Assembly (NCBI GenBank): GCA_030726915.1
Contig: JANRCR010000053.1
Span: 1-54,928 of the forward strand
Length of the DNA stretch: 54,928 nucleotides
Direction: 5' to 3'
Origin: Candidatus Nanopelagicales bacterium
Lineage (GTDB): Bacteria; Actinomycetota; Actinomycetes; S36-B12
In this document: piece by piece, positions 1 to 54,928 of the stretch
How positions within the stretch are numbered: position 1 is the stretch's first letter
How the letters are laid out: each line of letters opens with the position of its first letter
The notes under the pieces: model-generated
Told to the model about the DNA's origin: nothing
Databases searched by the model: none
What the model saw: only the letters and a program-made list of their open reading frames with translations
Made by a program: the position numbers and the translations under genes

Positions 1-968
1 GTGGCCGCGCCGGCGACCCGATCACCGTCGATCGCGAGTGCGTGGAAGTCGATCTCGCCCGTGAGCGACACGGTCTCCCAGGTCTGGGCACCGTCTGTGC
101 TGCGGAGCAGGCCGACAGGATCGGGCAGCGCGGACCCCATCCCCGGGTGACCACTGGCGACCAAGAGCTCGGCCGATCCGGCCAGGCCCATGAAGTCGTC
201 CTGCGATGCACCACGCTTGACCACCACTCCCGAGACGGGGTCGATCTCAGTCACGCCCGTGTGCGTCCCGATGAGGAGTCGGCCATCGATGTAGACGGCT
301 GCGTGCACGTGGTCGAGCGGTGTCGATAGTGCAATGAGAGAGGGGGATGCCGAAGCATCCCCCTCCGCCGCATGGCCTTGGCGCTCTAAGAACGCCCGCA
401 ACTGGTCGATCTCAACCTGCTGCGTGGTGATGATCTCCGTCGCAAGCGCTGCGACTCGTGGATCCTGGGAGTTGACGACATCTTCGGCCATGTCGATGGC
501 CCCCACGTGATGCTCGATCATGAACTCCGCGAAGAGGCGGTCAAACTCCGGCCCGCTTGCATCCTCAAGCTGGCCCAGCTGATCCTGCGTCAACATGCCG
601 GACATGCCATGCCCGCCGTGGTCACCCATGGCCTCGTCGCCGGACATCACCGGCACGCCCCACTCCTCGAGCCACGCGGTCATCTGGTCGATTTCGGGCT
701 GCTGTGCCGCCCTGATCTCGGCGGCGAGGTCCACGATCTCCGGGCTGGCCGCCCGGGTCTCGGCCAGGGTCGCCATCACGACCGCCTGCTCATGATGCGG
801 GATCATCATCTGGGCGAACATCGCATCCTCTGCTGTCGCCCCCGTCGTACCTGACGGCGTAACCATGTCCATGTCGGACATGTCGTGTGAGCCACCGCAC
901 GCCGTGAGAAGCAGGGCCCCTGCAACCACGGAGACTGCGAACGTCGATAAGCGTGTAAAGCTCCTCAT
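1..968 (-). CDS. Exported DUF305 protein fused to F510_1955-type beta-propeller domain (3' end outside window)
   Basis: The frame opens at ATG 968 and stays open to the left edge (322 codons), so the C-terminus is missing. Residues 1-25 form a lipoprotein signal (hydrophobic run ending LLTAC followed by GG). Residues about 45-195 are a DUF305 domain with its two His-rich motifs, MMIPHHEQAV and FMIEHHVGAIDMA; a Met/His-rich stretch lies between them. DUF305 proteins are four-helix ferritin-like proteins often linked with copper or other metals. After a short linker (about 198-212) the chain continues with features of the F510_1955 glycosylhydrolase family: DHVHAAVY, IGTHTGV, LLVASGHPGMG, LLRSTDG and GEIDFHAL. 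In genomes I know these are separate neighbouring genes, so the in-frame fusion is unusual. DUF6153 lies 52 bp upstream. The role in metal or stress response is inferred. Confidence 0.85.
   Translation of the reverse strand, partial: MRSFTRLSTFAVSVVAGALLLTACGGSHDMSDMDMVTPSGTTGATAEDAMFAQMMIPHHEQAVVMATLAETRAASPEIVDLAAEIRAAQQPEIDQMTAWLEEWGVPVMSGDEAMGDHGGHGMSGMLTQDQLGQLEDASGPEFDRLFAEFMIEHHVGAIDMAEDVVNSQDPRVAALATEIITTQQVEIDQLRAFLERQGHAAEGDASASPSLIALSTPLDHVHAAVYIDGRLLIGTHTGVTEIDPVSGVVVKRGASQDDFMGLAGSAELLVASGHPGMGSALPDPVGLLRSTDGAQTWETVSLTGEIDFHALAIDGDRVAGAA
340..365 (-). other. Perfect 11-bp hairpin with a cUUCGg loop inside a coding linker
   Basis: GAGGGGGATGC at 340-350 is the exact reverse complement of GCATCCCCCTC at 355-365, with CGAA between them. 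In the minus-strand transcript the loop reads UUCG closed by C-G, the very stable cUUCGg tetraloop. It falls exactly in the linker between the DUF305 and F510_1955 domains (residues 202-210). No U-run follows, so it is not a classical terminator. A role in pausing, attenuation or mRNA processing is inference. Confidence 0.6.
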
Positions 969-990
969 AACACAATTGTCCTCTCAATCG

Positions 991-1000
991 ATGACGTCAT
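991..1000. other. Perfect 10-bp palindrome ATGACGTCAT upstream of the DUF305 gene
   Basis: The self-complementary ATGACGTCAT lies in the 52-bp gap between the DUF6153 gene and the DUF305 fusion, 23 bp before the fusion's ATG. It could be an operator for a dimeric regulator, but one short palindrome can occur by chance and I know of no matching regulator. Confidence 0.2.
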
Positions 1001-1020
1001 GGTCGGCGCAGTGCCGCCCA

Positions 1021-1404
1021 TCACGTCCGCGATATTGAGAGCACCGCCAGATCAGGGGGGCGGTGAATCGTCTGCATCCGCGCTGGTGTGCTCGGTTCTA
1101 GACGCGGCAGCGACCATCGCCGCACTCGCCCGACAACTCTCGGGAGGACCAGGCTCATCACCATCAACAGGATGGCCAGACATGTCGCTGCTGCTCCGAC
1201 AATGCCCGCCGGGGATGGTGACTCAGCGGGCGCCTCCTGGACCCCGGCCAGGGGTGACTCCAGGGGCGCACCGTGCGCTTGGTGGGATGCAGCCGCTGAT
1301 GTGACACCGGCGTGATGGCAGGCCACCACGACAAGGTGGTGCATACCCACGAGGCCCAGGGCCAGGAGGGTGACCACGACAAGGCGTGGAAGCACGTGCC
1401 TCAT
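1021..1404 (-). CDS. DUF6153 family small membrane protein
   Basis: 127 aa. Residues 5-25 form an N-terminal hydrophobic helix that leads into MHHLVVVACHH, a His pair followed by a second His pair, as in DUF6153. A low-complexity Ala/Pro/Ser stretch (about 30-65) follows, then a second helix (about 67-87) and a basic tail. I chose ATG 1404 because AGGTGAGG lies just upstream; a GTG at 1413 in the same frame lacks a ribosome binding site. The gene begins 5 bp after the FGGY kinase stop and precedes the DUF305 fusion, so the three are probably cotranscribed. DUF6153, DUF305 and F510_1955 genes are commonly neighbours in actinobacteria. The function is unknown; metal-related is a guess from the His residues and partners. 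Confidence 0.75.
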   Translation of the reverse strand: MRHVLPRLVVVTLLALGLVGMHHLVVVACHHAGVTSAAASHQAHGAPLESPLAGVQEAPAESPSPAGIVGAAATCLAILLMVMSLVLPRVVGRVRRWSLPRLEPSTPARMQTIHRPPDLAVLSISRT

Positions 1405-1409
1405 CGACC

Positions 1410-2954
1410 TCACCTAATCATTGTTACCCGAGTGGAATGCGCTCGCGCGCCGAGGCCCTTGAGCCGCTTGTAGAGGCCCCGATACTCCCCGTACGCCTCT
1501 TGATACACCTCTCGTGAGGAATCCGATGGCATGAAGACTCGCTCCACCTCCACCAGACTGGCGGCCTCGGAGAGGGTGAGCTCGCCGAGAGCCACCCGCG
1601 CCCACAGGGCAGCACCGACGAGCTGGGCATCACGTGGTCGGCGTACCTGCTCAATGGGCCGGTCCAGGACGCCGGCATAGATGGAACACCACAGATCAGA
1701 CTCCGCGCCCCCACCCAAAATACGCAGCGATGGGATCGTGCGTCCGCAGAAGCGCTCATAGGAATCAAAGAGCCAGCGGGCATTGAGAGCAACGCCCTCC
1801 AGCGCCGCGCGGATCATCATGGCGCGATCGGTGCGCAGCGACATGCCCACAAAAGCCCCGCGAACATCCTTGTCTTCCACGGGACTGCGCTCACCATTCA
1901 GCCAGGGCGCAAACATCAGGCCCTCACATCCCGGTGGCGCCGTGGCAGCCTCCTCGAGGAGGGTGGGGTAGTCGGCATCCACAATCTGCTCGCGAAGCCA
2001 GCGCAGCGCACCCCCGCCGATCTCTTGATTGTTGGCCACGACCGGCAGGAGTGAGTCAAAGCCGGGGACGGATGCGATCGAATGGAGGATGTCGGTCTTT
2101 TTAAACGGTACGCGGGCACTGATCCACGAGGTTGTGGAGACGGCGATGTGGGAGGCGTAGGGCTCGATCGCACCGCTGCCGAGGATGGCTGCGTGGAGGT
2201 CGGGCACTCCACACACCACCGGGATGCTCGGGACAAGGCCCACCTCGCTCGCCACCTCGGGGAGCAGTGTGCCGAGGACCGTGCCGGTCGGCACCAGGGG
2301 CGGCAACCTATGCGGATCACGACGGGCACGCCGGATAAGACTGTCGACGTAGTGCGGCTGGGCACCGATGCGATTGTCGGTCAACCAGGACAAAATCATG
2401 GATGCCGGTGTCGCAGCGGCACGGCCGGTGAGTCGCATGCCGAGATAGTCGACCGGCTCCATCAGCCAGTGCGCCCGGGCGTACTCCGAGGGGAATTCAC
2501 GCTGAAGCAGAAGTGAGTGGCCCGTGGGATCCGCACCCGACGGGGTCGGTGCTCCCCCGGTCAAGCGGACCCACGGCACCACCTTGTTTGGCGCAAAACC
2601 CTGCACGGAGACCGGGCCGCCGATGACCTCGTGCATGTATCGACGAGCACGGGTGTCGGCCCACAAGATGACGGGGCCGACCGGCTCACCCTGAGCATCA
2701 ACCGGCACGGTCGACCCCCATTGACCGGTGATGCCGATGGCTGTCGGCTGCTCCGTCCCCATCTGCGAGGTGAGGTCGCGTATGGCGTCGGTCAGTGTCA
2801 CCCACCACTCGACAGCATCCTGAGTGGCACCGCCGTCCAGTCCAATGTCAACGGAAACGGAGCGTTGCACGCACGGACCCAGGGAGCCATCGGCGTACAC
2901 CGCCGCCACCTTGGGGCCGCCATTGCCGAGATCGACCGCGAGGGTCCAGGTCAT
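1410..2954 (-). CDS. FGGY-family carbohydrate kinase (xylulokinase-like)
   Basis: 514 aa, the usual FGGY length. The N-terminal FGGY domain starts MTWTLAVDLGNGGPKVA and contains ITGQWGSTVPVD and the PVILWADTRA signature near residue 100. The C-terminal domain has IAVSTTSWIS and LRILGGGAESDLWCSI (the phosphate-2/adenosine region). These enzymes transfer phosphate from ATP to a sugar or polyol hydroxyl in the cytoplasm. The phosphate-1 loop reads DLGNGG where the family usually has DxGT(T/S). The frame extends 49 codons upstream, but that part lies in the preceding gene, and ATG 2954 is one base after that gene's stop. This tight coupling to the lyase-like PLP enzyme suggests a shared pathway. 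The substrate is not predictable from sequence alone. Confidence 0.85.
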   Translation of the reverse strand: MTWTLAVDLGNGGPKVAAVYADGSLGPCVQRSVSVDIGLDGGATQDAVEWWVTLTDAIRDLTSQMGTEQPTAIGITGQWGSTVPVDAQGEPVGPVILWADTRARRYMHEVIGGPVSVQGFAPNKVVPWVRLTGGAPTPSGADPTGHSLLLQREFPSEYARAHWLMEPVDYLGMRLTGRAAATPASMILSWLTDNRIGAQPHYVDSLIRRARRDPHRLPPLVPTGTVLGTLLPEVASEVGLVPSIPVVCGVPDLHAAILGSGAIEPYASHIAVSTTSWISARVPFKKTDILHSIASVPGFDSLLPVVANNQEIGGGALRWLREQIVDADYPTLLEEAATAPPGCEGLMFAPWLNGERSPVEDKDVRGAFVGMSLRTDRAMMIRAALEGVALNARWLFDSYERFCGRTIPSLRILGGGAESDLWCSIYAGVLDRPIEQVRRPRDAQLVGAALWARVALGELTLSEAASLVEVERVFMPSDSSREVYQEAYGEYRGLYKRLKGLGARAHSTRVTMIR

Positions 2955-2955
2955 G

Positions 2956-4368
2956 TCAGACCTCGGGCGCCGCAACGTGCATGGCGTCCAGGACACCGCC
3001 CATGACGGAGCGCAGGGTCTGGTCTCCATCGGGCATCGCGCCAAAGCCGTACATCGCTCCACTGACCGCGGGCTCACCACGGTGGGCGAGGGCGTAGTCA
3101 ACAGCCACCCTCAGGTCGGCGAGGAAGTCCTGAGCCACGCCGGGCTGGGTATTGGGGCCGGTGATACAAAAGTGCAGGGATGGCGGAAGTTGCAGTGCAT
3201 TCATGCGCCAACCGCTGGACTTCAGCGAATCATTCACGAGATAGACGTCAACGTCATCGGACATGAAGGACGTCATAAAGAGCGGATCGCCAATGACAGT
3301 GAGCTCCGGAAGGCCGTCCCGAATGCCCTGCTGGATGACGCTGTTGGTGGTCAGGATCGAATCAGCCCGGGCGAGATAGCCATCTCGGCCGATACTCACC
3401 ATGGCGGCCCACGTTGATGCGATCAGCCCTCCGCTGCGGGAACCCGCCAGGCCGGGAGACAGATAGAGACCACCGGGCCAGTCGGTGGACGCAAACCACT
3501 GCTGCGATCGCAGTGCCGCATCACGGTAGAGAAGGACGGATGTGCCCTTGAGCGCGTAGCCGTACTTGTGGGTGTCGGCCGAGATGCTGGTCACGCCGGG
3601 GACGCGAAAATCCCAGAGGGGCACGTCGTAGCCGAGAGCCTCTGCCCAGGGAAGCAGGAATCCCCCGAGGCAGCCATCGACATGGAGCCCGACACCCCGA
3701 GCCTGTGCGAGCTCACCCAGTCGCTCAATCGGGTCGATGAGACCGTGGGCATAGTCGCCCGCGCTGCCCACGATCGCGATCGTGTTGTCATCCATGAGCG
3801 ACGCCATGGCCGGGACGTCCACGGTGAAGGAGCCGTCCACGGGTGCATCGCGCACCTCAATGCCCATCCAGTGGGCGCCCTTGCGCAGGGCAACATGCGC
3901 GGTGATGGGCAGTACGACGTTGGGCATGCGCACGTCACGCTGGACGCGAGCCTGCTCGCGGTAGGCATAGAGAGCGTGCACGAGACTGTCACTGCCGCCG
4001 GAGGTCACGACCCCCACCGGCTGCGGTGAATGGAAGAGGTCGGCCGTCATGGCCAGGATCTCTCCCTCAAATTTTGTCGCTGAGGGGTACATGTCGCGCT
4101 GTAGGACATTGGCATGGGCGAAGTGCTCAAAGACCTGCGCGAGGAAGTGATAGTGCTCGTGATCCCCGCTGTAGAGACTGCCGGACACGCGACCGGAATC
4201 ACCTCGAGCATCCTCCGCTGTGGCCATCGTGGCCACCTCGCTGAGGAGGACGTCACGGCCAACGCCCTCATCGGGGATGAGACGGAATGTCTCCGTGGTC
4301 CTGCGGTAGGGGAAGAGATCATCCAGCATTCGATCCAGATCAGATGCGGGTGCGGCCTCCTGGCTCAT
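2956..4368 (-). CDS. PLP-dependent decarboxylase/lyase resembling sphingosine-1-phosphate lyase
   Basis: 470 aa group-II PLP enzyme. It contains RVSGSLYSG (near 60), [17 protein letters not shown] (88-104), the PLP-phosphate loop TSGGSDS (122-128), the Asp of [14 protein letters not shown] (about 228-240) and the Schiff-base lysine in [16 protein letters not shown] (Lys268). The DTHKYG and KGTSV motifs match eukaryotic and bacterial sphingosine-1-phosphate lyases better than glutamate decarboxylases. That family splits phosphorylated amino-alcohols into an aldehyde and phosphoethanolamine. Unlike the eukaryotic enzyme it has no N-terminal membrane anchor. ATG 4368 overlaps the smpB stop (ATGA) and the FGGY kinase follows after 1 bp, so it is part of the ftsEX-smpB transcript. 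The family is clear; the substrate is inferred and open. Confidence 0.82.
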
Positions 4369-4844
4369 CCGTCCATGCCCTTCGATCGACGACCCGTGGC
4401 TCGCTCAGTCTCACGCTTTGCTTCACGCTCGGCGATGGCCTGCCGCTTGTCCCCCTGCTTGCGGCCCGTCGCCAGCGCAATCTCAACCTTCGCGTAGCCA
4501 TCCTTGAAGTACAGGCTAATGGGGACCAGGGTGAAGCCTTTGGCTTGGGTCTTCGCGGCCAACTTGCGGATTTCCTCCCGTTTGAGCAGGAGTTTGCGCG
4601 CACGACGGGGTTCGTGATTGGTCCAGGTCCCGAGGGCGTACTCGGGTATGTGCACACCACGAAGCCAGACTTCCCCGCTCTCGATCGTGGCGTAGCCATC
4701 CGTCAGGGTCGCGCGCCCAGCCCGCAGGGACTTGACCTCGGTGCCGGTCAGCACGAGCCCCGCCTCGATGGTGGAGTCAATCGAGTAGTCGTGGCGCGCC
4801 TTGCGATTTTGGGCGATGAGCTTGCGGCCCTGCTCCCTGGCCAT
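4365..4844 (-). CDS. smpB: SsrA-binding protein SmpB
   Basis: 159 aa. SmpB binds tmRNA and carries it to stalled ribosomes for trans-translation. Visible motifs are [11 protein letters not shown] at the N-terminus, [15 protein letters not shown], the [13 protein letters not shown] strand pair, [11 protein letters not shown] and a basic C-terminal tail ([18 protein letters not shown]) that enters the decoding centre. I chose ATG 4844, two bases after the ftsX stop, which gives the usual length; the longer frame only reads into ftsX. The ftsE-ftsX-smpB order is common in actinobacteria and other bacteria. The tmRNA gene itself is not seen in this window. Confidence 0.97.
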
Positions 4845-4846
4845 GC

Positions 4847-5755
4847 TCAGACGCGCAGGTACTTGCGCAGGGTGAGGAATGCCGCCAGACCGGCAAGAAC
4901 AATGCCCGTGATGTACAGGATGGGGACAATCGCCGCAACGGCGTCCCAACCGACGAAGGCCGTGAACTGGAAGGCGGGTGCCAGTACCCGCTCGACGACG
5001 AAGGCCTGGACGAGAATGAGGCCTCCGGTGGCAAGGGTGGCTCCCACAGCGGCGGCGATCGCGGCTTCCAGCAGGAAGGGAAGCTGAATGTAAAAGTTCG
5101 ATGCACCAACAAGTCGCATGATACCTGTCTCTCTGCGACGACTAAAGGCAGCGATACGCATCGTATTGACGATGAGGAGCACGGTCACCACGAGCATCGC
5201 GATGGCAATCACCAGGGCGATGGCCTGTAATCCTCCGAGAAGTTGGAAGAACTTTTCGAGGAATTGCCGTTGATCATTGACCTGCTCGACTCCCGGTCTG
5301 CCCTCAAAGGCAGAGGCCACGATGTCGTACTTGGTCGGATCGGAAAGTTTGACCCGGAAGGATTCAGGCAGCGCTTCGACGGTCACGCTGTCAACGATGG
5401 GAGAGTTGCGGTATTGCACGATGAAGCGGTCGAATGCCTGCTGCTGGGACTCAAAGAACACCTCCTGCACCAACGGGCGCAGGGATTCAAGATCGGCCTC
5501 AATCTGATCCTTTTGGGCGTCCGTGACCTTGCCCCCGGCGCAGGAAGGCGTCTCGGAATTGTCATTGCACAAAAAGATCGACACCTCGACCTTGTCAAAC
5601 CAGAAGTCCTTCATGGTATCGACCTGGGAGCGCACCAGAAGTGCCACACCGAAGAGGGCAAGGGACACACCGACGGTGATGATCACGGCAATCGTCATCG
5701 TCAGATTGCGCCGCAGGCCGTTGCCAACCTCACTAAAAACGAAACGAGCCCGCAT
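4847..5755 (-). CDS. ftsX: Cell division ABC transporter permease FtsX
   Basis: 302 aa. There is a cytoplasmic start, TM1 (about 20-42), a large extracellular loop (about 43-170) with a Cys pair ([12 protein letters not shown]), and then three more helices near 176-200, 225-250 and 268-292, the standard FtsX layout. FtsX with FtsE relays divisome signals to peptidoglycan hydrolases through the extracellular loop; in mycobacteria the partner is RipC. The N-terminal [19 protein letters not shown] is typical. It starts 2 bp after ftsE and ends 2 bp before smpB. A separate M23 peptidase at 46.2 kb could be a distant partner, but nothing here shows it. Confidence 0.96.
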
Positions 5756-5757
5756 CC

Positions 5758-6447
5758 CTACCTCGAATACCCGTAGACGCCGCGCGACTGATCGCGCACG
5801 AGGTGCCCCTGCTCCAACTCGATGACGCGCTTGCGCATCTGATCGACGATGGCAGCATCGTGGGTGGCCATAACGACCGTCGTCCCGGTGCGATTGATGC
5901 GTTCCAGCAACTTCATAATGCCCTCGGACGTCGTGGGGTCGAGGTTGCCCGTGGGCTCATCCGCGATGAGCATCGCCGGCTTATTGACAAACGCACGCGC
6001 GATCGCGACCCGCTGCTGTTCGCCGCCGGAGAGCTCATCGGGCATGCGCTGCTCTTTGCCCTCCAGGCCGACCAACTCGAGGACCTCAGGGACGATCCGC
6101 TGCACCTGGGCGCGGGACTTGCCAATGACTTCAAGGGCGAACGCGACGTTGTCGAAGACAGACTTGTTGGGTAGCAGTCGGAAGTCTTGAAAGACGGTGC
6201 CGATCCGACGCCGCAGCTGGGGGACCTTCCAATTCGACAGACGATTGAGGTCCTTGCCCGCCACCCACACAGCACCCTCGGTGGGTGAATCCTCCTTGAG
6301 GACGAGTCGAAGGAAGGTCGACTTGCCCGAGCCAGAGGCCCCGATGAGGAACACGAACTCGCCCTTCTCGATCTCCAGGGAAACGCCGTCGAGAGCCGGG
6401 CGCACCTGAGTCGGATAGAGCTTGGTGACGTTTTCGAACAGGATCAC
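5758..6447 (-). CDS. ftsE: Cell division ATP-binding protein FtsE
   Basis: 229 aa, the standard FtsE length. Walker A is GASGSGKST (37-45), the Q-loop lies in [11 protein letters not shown] (83-93), the ABC signature is LSGGEQQR (139-146), Walker B is MLIADEP, and the D-loop and H-switch are GNLDP and ATHD. It powers FtsX at the septum. I chose GTG 6447, which gives [12 protein letters not shown] as in FtsE proteins; the upstream extension (about 27 residues) is Pro/Arg-rich and unlike the family. A TACACT hexamer ends 6 bp before this GTG, which supports it as a leaderless start. The gene heads the ftsEX-smpB-lyase-kinase set. Confidence 0.96.
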
Positions 6448-6453
6448 CCATTG

Positions 6454-6459
6454 AGTGTA
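6454..6459 (-). promoter_or_regulatory. Candidate -10 element (TACACT) for leaderless ftsE
   Basis: The TANNNT hexamer ends 6 bases before GTG 6447, which would place the transcription start at or next to the start codon. There is no Shine-Dalgarno sequence and no obvious -35. Confidence 0.5.
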
Positions 6460-6503
6460 GGTGCTGGGGCCTCGGGGACAGGAATCGACAGGCGTACGCC
6501 GGG

Positions 6504-6529
6504 GGTGCCGAGGGGGATCCCGGGGCACC
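6504..6529 (-). terminator. Possible terminator hairpin after the Imm_superinfect gene
   Basis: GGTGCC at 6504-6509 pairs with GGCACC at 6524-6529, with a GC-rich, partly self-complementary interior. It sits in the 93-bp gap between the small membrane gene (stop 6541) and ftsE. There is no clear T-run, so confidence is low. Confidence 0.3.
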
Positions 6530-6540
6530 TGGGGGAGCTG

Positions 6541-6777
6541 CTAGTCGGCGATGACGACCGTCCGCTGCGTCCGCAGCGCCATGACCAGGGCCACGATCCA
6601 CCCGATGATGGTCCAACCCAGGAGCAGATTGATCCAAAAGACGAGCCAGTGCGGAACGTCTCGCACGGCTGCGATGCACCACGGGAGCATGTAGCCCGCG
6701 GTGACGATGGCCACGATGACAGAGACCACCTTGGTGGCGGTCCAGGATCTGGAGGAAGGCTCAACCGAATACGACAT
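6541..6777 (-). CDS. Imm_superinfect family small membrane protein
   Basis: 78 aa with two hydrophobic helices (about 14-36 and 43-68). The second carries WLVFWINLLLGWTIIGWIVALVMAL, here spanning the NLLLGWTIIGW signature of the superinfection-immunity family (PF14373, named after phage T4 Imm). Chromosomal members are widespread and mostly uncharacterised, so a phage-exclusion role should not be assumed; no phage genes are nearby. The ATG at 6777 follows a TAGTCT hexamer by 6 bases and lies 14 bp after the prfB stop. Confidence 0.8.
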   Translation of the reverse strand: MSYSVEPSSRSWTATKVVSVIVAIVTAGYMLPWCIAAVRDVPHWLVFWINLLLGWTIIGWIVALVMALRTQRTVVIAD

Positions 6778-6783
6778 GCCCGG

Positions 6784-6789
6784 AGACTA
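6784..6789 (-). promoter_or_regulatory. Candidate -10 element (TAGTCT) for the Imm_superinfect gene
   Basis: The TANNNT hexamer ends 6 bases before ATG 6777, in the short gap after the prfB stop. It is consistent with a leaderless transcript separate from prfB. Confidence 0.45.
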
Positions 6790-6791
6790 CC

Positions 6792-7904
6792 TCAGCCGCG
6801 GGTCTCCTGCTGGCGCCTCCAGCGGATTCCGGTCTCCACAAAGTCGTCGATCTCACCGTCGAGCACGGCCGATGTATTGCCGGTCTCGTGCTCGGTGCGC
6901 AGGTCCTTCACCATTTGATAGGGGTGCAGGACGTAGGACCGCATCTGGGTGCCCCAGGACCCGGCCGTGTCGGTCTTCAGGGCATTCATCTTTTCGCGCT
7001 CTTCGCGCCGACGGACCTCCAGGAGGCGCGACTGCAACACCCTCATGGCTGCCGCACGATTTTGGATCTGAGACTTCTCATTTTGGCAGGAGACGACAAT
7101 GCCGGTGGGCAGATGGGTGATGCGTACGGCCGAGTCCGTCGTGTTGACGCTTTGACCTCCGGGCCCGCTGGAGCGAAAGACATCAATACGAATATCCGTC
7201 TCGGGGATGTCGATGTGGTCGGTCTGCTCCGTCACCGGAAGGACTTCCACAGCGGCGAAGGAGGTTTGTCGGCGGCCCTGGTTGTCAAAGGGCGAGATGC
7301 GCACCAGACGATGGGTTCCCTGCTCGATGGAGAGGGTGCCGTAGGCGTAGGGGGCCTTGACCGCGAACGTCGCGGACTTAATGCCGGCTTCCTCGGCGTA
7401 GGAGGTGTCGTAGACCTCAAAGGGCCAGCCGTGGCGCTCGCAGTACCGCGTGTAGAGGCGTAGGAGCATTTCGGCCCAGTCGGCAGCATCGACCCCACCG
7501 GCTTCCGAGCGGATCGTGATGAGTGCTTCGCGAGCGTCGTACTCACCGGACAACAGTGTGCGGACCTCCATTTCGCCGATCGCGGCCTTCAGCGCGACAA
7601 GGTCGGTCGCGGCTTCCGCCCAGGAGTCCTCGTCGTCCTCACCTTCGGCGAGTTCGACCAGGGCGACTAGATCGTCTAAGCGGCGCCGGAGGGCCTCGAT
7701 CCGGCGAATGTCACTCTGCGCAAGTGACAACTCCGACGTCACCCGCTGGGCATTGGCCTGGTCATCCCACAGATCCGGAGCCGACGCTTCCTCTTCCAAG
7801 GCCGCCGCGTGCTCGCGCAGGGACGGGATATCGAGGACCTGCTCAATGCCCGCGAGGGTCTGCTCAAGTTCGGCGAGCGACTCAGGAATCTCGGGGTTGG
7901 CCAC
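6792..7904 (-). CDS. prfB: Peptide chain release factor 2
   Basis: 370 aa. RF2 ends translation at UGA and UAA. The anticodon-like tripeptide SPF appears in [15 protein letters not shown] and the catalytic loop GGQ in [17 protein letters not shown]. The C-terminal helix has [22 protein letters not shown]. The coding frame is continuous: the in-frame UGA and +1 frameshift used for autoregulation in many bacteria are absent. The start is GTG 7904 (MANPEIPE), 8 bases after a TAGGCT hexamer and without a ribosome binding site. In actinobacteria prfB commonly lies just upstream of ftsE, as here. Confidence 0.97.
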
Positions 7905-7912
7905 GGTTCGTA

Positions 7913-7918
7913 AGCCTA
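7913..7918 (-). promoter_or_regulatory. Candidate -10 element (TAGGCT) for leaderless prfB
   Basis: The TANNNT hexamer ends 8 bases before GTG 7904. No Shine-Dalgarno sequence is seen between them. It lies in the 102-bp divergent region shared with the metallophosphoesterase operon. Confidence 0.45.
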
Positions 7919-7983
7919 CGAGGGAGGTCCTCGCCCCACCACACCCGTGCCCGCAAGACCAGCCTCAGGTCCGCGCGCTGGCC

Positions 7984-7989
7984 TACACT
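7984..7989 (+). promoter_or_regulatory. Candidate -10 element (TACACT) for the metallophosphoesterase operon
   Basis: The TANNNT hexamer lies 17 bases before ATG 8007, with the ribosome binding site GGGAGG between them, giving a very short 5' leader. No convincing -35 is visible. Confidence 0.35.
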
Positions 7990-8006
7990 CTGCCCCGGGA
8001 GGACCC

Positions 8007-9800
8007 ATGTCTGGCGTTTCGCGACGACGATTCATCGCGGGTGTTTCCGCGCTTGCGATCGGCTGGGGCGTATCTCGGCAGGTGCTCGGTGATGCGCTCG
8101 CACTGCCCATGCGTGCAGCGGATGTGCCCAGCACACTGCTGCAGACAATCAAGATGTCGTCGTCCGTCGCCCGGGGTTCCTACCGGACCCTCCTAGCCGG
8201 TGCGGGAGAGGATTTCATTGCCCGCGTTGACCTCCTGGGACGAGAGGCGGATCCCCGTCGGTCCACGTCGCGACGGTCTCTCTACTACTTCGCGCACCTG
8301 TCAGACATTCACGTCATTGACGCCCAAACGCCCGCGCGTATGGATGCGATCCAGAGCATCGCCCCGGAACTTTTCACCGATGCCTGCCGGCCGCAGGACA
8401 CGCTAACCACGCATGTCCTCGCCTCCGTCGTTGACAGCGTGGTCGCAGCGCAATCCAGCAGCATCACGGGTGCGCCCCTGGCTTCGGCCATCAGCACGGG
8501 CGACAGCGCCGACAATCTCTCTGCTCTAGAGACGCGTTGGTACATCGACATCCTTGATGGCAAAGACGTGACTCCCAATAGCGGCGCGGTCGGCATGTAC
8601 GAGGGGCCCCAGATCTGGTCCGAGGCGACGTACGCCTACCACCCGGACGATCCCATGGGTGACGTCTATGGAGCCTACGGATACCCTACCGTGCCCGGCA
8701 TGCTCGCCGCCGCAGTGAGCAACCCGGTCACGTCCCAGGGACTACCCGTGCCCTGGTTCGCCGTCTACGGCAACCATGACGCGACCTACATGGGGACCTT
8801 CCGGGCCGACCCTGCACTTTTTGCATGGGCGGTCGGTAGTCGCAAGGCCGCGACCGGTGAGGCCCTTGGACTCAATTGGCTCCAGGGGTTCGCGACCGAC
8901 CTGAGCGTGGTGCAGATTGCCATCAACGCGATCCGGGAGAGCGTCGGCTTGCTGCCTGGCATCCGGGATGTCACAGCGGATCCGGCCCGCAAACTGCTCG
9001 AACGAGCAGACTTCATGCAGGCCCATCTTGACTCCCCCGCGGTGCCCGGGCCGGTGGGTCACGGGTGGACGCAGGCCAATGTGGACTCCGGCGAAACCTG
9101 GTGGAGCGCGGATATGACCCCGTATCTGCGCGTGTTTGGCCTGGATACCTGCAATCTGGCCGCTGGTGCCGACGGCGCTGTGCCCCAGGACCAGTTCGAT
9201 TGGCTCCAGGCTCAACTCGAGCAGTGCCAGACACAGGGGCGGCTCGCGATTGTCTGCAGCCACCACAACTCCTTGACACTGGAGAACGGCGCTACGCCCG
9301 TCACCGGTGGCCAGCCCCTGATCCACGCGGAGGAATTCATCGACATGCTCCTGCGCTATCCCGTCTGCATCGCGTGGCTCAATGGGCATACCCACATCAA
9401 CACGCTCACCCCGCACCTTCGGGAGGGTGGCGTGGGCGGATTCTGGGAGATCACCACCGCGTCCTGCGTTGACTTTCCTCAGCAGCAGCAACTCGTCGAA
9501 TTGATCGACAACCGCGACGGCACCCTGTCGATCTTCGTCACCGCCCTTGACCACGCGGCCCCACCGACGTGGACGCCGGGAGACCTAACCCAGGTGGGGT
9601 TGGCATCTCTCAGCCGCGAACTGTCCGCGAATGCCTGGCTGGCTGATCCTGCTCTGCGTGCGGGGTCTCCACTCGATCGCAACGTCGAACTCGTGATGCC
9701 CGCGCCCTTTGAGATGTCGGCCATCACCGATGCCGCCGTCGAATCCGAGCAGATGAGGGCGCGCGCTCACGTGATCGCGCACCGCGGAGCCGCCTCGTGA
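8007..9800 (+). CDS. Tat-exported metallophosphoesterase, TIGR03767-like
   Basis: 597 aa. The N-terminal SRRRFIAGVSALAIG is a twin-arginine signal, so the protein is probably folded and loaded with metal before export. The metallophosphoesterase motifs are in order: LSDIHVIDAQTPAR (DxH), AVYGNHDATY (GNHD), a central VVCSHHNS-like element (IVCSHHNSLTLENG) and WLNGHTHIN (GHTH). LSDIHVIDAQTPAR and the long insertions match the TIGR03767 (PPA1498-type) family of actinobacteria. The substrate is unknown; a cell-surface phosphodiester or nucleotide is likely. I chose ATG 8007 because GGGAGG lies 4-5 bases upstream; earlier in-frame codons are not signal-like. Its stop overlaps the next gene's GTG. 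Confidence 0.88.
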   Translation: MSGVSRRRFIAGVSALAIGWGVSRQVLGDALALPMRAADVPSTLLQTIKMSSSVARGSYRTLLAGAGEDFIARVDLLGREADPRRSTSRRSLYYFAHLSDIHVIDAQTPARMDAIQSIAPELFTDACRPQDTLTTHVLASVVDSVVAAQSSSITGAPLASAISTGDSADNLSALETRWYIDILDGKDVTPNSGAVGMYEGPQIWSEATYAYHPDDPMGDVYGAYGYPTVPGMLAAAVSNPVTSQGLPVPWFAVYGNHDATYMGTFRADPALFAWAVGSRKAATGEALGLNWLQGFATDLSVVQIAINAIRESVGLLPGIRDVTADPARKLLERADFMQAHLDSPAVPGPVGHGWTQANVDSGETWWSADMTPYLRVFGLDTCNLAAGADGAVPQDQFDWLQAQLEQCQTQGRLAIVCSHHNSLTLENGATPVTGGQPLIHAEEFIDMLLRYPVCIAWLNGHTHINTLTPHLREGGVGGFWEITTASCVDFPQQQQLVELIDNRDGTLSIFVTALDHAAPPTWTPGDLTQVGLASLSRELSANAWLADPALRAGSPLDRNVELVMPAPFEMSAITDAAVESEQMRARAHVIAHRGAAS

Positions 9801-10138
9801 ATCGCCGATGGATCGCCGTACCGCTGATTGCGCTCTCACTCAGCGCATGTTCCCAGGTGGCCGCCCTCACACCCGTCGGTGGAGGACCGGTGACCACAGT
9901 GCGTAATGCGGTCTACGACATCCTCGTCACGGAGCAGGTCGACATCCTTGTCGCTCCTCAGTGCGCGACATCTGAGCCGGGCATCACCTGCACTGGATCG
10001 ACCCTGGACGGACAGGTGATTCTCGCCGAAGCGGAGGGCACCGCTCCCTACGCCCTCACCATCACCATCGGATCCGAGGTCATCTTCACGGGCAACGCCG
10101 AGGATGTCCTCACCGATGCCGTGCAGGAGGCATCATGA
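9797..10138 (+). CDS. Small secreted lipoprotein of unknown function
   Basis: 113 aa. It has an N-terminal signal MNRRWIAVPLIALSLSAC with lipobox LSAC (Cys18). The remainder (about 30-113) looks like a small beta-rich domain with one Cys pair (QCATSEPGITC), resembling DUF4333-type secreted domains in size and pattern, but I cannot assign it firmly. GTG 9797 overlaps the stop of the metallophosphoesterase and the stop overlaps the following ATG, so the three proteins are translationally coupled. It probably sits on the outer face of the membrane next to the exported phosphoesterase. Confidence 0.7.
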   Translation: MNRRWIAVPLIALSLSACSQVAALTPVGGGPVTTVRNAVYDILVTEQVDILVAPQCATSEPGITCTGSTLDGQVILAEAEGTAPYALTITIGSEVIFTGNAEDVLTDAVQEAS

Positions 10139-10839
10139 ATGCACCTGAAACGACGGCAGCTCCCCTCTATCGGGCCTCAGCGATGGGGTCGGCACTCCTG
10201 CGCATGTGGCGTGCCTGGCGGATTCTCATCCCGACGATCATCATCAACGCGCTGCTTCAAGCACTCTTCATCCTGCCCAATGTCACACCGGGACTTAATC
10301 CCGCCTTCATTGTGCTGGCAGTGGCATCCTTCCTCGGACTCGTCGCGTCATTCCTGCTCGTGACCACGGCGCTCCTCGTGTCCACATCGGGCCATGTCGG
10401 AATCGGCCCCATCCTCGCGAGCTCAGCACCACGGTTCCTACCCCTGCTTGCCTGGTCCGTGGGCCTACTTCTCGCCGTGCTCATGGGCTTGATCCTGTAC
10501 GTCATCCCGGGCCTGATCATCCTGGCGGCGACGCCCTACCTATTGATCGCCGTTGTCGATGGTCAGCGCTCGCCCCTTGCGGTGAACTTTCGTACGATCC
10601 GTGCCCGGTGGGGACGATGGCTCATCACCGTGGCTCTCATGGGCATCGTGTGTTTCGTCGTGTGGTTCCTCAGCGCCCTGAATGGGTTCTTCATCACCGG
10701 GGCGCCGGGTGCCTTCCTGGGCTGGCTGCTTGCCGGATTGATCGCCTCGTGGCTTATCTGCACGTGGGTGCTGATCTATCGCGCCGTCGAGGACGATGGC
10801 GCACCCACCACCTCAGACTCCGGTCACTCCCGGCGGTAG
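10135..10839 (+). CDS. Integral membrane protein of unknown function
   Basis: 234 aa with about five or six hydrophobic helices (roughly 29-50, 60-85, 105-140, 163-186, 195-220). The layout, with GLILYVIPGLIILAATPYLLIAVVDG in the middle (a helix-Pro-helix element), resembles YciC/DUF975-like membrane proteins, without a confident match. It starts in an ATGA-type overlap with the lipoprotein gene. Its last 16 bp overlap the convergent TadG-like gene. With the lipoprotein and the Tat phosphoesterase it forms a three-gene envelope operon of unknown purpose. Confidence 0.65.
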   Translation: MNAPETTAAPLYRASAMGSALLRMWRAWRILIPTIIINALLQALFILPNVTPGLNPAFIVLAVASFLGLVASFLLVTTALLVSTSGHVGIGPILASSAPRFLPLLAWSVGLLLAVLMGLILYVIPGLIILAATPYLLIAVVDGQRSPLAVNFRTIRARWGRWLITVALMGIVCFVVWFLSALNGFFITGAPGAFLGWLLAGLIASWLICTWVLIYRAVEDDGAPTTSDSGHSRR

Positions 10840-11261
10840 CTCAAGACGGCACCCGCCTCAACGTGCAGATCGTAGGCACCCGCGGGTGTCAGCCAGCCGG
10901 AAAAGGGTGGACGCATTCGATGCGTCATGGAGACCACGACCTCGGAGCCGCGCAGGGAGACGGCGGTAAGACGTCCCTCACCGGGGGCGCGGCGCACATG
11001 GCGCTCGACAGCGCCCCGGACCCGGGCCGGATCGAGGACGATTCGCGCGGCTGGGCCGCGTGCGTAGTAGTCCGTGAGATCAACCGCCTGGGCGCCGGCA
11101 AGTGCGGCGGAATCCGCGCGAGCCTGCAGGGAGCGGCGCTCAAGAAACATGGCGGAGGCGTCGACAACGACCGCCACGGCCAGGATGCACACGACAATGA
11201 AGCCCAGGCTCAGCACGAGGATGCTGCCCTCGTCCTGACGCATCGTGGTCCATCTCATCAT
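10824..11261 (-). CDS. TadG-like Flp pilus assembly protein
   Basis: 145 aa. A charged start is followed by the membrane segment EGSILVLSLGFIVVCILAVAVVVDAS (about 11-36, motif EGSILVLSLGF), then FLERRSLQARADSAALAGAQA, the signature of TadE/G-like pilus proteins (DUF2134-type). The remaining extracytoplasmic part is short and beta-rich; full TadG proteins are often longer with a von Willebrand domain, which is absent. It overlaps the preceding TadE gene by 4 bp and is the last gene of the Tad operon. Its 3' end overlaps the convergent membrane protein gene by 16 bp. Confidence 0.8.
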   Translation of the reverse strand: MMRWTTMRQDEGSILVLSLGFIVVCILAVAVVVDASAMFLERRSLQARADSAALAGAQAVDLTDYYARGPAARIVLDPARVRGAVERHVRRAPGEGRLTAVSLRGSEVVVSMTHRMRPPFSGWLTPAGAYDLHVEAGAVLSYRRE

Positions 11262-11704
11262 TCACTCCGATAGTCGTCGATGACGGCAAAGTGCTCACCC
11301 GTCACCGGGACGGCACCCACGGTGGACTCCGCCAGGTTCTCGGGCAGGAAGGGCAGCCGCACCCGGGTGCTCACCGTCACGCGGATAGCCGACCCCGGTG
11401 CCAGACAGACTCCCTCGCAGGTGACCGTGACCTCATCCCCCCTCACCTTCACGCCCTGGTCTTCCAGGGCTATCCGCGTGGCAAGCCGAGCCGATGCGCG
11501 AGCCTGCGCGAGTGAGTCAGCCTGGACAAAGGCTCGCGCTGACTCCCTCGCTGCCTGAGTGACCGCATAGGCAGCAGCCTGGACCTGCATGGCAGCGAGT
11601 ACGACGTACACGATGGGGACGATGACGATGACGACAAGGACAACAAACTCGATCGCTGCCGCGCCCTCATCGCGCGTGAGGTGGTGACGCACGTGATTCA
11701 TCAC
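11258..11704 (-). CDS. TadE-like pseudopilin
   Basis: 148 aa. DEGAAAIEFVVLVVIVIVPI is a TadE prepilin-like motif: cleavage after the Gly and Glu at position +5 of the mature protein. A long helix with AAYAVTQAARESARAFVQ follows, then a small extracytoplasmic domain with one Cys pair (VTCEGVC). TadE-like proteins are minor pseudopilins processed by a TadV/CpaA peptidase, which is not in this window. It overlaps both neighbours by 4 bp. Confidence 0.82.
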   Translation of the reverse strand: MMNHVRHHLTRDEGAAAIEFVVLVVIVIVPIVYVVLAAMQVQAAAYAVTQAARESARAFVQADSLAQARASARLATRIALEDQGVKVRGDEVTVTCEGVCLAPGSAIRVTVSTRVRLPFLPENLAESTVGAVPVTGEHFAVIDDYRSE

Positions 11705-12093
11705 GGTCGCTCCCGGATCGCATGACCCTCCACGGACACGATCGTGGGTCCAAAGGTGCCGAGCAGCGGCAGACGACCGGTGACCCGTACGGCAACCAAT
11801 TCGGTGCCGTCGCGCGTCATCCGGGTCGCCACGATGTCCTGTGCCGCATCACCGCCGAGTGCATCCCGGAGGACATCACGGGTGCGCGCCTCAGCCACTC
11901 CCAAGCCCGCATCAGCCAGGGCACCGGCTCGCGCACCCTCAGCGGCCGCGGCGGTAAGGGTCGACCGCACGTGGAGGGCCAGCGTGATCTGGAGGACCGC
12001 GAGTGCGACGAGGAGGAGGAGTGGTGTCACGAGCGCGAACTCCACCACGGCACTCCCGCGGTCCCCCTTTATCCAGCGGCGAAGGTCATTCAC
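11701..12093 (-). CDS. TadE-like pseudopilin
   Basis: 130 aa. DRGSAVVEFALVTPLLLLVAL is a canonical TadE motif (cleavage after Gly, Glu+5), followed by LTAAAAEGARAGALADAG, the usual alanine-rich pilin helix. The C-terminal 60 residues form a small beta-rich domain. It overlaps the 62-aa pilin-like gene and the next TadE gene by 4 bp each. Two TadE proteins and one TadG-like protein in series are typical of actinobacterial Tad loci. Confidence 0.83.
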   Translation of the reverse strand: MNDLRRWIKGDRGSAVVEFALVTPLLLLVALAVLQITLALHVRSTLTAAAAEGARAGALADAGLGVAEARTRDVLRDALGGDAAQDIVATRMTRDGTELVAVRVTGRLPLLGTFGPTIVSVEGHAIRERP

Positions 12094-12278
12094 GGGCCCG
12101 ACACGCTGCTGATCGCACGATCAAGAACACTGGTGAGTGCGTCATCAGCCACGAGCCACAGGGCCGTGACAAGGCCCGCGGTCATCACCGCTACGAGGAC
12201 CCAGCCGGGGACGTCACCTCGATCGCTGGTCGTGATGCGTGCAATGAGTCGGGCAAGAGCGGTGCGGATGTGCGACAT
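12090..12278 (-). CDS. Small pilin-like peptide of the Tad locus
   Basis: 62 aa with a single membrane helix: DRGDVPGWVLVAVMTAGLV followed by TALWLVADDALTSVLD. Its place between tadC and the TadE genes is where the major Flp pilin is expected, and its size is right. The motif differs from Flp pilins: if cleaved after the Gly of DRG, mature position +5 is Trp, not Glu. I recall similar DVPGW-type peptides in other actinobacterial Tad loci, but have not checked this. Start ATG 12278 has the ribosome binding site AGAGGAG about 6 bases upstream. It is either an atypical pilin or an accessory peptide. Confidence 0.7.
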   Translation of the reverse strand: MSHIRTALARLIARITTSDRGDVPGWVLVAVMTAGLVTALWLVADDALTSVLDRAISSVSGP

Positions 12279-12345
12279 GTGAATCTCCTCTTATGTGGTT
12301 GGTGCATCTGAGTGGGTTGACCTACTGCTTGTCAGGCGGAATGAA

Positions 12346-13233
12346 CTAGGAGACGGTGAGTTGGAGACCGTGGATGCCGGGGAAGAGCGCAATGACGACG
12401 ACGATGGGCAGGATGAAGAAGACAACGGGGACGAGCATGAGCACCTCTTTGCGTCCGGCCTTTTCCAACAGCAGCCTGCGTCCCGCAGCACGTGCATCAG
12501 CCGCCTGAGCACGAAGGACATCCGCGATGGGCGTACCCCGCTCACTCGCCACAGCGATGCCGTCGACAAATCGGGCGACATCAAGGCTCGGCACGTCGTT
12601 CGCCATCTCCCGCAGCGCACCGGGGAACGTCGATCCGCCCCGCACCCGCCGAACGGTCGTGGCGAATTCGCCCGCCAGGTCACCGCGCACGGTCCCGGCC
12701 ACGCGGTCGATGGCGGCGAGGGGACCCTCACCCGCAGAGACAGCGAAGGCAACGAGCTCGGCAACCGTCGGGAGTTGCTCCGACATCCGCGCTCCACGCT
12801 GGCGCGTTGCGCGCGTAAGCGTGTGATCGTGCATGAGCCAGCCGGCTGATGCGCCGACCACAATCAGTGCAACGACCGCCGCACCCGAGACCCCCTCACC
12901 TCTCAGCCCCATGACGATGCCAATGAGGGCTCCCGCACCCGCCCCGATCGAGCACCACACGATCCGCTCGAGTCGATAGCGCTCCGTGTCCGGCTCACGT
13001 CCCGCGCGGCGCAGCCGACCCTCCAGGTCACTTCCTGCCCGACTGAGTAGGCGACTGATCGGCGCCAGGAGCAACTGGTGCAGCGCAGCAACCGGTCCAT
13101 TCTCGACCGGCATGCGACGTTGACCACGCAGGCGAACCGTCAGTCGGGGGCGGCGATGGGCGGCCAGTGCGCCGACAATGAGCACGAGCGCAGCGCCGAT
13201 GATGAGCCCGAGAAGCCCGCCTCCGGCACTCAT
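12346..13233 (-). CDS. tadC: Tad secretion inner-membrane protein TadC
   Basis: 295 aa with the type II secretion F domain (about 150-270): EQLPTVAELVAFAVSAGEGPLAAIDRVA and FVDGIAVASERGTPIADVLRAQA are diagnostic in short form (AVSAGEGPLAAI, SERGTPIADVL). Helices lie near 5-25, 95-135 and 268-290. TadC forms the inner-membrane platform with TadB, driven by the TadA ATPase. It overlaps tadB by 4 bp. Downstream is a 67-bp gap before the pilin-like gene that holds only that gene's ribosome binding site. Confidence 0.9.
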   Translation of the reverse strand: MSAGGGLLGLIIGAALVLIVGALAAHRRPRLTVRLRGQRRMPVENGPVAALHQLLLAPISRLLSRAGSDLEGRLRRAGREPDTERYRLERIVWCSIGAGAGALIGIVMGLRGEGVSGAAVVALIVVGASAGWLMHDHTLTRATRQRGARMSEQLPTVAELVAFAVSAGEGPLAAIDRVAGTVRGDLAGEFATTVRRVRGGSTFPGALREMANDVPSLDVARFVDGIAVASERGTPIADVLRAQAADARAAGRRLLLEKAGRKEVLMLVPVVFFILPIVVVIALFPGIHGLQLTVS

Positions 13234-14081
13234 GCCAGCACCCGTGGGTCATCGGGGAGGCGACCGATGGTCGTCATGACCCGGTAGGCGACAACGGAGA
13301 GCAGCGCCGAACCCACCAGGATCAGCGCGCCCGTCATGGTGGAGTACGCCGCAACCGTCTCCGGACGTGTGCACAGCAACAGCAGCGTGATCCAGGGAGC
13401 AGCCACAGCCACGCGGGCGGCGTTGACGGTCCAACTCTGGCGCGCCTCAATCTCACCACGGGCGCGGGCATCCTGGCGTAGGAAGTCACTCAGGGTTGCC
13501 AGCACGCGGCCGAGATCGCTGCCACCCACATCTCGAGCTATGCCCAGGGCCACGATCACCCGATCCGCTACGGGATCGCGCACCGTGTCCTTCAAGGTGT
13601 CCAGGGACGTCGCAAAGGAGCCGCTGGCGCGGTAGTCCCCGCCGAAGGTCAGGAACGCCGGACGCAGGGCTTCCGGACCTCGCACCCCCAGGTCATTCAC
13701 CGCCTCCGGCAACGACATTCCGGCACGGACCGCAGAGCCGAGCATGTCAACGGCATCGGGCCAGGCCGCTCGTAGCGCACGCCCGCGCCCGCGGGCACGT
13801 CGCTTCAATACGGAAATGGGCAGATAGGCAGCCACCAGTCCCGCCAGGGCCGCAACCATGACCACACCCGATATGGCCAGGGTCAGCAACACCGTCACGA
13901 GGGCAAGACCGATGCATGCGGCGATGACACCGCTCGGGCCGACCCGATCGAGTCCGGCGCGATCGATGAGTCGTTGCAGCCGTGACGGACCAGGCTCCTG
14001 AACGCGCGGGGAGGTGGTCATGCCGAGGATGACCAGCAGAACTCCGGCTCCAATGGCGAGCCCGAGGAGAGCGCCGATCAT
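13230..14081 (-). CDS. tadB: Tad secretion inner-membrane protein TadB
   Basis: 283 aa type II secretion F-domain protein. Helices lie near 3-20, 52-90 (two), 222-240 and 247-270. The F domain includes WPDAVDMLGSAVRAGMSLPEAV, IALGIARDVGGSDLGRVL-like sequence (VALGIARDVGGSDLG) and RQDARARGEIEARQSW. TadB pairs with TadC as the pilus assembly platform. The gene overlaps tadA and tadC by 4 bp each. Confidence 0.9.
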   Translation of the reverse strand: MIGALLGLAIGAGVLLVILGMTTSPRVQEPGPSRLQRLIDRAGLDRVGPSGVIAACIGLALVTVLLTLAISGVVMVAALAGLVAAYLPISVLKRRARGRGRALRAAWPDAVDMLGSAVRAGMSLPEAVNDLGVRGPEALRPAFLTFGGDYRASGSFATSLDTLKDTVRDPVADRVIVALGIARDVGGSDLGRVLATLSDFLRQDARARGEIEARQSWTVNAARVAVAAPWITLLLLCTRPETVAAYSTMTGALILVGSALLSVVAYRVMTTIGRLPDDPRVLA

Positions 14082-15319
14082 GCCGCTGCCCTCGCGGGGC
14101 GCAGCAGCTGCGGCAGGTCAAAACCGGCGGCGGCAAATCGATCCTCGTGCGGAGGGAATCCTGTGCCGCGCATCAGCACCGTCCCGCGGCGCGTGAAAAT
14201 CTCGGCGATCTCGACCACGCCGGCTTCAACACGACCGGGTAGGGCGGCGATCTCACGAATCTGTCGGCGACCATCGCGCGCGGTCGCCGTGTGCACCACG
14301 ATGTCGACACAGCCCGCGACGGTCGGCACCACAAAGTCGGCCGCGATGTTTTGGCCCGCGAGGAGGGGAAGGGTGCACAGTTTGGTGACCGCCTCACGCG
14401 CAGAGTTGGCATGCAAAGTCGCCGCCGACGGCAGGCCGCTATTCATGGCAATGAGCAGATCCAGGGCCTCCGCCTGTCGGACCTCTCCGACGATGAGGCG
14501 CGATGGACGCATGCGGAGTGCCTCCTTGACCAGCCTGCGAAGCGGTATCTCACCCGTGCCCTCGAGGCTGGGGTCGCGCGTTTGCATGGCTACCCAGTCC
14601 GGGTGATGGGGAAGGTGGATCTCAAAGACCTCCTCGCAGCTGATGATGCGTTCACTGGAGGGCACACACCCGAGGAGCGCATTGAGGAGCGTTGTCTTGC
14701 CCGCTTGCGTGCCACCCGCCACCACACAATTGAGCCCGCTCACCATGCAGGCATCCAGAAAATCAGCGGCCTCAGCCGTCAGGCTGCCGGTCGGGACAAG
14801 CTCATGAATGTCCACCGGCCGCTGGACGAATCGTCGAATGTTCACGGCCCAGTGGGCTCGCGTGATGTCCGGGATCGTCACGTGCAGGCGGCTGCCATCC
14901 GGCAGCATCGCGTCGACAAACGGGGTGGAGAGGTCGATGCGACGCCCCGACCACTGCAACATGCGCTCCACCAGGCTACGTACCTGCGCGTCGGTGAGCA
15001 CAGCGGTGGTGAGTTCACTTCGTCCCGCCCGGGCCACAAAAATGCGCCCCGGGGCATTGATCCAGATCTCCTCAATATCGGGATCATCGAAGAATCTCTG
15101 CAGTGGGCCGAATCCAGCCACATCGTCCAGGACCTGCTGGGAGACCGAGTCGAGGTCGTCCATCATGGTGCTGTCATCGTCCTCGCGTGCGGCGTAGCGA
15201 CGTATCGCCATGCGCACGAGATCCTGGACGGCCTCGCGATCTCGCAGGGGATCAAGACCCCCGCGCCGAATCGCTTCTCGCACATCTCCTTCGATGATGT
15301 CCTGCGTGCTGTGTGTCAC
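14078..15319 (-). CDS. tadA: Tad/CpaF-type pilus assembly ATPase
   Basis: 413 aa CpaF-family ATPase. The N-terminal region has QVLDDVAGFGPLQRFF and IEEIWINAPGRIF. The motor domain has Walker A GGTQAGKTT (about 202-210), an Asp-box region near ISCEEVFEIHLPH, Walker B/His-box RLIVGEVRQAEALDLL and ATLHANSA. The Walker A loop reads GTQAGKT rather than the more common GTGSGKT but keeps the key Lys and Thr. I prefer GTG 15319, which has AGGGGAGAGG just upstream; ATG 15337 in the same frame lacks a ribosome binding site. It is the first gene of the Tad operon; CpaE/TadZ, secretin and peptidase genes are not in the window. Confidence 0.9.
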   Translation of the reverse strand: MTHSTQDIIEGDVREAIRRGGLDPLRDREAVQDLVRMAIRRYAAREDDDSTMMDDLDSVSQQVLDDVAGFGPLQRFFDDPDIEEIWINAPGRIFVARAGRSELTTAVLTDAQVRSLVERMLQWSGRRIDLSTPFVDAMLPDGSRLHVTIPDITRAHWAVNIRRFVQRPVDIHELVPTGSLTAEAADFLDACMVSGLNCVVAGGTQAGKTTLLNALLGCVPSSERIISCEEVFEIHLPHHPDWVAMQTRDPSLEGTGEIPLRRLVKEALRMRPSRLIVGEVRQAEALDLLIAMNSGLPSAATLHANSAREAVTKLCTLPLLAGQNIAADFVVPTVAGCVDIVVHTATARDGRRQIREIAALPGRVEAGVVEIAEIFTRRGTVLMRGTGFPPHEDRFAAAGFDLPQLLRPARAAA

Positions 15320-15481
15320 GACCTCTCCCCTCGTCATCCGGACGTTGCAATGACGGTACGAACGCGGGGGTATCGCAGGCTACGTGAGATCGCGCACTGT
15401 GGATGAGCGCTAGCGCACAGACGCACTCCGTGAGGGGATTGGCCCAGATGACACGCTTAATCGCTCATAGGCGGTGCGCGT
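15320..15481 (-). promoter_or_regulatory. Intergenic region upstream of the Tad operon
   Basis: About 160 bp without a gene. On the minus strand TAGCCT (15382-15377) is a possible -10 for tadA, about 57 bases before GTG 15319. A perfect 10-bp palindrome GCGCTAGCGC lies at 15407-15416, flanked by the short inverted pair CTGTG/CACAG. Operator or terminator function is uncertain. Confidence 0.3.
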
Positions 15482-16783
15482 TCAGTCGATGATGTCGATG
15501 ACGAGCGGGAGACGTGAGTACGCCGTGCCGGGCGGTGACACGACCACGGCATCGCCAGGGTCGCTCAGGATCGCTCGTGCCGCCGCCATCCGCATCGGAT
15601 CTTCGGCATGAAGACGCAGGAGCGGCTGGCCCGCGGCCACGACATCACCCGGCTTCACCACGACCTCGATCCCCGCCGATGCCGACACCGCCTCGTCCTT
15701 GGTCGCCCGACCCGCACCCAGGCGCCAGGCTGCTCGGCCGATAGCCAAGGCATCGGTGCGCGTCACGACTCCCGCGGCAGTGGCAGTCATCGTCTCCACC
15801 AGGGGGGCACGGGGGAGGGTGGCATCGGGATCGCCACCCTGGGCGCGGATCATGCGCCGCCAGTGATCGAATGCACGCCCGCTCGCAATTGCCCCTTCAG
15901 GATCTGCCTCGATCCCGACGAGGTCGAGCATGTGTCGCGCCAGGATCAGGGTCAACTCCACGACATCCGCGGGTCCACCCCCCTGGAGTACCTCGATGGA
16001 CTCAGCCACCTCGAGAGCATTGCCGACAGCCGCCCCGAGGGGGACATCCATGGCGGTGACCAAGGCCCGTGTGCGGACCCCCTCATCCTGACCGAGGCGC
16101 ACCATGGTGCGGGCGAGCTCCACGGCGTTGGCGGTGTCTGACATGAAGGCACCCGAGCCAGTCTTGACGTCGAGCACGAGTGCCGACGTTCCCTCTGCGA
16201 TCTTCTTACTCATGATGCTCGAAGCAATCAGAGGAATACTGTCCACGGTGGCCGTCACATCACGCAGTGCATACAACTTGCGGTCCGCCGGCGCTAGACC
16301 TGATCCCGCCGCGCAGATGACACCTCCCACATCCTGAAGGATCGCCAGCATCTCGTGATTGCTCAGATGCGCGCGCCAGCCCGGGATCGACTCCAGTTTG
16401 TCGAGCGTGCCACCGGTGTGCCCGAGACCTCGACCCGAGAGTTGAGGTACGGCGGCACCGCACGCAGCGACGATCGGCACGAGTGGGAGCGTGATCTTGT
16501 CCCCCACGCCTCCCGTGGAGTGCTTATCGACGGTGGGCCGAGTGAGCGCGCTGAAATCCATGCGCTCCCCCGAGGCGATCATCGCCTGCGTCCACCGCAC
16601 TAACTCATCCCCTGCCAGCCCGCGGAAGTAAATGGCCATGGCCATGGCGGACATCTGCTCGTCGTGGACCAGGCCGCGCGTGTAGGCGGCGATGAGCCAA
16701 TCAATCTGGGCATCAGTGAGTTTGCCGCCATCACGCTTGGCACGAATGAGATCGACGGCGGCGTAGGGCTCCGCAGAGCTCAC
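15482..16783 (-). CDS. deoA: Thymidine phosphorylase
   Basis: 433 aa, typical length. It contains the family signature KHSTGGVGDK, followed by SGRGLGHTGGTLDKLESIPG and AGSGLAPADRKLYALRDVT. It splits thymidine (or pyrimidine nucleosides) with phosphate into base and (deoxy)ribose-1-phosphate. I chose GTG 16783 (VSSAEPYAAVDLIRAKRDGG), which overlaps the cdd stop by 4 bases; the longer frame reads into cdd. As last gene of the nucleoside locus it processes deaminated pyrimidine nucleosides supplied by Cdd and the ABC importer. Confidence 0.95.
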   Translation of the reverse strand: MSSAEPYAAVDLIRAKRDGGKLTDAQIDWLIAAYTRGLVHDEQMSAMAMAIYFRGLAGDELVRWTQAMIASGERMDFSALTRPTVDKHSTGGVGDKITLPLVPIVAACGAAVPQLSGRGLGHTGGTLDKLESIPGWRAHLSNHEMLAILQDVGGVICAAGSGLAPADRKLYALRDVTATVDSIPLIASSIMSKKIAEGTSALVLDVKTGSGAFMSDTANAVELARTMVRLGQDEGVRTRALVTAMDVPLGAAVGNALEVAESIEVLQGGGPADVVELTLILARHMLDLVGIEADPEGAIASGRAFDHWRRMIRAQGGDPDATLPRAPLVETMTATAAGVVTRTDALAIGRAAWRLGAGRATKDEAVSASAGIEVVVKPGDVVAAGQPLLRLHAEDPMRMAAARAILSDPGDAVVVSPPGTAYSRLPLVIDIID

Positions 16784-17187
16784 GGTCGATCCTCGCGGCG
16801 GGCCATCAGATCCCCGGGGCCAAAGGCCTGCGGCAGCACGTCGCTCATGGGCAGGATGCCCTCGGGGGTGACGAGGAGGCAATCAGCGCCCCCATGCTCC
16901 CAAAGCAGTTGGCGGCAGCGCCCGCAAGGCATCAGCGGGTCACCGTGCTGGTCCACGCAGGCGACCGCAACGAGCCGGCCCCCGCCGGTCCCATGGAGCT
17001 CGGACACCATTCCGCACTCGGCGCACAGACCCACCCCGTAGGCGGCGTTCTCGACGTTGCATCCGGTCACGATGCGTCCGTCGTCGACGAGGCCGGCGAC
17101 GCCCACCTTGAATCGCGAGTACGGGGCATACGCGTGGCCCATAGCGTCGATCGCCGAAGCGCGAAGGGCGCCCCAATCGATCTCCAT
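16780..17187 (-). CDS. cdd: Cytidine deaminase
   Basis: 135 aa, a normal length for the tetrameric zinc enzyme. YAPYSRFKVGVAG, CNVENAAYGVGLCAE (active-site Glu and first zinc Cys) and MPCGRCRQLL (PCxxC, the other zinc Cys pair) are all intact. It converts cytidine or deoxycytidine to uridine or deoxyuridine. I chose ATG 17187, which lies 7 bases after a TAGGGT hexamer that overlaps the stop of the upstream permease gene; the longer frame extends into the permease. Its stop overlaps the GTG of deoA. Confidence 0.96.
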   Translation of the reverse strand: MEIDWGALRASAIDAMGHAYAPYSRFKVGVAGLVDDGRIVTGCNVENAAYGVGLCAECGMVSELHGTGGGRLVAVACVDQHGDPLMPCGRCRQLLWEHGGADCLLVTPEGILPMSDVLPQAFGPGDLMARREDRP

Positions 17188-17194
17188 GGGACCC

Positions 17195-17200
17195 ACCCTA
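17195..17200 (-). promoter_or_regulatory. Candidate -10 element (TAGGGT) for leaderless cdd
   Basis: The TANNNT hexamer ends 7 bases before ATG 17187. Its TAG is also the stop codon of the permease gene. It would allow cdd-deoA to be expressed apart from the transporter. Confidence 0.45.
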
Positions 17201-18472
17201 GGCCGACTTGCGGAACGGGATGCCGTCCGCCGCCGGGGCTCTGACCTTGCCGACCAGCCCGACCACGGCGATGAGCGTGACGAGGTAGGGCGCCATGAGA
17301 AGGAACTGGCTAGGGATCGGGGAGCCGATGATGGACAGCACGTTTTGCAGGTTGTAGGCGAAGCCGAACAGCAGGGCCGCACCCAGTGAGCCCAGCGGCG
17401 TCCAGCGGCCGAAGATAACGGCGGCCAGCGCGATAAAGCCGTTACCCGCGGTCATCTCGCGCCCGAATGCCCCGACCGATCCGAGCGTGAAGAACGCCCC
17501 CCCGAGGCCGGCGACGGCCGCTCCCAGCACGACCGTGCGGAAACGCACCGAGTTGACGCGAATGCCCACAGAGGCGGCCGCGTCGGGATGCTCGCCCACA
17601 GCACGCACACGAAGGCCCCAGCGGGTTGAGAAAAGGCCCAGCTGCACCAGGATCACCGTGACGTACATCAGGTAGACGATGAGGTTCTGCTCGAACATGA
17701 CCGGTCCGACGACAGGGATCTCCGAGAGCACCGGAATCGTGATGTTGGGCAACCGTGGAGGGTTGTTCCACCTGTCGGGGTCCTCTGACAGGAATCGGCT
17801 GTAAAGGAAGCCGGTCAGTCCGATGACGAGGACGTTGAGCACGACACCGACAACGACCTGATCCACGAAGTAGCGCGTGGCAAACGTCGCGAGCAGCACT
17901 CCGATGAGCGCACCCGCCAGAGGCGCCGCGAGGAGGCCCAGATAGACGTTGACGGTCAGCGAGCCGATGACCGCACCCATGAAGGCGCCGGCGAGCAGCT
18001 GGCCCTCGATGTTGATGTTTATGACACCGGAGCGCTCACAGAGCACGCCAGCCATGGCGCCGAACACGAGCGGGACGGCCAGCAGGAGGGATCCCTGGAG
18101 CAGCCCCGTGACGGGCAGGCTCTCGTCGGAAGCAACCCACGACAGGAAAGACATGATGAGGGCGGCGCCCATGATGGCGGAGGGCCACAACACGCTCCGG
18201 CGGCGCATATGCAGCGGCCATGCGGCGAGGGCGGCGAGGACGGCGATGAGCGCAAACGCCGCCGCCGCGGTGCGTGAATTGACGGACCAGTCGGGGATCT
18301 CGAAGAACTGCTGCCCGAGGTTGAAGATGAAGGTCGTCACCTGGCCTGCGGGGGCGAGCCAGGTAAAGAGTCCGCCGAGGAAGACCGCAATGGCCACCAT
18401 CGCGAGGGGACGCCTCGGTGAGACCGGGGCGATGGCGGGAGCCTCCGGCACAGCCGTCATGGCGGCGCTCAT
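17198..18472 (-). CDS. ABC nucleoside transporter permease (second subunit)
   Basis: 424 aa, hydrophobic throughout with about ten helices. The BPD_transp_2 domain core includes GVLCERSGVININIEGQLLAGAF (motif SGVININIEGQLL), TRYFVDQVVVGVVLNVL and RVRAVGEHPDAAASVGI. These match the NupQ/BmpC-like permeases of purine or nucleoside importers. I chose ATG 18472, which overlaps the stop of the first permease gene (ATGA); the longer frame reads through that gene. Together with the first permease, the ATPase and the BMP lipoprotein it forms a complete importer. Confidence 0.92.
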   Translation of the reverse strand: MSAAMTAVPEAPAIAPVSPRRPLAMVAIAVFLGGLFTWLAPAGQVTTFIFNLGQQFFEIPDWSVNSRTAAAAFALIAVLAALAAWPLHMRRRSVLWPSAIMGAALIMSFLSWVASDESLPVTGLLQGSLLLAVPLVFGAMAGVLCERSGVININIEGQLLAGAFMGAVIGSLTVNVYLGLLAAPLAGALIGVLLATFATRYFVDQVVVGVVLNVLVIGLTGFLYSRFLSEDPDRWNNPPRLPNITIPVLSEIPVVGPVMFEQNLIVYLMYVTVILVQLGLFSTRWGLRVRAVGEHPDAAASVGIRVNSVRFRTVVLGAAVAGLGGAFFTLGSVGAFGREMTAGNGFIALAAVIFGRWTPLGSLGAALLFGFAYNLQNVLSIIGSPIPSQFLLMAPYLVTLIAVVGLVGKVRAPAADGIPFRKSA

Positions 18473-19749
18473 CCGTTCCATCCCTTCGCGAGGGACATCG
18501 CTTCGGATGAACCACCCCGTATCCGGAAGACTGCCCGCACGAGTGCTGGAGCCGCGATGAAGAGCACGATGAGCGCCTGGAGCACGAGCACGATGTCGAT
18601 TGGCGTGCCGGTCTGTGCCTGCATCGTGAGGCCACCTGCCCGAAGGGCGCCGAAGAGCAAGCCGGCCCACAGCACCCCGAACGGCGAGGCGCGGCCGAGG
18701 AGCGCCACGGTGATGGCATCGAATCCGATAGCGCCCACGACTCCGGCGGTGACGACCTTGTCTGTGCCGTTGACATTCATGGTGACCGCGAGGCCGGCCA
18801 TCGCGCCTCCGAGGAGCATCGCGACGATCCACGTGCGTCCGACGTTCATGCCGGCGGTGCGAGCTGCGGAGGCATTGGCTCCCACGGTGTTGATGCGGAA
18901 GCCGAGCGTCGTGCGATTGAGGATCCACCACATGACCCCCACGGCGACCAGCGCGACGAGGAAGCCGGCGTGGACTCGCAACGAGAGGCCGAAGAGATTC
19001 GGGAAGACGGAGGTGTCCGGCAGTATCGGGCTGATCGGGTCGTTTCGGCCCTCGCGCTGGAACCAATCCTGGTTGAGAACCCAGCTGAGCAGGTAGAGCG
19101 CGATGTAGTTGAGCATGATCGTCGTGATGACCTCGTGGGCACCGGTGCGGGCCTTGAGGAAGCCGGCAATCCCCGCCCAGACGGCCCCGAACACCATTGC
19201 CATGATGACCGAAGCCGCCAGGTGCAATCCCGCAGGCAAGGCCAGGGCGAAGCCGACATAACCACCTCCGATTGCAGCGAAGGTCATCTGTCCCTGCGCG
19301 CCAATGTTGAACAGCCCCGCGCGGAAGGGGATCGCGACCGCCAGACCTGCGACGATCAGTGGTGAGGCGATGGTGATGCTCTCGGACATCGGGTAGAACG
19401 CCCGAGCCAGGTCGCCTTCGCTGAGCGCACTCAGGTTAACGATCGCACCCTGGAAGAGTGCCGAGTACGCGGAGGAGAGCGTCTGCCAGATGGCCGAGAA
19501 GGTGTCCGCCGGACGGTCGAAGAAGTAGAAGGCCGCACTGAGCACCTCGGGTGAGGAGATCACGATGAGCACGCCGCCGATCACCAGAGCGAGCACGACG
19601 GAAAGGAACGACACGAGCAGGTTCATGCCGAGGACGGAGCGACGGATTTCCGCGGACGTGCCCGGAGGCGGCTCCGCCGGAGGGTGCAGCGTGTCGCGGG
19701 TACGGCTGTCAAGAATCGGGGTCGGGTTCTCGCTGCGCTCCTCGCTCAT
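18469..19749 (-). CDS. ABC nucleoside transporter permease (first subunit)
   Basis: 426 aa membrane protein of the BPD_transp_2 family. It has a soluble N-terminal 38 residues and then about nine helices. AIPFRAGLFNIGAQGQMTFAAIG and TGAHEVITTIMLNYIALYL are the typical motifs (FNIGAQGQ, EVITTIMLNYIA) of NupP/BmpB-like nucleoside permeases. It overlaps the ATPase gene and the second permease gene by 4 bp each. Confidence 0.92.
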   Translation of the reverse strand: MSEERSENPTPILDSRTRDTLHPPAEPPPGTSAEIRRSVLGMNLLVSFLSVVLALVIGGVLIVISSPEVLSAAFYFFDRPADTFSAIWQTLSSAYSALFQGAIVNLSALSEGDLARAFYPMSESITIASPLIVAGLAVAIPFRAGLFNIGAQGQMTFAAIGGGYVGFALALPAGLHLAASVIMAMVFGAVWAGIAGFLKARTGAHEVITTIMLNYIALYLLSWVLNQDWFQREGRNDPISPILPDTSVFPNLFGLSLRVHAGFLVALVAVGVMWWILNRTTLGFRINTVGANASAARTAGMNVGRTWIVAMLLGGAMAGLAVTMNVNGTDKVVTAGVVGAIGFDAITVALLGRASPFGVLWAGLLFGALRAGGLTMQAQTGTPIDIVLVLQALIVLFIAAPALVRAVFRIRGGSSEAMSLAKGWNG

Positions 19750-21269
19750 GCCGGCACAACCCCTGCCATGAGCATGCCAAGGTCGTCACGTGGCGAGTCC
19801 CTCCCGACAATTCCCGCCACTCGGCCCTGGTACATCACCAGGATCCTGTCGGCGAGCGCACAGACTTCATCAAGTTCGGTCGAGACGATGAGGACGGCAA
19901 CACCGGAGTCCCGCACCTCGATTAGTCGCCGATGGACGAACTCGATGGAGCCGACATCGAGACCGCGGGTCGGTTGAGCAGCGATCAGGACCGTGAGATC
20001 GCGTGAGAGTTCGCGGGCGAGAACGACCTTCTGCTTATTGCCGCCCGAGAGCGTGCCCGCGGTGACGTACGCATCTCGCGCGCGAACGTCGAATTGCGCG
20101 AGCAGTTCACGGGCGCCGGCGTCGATGCGCGCGTAGTCAACGATGCCGTAGCGGCTCCAGCGCGAGGTGGAGATCGTGTCCAGGACGAGGTTCTGCGCCA
20201 GGCTGAAGGTCGATACGAGGCCGTCCTCCTCGCGGTCCTCCGGGACGTAGCCGACGCCGAGAGCGAGCATGCGCCGCGTCTCTGGGTGAGAGGTGACCGT
20301 GCCGCCCACGTGGATCTCGCCCACCACGCGATCCTGCAGCCCCATGATCGCCTCGACGAGTTCGGTCTGCCCGTTGCCCTGGACTCCTGCAATGCACAGG
20401 ATCTCACCGGCACGGACGTCAAAGGAAACATCATCGACGACTACGCGATCCGCAGCGTCGTAGACCGTGAGACCGCGCACCTGCAGGGTCTGGGCCTCTG
20501 GTGATGACGTGCCTCGATCAACGGTGAGACTCACCTCGCGCCCGACCATGAGTGCCGCGAGCTCCGTCTCAGATGTGCTCGGAGGGATCGCGGTCGCCAC
20601 GACGCGTCCCCGTCGGATCACCGTGATGACGTCCGCGGCTTCGCGCACCTCGCGCAGCTTGTGCGTGATCAGTACGATGCTCTTGCCTGAGTCGCGGAGA
20701 CCACGAATGATCGCGAGCAACTCGTCCGTCTCTTGCGGAGTCAGCACGGCGGTGGGTTCGTCGAGGATCAGGCAGGAAGCATCGCGTGTGAGCGCCTTGA
20801 TGATTTCCACACGCTGCTGGATGCCCACGGGCAGGTCCTCGACGATGGCGGCCGGATCGACCTCGAGGCCAAAGCGCTGGGAGACCTCTCGCACCGCCTC
20901 TTCCGCCTCGGATGTCCTAAGGAAGCCGAGAGGTCCGACCCGCTCATCACCGAGTTCGACGTTCTGCGCGACGGTAAAGACCGGCACGAGCATGAAGTGC
21001 TGGTGGACCATGCCGATGCCGACCTTGATCGCGTCGGCCGGGCTCCCAAAGGCGACAGGTGAGCCATCCACGAGAATCTCGCCCGAATCAGGGCGTAGCA
21101 GGCCGTACAGGATGTTCATCAGCGTGCTTTTGCCGGCGCCATTCTCGCCTAGGAGCGCGTGAATCTGCCCGGCCTCGATAGTCACGGAGATGTCGTCATT
21201 GGCCACGAGGTCGCCGAAGCTCTTCGTCATGCCTCGAAGTTGGAGCTGCACCTCTCCCCTCTCAGCCAC
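19746..21269 (-). CDS. ABC nucleoside transporter ATP-binding protein (two ATPase domains)
   Basis: 507 aa with two ABC domains in tandem. The first has GENGAGKST, GMVHQHFMLVPVFTV (diagnostic of the BMP/nucleoside group), a degenerate signature (LPVGIQQRVEI) and LILDEPTAVLTPQE. The second has a degenerate Walker A (GVQGNGQTEL), LSGGNKQKVVLAREL and AAQPTRGLD. This organisation is the NupO/RbsA-like type. The start is uncertain: GTG 21269 is used here, and a GTG six codons further in lies immediately after GAGAGGGGAGAG. A strong hairpin lies between this gene and the BMP lipoprotein gene upstream. Confidence 0.93.
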   Translation of the reverse strand: MAERGEVQLQLRGMTKSFGDLVANDDISVTIEAGQIHALLGENGAGKSTLMNILYGLLRPDSGEILVDGSPVAFGSPADAIKVGIGMVHQHFMLVPVFTVAQNVELGDERVGPLGFLRTSEAEEAVREVSQRFGLEVDPAAIVEDLPVGIQQRVEIIKALTRDASCLILDEPTAVLTPQETDELLAIIRGLRDSGKSIVLITHKLREVREAADVITVIRRGRVVATAIPPSTSETELAALMVGREVSLTVDRGTSSPEAQTLQVRGLTVYDAADRVVVDDVSFDVRAGEILCIAGVQGNGQTELVEAIMGLQDRVVGEIHVGGTVTSHPETRRMLALGVGYVPEDREEDGLVSTFSLAQNLVLDTISTSRWSRYGIVDYARIDAGARELLAQFDVRARDAYVTAGTLSGGNKQKVVLARELSRDLTVLIAAQPTRGLDVGSIEFVHRRLIEVRDSGVAVLIVSTELDEVCALADRILVMYQGRVAGIVGRDSPRDDLGMLMAGVVPA

Positions 21270-21282
21270 ATCGGCGATGACA

Positions 21283-21325
21283 GCGCGCCCGGGACGAGAG
21301 CCTAATGCTCGCGTCCCGGGCGCGC
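21283..21325 (-). terminator. Strong GC-rich hairpin between the BMP and ABC ATPase genes
   Basis: GCGCGCCCGGGACG at 21283-21296 is the exact reverse complement of CGTCCCGGGCGCGC at 21312-21325, with a 15-base loop. There is no T-run. Its position just after the binding-protein stop codon (21347) fits an attenuator or 3'-end stabiliser that keeps binding protein expression above that of the membrane subunits. Confidence 0.65.
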
Positions 21326-21346
21326 CGGCGAATGCTCAGTGTCAGG

Positions 21347-22462
21347 TTACGGCGTGACGGTGATGGACCCATCGATAATGCCGGCCGCAGCCGTCTCCAG
21401 CTCTGCCTTGAGCTCGGCAGGGACGTCGCCATCGAACTGGTTGAATGGCGCGAGCTTGGTGCCCCCATTCTCCAGGGTCCCAACGTAGAGCTCGCTGTTG
21501 AAGGTGCCGTCCACACCACTGGCGATGCTGGCCTCGACGGCGACATCTAGGCCCTTCATCACGCTGGTCAAGAAGACATCGCAGTACTGCTCGGCACTGA
21601 TGCAGCCGTCAGTGTCAACCCAGATGATCGAGACACCGTCGACGGCCTGCGCCTCCGCTGCACTACCGAGGCCGACGGGACCGGCGACCGGGAAGATGAT
21701 GTCCGCACCCTGCTGGATGAAGTTCTTCGCGATCTGCTTCCCCTTGTTCTGGTCGTCGAAGCCACCAGCGTAGGTGCCCTTCTCGACATCAGTCGGATCC
21801 CAGCCGAGGACCTCGACGTCGGTGCCCTTCTGCTCGTTGTAGTAGGTCACACCCTGGTAGAAGCCGCTCATGAAGGCGGTCACCGAGGGAATCGGGATGC
21901 CGCCGTAGGTGCCGACCGTGCCTGTCGTCGTCATGCCGGCCGCGAGGTATCCCGCGAGGAAGGACGACTGCTCCGTAGCGAAGACAAGGCCCTTGAGGTT
22001 GTCTGACGGCGCCTCGTAGGCGTAGTCGACGATGGCAAAATCCACATCCGGGTTGGCCTGGGCCGCGGCATCGGTGGCGTCACCAAGAAGGAAGCCCACC
22101 GTGACGATCATGTTGCAGCCCTCTTGCACAGCCTGGTTGATGTTGGGCTGGTAGTCAGCGTCGGAGCCGCTCTCCAGAGCGAGGACCTCGACACCGAGGC
22201 CCGCCTCGGCCGCAGTGAGGCCGGCGAATGCCGTCTGGTTGAACGACCGATCGTCGAAGCCACCGGCGTCCGAGATCATGCACGCCTTGTAGGAAGCGGT
22301 CGTGGGCTCTGGCGAGGGAGCTGCCGACGACGACTCCGGCGCAGCCGACGACGATGCGGGCGCCGCAGACGACGAGCTGCCGGAATCAGGGGCGCTGCCA
22401 CAGGCAGCAAGGGCGAGCGCAGCCGCGCTCAGACCCGCAATAGCACCGAGCGTCTTGCGCAC
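21347..22462 (-). CDS. BMP-family substrate-binding lipoprotein
   Basis: 371 aa. It has a lipoprotein signal ending LALAAC (Cys21), an Ala/Ser/Pro-rich linker (about 25-55), then a Bmp domain: ACMISDAGGFDDRSFNQTAFAGL, TVGFLLGDATDAAAQANPDVDFAIVDY and GADIIFPVAGPVGLGS (short motifs GGFDDRSFNQ, IFPVAGPVG). BMP proteins (PnrA-like) bind purine and other nucleosides outside the cell. I chose GTG 22462 because AAAGGAGGA precedes it with good spacing; the upstream ATG at 22498 lies in the leader. It is the receptor for the ABC importer encoded downstream. Confidence 0.93.
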   Translation of the reverse strand: MRKTLGAIAGLSAAALALAACGSAPDSGSSSSAAPASSSAAPESSSAAPSPEPTTASYKACMISDAGGFDDRSFNQTAFAGLTAAEAGLGVEVLALESGSDADYQPNINQAVQEGCNMIVTVGFLLGDATDAAAQANPDVDFAIVDYAYEAPSDNLKGLVFATEQSSFLAGYLAAGMTTTGTVGTYGGIPIPSVTAFMSGFYQGVTYYNEQKGTDVEVLGWDPTDVEKGTYAGGFDDQNKGKQIAKNFIQQGADIIFPVAGPVGLGSAAEAQAVDGVSIIWVDTDGCISAEQYCDVFLTSVMKGLDVAVEASIASGVDGTFNSELYVGTLENGGTKLAPFNQFDGDVPAELKAELETAAAGIIDGSITVTP

Positions 22463-22489
22463 GATGGATCCTCCTTTGAAGGCTCCGCG

Positions 22490-22506
22490 GATCGGCACCG
22501 CCGATC
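22490..22506 (-). promoter_or_regulatory. Inverted repeat in the 5' leader of the BMP gene
   Basis: GATCGGC (22490-22496) and GCCGATC (22500-22506) form a perfect 7-bp hairpin with a 3-base loop, 28 bases upstream of GTG 22462. It could be an operator or an mRNA leader hairpin. Confidence 0.35.
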
Positions 22507-22530
22507 GTCCGGAGAATGGTCAGTTGCATC

Positions 22531-22536
22531 AGGCTA
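22531..22536 (-). promoter_or_regulatory. Candidate -10 element (TAGCCT) for the BMP transporter operon
   Basis: A TANNNT hexamer in the 171-bp gap before the BMP gene, about 68 bases upstream of the start. The predicted leader carries the 22490-22506 hairpin and a strong ribosome binding site. No clear -35 is seen. The rest of the gap shows no gene. Confidence 0.3.
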
Positions 22537-22633
22537 TCCGTTGACCCACAGGGTTCGGACAGACACCGCATGCCGTGACCGAAACGTTGCGTCGCTGGCA
22601 AGGCCTCAATCTTCCCAGGCGTCACTTGAGTCC

Positions 22634-23956
22634 CTAAAGACGCTGCTGACCCGCCCGCGGGCTTGCGTCGGTCACCGCGCGACGCGCCTCGGCAATCACG
22701 TTGTCGTGGTCGACGCGCGCGGAACGGCGGTCAAGCACGATAGGCTCCCCGGCGACGAAGACGTGACGCACGTCGGACCTGCCTGCACTGAAGACCACCG
22801 ACGTGTAGGGATCGCGGACTGGGACCAGGTGTGGTGCGTTCACATCGAGGGCGATGAGATCCGCCTCCTTGCCCACCTCGATCGAGCCGATCCGGTCCGC
22901 CAGACCGAGGGCGCGCGCTCCCTCGATGGTGGCGGCACGGACAACGTCGCGTGCCGAGAGGGCCGCAGGATCATCGTGCACAAGCCGTGCGAGGTTGGTC
23001 GCCAGCCGCATGGCGGCGAACATGTCCAGATCATTGCTGGACGAGCATCCATCGGTGCCGATACCCACCCGAATGCCCTGTTCCCGGTAGCCTACGATGT
23101 CCGCCGCCCCACTGGCGAGCTTGAGATTGGATCCTGGGCAGTGAGCCACCGAAGTGCCGGTCGCACTGATGAGCGCGCGATCGTGCTCGTCGAGGCGAAC
23201 CCCGTGTCCGAGTACAGGACCGAGTGCGAGGATTCCTGACGCGTTCAGGGCCGACACGGGACGCATGCCCGTGGCCTCGATGGTGTCGCTGTTCTCACGG
23301 TCATTCTCGGACGCGTGGGTGTGCACGAGTGCACCCTGTTCTCGTGCCAACGCGGCGATCTCGGACAGGTTGTCGACCCCCACTGTGAAGACCGCGTGGG
23401 GCATCAGCGCTGGCGGTACGAAGGGGCCGCCAAGTGATTCCAGTGTCTTCGGCCAGGCGCGCGCGAGTGCCATGCGCTCATCCCACTGCAGGTGATCGGG
23501 CCCGGGAAACGAGAAGAAGAGGGGGCCCGTGACGTGGCGAAGCCCAACATCGACGGCCGCGCGATGAGCTTCGCGCGGATGGAAGTACATGTCGAGCGTG
23601 GTGGTCGTGCCACCGAGCAGCGCTTCGAGCGCTCCGAGGCGCGTCCCGGCGTAGACCCCTGCGGCGTTCATGATCCGCGACTCCTCGGCCCAGACGCGCT
23701 CGAGGAAGCCCTGGAGGTCCACCTCTTCAGCGATCCCACGCAGGAGCGTCATCGCCAGATGGGTATGGAGGTTGACCAGCCCCGGCATCACGAGCAGGTC
23801 GCGCCCGTCGATGACCGAGCCAGCGTCGCCGAGGTCCCGGCCGACCCCGGCGATGCGGCCACCCTCGATTGCGATGTCGATGTCCTCAACCCATGCGCCC
23901 GACTCGTCGCACATCAGGGCGTAGCGCGCTCGACGGATGAGGAGATCCGACCCCAT
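22634..23956 (-). CDS. Amidohydrolase of the SAH/methylthioadenosine deaminase type
   Basis: 440 aa. Metal ligands and family motifs are intact: VMPGLVNLHTHLAMTLLRG (HxH), GTTTTLDMYFHP, VHTHASEN, LGHGVRLDE, HCPGSNLKLASG and GIGTDGCSSSNDLDMF. These match the MtaD/SAH deaminase branch (ATZ/TRZ-like chlorohydrolases), which deaminates adenosine-type compounds. Deamination of an imported purine nucleoside would fit its place directly upstream of the BMP importer, but guanine- or cytosine-type substrates cannot be excluded. It begins 2 bp after the stop of the methylmalonyl-CoA mutase gene. The ORF extends to MGSDLLIRRARYALM, a normal family start. Confidence 0.85.
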   Translation of the reverse strand: MGSDLLIRRARYALMCDESGAWVEDIDIAIEGGRIAGVGRDLGDAGSVIDGRDLLVMPGLVNLHTHLAMTLLRGIAEEVDLQGFLERVWAEESRIMNAAGVYAGTRLGALEALLGGTTTTLDMYFHPREAHRAAVDVGLRHVTGPLFFSFPGPDHLQWDERMALARAWPKTLESLGGPFVPPALMPHAVFTVGVDNLSEIAALAREQGALVHTHASENDRENSDTIEATGMRPVSALNASGILALGPVLGHGVRLDEHDRALISATGTSVAHCPGSNLKLASGAADIVGYREQGIRVGIGTDGCSSSNDLDMFAAMRLATNLARLVHDDPAALSARDVVRAATIEGARALGLADRIGSIEVGKEADLIALDVNAPHLVPVRDPYTSVVFSAGRSDVRHVFVAGEPIVLDRRSARVDHDNVIAEARRAVTDASPRAGQQRL

Positions 23957-23958
23957 GA

Positions 23959-25533
23959 TCAGAAGGCATCCGTCGGCGTGTACACACCCCAGATGTCGCG
24001 CAGCGCGTCGCTGACTTCACCCACCGTGGCCCGAGCCCGGAGTGCGTCACGCATGGGGTAGAGCAGGTTGTCCGTGCCCGCAGCGGCCGCACGCACGCGG
24101 CCGAGCGCCTCGTCGACAACGACCTGATCCCGCTCGGCTCGCACCCTCTCGAGTCGAGCCCGCTGCTCAGCCTCGATGGCGGGGTTGACCCGCATGGGCT
24201 CGTACGGCTCTTCCTCGTCGAGCACGAACCTGTTGACGCCGACGACGACCCGTTCACCGGCATCGATCTCCTGTGCCACGGCGTACGCGGACTTTTCGAT
24301 CTCTGACTTTTGGAAGCCTTCCTCGATGGCGGCGACGGCTCCACCGCGGTCCTCTATTTGGGCCATCAGCTCGCGAATGGCCGTCTCCATCTCATCGGTC
24401 AGTGATTCCACGGCGTAGGAACCAGCGAATGGGTCCACCGTGTACGTGACATCGGACTCAAAGGCCAACACCTGCTGGGTCCGCAGGGCGAGCCGTGCCG
24501 CCTTCTCCGTCGGAAGGGCGATGGCCTCGTCGTAGGAATTCGTGTGCAGGGACTGGGTCCCTCCGAGGACGGCGCCGAGGGCTTGTATCGCCACCCTGAC
24601 AAGGTTGACCTCGGGCTGCTGGGCCGTGAGTTGTACGCCGGCAGTCTGGGTGTGGAAGCGCAGCATCAGTGACTTGGGATCTTGTGCATCAAACTCATCC
24701 CGCATGATCTGCGCCCAGATCCGTCGAGCGGCACGGAACTTCGCGATCTCTTCCAGGAAGGTCGTGCGGGCCACGAAGAAGAAGGCCAACCGGGGAGCAA
24801 ACTCGTCGACGTGCTGACCTGACGCGATTGCGGCGCGCACATACTCAATGCCGTCAGCCAGCGTGAAGGCGATCTCCTGCACGGGCGTGGCTCCCGCCTC
24901 CGCCATGTGATAGCCGGAGATGGAGATCGTGTTCCAGCGTGGCAACTCCTCGCGGCAGTAGGAGAAGATGTCGGTGGTGAGGCGCAGGGATTCCGCCGGT
25001 GGATAGATATACGTACCCCTGGCGATGTACTCCTTGAGCAGATCGTTTTGGATCGTCCCGTGAAGGGCCGCCCCGGAGACCCCCTGCTCCTCCGCGACCA
25101 ATTGGTAGAGCAGGAGCAGGATCGCGGCGGGTGAGTTGATGGTCATCGACGTAGACACCTGATCCAGTGGAATCTGGTCGAAGAGCACCCGCATGTCATC
25201 GATCGTGTCGATAGCGACGCCGACCTTGCCGACCTCACCTCGCGCCATGGGGTTATCCGAGTCGTAGCCCATCTGCGTGGGCAGATCGAAGGCCACCGAG
25301 AGGCCCGTCGTCCCGGCCGCGAGGAGTTGGCGGTAGCGCTCATTGGACTCCGCCGCCGTGCCGAAGCCGGCGTACTGACGCATGGTCCAGGGTCTACCCG
25401 TATACATCGAGGGATAGACACCGCGCGTGTAGGGGAACACCCCGGGCTCACCCAACCGCTCCTGGGGAGCCCAACCCTGGAGATCACCCGGCCCGTAGAC
25501 CGGAGCAAACGGCAATCCCGACTCGGTGGTCAT
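23959..25533 (-). CDS. Methylmalonyl-CoA mutase large (catalytic) subunit
   Basis: 524 aa, the TIM-barrel half only, without a B12-binding domain. It begins with a normal N-terminal region ([26 protein letters not shown]). By comparison with Propionibacterium mutase (numbering from memory), Tyr54 in RQYAGF, Gln162 and Arg172 in [15 protein letters not shown], and His209 in ISISGYH correspond to Tyr89, Gln197, Arg207 and His244. Arg at the 207 position favours methylmalonyl-CoA; isobutyryl-CoA mutases have Gln there. It interconverts (R)-methylmalonyl-CoA and succinyl-CoA. The B12-binding partner is encoded separately at 44658-45056. No MeaB-type chaperone is seen. Confidence 0.9.
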
Positions 25534-25554
25534 TCGCCCTCCCGGAGGTGATCC

Positions 25555-25575
25555 GCGGGACGACCCGCGTCCCGC
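25555..25575 (-). other. Hairpin in the 5' leader of the mutase gene
   Basis: GCGGGACG at 25555-25562 pairs with CGTCCCGC at 25568-25575 (8-bp stem, 5-base loop). It lies between the TAGGCT candidate -10 (25576-25581) and ATG 25533, so it may be at the very 5' end of the mRNA. Confidence 0.35.
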
Positions 25576-25581
25576 AGCCTA
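25576..25581 (-). promoter_or_regulatory. Candidate -10 element (TAGGCT) for the mutase gene
   Basis: A TANNNT hexamer 42 bases upstream of ATG 25533 in the divergent region shared with sdhC. No clear -35 is visible. Confidence 0.3.
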
Positions 25582-25603
25582 GGCCTCAGCCGTCAGGGAT
25601 GGA

Positions 25604-25621
25604 GGGTGACCTCAATCACCC
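25604..25621. promoter_or_regulatory. Candidate operator: inverted repeat in the mutase-sdhC divergent region
   Basis: GGGTGA (25604-25609) and TCACCC (25616-25621) form an inverted repeat with a 6-base spacer, midway between the two divergent start codons. Its position suits a regulator controlling both transcripts. No regulator gene lies nearby. Confidence 0.3.
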
Positions 25622-25648
25622 CGTCCTGCCGAGACCGGTCGGCGGCAT

Positions 25649-25654
25649 TACGAT
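25649..25654 (+). promoter_or_regulatory. Candidate -10 element (TACGAT) for sdhCDAB
   Basis: A TANNNT hexamer 26 bases before GTG 25681. It would give a leader of about 20 bases that contains the AGGAGG ribosome binding site at 25671-25676. No good -35 is seen. Confidence 0.35.
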
Positions 25655-25680
25655 GATCATCATCTGACTGAGGAGGCATC

Positions 25681-26076
25681 GTGGCCACCGCTCCCGTGGG
25701 CACCCTGTACCGAGGCGGCGAGGGCATGTGGTCCTGGGTAGCCCAGCGAATCACCGGCATCGCGGTCTTCTTCTTCCTCTATGTCCACGTGGTGGATACC
25801 GCCCTCGTGCGCGTCTCTCCCGAGGCCTACGACCTCATCATCGCCACGTACAAGACGCCGATCGTCAACCTGCTCGAGGTCGGCCTCGTGGGCGCCGTGC
25901 TCTACCACGCCCTCAACGGCCTCCGGGTGATCGCGATTGACTTCTGGGCGCGAGGCCCGCGCTATCAGCGGCAGATGCTCTGGACGATTCTGGGCGTCTG
26001 GGTCGTCGTCATGCTCCCCGGCACCTACTACATGATGCGCCACACCATTGACGCCCTCTTCGGAGCGACCCCATGA
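25681..26076 (+). CDS. sdhC: Succinate dehydrogenase cytochrome b556 subunit
   Basis: 131 aa. It has three membrane helices (about 23-43, 58-80 and 101-122). QRITGIAVFFFLYVHVVDTA carries the Arg-x-x-Gly and His region of SdhC, and EVGLVGAVLYHALNGLRVIAIDF has the LYHALNG(L/I)R motif with the heme His. It anchors the dehydrogenase and binds quinone and heme b. GTG 25681 has AGGAGG 4 bases upstream. Its stop overlaps the sdhD ATG (ATGA). It is the first gene of sdhCDAB. Confidence 0.95.
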   Translation: MATAPVGTLYRGGEGMWSWVAQRITGIAVFFFLYVHVVDTALVRVSPEAYDLIIATYKTPIVNLLEVGLVGAVLYHALNGLRVIAIDFWARGPRYQRQMLWTILGVWVVVMLPGTYYMMRHTIDALFGATP

Positions 26077-26486
26077 GCCTCACTGACCGCTCACTCGCTC
26101 TGTCCGACGGATCCGGCGGCCGCAATCGCCAGCGCAGCAACTTCGAGCTCTACGCGTGGCTCTTCATGCGCATCTCGGGCATCGTCCTGGTCTTCCTGGT
26201 GCTCGGTCACCTTTTCATCATGAATATCCTCGATGGCGGCGTGCAGCGCATCAACTTTGCTTTCGTCGCGGGCCGGTGGGCAAGTCCCTTCTGGCAGGTC
26301 TGGGATCTCGCGATGCTCTGGCTCGCCATGCTCCACGGCACCAACGGACTGCGCACCATCATCAACGACTACGCGGAGCGCGACCAGACTCGCTTCTGGC
26401 TCAAGGCGCTTCTCTACGTCTCCTCGGCCTTCATCATCCTTCTCGGGACGCTCGTCATCTTTACCTTCGACCCGACAATCGGCTAG
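26073..26486 (+). CDS. sdhD: Succinate dehydrogenase membrane anchor subunit
   Basis: 137 aa with three helices (about 30-50, 68-92, 108-130). FELYAWLFMRISGIVLVFLV has the Arg-x-Ser-Gly element, followed by the heme-site His in LGHLFIMN, and LAMLHGTNGLRTIINDY corresponds to the LHG..GLR quinone/heme region. With SdhC it forms the membrane domain. It overlaps sdhC by 4 bp; sdhA follows after 7 bp. Confidence 0.94.
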   Translation: MSLTDRSLALSDGSGGRNRQRSNFELYAWLFMRISGIVLVFLVLGHLFIMNILDGGVQRINFAFVAGRWASPFWQVWDLAMLWLAMLHGTNGLRTIINDYAERDQTRFWLKALLYVSSAFIILLGTLVIFTFDPTIG

Positions 26487-26493
26487 GAGCACC

Positions 26494-28248
26494 ATGCAGA
26501 CGCATAAGTTTGATGTCATCATCGTTGGCGCTGGCGGGGCAGGCATGCGTGCGGCTCTCGAGTCGACCCGCAGGGCCCACACCGCGGTCCTCACCAAGCT
26601 CTACCCGACGCGCAGTCACACCGGCGCGGCGCAGGGTGGCATGTGCGCGGCTCTTGCCAACGTCGAGGAAGACAACTGGGAGTGGCACACCTTCGACACC
26701 ATCAAGGGCGGTGACTACCTGGTCGACCAGGATGCCGCCGAGGTGATGTGCAAGGAGGCCATCGATGCCGTCATCGACCTGGAAAAGATGGGGCTGCCCT
26801 TCAATCGCACGCCGGAAGGCCGCATCGACCAGCGTCGCTTTGGCGGGCACACCCGCAACCACGGCGAGGCCGCCGTACGCCGCTCCTGCTACGCCGCTGA
26901 TCGCACCGGTCACATGATCCTGCAGACCCTCTACCAAAACTGCGTCAAGGAGGGTGTCGAGTTTTACAACGAGTTCTACGTTCTCGACCTGCTCCTCGTT
27001 GAGAATGAGGGACGCCAGGAGACCGCCGGTGTGGTCGCCTACGAACTCGCCACCGGTGAGATTCACATTTTCCACGCCAAGGCGGTCATCTTCGCCACCG
27101 GCGGATACGGCAAGGTGTGGAAGACCACATCCAACGCTCACACCCTGACCGGTGACGGCATGGCCATTGCCTACCGGCGGGGCCTGCCCCTGGAGGATAT
27201 GGAGTTCTACCAATTCCATCCCACGGGTCTCGCGGGGCTCGGTGTCCTCCTCACCGAGGGAGCCCGCGGTGAGGGTGGCATGCTGCGCAACGCCTCTGGC
27301 GAGCGTTTCATGGAGCGGGTCGCCCCGACGATCAAGGATCTCGCCCCACGCGACATGGTGGCGCGAGCGATGGTGGCCGAGGTACGCGAAGGGCGCGGCG
27401 CGGGTCCAGACAAGGACTACGTCTACCTCGACCTCACCCATCTCCCCAAGGAACAGATCGAGGCCAAGCTCCCGGACATCACCGAGTTCTCTCGCACCTA
27501 CCTCGGGGTTGACCCGGTGACCGAACTCGTGCCTGTCTTCCCGACAGCGCACTACGCCATGGGAGGCATCCCCACCAATGTCGAGACCGAGGTCCTCTCG
27601 GACAATGACACCGTGGTCGGGGGCCTGTACGCCGCGGGTGAAGTCGCCTGCGTTTCCGTGCACGGCGCCAATCGCCTCGGCACCAACTCGCTCCTCGATA
27701 TCAACGTCTTCGGCCGGCGCGCAGGTATTGCGGCCGCCGATTATGCGACATCACATGACTTCGTCCCCCTGCCGGAGGATCCGCAGGTCACGACGATCGC
27801 ACTCGTGGAGGGTCTGCGGTCGGGCACCGGCAGCGAGCGGGTCGCCTCGATCCGCAAGGACATGCAGCAGACGATGGATCTCAACGCGCAGGTGTACCGC
27901 ACCGAGGCCACACTCAAGCAGGCACTCGCGGATATCTGGGAGCTCCGACGGCGCTACCGCAACATCTCGGTGCAGGACAAGGGCGCTCGCTACAACACCG
28001 ACCTGCTCGAAGCCATCGAGCTCGGCTTCCTGCTCGAATTGGCCGAGGTGACCATCGTCAGTGCACTGGAGCGCAAAGAGTCCCGCGGAGGTCACGCCCG
28101 CGAGGATTACCCCAACCGCGATGACGTCAACTACATGCGTCACACCATGGCCTACCGAATCCCCGGCGCAGGCGACGAGACAGCCGTGCGCGTCGACTAC
28201 AAACCGGTCGTCATCACCCGCTACCAGCCGATGGAGCGTAAGTACTGA
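26494..28248 (+). CDS. sdhA: Succinate dehydrogenase flavoprotein subunit
   Basis: 584 aa. The N-terminal FAD fold is VIIVGAGGAGMRAALE. The covalent FAD His lies in TRSHTGAAQGGMCAAL. EFYQFHPTGLAG, LTEGARGEGGMLRN, the catalytic Arg in FMERVAPTIKDLAPRDMVARA and SVHGANRLGTNSLLDINVFGRRAG are all present. It oxidises succinate to fumarate. I chose ATG 26494 (MQTHKFDVIIVG) with GGAG just upstream; a much longer frame overlaps sdhD out of frame and is not coding. Its stop overlaps the sdhB ATG by one base. Confidence 0.97.
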   Translation: MQTHKFDVIIVGAGGAGMRAALESTRRAHTAVLTKLYPTRSHTGAAQGGMCAALANVEEDNWEWHTFDTIKGGDYLVDQDAAEVMCKEAIDAVIDLEKMGLPFNRTPEGRIDQRRFGGHTRNHGEAAVRRSCYAADRTGHMILQTLYQNCVKEGVEFYNEFYVLDLLLVENEGRQETAGVVAYELATGEIHIFHAKAVIFATGGYGKVWKTTSNAHTLTGDGMAIAYRRGLPLEDMEFYQFHPTGLAGLGVLLTEGARGEGGMLRNASGERFMERVAPTIKDLAPRDMVARAMVAEVREGRGAGPDKDYVYLDLTHLPKEQIEAKLPDITEFSRTYLGVDPVTELVPVFPTAHYAMGGIPTNVETEVLSDNDTVVGGLYAAGEVACVSVHGANRLGTNSLLDINVFGRRAGIAAADYATSHDFVPLPEDPQVTTIALVEGLRSGTGSERVASIRKDMQQTMDLNAQVYRTEATLKQALADIWELRRRYRNISVQDKGARYNTDLLEAIELGFLLELAEVTIVSALERKESRGGHAREDYPNRDDVNYMRHTMAYRIPGAGDETAVRVDYKPVVITRYQPMERKY

Positions 28249-28997
28249 TGACTGCCACCATCGAAGCATCCGAGGTCCCCGCTCGTATCGAGGCCCAGGA
28301 CATCACCGTCAAGGTGCGGCGTTTCATCCCTGAGTTCGACGAGGAGCCGCACTGGGAGGAGTACGTCGTATCGGCCTATCCCACCGACCGCGTGCTGGAT
28401 GCGCTCATGAAGATCAAGGGTGAGCAGGACGGGACCCTCACGTTCCGGCGCTCCTGCGGACATGGCATTTGCGGCTCTGACGCCATGCGCATCAACGGGC
28501 GCAATCGCCTGGCCTGTAAGACCCTGATCAAGGATCTCGGCAACGGCACCATCACCGTTGAAGCCATCAAGGGCCTGCCCCTGGAGAAGGACCTCGTCGT
28601 CGATATGGAGCCCTTCTTCGCGGCGTATCGGGCCGTGAAGCCCTTCCTTATCCCCGAGGGCCATGATCCCACCAAGGAGCGTCTGCAGTCTGCCGAGGAA
28701 CGCGCAGTCTTCGATGACACCACGAAGTGCATTCTCTGTGCTGCCTGCACGTCGTCCTGCCCCGTCTTTTGGACCGACGGCGCCTATTTCGGTCCCGCTG
28801 CCATTGTGGCCGCCCACCGCTTCATATTTGATTCCCGCGATGCGGGCGCTGAGACACGCCTGGAAATCCTTAATGAAAAGGAAGGCGTCTGGCGCTGCCG
28901 AACCACCTTCAACTGCTCCGAAGCCTGCCCGCGAGGCATTGAGGTGACCAAGGCCATCCAGCAGGTCAAGCGTGCGCTCATCTTCCGCCGCGTCTGA
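28248..28997 (+). CDS. sdhB: Succinate dehydrogenase iron-sulfur subunit
   Basis: 249 aa. The [2Fe-2S] Cys set is RRSCGHGICGSDAM and NRLACKT. The C-terminal [4Fe-4S]/[3Fe-4S] ligands are CILCAACTSSCPVFW and CRTTFNCSEACPRGI. It carries electrons from FAD to quinone. ATG 28248 uses the last base of the sdhA stop (TGATG), so translation is coupled. The C-terminal KAIQQVKRALIFRR is typical. The gene ends the sdh operon. Confidence 0.97.
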   Translation: MTATIEASEVPARIEAQDITVKVRRFIPEFDEEPHWEEYVVSAYPTDRVLDALMKIKGEQDGTLTFRRSCGHGICGSDAMRINGRNRLACKTLIKDLGNGTITVEAIKGLPLEKDLVVDMEPFFAAYRAVKPFLIPEGHDPTKERLQSAEERAVFDDTTKCILCAACTSSCPVFWTDGAYFGPAAIVAAHRFIFDSRDAGAETRLEILNEKEGVWRCRTTFNCSEACPRGIEVTKAIQQVKRALIFRRV

Positions 28998-29042
28998 GAG
29001 CGCCACGCCGCGTTGATCAGGCAACCTGGGCTGCCCCCTCGT

Positions 29043-29048
29043 TAATGT
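29043..29048 (+). promoter_or_regulatory. Candidate -10 element (TAATGT) for the D,D-carboxypeptidase gene
   Basis: The TANNNT hexamer ends 9 bases before ATG 29058. There is no Shine-Dalgarno sequence between them, so the transcript may be nearly leaderless. Confidence 0.4.
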
Positions 29049-29057
29049 GGGTTCATC

Positions 29058-30298
29058 ATGGTCCGCCTTCCTGCCGCACTCGCCGTTCCCATCGCCCTGG
29101 CGATGTCACTGCTGGCGACCGCACCCACGGCCTTCGCCGAACCCATCGGTGGCGCTCAACTCACCGGATCCGGGGTGATCGTCAATCCAGGACCCGGGGC
29201 TTCGGCCTTGCCGGATGTCCCTGTGACAGCCTGGGTGCTGGCCGATCTTGATACCGGGGCTGTCCTTGCGGCCAAGGCGCCCCATATCCCTCGGCCCCCA
29301 GCCTCCGTGCTCAAAGTGCTGACAGCACTCACGCTCACACAGCAGCTCGAACCCGATCTGGAATACGCCGCGACGTACGACGATGTTGCCGTCGAAGGCA
29401 GCCGCGTTGGCCTGGTCGAGAATGCGACCTACACCGCACGGGATCTCATGTTCTGTCTCATCATGCAAAGCGGCAACGACTGCGCGTCCGCACTCGCCCA
29501 GGCCAACGGGGGCCTTGAGTTGACCATGTCGCAAATCAACCAGGAAGCCGCGCGGCTGCAGGCCTACAACACTATCGCCAAGAATCCCAGTGGGCTGCCG
29601 GCTGAGGGCCAAACCTCATCCGCCTACGATCTTGCGCTCATCGCCCGAGAGGGATTGTCACGCCCGGACTTTTTCGAATACGTCAACACACGCGTCATTG
29701 AGGACTTCCCCGGCTACATGCCCGAGAACGCCGGGGACCCCCGACCGACAATGCCCATCGCGACCCAAAATCCGCTCTTCATCCAGGGCTATGAGGGTGC
29801 TATCGGCGTCAAGACCGGATGGACGACCGAGGCGGGACGCACCTTCGTGGGAGCCGCGGAACGCGGTGGGACGAGCCTGGTGGTCACGATGCTCAATATC
29901 GAGGATGAGATCTACCCCTCCGCATCGGCGCTCCTGGATTGGGGCTTCGCCAACATCGACGAGGTCTCCCCGGTGGGCTACCTCGTCGATCCCCTAGACG
30001 ACGTGGCGACGGGGGGCGAGCCATCCTCGGCGGTCGACTCCGGCGGTGCACCCGCGCCACCGAATGCTCAGGTCTCCGGTGACGCGTCCGTGGTCACCAC
30101 CGCATCGGCGGGAGATACCCCCCGCTGGGGCTGGATCTGGGCGCTCGTGGCCGCCATGCTTGTGGGCCTGCTCCTCGTCATCGCGGGCTTACGCAGCCTG
30201 CGCGGACCCGGGTCAGGTGGGGGCGGACGACGCATGAGATCCACGCCGGAGCAGGACAGTGCGCACGGAGGTTCCGAGGACTCCTCCTACGCCCGGCA

Positions 30299-30302
<4 letters not shown>
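29058..30302 (+). CDS. D-alanyl-D-alanine carboxypeptidase (S11, DacA/PBP5-like)
   Basis: 414 aa. Signal peptide 1-27 (ending TAFA). Penicillin-binding motifs are in order: SxxK as SVLK (83-86), SGN (138-140) and KTG (252-254, in GVKTGWTTEAG). It trims the terminal D-Ala of peptidoglycan stem peptides outside the membrane. After a Ser/Gly/Pro-rich spacer (about 318-350) comes a C-terminal membrane helix (about 354-378), then a Gly/Arg-rich cytoplasmic tail. So it is anchored by a true helix, as in actinobacterial DacB-like enzymes, rather than the amphipathic tail of E. coli PBP5. The last 4 bp overlap the convergent 2H phosphoesterase gene. Confidence 0.92.
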
Positions 30303-33130
<2,828 letters not shown>

Positions 33131-33136
33131 GTCACC

Positions 33137-33142
33137 AGGATA
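33137..33142 (-). promoter_or_regulatory. Candidate -10 element (TATCCT) for leaderless CNNM gene
   Basis: The TANNNT hexamer ends 6 bases before GTG 33130 in the 26-bp gap after the exonuclease gene. Confidence 0.5.
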
Positions 33143-33156
33143 TCGGGGACCTGTCC

Positions 33157-34008
33157 CTACTCGTAGCGGACGGTGAGCGGCGCATGGTCACTCCACCGCT
33201 CGGCGTACGTCGGTGCCTTGCCGACGATGGCTTCACGGGCGTGCACGGCTAGGCCAGGGGTCACGACCTGGTAGTCGATGCGCCATCCCCCGTCGGTGTC
33301 GAAGCCACGACCTCGCCACGACCACCAGGTGTAGGGCCCTGGACCTGGTCCCCCGAGGCGTCGACCCAGATCGTGCCACGGGCCGGGATTGCCGCCTAGG
33401 GTGCCGAACCATCGGTCGAGATAGGCCCGCTCCTCGGGAAGGAAGCCGGCCTTGTCCCGGTTGGGCCGCCAATTCTTGATATCCATCTCCGACTGGGCGA
33501 TATTGAAGTCTCCGGTCACGAGGACATGCCCCTGCGATCGGGATGCGCGCCGACGTAGCGTCGCGAGACGTCGGTCCATCGCATCCAGAAAGCGGAACTT
33601 CTCCTCCTGCCGGGGGGTCCCGGCCTCGCCCGTGTGGACGTAAGCCGAGACAACCGTCGTCGGTCCGAACGGCGTCGCGATATCAACTTCAATCCACCGG
33701 CCCTGGTGCGCGAACTCATCAGGGCCGATCCCTATGCGCACCGCCCTCGGCGGCTCACGTGTGAGCACCGCGACACCGTTGCGCCCGAGAGTCGCCGCGG
33801 GACTGTGCGACACGTGTAGATGCGAGAGGGGGCTGGCGGACAGTTGCTCGTGCACCTGCTCATGTGTCGCACGAACCTCTTGGAGGCAGATGACATCCGC
33901 CTCAACCTCGCCGAGCCAGTCGAGGCCTCCACGGCGAGCGGCCGCACGAATCCCATTGACGTTGGCCGTGACCGTTGTGAGGGAGGCCTTGCGACGCCGA
34001 CCAGCCAT
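33157..34008 (-). CDS. xthA: Exodeoxyribonuclease III / AP endonuclease
   Basis: 283 aa of the exonuclease-endonuclease-phosphatase fold. TANVNGIRAAARRGGLDWL, the metal Glu in CLQEVRATHEQV, VTGDFNIAQSEMDIKNW (Asp and Asn), WWSWRGRGFDTDGGWRIDYQ and the terminal WSDHAPLTVRYE (catalytic Asp-His) are all intact. It cleaves DNA at abasic sites and removes 3' blocking groups in base excision repair. ATG 34008 follows the icd stop by 5 bp, suggesting cotranscription with icd. Confidence 0.95.
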   Translation of the reverse strand: MAGRRRKASLTTVTANVNGIRAAARRGGLDWLGEVEADVICLQEVRATHEQVHEQLSASPLSHLHVSHSPAATLGRNGVAVLTREPPRAVRIGIGPDEFAHQGRWIEVDIATPFGPTTVVSAYVHTGEAGTPRQEEKFRFLDAMDRRLATLRRRASRSQGHVLVTGDFNIAQSEMDIKNWRPNRDKAGFLPEERAYLDRWFGTLGGNPGPWHDLGRRLGGPGPGPYTWWSWRGRGFDTDGGWRIDYQVVTPGLAVHAREAIVGKAPTYAERWSDHAPLTVRYE

Positions 34009-34013
34009 GTGGG

Positions 34014-35231
34014 CTACGACGCCATCGCCTTCTGAAGATTGGCATCGATAGCGGCAAGGAAGTCCTGGGTGGTGAGCCAGGGTTGGTCGCGACCAATGAG
34101 CTGGGCAAGGTCCTTCGTCATCTCACCCGCTTCCACGGTCTGGATGCATACCCGCTCCAGCGTTTCTGCAAAGGCAGACACCTCCGGTGTCCCATCGAGC
34201 GTCCCGCGGTGCTCCAGCCCACGCGTCCAGGCGAATATCGATGCAATCGGATTGGTTGACGTCGCCTCGCCACGTTGGTGCTGGCGATAGTGGCGGGTCA
34301 CCGTGCCATGGGCTGCCTCAGCCTCGACCGTGCGGCCGTCGGGGGTCATCAGGACGCTTGTCATGAGGCCAAGTGAGCCAAAACCCTGCGCCACGGTGTC
34401 CGACTGGACATCCCCGTCGTAGTTCTTGCATGCCCAGACGTAGCCACCCTCCCACTTGAGCGCACTCGCAACCATGTCGTCAATGAGGCGATGCTCATAC
34501 GTCAGGCCGGCTGCGGCAAAAGCATCCTTGAACTCGGCATCAAAAATCTCAGCGAAGAGGTCCTTGAAACGACCGTCATAGGCCTTGAGGATGGTGTTTT
34601 TCGTCGACATGTAGACGGGGTACTCCCGCGCGAGGCCGTAGCGGAAGGATGCCCGTGCAAAATCGCGGATGGAGTCATCCAGGTTGTACATCCCCATCGC
34701 AACACCGGACTCGGGGAAGTCAAAGATGTCAAATTCCATCGGCTCCGACCCATCCGCCGGGGTGAAGGTCATCGTCAGGGTGCCGGGGCCGGGCACCCTG
34801 AAGTCGGTGGCGCGGTACTGGTCGCCAAATGCGTGACGACCAACGATGATCGGCTTGGTCCAGGTGGGCACCAGGCGAGGGATATTCGACATGATGATCG
34901 GCTCACGGAAGATGACGCCACCGAGAATGTTGCGGATCGTGCCATTGGGCGACTTCCACATCTTCTTGAGCCCAAACTCATCGACGCGAGCCTCGTCGGG
35001 CGTGATCGTCGCGCACTTCACGCCTACGCCGTGGCGCTGGATCGCATGCGCGGCATCGATTGTCACCTGATCGTCAGTGGCGTCGCGGTGCTCGATCCCG
35101 AGGTCGTAGTAGCGCAGGTCTACATCGAGGTAGGGCAGGATCAACTGCTCCTTGATGAACTCCCAGATGATTCTCGTCATTTCATCGCCGTCGAGTTCGA
35201 CGACGGGATTAGTCACCTTGATTTTGACCAC
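34014..35231 (-). CDS. icd: Isocitrate dehydrogenase, NADP-dependent (homodimeric IDH1/2-like)
   Basis: 405 aa. It is the eukaryote-like subfamily II type, not the E. coli type: [72 protein letters not shown]-like [16 protein letters not shown], and [18 protein letters not shown] followed by [14 protein letters not shown] are characteristic. It decarboxylates isocitrate to 2-oxoglutarate in the TCA cycle. The start is GTG 35231, with GGAG 11 bases upstream. mdh lies 48 bp upstream on the same strand. Confidence 0.96.
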
Positions 35232-35279
35232 GGTGCGGACTTCTCCTGTCGGTGTCGATGCGGGTAATGATGCGGATGT

Positions 35280-37486
<2,207 letters not shown>

Positions 37487-37493
37487 ATCCGAG

Positions 37494-37499
37494 AACTTA
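37494..37499 (-). promoter_or_regulatory. Candidate -10 element (TAAGTT) for leaderless folD
   Basis: The TANNNT hexamer ends 7 bases before ATG 37486. Its TAA is the stop codon of the upstream transporter gene. Confidence 0.45.
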
Positions 37500-38492
37500 G
37501 TGACCAACCGCACGGGCCAATCGAGGGGCCCAACTCGGCAGGGAGCCAACAAGGACGGCCAGGCCGGCAATGGCCACACCAACAACGAGGGTGAGCTGGA
37601 CGTCGACATCCGCTGCGGGGGCAACCCAATCGAGGATGAGCGCGCCTGTCAATTGGCCGGTGATCGTGAGGAGGGCGAAGAGAAGCACCCCGAGACGCTG
37701 CACAATCCAGGCGGCCGCCGCGATGAAGAGGACGCCGATAGACCCCCCGAGATAGAGCCACCAGGGCCCAGCGGGCAGTGGGCCCGGGTCAAAGTCGGTC
37801 ACACTCCATGCCAGTCCCAGCACGGCACCCAGCATCACTGTGCCCAGGGTGAAGTTGAGCCATGCTGCGGTCCACGCATTGTGTGCGGCCGCACCCACCC
37901 GGCCATTGATGGCCTGCTGCACCGCAATCGCCAGGCCCGCCATAAGGGCCACGATGACCGGGATCACCGCACCTGATGGGGACGATCCCAGACGGTCGGA
38001 AACCGCGACCGCCACGGCGGCAATGGCGAGCACCGCGGAGGCTACGCGTGCGGGTGTGACGGGCTGCCGACCAGCAGGGCCGAGTCCGATTCGATCTACA
38101 ACGATGCTGTTGGTGACCTGACCCGCCACCACTGCGACGGTGAAGATCGCGACACCGATGACCGGGACCGTCACGCTTTGCACCGCGACGAAGAAGCCAC
38201 CGAGCAAACCTCCTGCCACCTGCCACCAACGCAGGGCACCGTCCCTCAGGTCACGGACAACAGTCCGGAGACCCCTGCGCATGGCCGGGCTGAAGGCAAG
38301 TACGAGCGTCAACAGGATCCAGCCTGTGCCAAAACTCACCACGGCTGCCTGGACACCACTGGTCGTCGCGACAGCCAACTCCCCGTTGATCCGTGACTGC
38401 AGTGCCGTCAACGCTCCGACGATGAATGCCACACTGGCGGCGACGGTCGCTCCCTGGAGCAGTGACCGGCGTCCGAGCCCCGCTCCTGTCAC
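37497..38492 (-). CDS. DMT transporter with two fused YdcZ/DUF606 repeats
   Basis: 331 aa with about ten helices. Two homologous halves are visible: the first has [42 protein letters not shown] and [20 protein letters not shown], and the second has [39 protein letters not shown] and [20 protein letters not shown]. Single YdcZ units are about 140 aa, so this is a tandem fusion, as in several actinobacteria. The substrate is unknown. I chose GTG 38492, 4 bases after the purH stop; the longer frame reads through purH out of frame. Confidence 0.85.
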
Positions 38493-38496
38493 CGGA

Positions 38497-40065
38497 TCAG
38501 TGGAAGAAGTGTCGGGTGCCGGTGAGATACATGGTGGCTCCGGCTGCCTCCGCGGCCGCGATGACCTCATCGTCACGCACGGAGCCACCGGGCTGTACGA
38601 CGACACGAACTCCGGCGTCGAGCAGCACCTCAAGCCCATCCGGGAACGGGAAAAATGCATCGGAGGCTGCCACCGCACCTCGCACCCGTTCCTCACCAGC
38701 GCGGATCACCGCCAGTCTCGCTGCGTCCACTCGATTGACCTGACCCATGCCAATGCCGACAGCGGCGCCGTTCTTTGCCAGGAGAATGGCATTGGACTTG
38801 GGGGCTCGCACGGACCGCCAGGCGAAGGCGAGGTCTGCCATCGTGTCCGCATCCACGGGAGCACCGGCGACGAGGCGCCAGGTCGCTGGGTCATCGCCAT
38901 CAGCGGTCAGATCATCCGCGCGTTGAAGCAGGATGCCTCCTGAGATCGGCCGAAGGTCAATCCAACCTCGATCAGACCTGGGCGCAGCGCGCAGGATGCG
39001 CAATCCCTTGCGCTCCTGTAGGACGCGCAATGCCTCGGGCTCATACTCTGGCGCGACAACCACCTCGGTGAAGACATCAGCCATCGCGCGGGCCATCTCC
39101 ACGCTCACCGGGCGATTCGATGCCACGACCCCGCCGAATGCCGACACCGGATCCGTGGCGAATGCGCCCTCGTAGGCGTCGGCGATGTCCTGACCGACGG
39201 CGATACCGCAGGGATTGGCGTGCTTGATGATGGCGACGGCTGGCTCGGCGTGGTCATATGCCGCCCGCCAGGCCGCATCCGCATCCACGTAATTGTTGTA
39301 CGACATGTCCTTGCCATGAAGTTGCTCGGCGCGGGCGAGCCCGGGACGCGAGAAGTCCGCGGCGTACACCGCAGCGACCTGATGGGGGTTTTCCCCGTAG
39401 CGCAGGATGTCCCGACGCTGCCACACCTGACCGAGCCATCCGGGAAGACCAGAGCCGTCCGGAGCCACCACGGAGTCCATCCAGGTGGCCACGGCAACGT
39501 CGTATGACGCCGTATGCCCAAATGCCTCCGCAGCCAGACGCTGCCGCTGGGCCAGTGTGAATCCACCCTCGACAAGCGCCTCACCAATGTCTGGGTATCG
39601 ATCCGGCGTGACGACCACAGCCACATTGGCATGATTCTTGGCAGCGGCACGCACCATGGTCGGGCCACCGATATCGATCTGCTCGATGCACTCGACAGTC
39701 GTTGCCCCCGAAGCAACGGTCTGCGTGAAGGGGTAGAGATTGACGATGACAAGTTCGAACGGGGCGATGCCAAGCTCCGTGAGTTGTTGGACATGATCAG
39801 GGAGCCGAACGTCCGCAAGCACCCCGGCGTGAACCCGCGGATGAAGCGTCTTGACTCGACCATCGAGGCATTCGGGGAATTCGGTCAGGTCCGCAACCGC
39901 GGTGACGGGCAGCCCCGCCTCTTCGATGCGAGCCGCGGTCGATCCGGTCGACACGATCTCAACCCCGGCGGCATTCAGGGCGGTAGCAAGTTCGACCAGC
40001 CCACGCTTGTCGTAGACAGAGATGAGGGCGCGCCGGATGAGCCGACGGTCATGGGTGTTGGTCAC
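38497..40065 (-). CDS. purH: Bifunctional AICAR transformylase/IMP cyclohydrolase
   Basis: 522 aa. The N-terminal IMP cyclohydrolase (MGS-like) domain has [44 protein letters not shown] and [16 protein letters not shown]. The AICAR transformylase domain has [63 protein letters not shown] and the terminal [15 protein letters not shown]. It carries out the last two steps to IMP. ATG 40065 overlaps the purN stop (ATGA). Confidence 0.97.
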
Positions 40066-40658
40066 GGGATACTCACTTTCCTACCAGTGACTGTGCAGCC
40101 CTGAGCGCACAGTGCGGTGACGACGTTGACAAGAAGCCTTCGCTCCTCGACCTTGATGCGCTCGTGCAGCGTTGCTTCATCATCATCGGGGTCCACCGCG
40201 ATGGCGTGCTGCGCCAGGATCGGGCCGGTGTCAACTCCGGAGTCCACAAGGTGGACCGTGCATCCGGTGACTCTCACGCCGTAGTCGAGAGCGTCTCGGA
40301 CGCCGTGGGCACCGGGGAAGGCCGGGAGCAGTGCCGGATGAGTATTGATGATCCTCCACGGAAAGCCTGCGATGACCGCCGGGCCGAGCACCCGCATGAA
40401 GCCAGCACACACCACCCAGTCTGGCGTCCAGCGACCGATGGCGTCCGCTAGGACGCGATCCCATTCGGCACGGTCGGCGCAGGCGGAGGGGATGACGACA
40501 TCGGTGGGAATTCCCCGCGCGACCGCTCGGGCTATCCCGGCGGCCTCGGATCGATCCGAGATCACACCGACGACCTCATAGGCATCCTGGGGCGCATCCA
40601 TGAGTGCCTGCAAATTGGTGCCACCGCCGGAGATCAGGACCACCAGCCTCGAGCGCAC
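40062..40658 (-). CDS. purN: Phosphoribosylglycinamide formyltransferase
   Basis: 198 aa. [17 protein letters not shown] binds the phosphate. The catalytic triad is in [38 protein letters not shown] (Asn and His in INTHPALLP) with the Asp in [12 protein letters not shown]. It uses 10-formyl-THF to formylate GAR in purine synthesis. GTG 40658 lies 6 bases after a TAGGGT hexamer, with no ribosome binding site. It overlaps purH by 4 bp. Confidence 0.96.
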
Positions 40659-40664
40659 AGCGCG

Positions 40665-40670
40665 ACCCTA
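40665..40670 (-). promoter_or_regulatory. Candidate -10 element (TAGGGT) for leaderless purN
   Basis: The TANNNT hexamer ends 6 bases before GTG 40658. Its TAG is also the stop codon of the RDD gene. Confidence 0.5.
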
Positions 40671-41267
40671 TCGCCGACGGGCCCCCTGCTCCTGCCGCGC
40701 CAGGCGAGGGGCACCCACCACGAGGTCGCCGGCGAGCTGGTCGGCGTACCCACGCAGGCGCCCAGCGGAGTCCCACAGGGGCGACAGTCCCACGAGGAGG
40801 GTCATGAGCCAGGCGAACGGACCAACCACGGGGATAAAACTCAACGCACCGGCAACACCGTAGAGCGCTGCCCAGCGTCGCAGGGAGGTGGTCCAGCCGG
40901 GTCGCGTGCCCGTATCCACGCGCACGCAGCGGATCCCGAGACTCCACCCCCCCAGCGTGCGACCCCACAGGGCCATCAACGGGATGGTGTACAGCGCGGT
41001 GACAGTGAAGAAGACGGCCAGGGGAAACCACGCGGGTGCTGCCCAGGCGCTGTCGATGACGCTGCTGCCGGTCGCTGCATCGATGCGGACATGGGTTACG
41101 CCGCTGATCGCGGAGTCCAACCACGCCACCACGATGCCGGACACGAACAGGACGAGGACAAGATCGATCACTGCTCCCGCAACGCGGCGAGGCATCGATG
41201 CGATGGGGAAGGTCTCTCGCTTATCCCTCGCTCGTTCACCGCGCGGTGCCCTCACAGTGCTAGCCAT
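40668..41267 (-). CDS. RDD family membrane protein
   Basis: 199 aa. Residues 1-25 are charged and cytoplasmic. The RDD domain follows: MPRRVAGAVIDLVLVLFVSGIV (Arg/Asp signature in the first helix), a second helix near 70-95 with IPLMALWGRTLGGWSLGIRCV, and a third near 130-150. The C-terminal tail is basic. RDD proteins are small membrane proteins of mostly unknown function. ATG 41267 overlaps the end of the PerM gene by 8 bp; the larger frame reads back through PerM and is not used. Confidence 0.82.
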   Translation of the reverse strand: MASTVRAPRGERARDKRETFPIASMPRRVAGAVIDLVLVLFVSGIVVAWLDSAISGVTHVRIDAATGSSVIDSAWAAPAWFPLAVFFTVTALYTIPLMALWGRTLGGWSLGIRCVRVDTGTRPGWTTSLRRWAALYGVAGALSFIPVVGPFAWLMTLLVGLSPLWDSAGRLRGYADQLAGDLVVGAPRLARQEQGARRR

Positions 41268-42420
41268 CGGATGACCTCGAGGGCCACGCCGCCGCGATGG
41301 ATGTGCCGACAACGACGGTGACGATCCCGGCGAGAGCCACCGGGAGCGGGGCCGGTCCAACTCCGACGAGGCTGACCAGCCCGAGGGCTCCTGATGCCAG
41401 CCATGCCGCCACCGCGAGGACCGCGCCCACCATGAGAGCGGCGGTGGCTCCCAGGGTCCACGCCACACGCCCGCGGACGCCGCGGCTGCGCAGCAGCAGG
41501 CCCGCGACCACACCCGCGAGCACACCCGCGAGGGGGAGCAGTATCGATCCTGTGGGCGCCTGAGCGGGCAGTGCTGCGAGGAGGGGGAAACCCGGCAGAG
41601 ACGTGCTGGCGGTTTCCGCGAAGGGCCCCACTGTGGCATCCACACCGACGGAGACACCGGGACCGAGCAGATAGGCAACCGTCCATACGAGAGCTGTCGG
41701 GATGTACGCCAGGCTGAGAGCCGCGAGCATCACCAATCCCGACGCGCCACCGTCGAGGAAGACCAGGAGGGCAGTGATGTCATCCACGTGCATCACGATG
41801 GTCACCGCGAGGGCTAGCCCGGCACATGCCACCAGTACGAGCAGTGCGACGACCGCCGCCGCTAGGGCATCACGGAGTTTGCCGGGCAGAGCATCTGCCC
41901 CGATCAAGCCCACTCGTCGCAATGCCGTCAGAGCTGTCACAACCACGGCAAGCAGCGCTCCGGCGATAGCGGCGCGCAGGGGGCTGACCCCGATGCTGGG
42001 ACTCATCCCCGCCAGGAGCGCAGCGAATACGCCAAAGGCGAGTGCTGCGGCACCCGCGACTGTGAAGGCCTCGGCTCGCCGGGCCACCGCGGAGGCACCC
42101 ACCGCCCACCTGCCGGCAGCGACCAAACCAACGATGGGGATGAGGACGAACCCCAGCGGCAGGAGGGTCAGGGTGACCCCGGAGATGGTCGGAGCCAGTC
42201 CCAGACCCGCGAGCCACGCAGCTGCGGCCACCTCAACCGTCTGGGCCCAGTCCTGCTGCCCGGAAGGCTCCAGCATCCAGGCGGCCAGGGAGATCAGGGC
42301 CAGCAGGAGGAAACTCACGACCGCGGCGGCCGCCCCGGCCGCTGCTCCGGCCACGATGAGGGGCAGGGGTGAGTTCGCCCCCTGACCGGCGGGCACGCCA
42401 GCTCGGGCCGTCACACTCAC
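41260..42420 (-). CDS. perM: DUF6350/PerM-like cell division membrane protein
   Basis: 386 aa polytopic protein with about eight to ten Ala/Gly-rich helices between residues 20 and 375. It resembles DUF6350, whose mycobacterial member PerM (Rv0955) helps divisome function. The identification rests largely on context: sucC-sucD-this-RDD-purN-purH parallels the mycobacterial sucCD...perM-purN-purH order. The start is GTG 42420; GACACT lies 8 bases upstream, a weak -10 match. The 106-bp gap to sucD holds no other gene. Confidence 0.7.
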   Translation of the reverse strand: MSVTARAGVPAGQGANSPLPLIVAGAAAGAAAAVVSFLLLALISLAAWMLEPSGQQDWAQTVEVAAAAWLAGLGLAPTISGVTLTLLPLGFVLIPIVGLVAAGRWAVGASAVARRAEAFTVAGAAALAFGVFAALLAGMSPSIGVSPLRAAIAGALLAVVVTALTALRRVGLIGADALPGKLRDALAAAVVALLVLVACAGLALAVTIVMHVDDITALLVFLDGGASGLVMLAALSLAYIPTALVWTVAYLLGPGVSVGVDATVGPFAETASTSLPGFPLLAALPAQAPTGSILLPLAGVLAGVVAGLLLRSRGVRGRVAWTLGATAALMVGAVLAVAAWLASGALGLVSLVGVGPAPLPVALAGIVTVVVGTSIAAAWPSRSSDG

Positions 42421-42526
42421 CGCCCAAGAGTGTCAGCAGCACAGGGCTCACACGGGTAACGGCACGCCCACACGCCCCATCAGCATTCACAATCCGACAC
42501 CTGGGACGGATCTAGGGGTTCCCGGT
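42421..42526 (-). promoter_or_regulatory. Gap between sucD and perM
   Basis: 106 bp without a gene. The perM-proximal end has GACACT, a weak -10-like hexamer 8 bases from GTG 42420. I see no clear terminator for sucD. Confidence 0.25.
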
Positions 42527-43396
42527 CTAGCCCCGCAGGAGGGAGCGCATGATCCGAGCGGCTTCGCTGGGCGTCTGTCCGACGCGCACGCCGACCGCTT
42601 CAAGGGCATCCTGCTTCGCTGCGGCAGTCCCCGACGACCCGGACACGATGGCACCCGCGTGGCCCATCGTCTTGCCCTCCGGGGCGGTGAAGCCCGCGAC
42701 ATAGCCCACCACGGGCTTCGTCACGTAATCGGCGATGAACGCCGCGGCGCGCTCCTCCGCATCGCCACCGATCTCACCAATCATGACGATGGCCTCGGTC
42801 TCTGGATCATCCTGGAAGGCTGCGAGGCAATCGATGTGCGTCGTGCCGATGATGGGATCGCCACCAATGCCAACCGCTGTCGAAAAACCAATGTCGTTGA
42901 GTTCGTACATCATCTGATAGGTCAGGGTGCCCGACTTGGACACGAGACCGATGGGTCCCGGGCCGGTGATGTCTGCGGGGATGATGCCCGCGTTGGACAC
43001 CCCGGGAGAGATGATCCCCGGGCAGTTGGGTCCGATGATCCTGGTCGCTCCGGCGTTCGTGGCGTATTGGAAAAAGCGAGCCGTGTCGTGGACCGGGATG
43101 CCCTCCGTGATGACCACGCACAGGGGGATCTCAGCGTCGACGGCCTCCTCGACGGCCGCGCGGGCAAAGCGCGGCGGGACGAAGACAACGCTGACATTGG
43201 CCCCGGTGGCAATCATCGCTTCGCGGACGTCATTGAAGACGGGGATGCCATCCACGTCCTGGCCGGCCTTGCCCGGAGTCACGCCAGCGACCACGCGCGC
43301 ACCGCTCGCCGTCATGCGCCGGGTGTGCTTGGTGCCCTCCGAGCCCGTCATTCCCTGGACCAGGATGCGGCTGTCGGCATTGAGCCACATCGTCAT
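42527..43396 (-). CDS. sucD: Succinyl-CoA ligase alpha subunit
   Basis: 289 aa. [19 protein letters not shown] is the CoA-binding start. [63 protein letters not shown] and the phospho-histidine motif [22 protein letters not shown] are present. With SucC it converts succinyl-CoA to succinate while making ATP or GTP. The start overlaps the sucC stop by 4 bp. Threonine in GTKHTR replaces the Thr-rich variants seen elsewhere, an ordinary difference. Confidence 0.97.
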
Positions 43397-44586
43397 GATG
43401 CGCTCCCCGCACGGCGCTCGGCCGCGAGTTCGGCCACACGTCGTGCGGCCTCGTCCATGGTCTCGACCATCTCCACGAGCGGGTGGCCAAAGTCGGTCAG
43501 GATGCGGCGCCCTTCGGGGGCATTGTTGCCATCAATGCGGCAGACGATGGGCTTCGTAATCGGCTCTCCCCTCGCGGCGAGCATGTCCACCGCTTGGACA
43601 ATGCCGTTCGCCACGGCATCACACGCGGTGATGCCACCGAAGACGTTGACAAAGACGGCAAGGACCTCGGGATCATTGAGCACGATGTCGAGGCCGTTCG
43701 ACATGACCTCGGCACTCGCTCCACCCCCGATGTCGAGGAAGTTCGCAGGCCGGACGCCACCAAAGGCCTCCCCCGCATACGCCACGACATCAAGCGTGCT
43801 CATGACGAGGCCTGCTCCATTGCCAACGATTCCCACCTCCCCCTCGAGCTTTACGTAGTTCAGATCGAGCGCCTGTGCCCGAAGTTCGATGGGGTCGGTG
43901 GCGTCACGGTCCACCAGGTCTGCGTGAGAGGCATGTCGATAGTTGGCGTTGTCGTCCAAGGTCACCTTGCCATCGAGCGCGAGGACGGTGCCATCGGTGG
44001 ACAGGACGAGTGGATTGACCTCCACCAACGTGGCATCTTCTGCGACCATGACGGTCCACAGATTCAGCAGGATCGCCACAACCTGATCGCGGATGTTCGC
44101 CGGGAAGCCCGCGGCCTCGACGATGCGCCCCGCGACCTCAGCATCCACTCCGTCGATCGCGTCGATCCGCACCAGCGCAAGCGCTTCCGGGCGCGTCGCC
44201 GCGACCTCCTCGATGTCCACACCGCCTTCGACACTCGCCATGGCGAGGAAGGCACGATTGGCGCGGTCCAGGAGGAAGGAGACGTAGTACTCCTCAGCGA
44301 TGTCCGTCGCCTGCGTGACCAGCACACGGCGTACGACGTGGCCCGAGATATCGAGTCCGAGGATGTCCTCGGCCCGATCCTGTGCCTCCTGCGGCGTCGC
44401 CGCGAGTTTGACACCACCGGCCTTGCCTCGACCACCTGTCTTGACCTGCGCCTTCACCACGACGGCGGCACCGATCTTGCGTGCAGCCTCGTGGGCGGCA
44501 CCGGGCGTCGTACACACCTCACCCGGGGTGACAGGGATGCCGTGCGAGTCGAAAAGGTGCTTGGCTTGGTACTCGTAGAGATCCAC
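43393..44586 (-). CDS. sucC: Succinyl-CoA ligase beta subunit
   Basis: 397 aa. The ATP-grasp region opens [24 protein letters not shown] and has [21 protein letters not shown]. The C-terminal ligase domain has [58 protein letters not shown] and [15 protein letters not shown]. It binds nucleotide and succinate. The start is GTG 44586 with GGAGGG upstream. It lies 71 bp after the small mutase subunit, which makes or uses succinyl-CoA. Confidence 0.97.
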
Positions 44587-44613
44587 GATTTCCCTCCAGC
44601 GGAAGACGCCGCG

Positions 44614-44619
44614 AGCCTA
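44614..44619 (-). promoter_or_regulatory. Candidate -10 element (TAGGCT) for sucCD
   Basis: A TANNNT hexamer 27 bases before GTG 44586, leaving a short leader with GGAGGG. TTGACA lies only 4 bases upstream of it, too close to be its -35. Confidence 0.35.
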
Positions 44620-44657
44620 CTGATGTCAAGCCCGATGAGGTGCGCAGGGTGTCCCGC

Positions 44658-45056
44658 TCAGCGGGCCGGTGACTCAACGTTCGCGTGCACCCAGGCCACG
44701 ATGGTGGGCAGGGGTGTGCCCGGTCCAAAGACCTCGGAGACGCCCAACGCCTTGAGTCCGGGGATATCCGACTCCGGAATGATCCCGCCACCGAAGACCA
44801 GGATGTCATCGGCCTGACGTGCGTGGAGTTCGGCCATGAGTTCGGCGAAGAGGACCTGGTGGGCACCCGACAGGACCGACACACCGATGGCATCCGCATC
44901 CTCTTGGACCGCCGCATCCGCAATCTGTGCCGGCGTCTGGTGGAGACCCGTGTACACAACTTCACATCCAGCATCACGAAGGGCGCGCGCGACAACCTTG
45001 GCACCGCGGTCGTGCCCATCGAGACCCGGCTTAGCCACAACGATCCTCACCGGCAC
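44658..45056 (-). CDS. Methylmalonyl-CoA mutase small (B12-binding) subunit
   Basis: 132 aa stand-alone cobalamin-binding domain. [23 protein letters not shown] carries the base-off DxHxxG motif (Asp13, His15, Gly18). [13 protein letters not shown] (SxL) and [10 protein letters not shown] (GG) complete the B12 pocket. It is the size of the B subunit in two-part mutases. I chose GTG 45056, which has GAGGAGG 4 bases upstream; a GTG two codons on is also possible. The matching catalytic subunit is at 23959-25533 on the same strand. It sits directly upstream of sucCD, so the product succinyl-CoA feeds the neighbouring enzyme. Confidence 0.9.
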
Positions 45057-45116
45057 GGGGCCTCCTCGTTGCTGTGACGTGTCAGGAGTCGACTCGTCAT
45101 GTAGATCACCGGGTTC

Positions 45117-45122
45117 ACGATA
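45117..45122 (-). promoter_or_regulatory. Candidate -10 element (TATCGT) for the small mutase subunit
   Basis: A TANNNT hexamer about 60 bases before GTG 45056. GTGATC lies 18 bases upstream as a weak -35. It is in the 120-bp region shared with the divergent lipase-like gene. Confidence 0.3.
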
Positions 45123-45176
45123 GCGACACCCCGCGCTGCTGATCACCTGACGTGGACGTGGCACGTCGAGAGGACA

Positions 45177-46088
45177 TTGTCGGCTTCCTCGGGCTACGGT
45201 CTGACGGTGCCCGCGGTGTCCCTACCCACGTCGACCCTGGCGCGCATTGGTGCGGAAGCGGCCAAGACGCGGCGCACCCTGCTCTCGGCCGCGACCGTCA
45301 AGGGCGTCGCTATCGAGGCCGCGTGGGTGACCGCCCATGTGGCGATGTACCCGCTCGGGATCGTGGAAGAACAGGTCCGCATCCAGCAGGAGAGGCACTC
45401 ACTCGAGGGCTTGCCGCCCACACAGCGCGGACTCCTGGTAGGCGACATCGTCGCCGCGGGGACGCCCATCGTGCTGGTTCACGGTATTTTTGACAATCGT
45501 TCGATCTTCACCCTGTTGCGCCGGGGTCTGCACCGTCGCGGATTCGGCTCGACGTACGCGCTCAACTACTCCCCCTGGACCGATGACATCCGATCGATGG
45601 CAGCCCGCCTGGGGGATCTGGTCGCGCAGGTGTGCGATGAGACAGGACACGAGCAGGTGCATGTCATCGGGCACTCCATGGGAGGCCTGATCGGTCGCTA
45701 CCTCGTGCAGCGGATGGGCGGCGATGACCTCGTGCACACGCTCGTCACGCTGGGCACCCCGCACTCCGGCACTCTGCCGGCGCATGTCGTGCCGTTGGAG
45801 TTGGCGCGGCAAATGCGGATCGGCGGTGCCCTCATCAACGAGTTGGCCGAGCCGGCACCCGGGTGCCGCACCCGCATGCTCGTGATCTGGTCGGATATCG
45901 ATCAACTCGTCATACCGCAGGCTCACGGACGCCTGGATCACCCCGACCTGAAGGCCCGCAATGTCTTGATCCGGGGGGTGGGGCACCTTTCGCTGCCCGT
46001 CGACGGTCGGGTGATCCGGGAGATTGGCACCACCTTGGCGCTGCTCGACGATGCCGACCCATCCCCGCACACCTCTAACACCATGTGA
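45177..46088 (+). CDS. Alpha/beta hydrolase, lipase-like
   Basis: 303 aa. The alpha/beta hydrolase fold is visible from about residue 97: [22 protein letters not shown] (oxyanion region HG), [20 protein letters not shown] (nucleophile Ser in GHSMGG), [17 protein letters not shown], an Asp in [16 protein letters not shown] and a late His in GVGHLSLPV. It resembles triacylglycerol lipase or lipase-class-2 proteins. It has no signal peptide. The start is TTG 45177 with GAGAGGA just upstream; GTG 45207 is an alternative. The substrate is unknown. Confidence 0.8.
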
Positions 46089-46161
46089 CCCACAGCACAT
46101 TGTGCGCCTCATTCGTCACAAACGGGTGGTCAGCGGGGCTGGGCACTGATAGACCAGGGAC

Positions 46162-46920
46162 ATGCGCCGGCTCTTCCTGCCCCTGCTGGTCGGGGCCGCG
46201 TTGATTCTTGCCCAGGGCGCTCTGGTGATCGCCCAGGGTGCTCCCTCCCTGGCGGAGGCACCCCGGACATCGGCCCCGACCCCCATCACCGGCGCCGGCG
46301 GTGCAGGTCCCGTGGTGGGCGCCGACACGATCGTGGACCCTGCCGCCTATCGACTCGATGGTTCAGCCGGGCTGGCGCATCTATCGTCCATCAGCGCCAC
46401 GCGATCCCTCAGCAACGTCGCGGCGTCCACAGCGTCGGCGACAGCCGCGGTCCAGCGGCCCGCGAACCCGGCCTATAGCTACCCCGTGCGCTGGGGCACT
46501 CCCGTGAGCGGCACGTTCGGAGAAGTCAGTTCATCCTGGCCCCGAGGACACGCCGGAATCGACTTTGACGGATCGACGGGTGATCCGATTTATGCCGCGA
46601 CGGATGGACGAGTTCAGTACGCCACGTACAACTATGGCGGCTACGGCAATCTCGTCATGATCATGCGCAAGGACGGGACCCAAACCCGCTACGCACATCT
46701 GGACAAGATCACCGTCGACAAGGGTGACCGCGTCAGAGCCGGTGATCTCATCGGCACCATGGGCAGCACCGGTGACTCATCGGGGGCCCATCTCCATTTT
46801 GAGGTGCGCGTCGGCGTAGGTCTCACACCCACGAATCCACCCGGTTTGTGGACGGGTTCGCGCCCCGGGTTGCCCGCGAAGCCCCCCGCTTGGGCCTGCC
46901 GCTCCTACGGCGGGTGTTGA
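46162..46920 (+). CDS. Secreted M23 peptidase (LytM-type)
   Basis: 252 aa. Signal peptide 1-26 and an Ala/Thr/Pro-rich linker to about residue 105. The M23 domain has GHAGIDFDGSTGDPIYAATDG (zinc His and Asp), GYGNLVMI, the Y-x-H-L of TRYAHLDKI, GDLIGTMGSTGDSSGAHLHFEVRVG (HxH as HLHFE) and a Cys-containing tail. The catalytic set is complete, so it is likely an active D,L- or glycyl-endopeptidase that cuts peptidoglycan. It could be an effector or division hydrolase, but no partner is adjacent. It is convergent with pcrA, 9 bp apart. Confidence 0.9.
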   Translation: MRRLFLPLLVGAALILAQGALVIAQGAPSLAEAPRTSAPTPITGAGGAGPVVGADTIVDPAAYRLDGSAGLAHLSSISATRSLSNVAASTASATAAVQRPANPAYSYPVRWGTPVSGTFGEVSSSWPRGHAGIDFDGSTGDPIYAATDGRVQYATYNYGGYGNLVMIMRKDGTQTRYAHLDKITVDKGDRVRAGDLIGTMGSTGDSSGAHLHFEVRVGVGLTPTNPPGLWTGSRPGLPAKPPAWACRSYGGC

Positions 46921-46929
46921 CGTCACTCG

Positions 46930-49149
46930 TCAGAGTTTTTCCACCGGGGCGTAGCGCAGCAGCAGGCGCTTGGTCCCCACGCTGCCAAAGTCGATGGTCG
47001 CCTCAGCTCGGTCACCGACCCCCGACGTGTCCGTCACCGTCCCCATCCCGAAGGTCTTGTGCAGGACCCGGTCCCCCGTGGCCAGGCCGACGACCGGGCG
47101 CGTGCCTGCAGAAGGCTCGGGCCGCTTCCCTCCACCGGCCCTGCGCCCCATCCCCGGGGCGGGGGCGGATGGGCTCCAGGAGAGCACCGGCTCATCCCGG
47201 CGGCTCTCGACGAGTTCAGCAGGAATCTCGTCAAGGAATCTCGACGCTGGATTGTGCATTGGTGATCCCCAGGCCGAGCGCGTCATCGCACGCGACAGAT
47301 AGAGGCGTTCGCGAGCGCGGGTGATGCCGACGTAGGCCAAACGTCGCTCTTCCTCCAACTCAGACTCTGAGCCGAGTGATCGAATATGCGGAAAGATGCC
47401 ATCCTCCATGCCGGTCAGGAAGACGATCGGGAACTCCAAACCCTTGGCCGTATGCAGGGTCATCAGCGTGACGACTCCGTCGTCACTGTGCGGGTCATCA
47501 TCGTCAGGGATGTCATCCGCGTCAGCCACCAGGGAAACACGCTCAAGGAAGCCGGTCAGGGTCGGGTCCTCGGTGTCTCGTTCGAACTCTGCAGCGACCG
47601 ACTCCAACTCCGCGAGATTCTCGATCCGCGTCTCATCCTGCGGGTCGTGAGAGGCCTGTAATTCCGCGAGGTAGCCGGACTGCTCCAAAACGGCCTGGAG
47701 GACAAGGGCCGGCCCCGTGCCGGATTCGACGAGGGTGCGCAGATCCGACATCAACTGAGCAAACAGTGTTGCCTGCTTGTGCGACCGGGTCGCCAATCCC
47801 GGGATCTCGGCGACACGATCCAGAGCCGCGCCGAAGGAGATGCGCTCACGCTGCGCAAAGGACTCAATGACCTCCTCTGCTCGGTCGCCAATGCCCCGCT
47901 TCGGGACATTGAGGATGCGCCGCAGGGAGACATCGTCCGCGGGGTTCGCCAACGCACGGAGGTAGGCGATGGCATCGCGGACCTCGCGACGCTCGTAGAA
48001 GCGCACTCCCCCAACGACGGTGTAGGGCAGACCCACCCGGACAAAAATCTCCTCGAGGGATCGTGACTGAGCATTGGTGCGGTAGAAGACGGCAACGTCT
48101 CCGGGTCGTGCACCCTCTTTGTCTACCAATGCATCTATCTCGTCAGCAACAAATCGCGCCTCATCGTGCTCGTCATCTGCGACGTACGACACGATGGGAG
48201 CCCCAGCGCCCGCATCCGTCCACAGCTTCTTGGGCCGTCGACCTCCATTGCGCGCGATCACCCGGTTGGCCGCGTCAAGAATTGTCTGCGTGGATCGGTA
48301 GTTCTGCTCGAGTAGGACGGTGCGGGCATCGGGGTAGTCGCGTTCGAACTCCTCAATGTTGCGAATCGTGGCGCCGCGGAAGGCGTAGATGGACTGATCC
48401 GCGTCTCCCACCACGCACAGTTCTCCCGGTGGCACCCCGTCACGGCCATCACCCACGAGCTCGCGAACCAGGATGTACTGCGCATGATTCGTGTCCTGAT
48501 ACTCATCGACCAGGATGTGGCGGAATCTCCTGCGGTAGTGCTCCGCCACGTCGGGGAAGAGTTGCAACACCGCAACGGTGGATCCGATGAGGTCATCAAA
48601 GTCAAAAGCGTTGGCCTGCCTCAGGCGACGCTGATACTGCGCGTACGCGTGCGCGAGGACACGATCCTGAGGAGTCTCCGCACGGCGCGCGAAGTCGTCC
48701 TCATCCACCAGGTCATTCTTGAGCGCAGACACGCGGGAGGACAGGGCCCGCGGGGGGTGGCGCTTGGGGTCAAGATCGAGATCCTTGACGACCATGGCCA
48801 TGAGTCTTTGGGAGTCGGCTGAGTCATAGATCGAGAAGTTGGTGGATATGCCCAGCCGACCCGCCTCGCGCCGCAGAATTCGCACGCATGCGGAATGGAA
48901 GGTCATCACCCACATGGCGCGCGACGCCGGCCCGACGAGCGCCGCCACACGCTCCTGCATTTCGCGCGCGGCCTTATTTGTGAAGGTGATGGCCAAAATC
49001 TCCGAAGGCCGAGCGTCTCCCTCCCTGATCAGATGCGCGATGCGCTGCGTGAGGACGCGGGTCTTGCCGGAGCCGGCTCCAGCGACGATCAAGAGGGGAC
49101 TGCCGCGATGCGATGCCGCCTCGATCTGGGCGGGATTAAGGTCCGGCAT
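46930..49149 (-). CDS. pcrA: ATP-dependent DNA helicase PcrA/UvrD
   Basis: 739 aa SF1 helicase. NPAQIEAASH (Q motif), VAGAGSGKTRVLTQRI (Walker A), FTNKAAREMQERV, ILVDEYQDTNHAQY (DExx region), VVGDADQSIYAFRGA, LLEQNYRS, VMTLHTAKGLEFPIVFL and YVGITRARERLYLS are all intact. The C-terminal 45 residues (GDRVLHKTFGMGTV through YAPVEK) form the Tudor-like domain that binds RNA polymerase. It works in repair and in clearing replication-transcription conflicts. ATG 49149 lies 6 bases after TACGAT, with no ribosome binding site. Confidence 0.96.
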   Translation of the reverse strand: MPDLNPAQIEAASHRGSPLLIVAGAGSGKTRVLTQRIAHLIREGDARPSEILAITFTNKAAREMQERVAALVGPASRAMWVMTFHSACVRILRREAGRLGISTNFSIYDSADSQRLMAMVVKDLDLDPKRHPPRALSSRVSALKNDLVDEDDFARRAETPQDRVLAHAYAQYQRRLRQANAFDFDDLIGSTVAVLQLFPDVAEHYRRRFRHILVDEYQDTNHAQYILVRELVGDGRDGVPPGELCVVGDADQSIYAFRGATIRNIEEFERDYPDARTVLLEQNYRSTQTILDAANRVIARNGGRRPKKLWTDAGAGAPIVSYVADDEHDEARFVADEIDALVDKEGARPGDVAVFYRTNAQSRSLEEIFVRVGLPYTVVGGVRFYERREVRDAIAYLRALANPADDVSLRRILNVPKRGIGDRAEEVIESFAQRERISFGAALDRVAEIPGLATRSHKQATLFAQLMSDLRTLVESGTGPALVLQAVLEQSGYLAELQASHDPQDETRIENLAELESVAAEFERDTEDPTLTGFLERVSLVADADDIPDDDDPHSDDGVVTLMTLHTAKGLEFPIVFLTGMEDGIFPHIRSLGSESELEEERRLAYVGITRARERLYLSRAMTRSAWGSPMHNPASRFLDEIPAELVESRRDEPVLSWSPSAPAPGMGRRAGGGKRPEPSAGTRPVVGLATGDRVLHKTFGMGTVTDTSGVGDRAEATIDFGSVGTKRLLLRYAPVEKL

Positions 49150-49155
49150 TTGCCG

Positions 49156-49161
49156 ATCGTA
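49156..49161 (-). promoter_or_regulatory. Candidate -10 element (TACGAT) for leaderless pcrA
   Basis: The TANNNT hexamer ends 6 bases before ATG 49149, in the 55-bp gap after the surface protein gene. Confidence 0.5.
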
Positions 49162-49204
49162 CGTCGTATGACCGACGGTGAATCCTGGGTGCAGGATCTG
49201 CCGC

Positions 49205-51205
49205 CTACCTCAGGTAGGCGACCACGTGGGCTGTGACGGAGATGCCACCCGCAACATCACGTCGCAGGGTGCCCCTGCTATCGAGGGGCACGATGACGAG
49301 TCCGCTGGTGCGGGTGGAACGAGGAACCACCAGCGAGGGCTCTGCTGGCTTGGACAGTGAATAAAACGTGACCTCACCGCCCTTGGCGCCCACGGCCTCA
49401 ACGCGCAAGACCGCAGCGGTCGCCCCGGACGGGCTCACCGCGGCACGTGCGGTCATGGTGTCCGCAGACACCGGGGTGGCCCCATCCGGCTTCGCCTGGG
49501 GCAGCAGTCGTGTCAGAGAGGAGCGTGCCTTGCGGACTTCGACGGGGGTCACCGGGATCAGCAACGCCCCCAGCAACGGGGTCCTCACGGCGGAGGCCTG
49601 CACCGACAGGGTCACATCCACGCTGCCCTTGCCGGCATTCACGATCGTGACGCGTCCTTCACCATCGAGTGCGGCGATCACGGGCGCTGACGTAGCGGCG
49701 TTGCGGCGGTAGGGAATGGACGGCGCGGCTGGTGAATGCTTATCACCCGCGCGACGCAGCAGGAGTCGGCCCGTCTTCTCAGCCCCGGAGATTCCCACCG
49801 TGAGCAGGGCTCCCGCGGGTGGTCCATCTTCGGTGGCTCCGACGGCAACATCGATGACACGCTTCTCGCCGGGCTGCAACGGCTGATTGAGGGCCTCGGT
49901 GTCGTAGACGATCTGGTTGCCCTGCGTGAGTAGGCGTCCCTCCCCGGGGAGATTCGCTCCCGGAGTCACGAAGTAGCCGAGCAGGTCAACCGTGATGTGC
50001 GTCGCTCCGGAGTCCGTGGTCAAGGCGATCGTGCCGTCTGTCGCCACCGGCAGGATCGAGACGATTTCGCGCTTCGCATTCACCACGACGGGCGCGAGTA
50101 CACCTGTCGTTGCTGTGCGCAGGGTCGCGGGAGAGTTGGATCCCAAGGTTGTCACCCGCACGGCGGCTGCCTTGATCCGCGATCCCGGTCCGTCCTTGCG
50201 AGAGGCGACGTCGATCACGAGAGGGATACCCGCTCCCCCGCTCGAACGTGCTGCTAGCCGGCAGGAACGACCCGCGTTGCCCTGGCCACTGCGGGTATCC
50301 AGGACACGCTGGGCGGCAACGGGCATGAAGTCCAGGCCTGCACCGGGATCAGACGGCGCGGTCGCCGGCGTACGCGAAGCGGTGCAAAACGGTGCCGGGG
50401 CCGGGTTGCCGCCCCAAAAACTCGTCTGACCCGCTGCACCGTCCCACGAAAACGAGATGTGGATGTGATTCCGATGGCAGTAGGTGTCATAGCTGCTCTG
50501 CTGAGTGCTGTAGCACCCCTTGAGCTCCGTCCATCGTTTTGTGTAGGACTCCCAAATCTCATCCCCCCACCCGATGTACATCACGCCAAGACGCCGCGCC
50601 ATAGCGAATTCATTGCCGTTGGAATCGGGGGCGAGGAGCCACTCGAGGAATGACTCAGCCTGTGCGTTCTGGGTGGGGACCTTCGAGTTGATCATCCAGT
50701 CGAGGGCACGGCCCTCCTTGTGCTCACTTCGTCCGCCAGAGGTGCAATCACGCGGGACCCAGATGCTCCTGGAGTCGGCGTACGTCGCGCGGATGAGGTC
50801 GACCACCTTCTGAGTGCCTGGTTTAGCCGCCGGGTCGCAGATGTACTGGCCCTGATAGCCGGGCAGCGGCTCGATGGCGGCAGGCAGGTTTGCGGGTAGA
50901 GCGGGAGGAGGGGGCAGGGGAATCTCTTTGGACTTTTCGTCCCGCTTGCCGCGCTTATCCTCCGCCTTCTTCTCCGCTGCCCGGCCCGCATCACCGCGGA
51001 TGGGGTCCGTCTCTCCGGCCTCAAGGACCGAGGGGTCAGGGACATGATCGGCCTCACCGATGGGTGCTGACGCTGCCGGCTGCGCCACGAGGAGGAAACC
51101 CGCGACAAGGGCAACACAGGCGCCCACGACCACACCCCGCAAGCGAGCAGAGGTTCCCCTAGAATCCTCCCTGCCAGGGTCGGTCAAAACACGCACACCA
51201 ACCAC
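49205..51205 (-). CDS. Large secreted VanY/ARB_07466-like protein with RVLDTR beta domains
   Basis: 666 aa. A hydrophobic export segment lies at about residues 27-45 (VVVGACVALVAGFLLVA). A charged Lys/Glu-rich spacer and Pro-rich stretch follow (PLPPPPALPANLPAA). Next is a domain with GGRSEHKEGRALDWMIN (zinc His and Asp), YIGWGDEIWESY and RNHIHISFSWDGA (HxH), typical of VanY-like D,D-carboxypeptidases or the ARB_07466-like domain. After this come two or more beta-rich repeats, the first opening with FMPVAAQRVLDTRSGQGN. The domain order suggests wall turnover or binding. I chose GTG 51205 (GGGAGGGG upstream) to give a normal signal length; GTG 51295, with a good AGGAGG, would add 30 residues. 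Confidence 0.7.
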   Translation of the reverse strand: MVGVRVLTDPGREDSRGTSARLRGVVVGACVALVAGFLLVAQPAASAPIGEADHVPDPSVLEAGETDPIRGDAGRAAEKKAEDKRGKRDEKSKEIPLPPPPALPANLPAAIEPLPGYQGQYICDPAAKPGTQKVVDLIRATYADSRSIWVPRDCTSGGRSEHKEGRALDWMINSKVPTQNAQAESFLEWLLAPDSNGNEFAMARRLGVMYIGWGDEIWESYTKRWTELKGCYSTQQSSYDTYCHRNHIHISFSWDGAAGQTSFWGGNPAPAPFCTASRTPATAPSDPGAGLDFMPVAAQRVLDTRSGQGNAGRSCRLAARSSGGAGIPLVIDVASRKDGPGSRIKAAAVRVTTLGSNSPATLRTATTGVLAPVVVNAKREIVSILPVATDGTIALTTDSGATHITVDLLGYFVTPGANLPGEGRLLTQGNQIVYDTEALNQPLQPGEKRVIDVAVGATEDGPPAGALLTVGISGAEKTGRLLLRRAGDKHSPAAPSIPYRRNAATSAPVIAALDGEGRVTIVNAGKGSVDVTLSVQASAVRTPLLGALLIPVTPVEVRKARSSLTRLLPQAKPDGATPVSADTMTARAAVSPSGATAAVLRVEAVGAKGGEVTFYSLSKPAEPSLVVPRSTRTSGLVIVPLDSRGTLRRDVAGGISVTAHVVAYLR

Positions 51206-51335
51206 GGTAGCCCCTCCCGCCCCGGGAACCCCTGCTGGCTTGAGTGGTTTCCACGAAAAGTCCACGGATTCCCTCCCCTCACCGCCCTGATCCACCGGGT
51301 TTCCTCCTCTCCTACAGGTCCGTCAACCACGAAGG

Positions 51336-52067
51336 ATGGCTGTGCCCACCCCCGATACCCAGATCGCCCAACGTGCCCTCGTCGTCACCGCCCATCCGGA
51401 CGACGTCGACTTCGGAGCCGCCGGCACCATCGCCACCTGGGTAGCCCAGGGCACTGCGGTCACCTACTGCATCCTCACCGACGGCGACGCCGGCGGTTTT
51501 GATCCCGCGGTGCCACGCTCAGACATCCCTCGGATTCGTCGCGCCGAGCAGGTCGCTGCCGCACGTATCCTCGGAGTAGATGATGTTCGCTTCCTGGGGT
51601 ATCGCGATGGCCAACTGGAGGTGTCGCAGGGATTACGGCGAGACATCAGTCGGGTGATCCGTCAGGTGCGACCACAGCGCATGCTGATCCAGTCGCCCGA
51701 ACGCAATTGGGCGCGGATCCCCGCATCCCACCCCGACCACCTCGCTGCAGGAGAGTCTGCGATTTTTTCGATTTATCCCGACGCCCGCAATCCCTTCGCC
51801 CACCCGTCCCTGTTATCCGACGAGGGCCTTGATGCCTGGACCGTCCACGATGTCTGGGTTATGGGCGGGCCTACGCCCAATCACGTTATGGACGTCACTG
51901 ACGTCTTCAGCACCAAGATTGCAGCTCTGCGCGCGCATGAGAGCCAGACCGCACACATGGACGACCTTGAGGAACGCCTCCGAGGATGGATGACGATGGC
52001 CGCACAGAATGCGGGACTACCCGAAGGCCGGTTGGTCGAGGCCTTCCTGCGCACCGAGATCCCCTAG
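51336..52067 (+). CDS. PIG-L family deacetylase (MshB/LmbE-like)
   Basis: 243 aa. The zinc motif is VVTAHPDDVDFGAAG (AHPDD), followed by TDGDAGGFDP and SHPDHLAAGESAIFSIYPDARNPF (zinc His in HPDH). VTDVFSTKIAALRAHESQT is the usual C-terminal element. Members remove N-acetyl groups from GlcNAc-linked compounds such as mycothiol precursors or from antibiotics. It is shorter than typical MshB or Mca (near 290-300 aa), so the mycothiol role is not established. The ATG has AAGG upstream. The divergent gene is the VanY-like protein. Confidence 0.85.
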   Translation: MAVPTPDTQIAQRALVVTAHPDDVDFGAAGTIATWVAQGTAVTYCILTDGDAGGFDPAVPRSDIPRIRRAEQVAAARILGVDDVRFLGYRDGQLEVSQGLRRDISRVIRQVRPQRMLIQSPERNWARIPASHPDHLAAGESAIFSIYPDARNPFAHPSLLSDEGLDAWTVHDVWVMGGPTPNHVMDVTDVFSTKIAALRAHESQTAHMDDLEERLRGWMTMAAQNAGLPEGRLVEAFLRTEIP

Positions 52068-52080
52068 GCGCGCACCCACC

Positions 52081-52174
52081 GCGTTCTTCGGGTGAATGAG
52101 CGAGGAAAACTCACAAAATTTCCCGAAGAATGCGCGATGTCCCGAAGAATGCGCGATGTCCCGAAGAATGCGCG
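52081..52174. repeat. 19-bp tandem repeat array with inverted partner
   Basis: CCCGAAGAATGCGCGATGT occurs at 52122-52140 and 52141-52159, and a third copy is cut at CCCGAAGAATGCGCG (52160-52174). An inverted copy, GCGTTCTTCGGG, lies at 52081-52092, so TTCTTCGGG (52084-52092) can pair with CCCGAAGAA in any of the three copies. It fills the 155-bp gap between convergent genes and may act as a bidirectional terminator. The rest of the gap has no gene. Confidence 0.75.
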
Positions 52175-52222
52175 CTGGCGCTGTCCACGGGACGCGCGAG
52201 TCCGTCCCGGCCGTGCGTGAGA

Positions 52223-52576
52223 TCAATTCCAAAAGACTGCGATGACCACTTCGGCCAGGGTCAGGGCGCCGATCGTGCCCCACAGGGCCGTCTGGGGAGG
52301 GGTACGCCGACGTCCCACGAAGGCCAGCACCGTGATGATCAGCACGATGACCAACTTCACGGCGATCTTGGCGTGATCCACCTCCTCGCCCGACACCAAA
52401 CCTGCGGAGGCGATGCCCACCAGGAGGACGCCGGTGACCAACTGCGTGAGGGCACCGTGCCACATCGCCGGGTTGACCCCCTTGTCAGGAGACCTCATCT
52501 GAACGATGAAGCCACCCAGCAGGGCAGCAAGACCAATGAAATGCAAGACCAGGATGGCGTTATAGACGAATTCCAC
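52223..52576 (-). CDS. Small integral membrane protein of unknown function
   Basis: 117 aa with four hydrophobic helices (about 3-25, 42-62, 70-88 and 97-115). It opens MEFVYNAILVLHFIGLAALL and has HAKIAVKLVIVLIITVLAFVG. I recall similar proteins next to guaA in other actinobacteria, but no function is known to me. GTG 52576 lies 6 bases after TAGGCT, without a ribosome binding site. guaA ends 20 bp upstream. Confidence 0.75.
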   Translation of the reverse strand: MEFVYNAILVLHFIGLAALLGGFIVQMRSPDKGVNPAMWHGALTQLVTGVLLVGIASAGLVSGEEVDHAKIAVKLVIVLIITVLAFVGRRRTPPQTALWGTIGALTLAEVVIAVFWN

Positions 52577-52582
52577 GTGATG

Positions 52583-52588
52583 AGCCTA
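52583..52588 (-). promoter_or_regulatory. Candidate -10 element (TAGGCT) for the small membrane protein gene
   Basis: The TANNNT hexamer ends 6 bases before GTG 52576, in the 20-bp gap after guaA. It suits a leaderless transcript. Confidence 0.5.
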
Positions 52589-52596
52589 GCCGACCT

Positions 52597-54171
52597 TCAC
52601 TCCCATTCGATGGTGCCCGGGGGCTTGCTGGTCACGTCCAACACCACGCGATTGACGTCACGCACCTCATTGGTGATGCGCGTGGAGATCCGGGCGATGA
52701 GGTCATAGGGCAGACGTGACCAGTCAGCCGTCATGGCGTCCTCACTGGACACCGGGCGCAGCACGATCGGGTGTCCGTATGTGCGTCCGTCTCCCTGGAC
52801 GCCGACGGAGCGCACATCGGCGAGGAGTACGACGGGGAATTGCCACACGTCACGATCCAGGCCTGATGACGTGAGTTCCTCGCGGGCGATCGCGTCTGCA
52901 GCGCGCAGGATGCGCAGCCGATCGGAGTCGACGGCTCCCACGATCCGAATGGCCAGTCCGGGGCCGGGGAAGGGATGACGCCAGACAATGTCGGGGGGCA
53001 GCCCCAACTCGAGCCCTACCTGGCGCACCTCATCCTTGAAGAGGGTGCGCAGCGGCTCCACGAGGGTGAAGGCGAGATCATCAGGCAGACCGCCAACGTT
53101 GTGATGGCTCTTGATCGTGGCGGTGCCGGCACCGCCACCGGACTCGACAACATCGGGATAAAGCGTGCCCTGCACGAGGAAGTCAATCGTGCGTCCAGAC
53201 GCCCCCGCCTCAGCCACGATGTCTCGAGCAGCATCTTCGAAGACACGGATGAATTCACGGCCAATAATCTTGCGCTTCTGCTCGGGGTCGCTCACCCCCG
53301 CGAGAGCGTCAAGGAAACGCTGCTGGGCATCGACAACGACGAGACGAACGCCGGTGGCCGATGCGAAGTCGCGCTCCACCTGCTCTGCTTCGCCTGCCCT
53401 GAGGAGTCCGTGATCCACGAACACGCAGGTGAGTTGATCTCCCACGGCCCGCTGCACGAGGGCTGCAGCCACCGCACTATCGACCCCACCGGACAGTCCG
53501 CAGATGACGAGGCCCTCTCCTACCTGTTCACGAACCCGGGCCACCTGATCATCAATAACCCCCCGCATGGTCCAGGACGCATCCAGCCCGGCGACATCGC
53601 GGAGGAAATGCTCCAGCACCTGCTGCCCGTACTCGCTGTGCAGCACCTCGGGATGGAATTGCACGCCGGCCAGCCGACGGTCCAGGGCCTCCATGGCGGC
53701 GACTGGGGCGCCGGCTGTGGTCGCGGTCACGACGAATCCGTCCGGTGCCTGGCTCACCGAGTCACCATGGGACATCCACACGGACTGCTCGGGTGGCAGT
53801 TGCGCAAATAGCGCTGATGACGAGGCGGTGATCGACAGCGGGGTGCGCCCGAATTCACTCAAGCCGGTGCGCTCCACACGCCCGCCCAGGGCCAGGGCCA
53901 TGGCCTGGAATCCGTAACAGATGCCAAGGACAGGCACGCCCGCGTCAAAGAGCCCGGGGTCCACCGCCGGAGCCCCATCGGCGTACACACTGCTGGGACC
54001 ACCCGACAGCACAATCGCCACCGGATCGCGCGCGAGCATCTCGGTCAGCGACATCGAGTGCGGGACGATCTCGGAGTAGACATGCGCCTCGCGCACACGT
54101 CGAGCGATGAGTTGCGCGTATTGAGCCCCAAAATCAACGACGAGCACCGGTCGAGGCGCGGGCGCGGTCAT
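52597..54171 (-). CDS. guaA: GMP synthase (glutamine-hydrolysing)
   Basis: 524 aa. The class I amidotransferase domain has [30 protein letters not shown], the nucleophile Cys in [16 protein letters not shown], and [13 protein letters not shown] (His and Glu). The synthetase has the PP-loop [64 protein letters not shown] and the terminal [15 protein letters not shown]. It makes GMP from XMP. I chose ATG 54171 ([15 protein letters not shown]), 6 bases after TACGCT; the ORF extends 15 codons further upstream without family support. Confidence 0.97.
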
Positions 54172-54177
54172 GCCGGG

Positions 54178-54183
54178 AGCGTA
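54178..54183 (-). promoter_or_regulatory. Candidate -10 element (TACGCT) for leaderless guaA
   Basis: The TANNNT hexamer ends 6 bases before ATG 54171, in the 13-bp gap after the DUF4190 gene. Confidence 0.5.
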
Positions 54184-54184
54184 G

Positions 54185-54553
54185 TCAGCGTGTGCCGTAG
54201 GCGATGAAGAGGGCATACCCGGCCGTGACGACGACGACGATCGTCAGCGTGACCACCGACACGATGACCGCGGACAGGGCTAGTCCGCGCCCACCGACAA
54301 CACGGCGTTGGACCGACTGCCGTACGGCGACGCGCCCCAGGACGAGACCCAGGACACTGCCGACTATCGGAAGCAGGCCCACCACACCAAGAATCGCGAG
54401 GACAAACGCCCAGATACCGAGCGCACTCGGTCGCTGAGCGCCACTGTCTGGGCCCGTGGTGGGTGGGCTCGCCAGATCAGTGGGCTGCTCAGCGATGCCA
54501 CTGGCGGAGCCATCGCCGGGGGCCTGCGGTTGACCGCACTCCCCTATGCGCAT
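54185..54553 (-). CDS. DUF4190-type membrane protein
   Basis: 122 aa. A polar 45-residue N-terminus rich in Gly, Pro and Thr is followed by two helices (about 45-72 and 90-118). The first has [33 protein letters not shown], the DUF4190 pattern (short motif [16 protein letters not shown]). The function is unknown. I chose ATG 54553 because GGAAGG lies 7 bases upstream. It follows the second DUF4190 gene by 45 bp, so the two look like a paralogous pair. Confidence 0.72.
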
Positions 54554-54598
54554 GGCTGCACCTTCCGTGAACGAATGACTAGCAGTTGAGCGCAACGC

Positions 54599-54928
54599 CT
54601 AGTTCGTGCTGTTCACTTCGTTAAGAATCTCGGGATTGTTCGCAATCGCAGCCGCGAAGAACACGACGTAAAGAATCGTGATGATGATCCACAGGACAAG
54701 GGAAACGATGCCGATGATGAAGCCCGCCTTCGCTGCGCCTCCGTTGGTGGCGCGACCCTCGGCGGCATTCTTCATACCGATTCGGCCGAAGATGATGCCC
54801 AGAATGCTCCCGATGAGTGGGATACACCCCACGAGGCCCAAAATCGACAGGACCAGCGCAGCGGTGCCCATGCCGTTTTGAGGTGGCGGGACGGATGGTG
54901 GCGGGGGTGGTGGAGGTGACGCTGGAGG
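54599..54928 (-). CDS. DUF4190 membrane protein (5' end outside window)
   Basis: At least 109 aa; the frame is still open at the right edge, so the N-terminus is missing. The visible part starts with a proline-rich stretch (SPPPPPPPSVPPPQNG), then two helices: GTAALVLSILGLVGCIPLIG with SILGIIFGRIGMKNAAEG, and AGFIIGIVSLVLWIIITILYVV. This is the standard DUF4190 two-helix arrangement. An internal ATG at 54871 could start a shorter protein, but the proline-rich lead is typical of this family, so I take it as coding. The function is unknown. Confidence 0.75.
   Translation of the reverse strand, partial: PPASPPPPPPPSVPPPQNGMGTAALVLSILGLVGCIPLIGSILGIIFGRIGMKNAAEGRATNGGAAKAGFIIGIVSLVLWIIITILYVVFFAAAIANNPEILNEVNSTN

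Follow-up and report, generated by a model that had tools for sequence, protein, structure and literature searches.

A C(UUCG)G sequence forms a hyperstable tetraloop hairpin. The function of intrinsic terminators that lack a U-tract is reportedly disputed, as the titles of Ahmad 2020 and Czyz 2014 have it. I-shaped (U-less) intrinsic terminators have been described in mycobacteria (excerpt of PMC12288462), and quasipalindrome template switching is documented in E. coli lacZ reporters (excerpt of PMC7202029). We analyzed a hairpin located between the two domains of a fused bacterial gene. Among the matches listed for the literature on in-gene palindromes, U-less terminators, quasipalindromes, domain-join hairpins, DUF305 and F510_1955, this linker element was absent.

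The stretch of DNA analyzed here (the window) comprises 54,928 nucleotides of contig JANRCR010000053.1 from a Candidatus Nanopelagicales bacterium. A fused open reading frame was identified from its frame and domain matches at positions 3-968 of the minus strand; 322 of its codons are present and its C-terminal end is missing at the contig start. Profile matches placed a DUF305 domain (PF03713, also the CopM-type model NF049983) at residues 48-194 (positions 387-827, minus strand, E 1.4e-48) and an F510_1955-type domain (NF045728), cut by the contig start, at residues 217-318 (positions 15-320, minus strand). The match to NF045728, the F510_1955 glycosylhydrolase model, scored 105.8 bits, below the cut-off of 175 that applies to a whole protein. 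Of the 246 model positions, only 3-107 are covered, because the contig starts inside the gene. Fourteen complete fused relatives have 421-446 codons (match start to stop). The N-terminus of the fused frame contains LLTACGG, which we take to resemble a lipoprotein signal motif. CopM is copper-binding and is the subject of PMC4335983 (excerpt).

The surroundings of the gene were inspected as well. A DUF6153 gene (positions 1021-1413, minus strand) lies immediately upstream of the fused gene in the window, and in the congener G028 the fused gene is preceded by a similar frame (L143, approximately 6301-6711, by eye). A tmRNA gene is located close behind the fused gene in the congener G029 (L142:8841-9206, detected with Rfam), and apparently in G028 too (L143, from approximately 8200, by eye).

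The two domain matches are separated by a linker of 22 residues (195-216, computed from the residue numbers; positions 321-386, minus strand). A sequence-only reading of this DNA had described a perfect stem of 11 bp, capped by a C(UUCG)G loop, on the coding strand at the domain join, and this description proved exact. The hairpin occupies positions 340-365 of the minus strand (stem 340-350 with 355-365, loop 351-354). It lies within the fused frame at codons 202-210, between the DUF305 domain and the NF045728 match. Read on the minus strand from 365 to 340, the sequence is GAGGGGGATGC-TTCG-GCATCCCCCTC, with 11 Watson-Crick pairs. We obtained a minimum free energy of -23 kcal/mol, and none of 200 dinucleotide shuffles was as stable. 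The nine hairpin codons, E202-S210 (E G D A S A S P S; positions 339-365, minus strand), make up 27 nt. This is the extra length of the linker in comparison with the 54-nt linkers of some other genera, and the hairpin codons were placed in that extra length by a linker alignment that is inherently uncertain. An Rfam scan of six sources detected nothing at the hairpin, and its sole match at the gathering score was the tmRNA in L142. The hairpin is 339 bases away from the contig start of the window, and the contig of another congener, G031, stops 35 bases past its hairpin. We consider an assembly artefact unlikely, since three congeners have related hairpins in the same linker.

We wanted to establish the age of the hairpin relative to the age of the fusion. 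The gene was matched in 63 of 85 genomes of the family; several genera have it fused, and others as split neighbours. A single branch of the second-domain tree divided 16 fused rows from 20 split rows with a support of 100/100 and recurred in all 200 bootstrap trees; this tree carries warnings for long branches, for the half-filled row of the window and for an odd letter make-up in four rows. L024 and L049 together make up a single fused gene interrupted by an internal TAG; it was counted as fused in the tree, and its linker has no hairpin. The set of fused linkers comprised 26 rows, 11 of which were second copies of the same contigs, leaving 15 distinct linkers (four of this genus, 11 of others). 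G031 (L014) is missing from the set because its second domain is cut off, and we presume it to be fused. Linkers measured 54-66 nt in other genera (11 distinct, intact fused genes), while the four fused genes of this genus had 81 (window), 81 (G028), 108 and 120 nt. No hairpin comparable to that of the window was found in the 11 linkers outside the genus, where the strongest reached -16.4 kcal/mol (L017). In G028 the longer linker is present and the hairpin is absent. Judged by these comparisons, the hairpin probably appeared later than the fusion, because the fused genes form one clade and the linkers of other genera are shorter and contain no comparable hairpin.

According to the sequence-only reading, the hairpin could be a relic of an intergenic terminator captured when two genes fused. 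We therefore turn to the unfused relatives, among which there were 22 distinct split pairs (25 rows, minus L024 and L049, which are one fused gene, and L096, which duplicates L155). A hairpin of -20 kcal/mol or stronger between the two domain matches was detected in only two of these pairs, and in one of them (L145) it falls in signal-peptide codons. The other (L070) is a Streptomyces pair with a hairpin of -41.5 kcal/mol. This pair agrees with an origin as a relic, as does the resemblance of the GC-rich, T-tract-less linker hairpin to the strongest gene-end hairpins in the genome sample. The rarity of strong hairpins between split genes, the single clade of fused genes, and the 11 outside linkers without comparable hairpin or extra length all argue against it. 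A captured terminator is very improbable on this evidence, and that claim did not survive the comparison.

In the unfused loci L145 and L146 we also observed a small frame with a GMTCxHC motif between the DUF305 and F510_1955 genes. This motif is presumably that of copper chaperones, and the presence of the frame between the split genes suggests a copper-related operon.

Further, we looked for transcription signals around the stem. The linker hairpin has the GC-rich stem of an intrinsic terminator (11 bp, -23 kcal/mol). No U-tract follows it, the coding-strand tail being TCTCATTGCACT, and a terminator scan of window positions 1-20000 did not report the hairpin site. The hairpin does not stand after a stop codon, and the reading frame is open across the stem. 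The missing U-tract is a weak argument against a terminator, because the eight strongest gene-end hairpins in the genome sample (14-21 bp, -28 to -42 kcal/mol) have no T-tracts either, although for one of them the tail was visible over 4 bases only. The list of gene-end hairpins contains 29 rows from 186 gene ends, and one of these rows is the linker hairpin itself, placed behind a spurious antisense ORF. A T-rich tail is present at a weaker gene-end hairpin (L136). The intrinsic terminators of this genome, if they are such, may be U-less. Termination at the linker hairpin appears unlikely.

Pausing or attenuation by the predicted mRNA hairpin, which the sequence-only reading had also proposed, is possible. 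A selected mRNA element would slow ribosomes or RNA polymerase between the domains, or would protect the upstream message; it would thereby tune the amount of DUF305-only versus full-length product, or let the first domain fold. We regard such an element as a serious possibility, although less than probable. Several observations on translation and transcription signals count against it. The 150 nt that precede the stem contain no slippery heptamer XXXYYYZ, whichever frame is read, and beyond the stem an in-frame ATG does not appear until 50 codons on, the first GTG or TTG being at codon 11. A frameshift signal and an internal start were rejected on these grounds. Within the 5' arm, GGAGGGGGATG does not stand in frame, and G029 has not kept it. 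The absence of a U-tract likewise weighs against an mRNA element. A review deems pauses caused by structure likely transient, since the ribosome unwinds them, and cites work with a negative as well as work with no significant correlation between mRNA structure and translation efficiency. An extended form of this reading is an in-gene valve tuned by translation or transcription, which would yield a DUF305-only and a full-length lipoprotein from one gene. Such a valve would replace the separate dosage control lost at fusion, and each species would re-tune it through a longer or stronger stem. We consider the valve quite unlikely.

The sequence-only reading had proposed a search for conserved pairing in related genomes and counted a lack of it as refuting; no such lack was found. 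Among 11 genomes of the genus, the gene extends across the linker in five (window, G024, G028, G029 and G031); G030 has the DUF305 part only, and the five other genomes gave no match. Pairing was kept in four of the five congeners with the gene, despite codon changes in and outside the core of a hairpin encoded in extra linker codons, and it is weak by covariation. In G031 the stem has 15 bp (-35 kcal/mol). In G029 the same stem is present, with G-C and C-G in place of A-U and U-A (-29.5 kcal/mol), and in G024 a stem of 9+6 bp surrounds a 2x2 internal loop (-28.7 kcal/mol). Folding of G028 gave no comparable stem. The loop is of the UNCG type in the window (UUCG) and in G029 (UGCG), and a C(UNCG)G loop is absent in G031 and G024, which both have C(CUCG)G.

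Third-position identity at shared residues was 0.42-0.62 among the five genes, and a 39-nt segment folded at -25.3 to -32.9 kcal/mol in four of the five. We simulated the decay of the hairpin on a star tree with a hairpin-bearing ancestor, keeping the amino acids of each lineage, with synonymous codons decaying as fast as observed. The four sequences' summed energy was reached in 0-0.075% of 4000 draws in nine settings. With a threshold of -25 kcal/mol and a choice of four that were both set after seeing the data, and with a true tree that is not a star, all four sequences reached -25 or better in 0-0.1% of draws, and at least four of five did so in 0-0.13% (0.5% under slower decay). Script energies, here as well as in the strand comparison and for the synonymous versions, came out approximately 1-2 kcal/mol weaker than the folding tool's, and this held for both real and simulated sequences. 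The amino acids of G028 hardly permit the fold (0-0.1%), and the fifth lineage adds almost nothing to the decay test.

We then assessed covariation on the four sequences. In the 17-pair structure, double-sided changes were found in three pairs, compared with a shuffled mean of 1.0 (19 of 500 shuffles as high). The paired-cell share (164/500), the number of further pair types (333/500) and the covariation score (67/500) of the same structure did not stand out. In the 11-bp core, two pairs had double-sided changes as compared with 0.8 in shuffled data (61/500). All four substitutions in the G029 core are A/T-to-G/C transitions, which makes complementary outcomes easier; by hand reckoning, the chance of two complete pairs was approximately 0.2. 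Taken together, these comparisons weakly suggest that pairing has been kept beyond synonymous decay, with covariation weak on four sequences. The retained fold of the 39-nt segment despite sequence change and the three double-sided pairs of 17 are what a selected mRNA element would produce. In G024 stability is kept by a longer outer stem where the inner one is broken, which fits an mRNA element better than template switching. The hairpin is absent from G028, and no comparable one is in the 11 intact fused linkers outside the genus, which argues against selection on the mRNA.

Selection on the mRNA could also leave a preference for the sense strand, which we looked for in four segments and in the called genes. 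None was found. The fold sums of the four segments were -112.5 for sense and -108.0 for antisense, and two of the four folded better as antisense, which also speaks against an mRNA element. Among called genes, a hairpin of -20 or stronger was present on the sense strand in 16 and on the antisense strand in 17. One-mismatch stems in called genes, counted on the coding strand, had G-U in 23 cases and A-C in 23. Since there is no strand preference, the conservation does not point to the mRNA in particular.

We asked how unusual the hairpin is in this genome. The genome sample had 388,269 bases, consisting of the window and 20 stretches, one of which was all N, and the genes were our own ORF calls. 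Inside called genes there were six perfect stems of at least 11 bp with loops of 3-8, whereas 8 synonymous-codon shuffles gave 1.4 on average. The strongest of the six (L120) probably precedes the true start and thus lies outside the true coding sequence. Stems of such length occur approximately once per 60 kb of genes here, and therefore one is expected per window of approximately 55 kb. By energy, the linker hairpin ranks fourth among 339 called genes. It is unusual for a single gene, yet about one such hairpin per window is expected.

These frequencies bear on whether the hairpin arose by chance, from a palindrome-prone peptide (Glu/Gly/Asp followed by Ala/Ser/Pro) in a GC-rich genome, and was inherited by close relatives. 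For its own peptide and the codon usage of this genome, a stem this long appeared in 1.4% of synonymous versions. This share, the density of in-gene stems and the weakness of the covariation tests are compatible with chance. Against chance stands the fold kept in four genes despite the low third-position identity among the five, and we consider this origin unlikely.

The exact core GGGGATGC...GCATCCCC was found at one site in 2.2 Mb and is thus single-copy. A looser core pattern gave one copy each in three of 11 genus genomes, all three at the linker locus. A dispersed palindromic repeat, REP-like or similar to Rickettsia palindromic elements, could have been inserted in frame, and the approximately 27 nt of extra, in-frame and perfectly palindromic linker would agree with such an insertion. 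The single site of the exact core and the restriction of the looser pattern to one locus count against it; we rejected membership in either class, as there are no multiple copies per genome, and give this origin hardly any credence.

For comparison, we assessed the retention of four other strong hairpins of this genome. We aligned 30 congener loci, of which six did not cover the hairpin columns; one was without a match, and weaker, mostly paralogous matches were left out. Two other strong coding hairpins were retained in 0 of 9 congeners each; therefore palindromes are not generally kept. The loss of these two coding hairpins, as against the retention of one in signal-peptide codons (2 of 2), would fit selection on mRNA.

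The hairpin in signal-peptide-like codons has 12 bp (L119:10865-10893; G000 contig C4) and lies at the N-terminus of a 248-aa protein without a Pfam match. In the orthologue from G022 (L174, 63% identity) no base of it differs, and in G029 (L178) one loop base does. It was thus kept in both covered congeners, where the flanking DNA is alike too. The remaining one is a perfect 16-bp hairpin (L120:5532-5567; G000 contig C4) just before an ABC-transporter permease frame (PF00528). It stands approximately 75 bases past the end of another frame (by eye) and is probably intergenic. It was kept in all four covered congener loci (L162, L164, L167 and L168; three others did not cover it), and both arms have changed in two of these four loci. 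It is a better-supported conserved hairpin than that of the linker.

Our best explanation, to which we give slightly less than even confidence, is a palindromic, in-frame and genus-specific lengthening of a flexible linker in a DUF305-F510_1955 lipoprotein gene that had already fused; template switching, acting mainly on the DNA, may hold the two arms complementary. The hairpin would have been present in the common ancestor of the five genus genes and lost or scrambled in G028. The protein sequence of the linker would be nearly free to vary. Quasipalindrome template-switch mutation, in which one arm is copied from the other, would keep the arms complementary. The mRNA hairpin would be tolerated, and would at most slightly slow ribosomes or polymerase between the domains. 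We prefer a DNA-level reading because there is no strand preference and because perfect hairpins are in excess in genes. Copying between the arms by template switching would be the most economical cause, with mild selection on mRNA as the main rival. Besides the weak covariation, the kind of changes in the G029 core and the threshold set after seeing the data, three observations count against this explanation. The hairpin is known in only four sequences, and the two other strong coding hairpins were each kept in 0 of 9 congeners. Further, pure palindrome copying predicts perfect arms, and G024 has two mismatches inside a longer stem.

In summary, what the present data mostly settle is how old the element is relative to the fusion, and they dispose of the idea of a terminator relic. 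Some sister species have the hairpin and others lack it; if the pairing is selected, the locus would therefore offer a clean natural test of whether folding or dosage is controlled by coding hairpins at domain joins. If template switching keeps the pairing, compensatory-looking changes would arise without RNA selection, which calls for caution in covariation tests.

Compared with known systems, the linker hairpin resembles C(UUCG)G tetraloop hairpins in the loop and closing pair of the window, and the C(UGCG)G of G029 fits UNCG; it differs from them in that G031 and G024 have C(CUCG)G, which is outside UNCG, so the exact loop is not conserved. With Rickettsia palindromic elements and REP repeats it shares a palindrome and possibly an in-frame insertion within a gene, but the linker hairpin is single-copy. 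It is also, we assume, far shorter than Rickettsia palindromic elements. The I-shaped mycobacterial terminators are likewise GC-rich hairpins without a U-tract in an actinobacterium. In the excerpt of PMC12288462, however, they lie at most 50 bp downstream of a stop codon, whereas the linker hairpin is inside an open frame. In comparison with quasipalindrome mutation (excerpt of PMC7202029), our case is inferred from four sequences alone and the arms of G024 are imperfect. The similarity lies in imperfect inverted repeats that would be rewritten from the other arm, so that the arms match without RNA selection.
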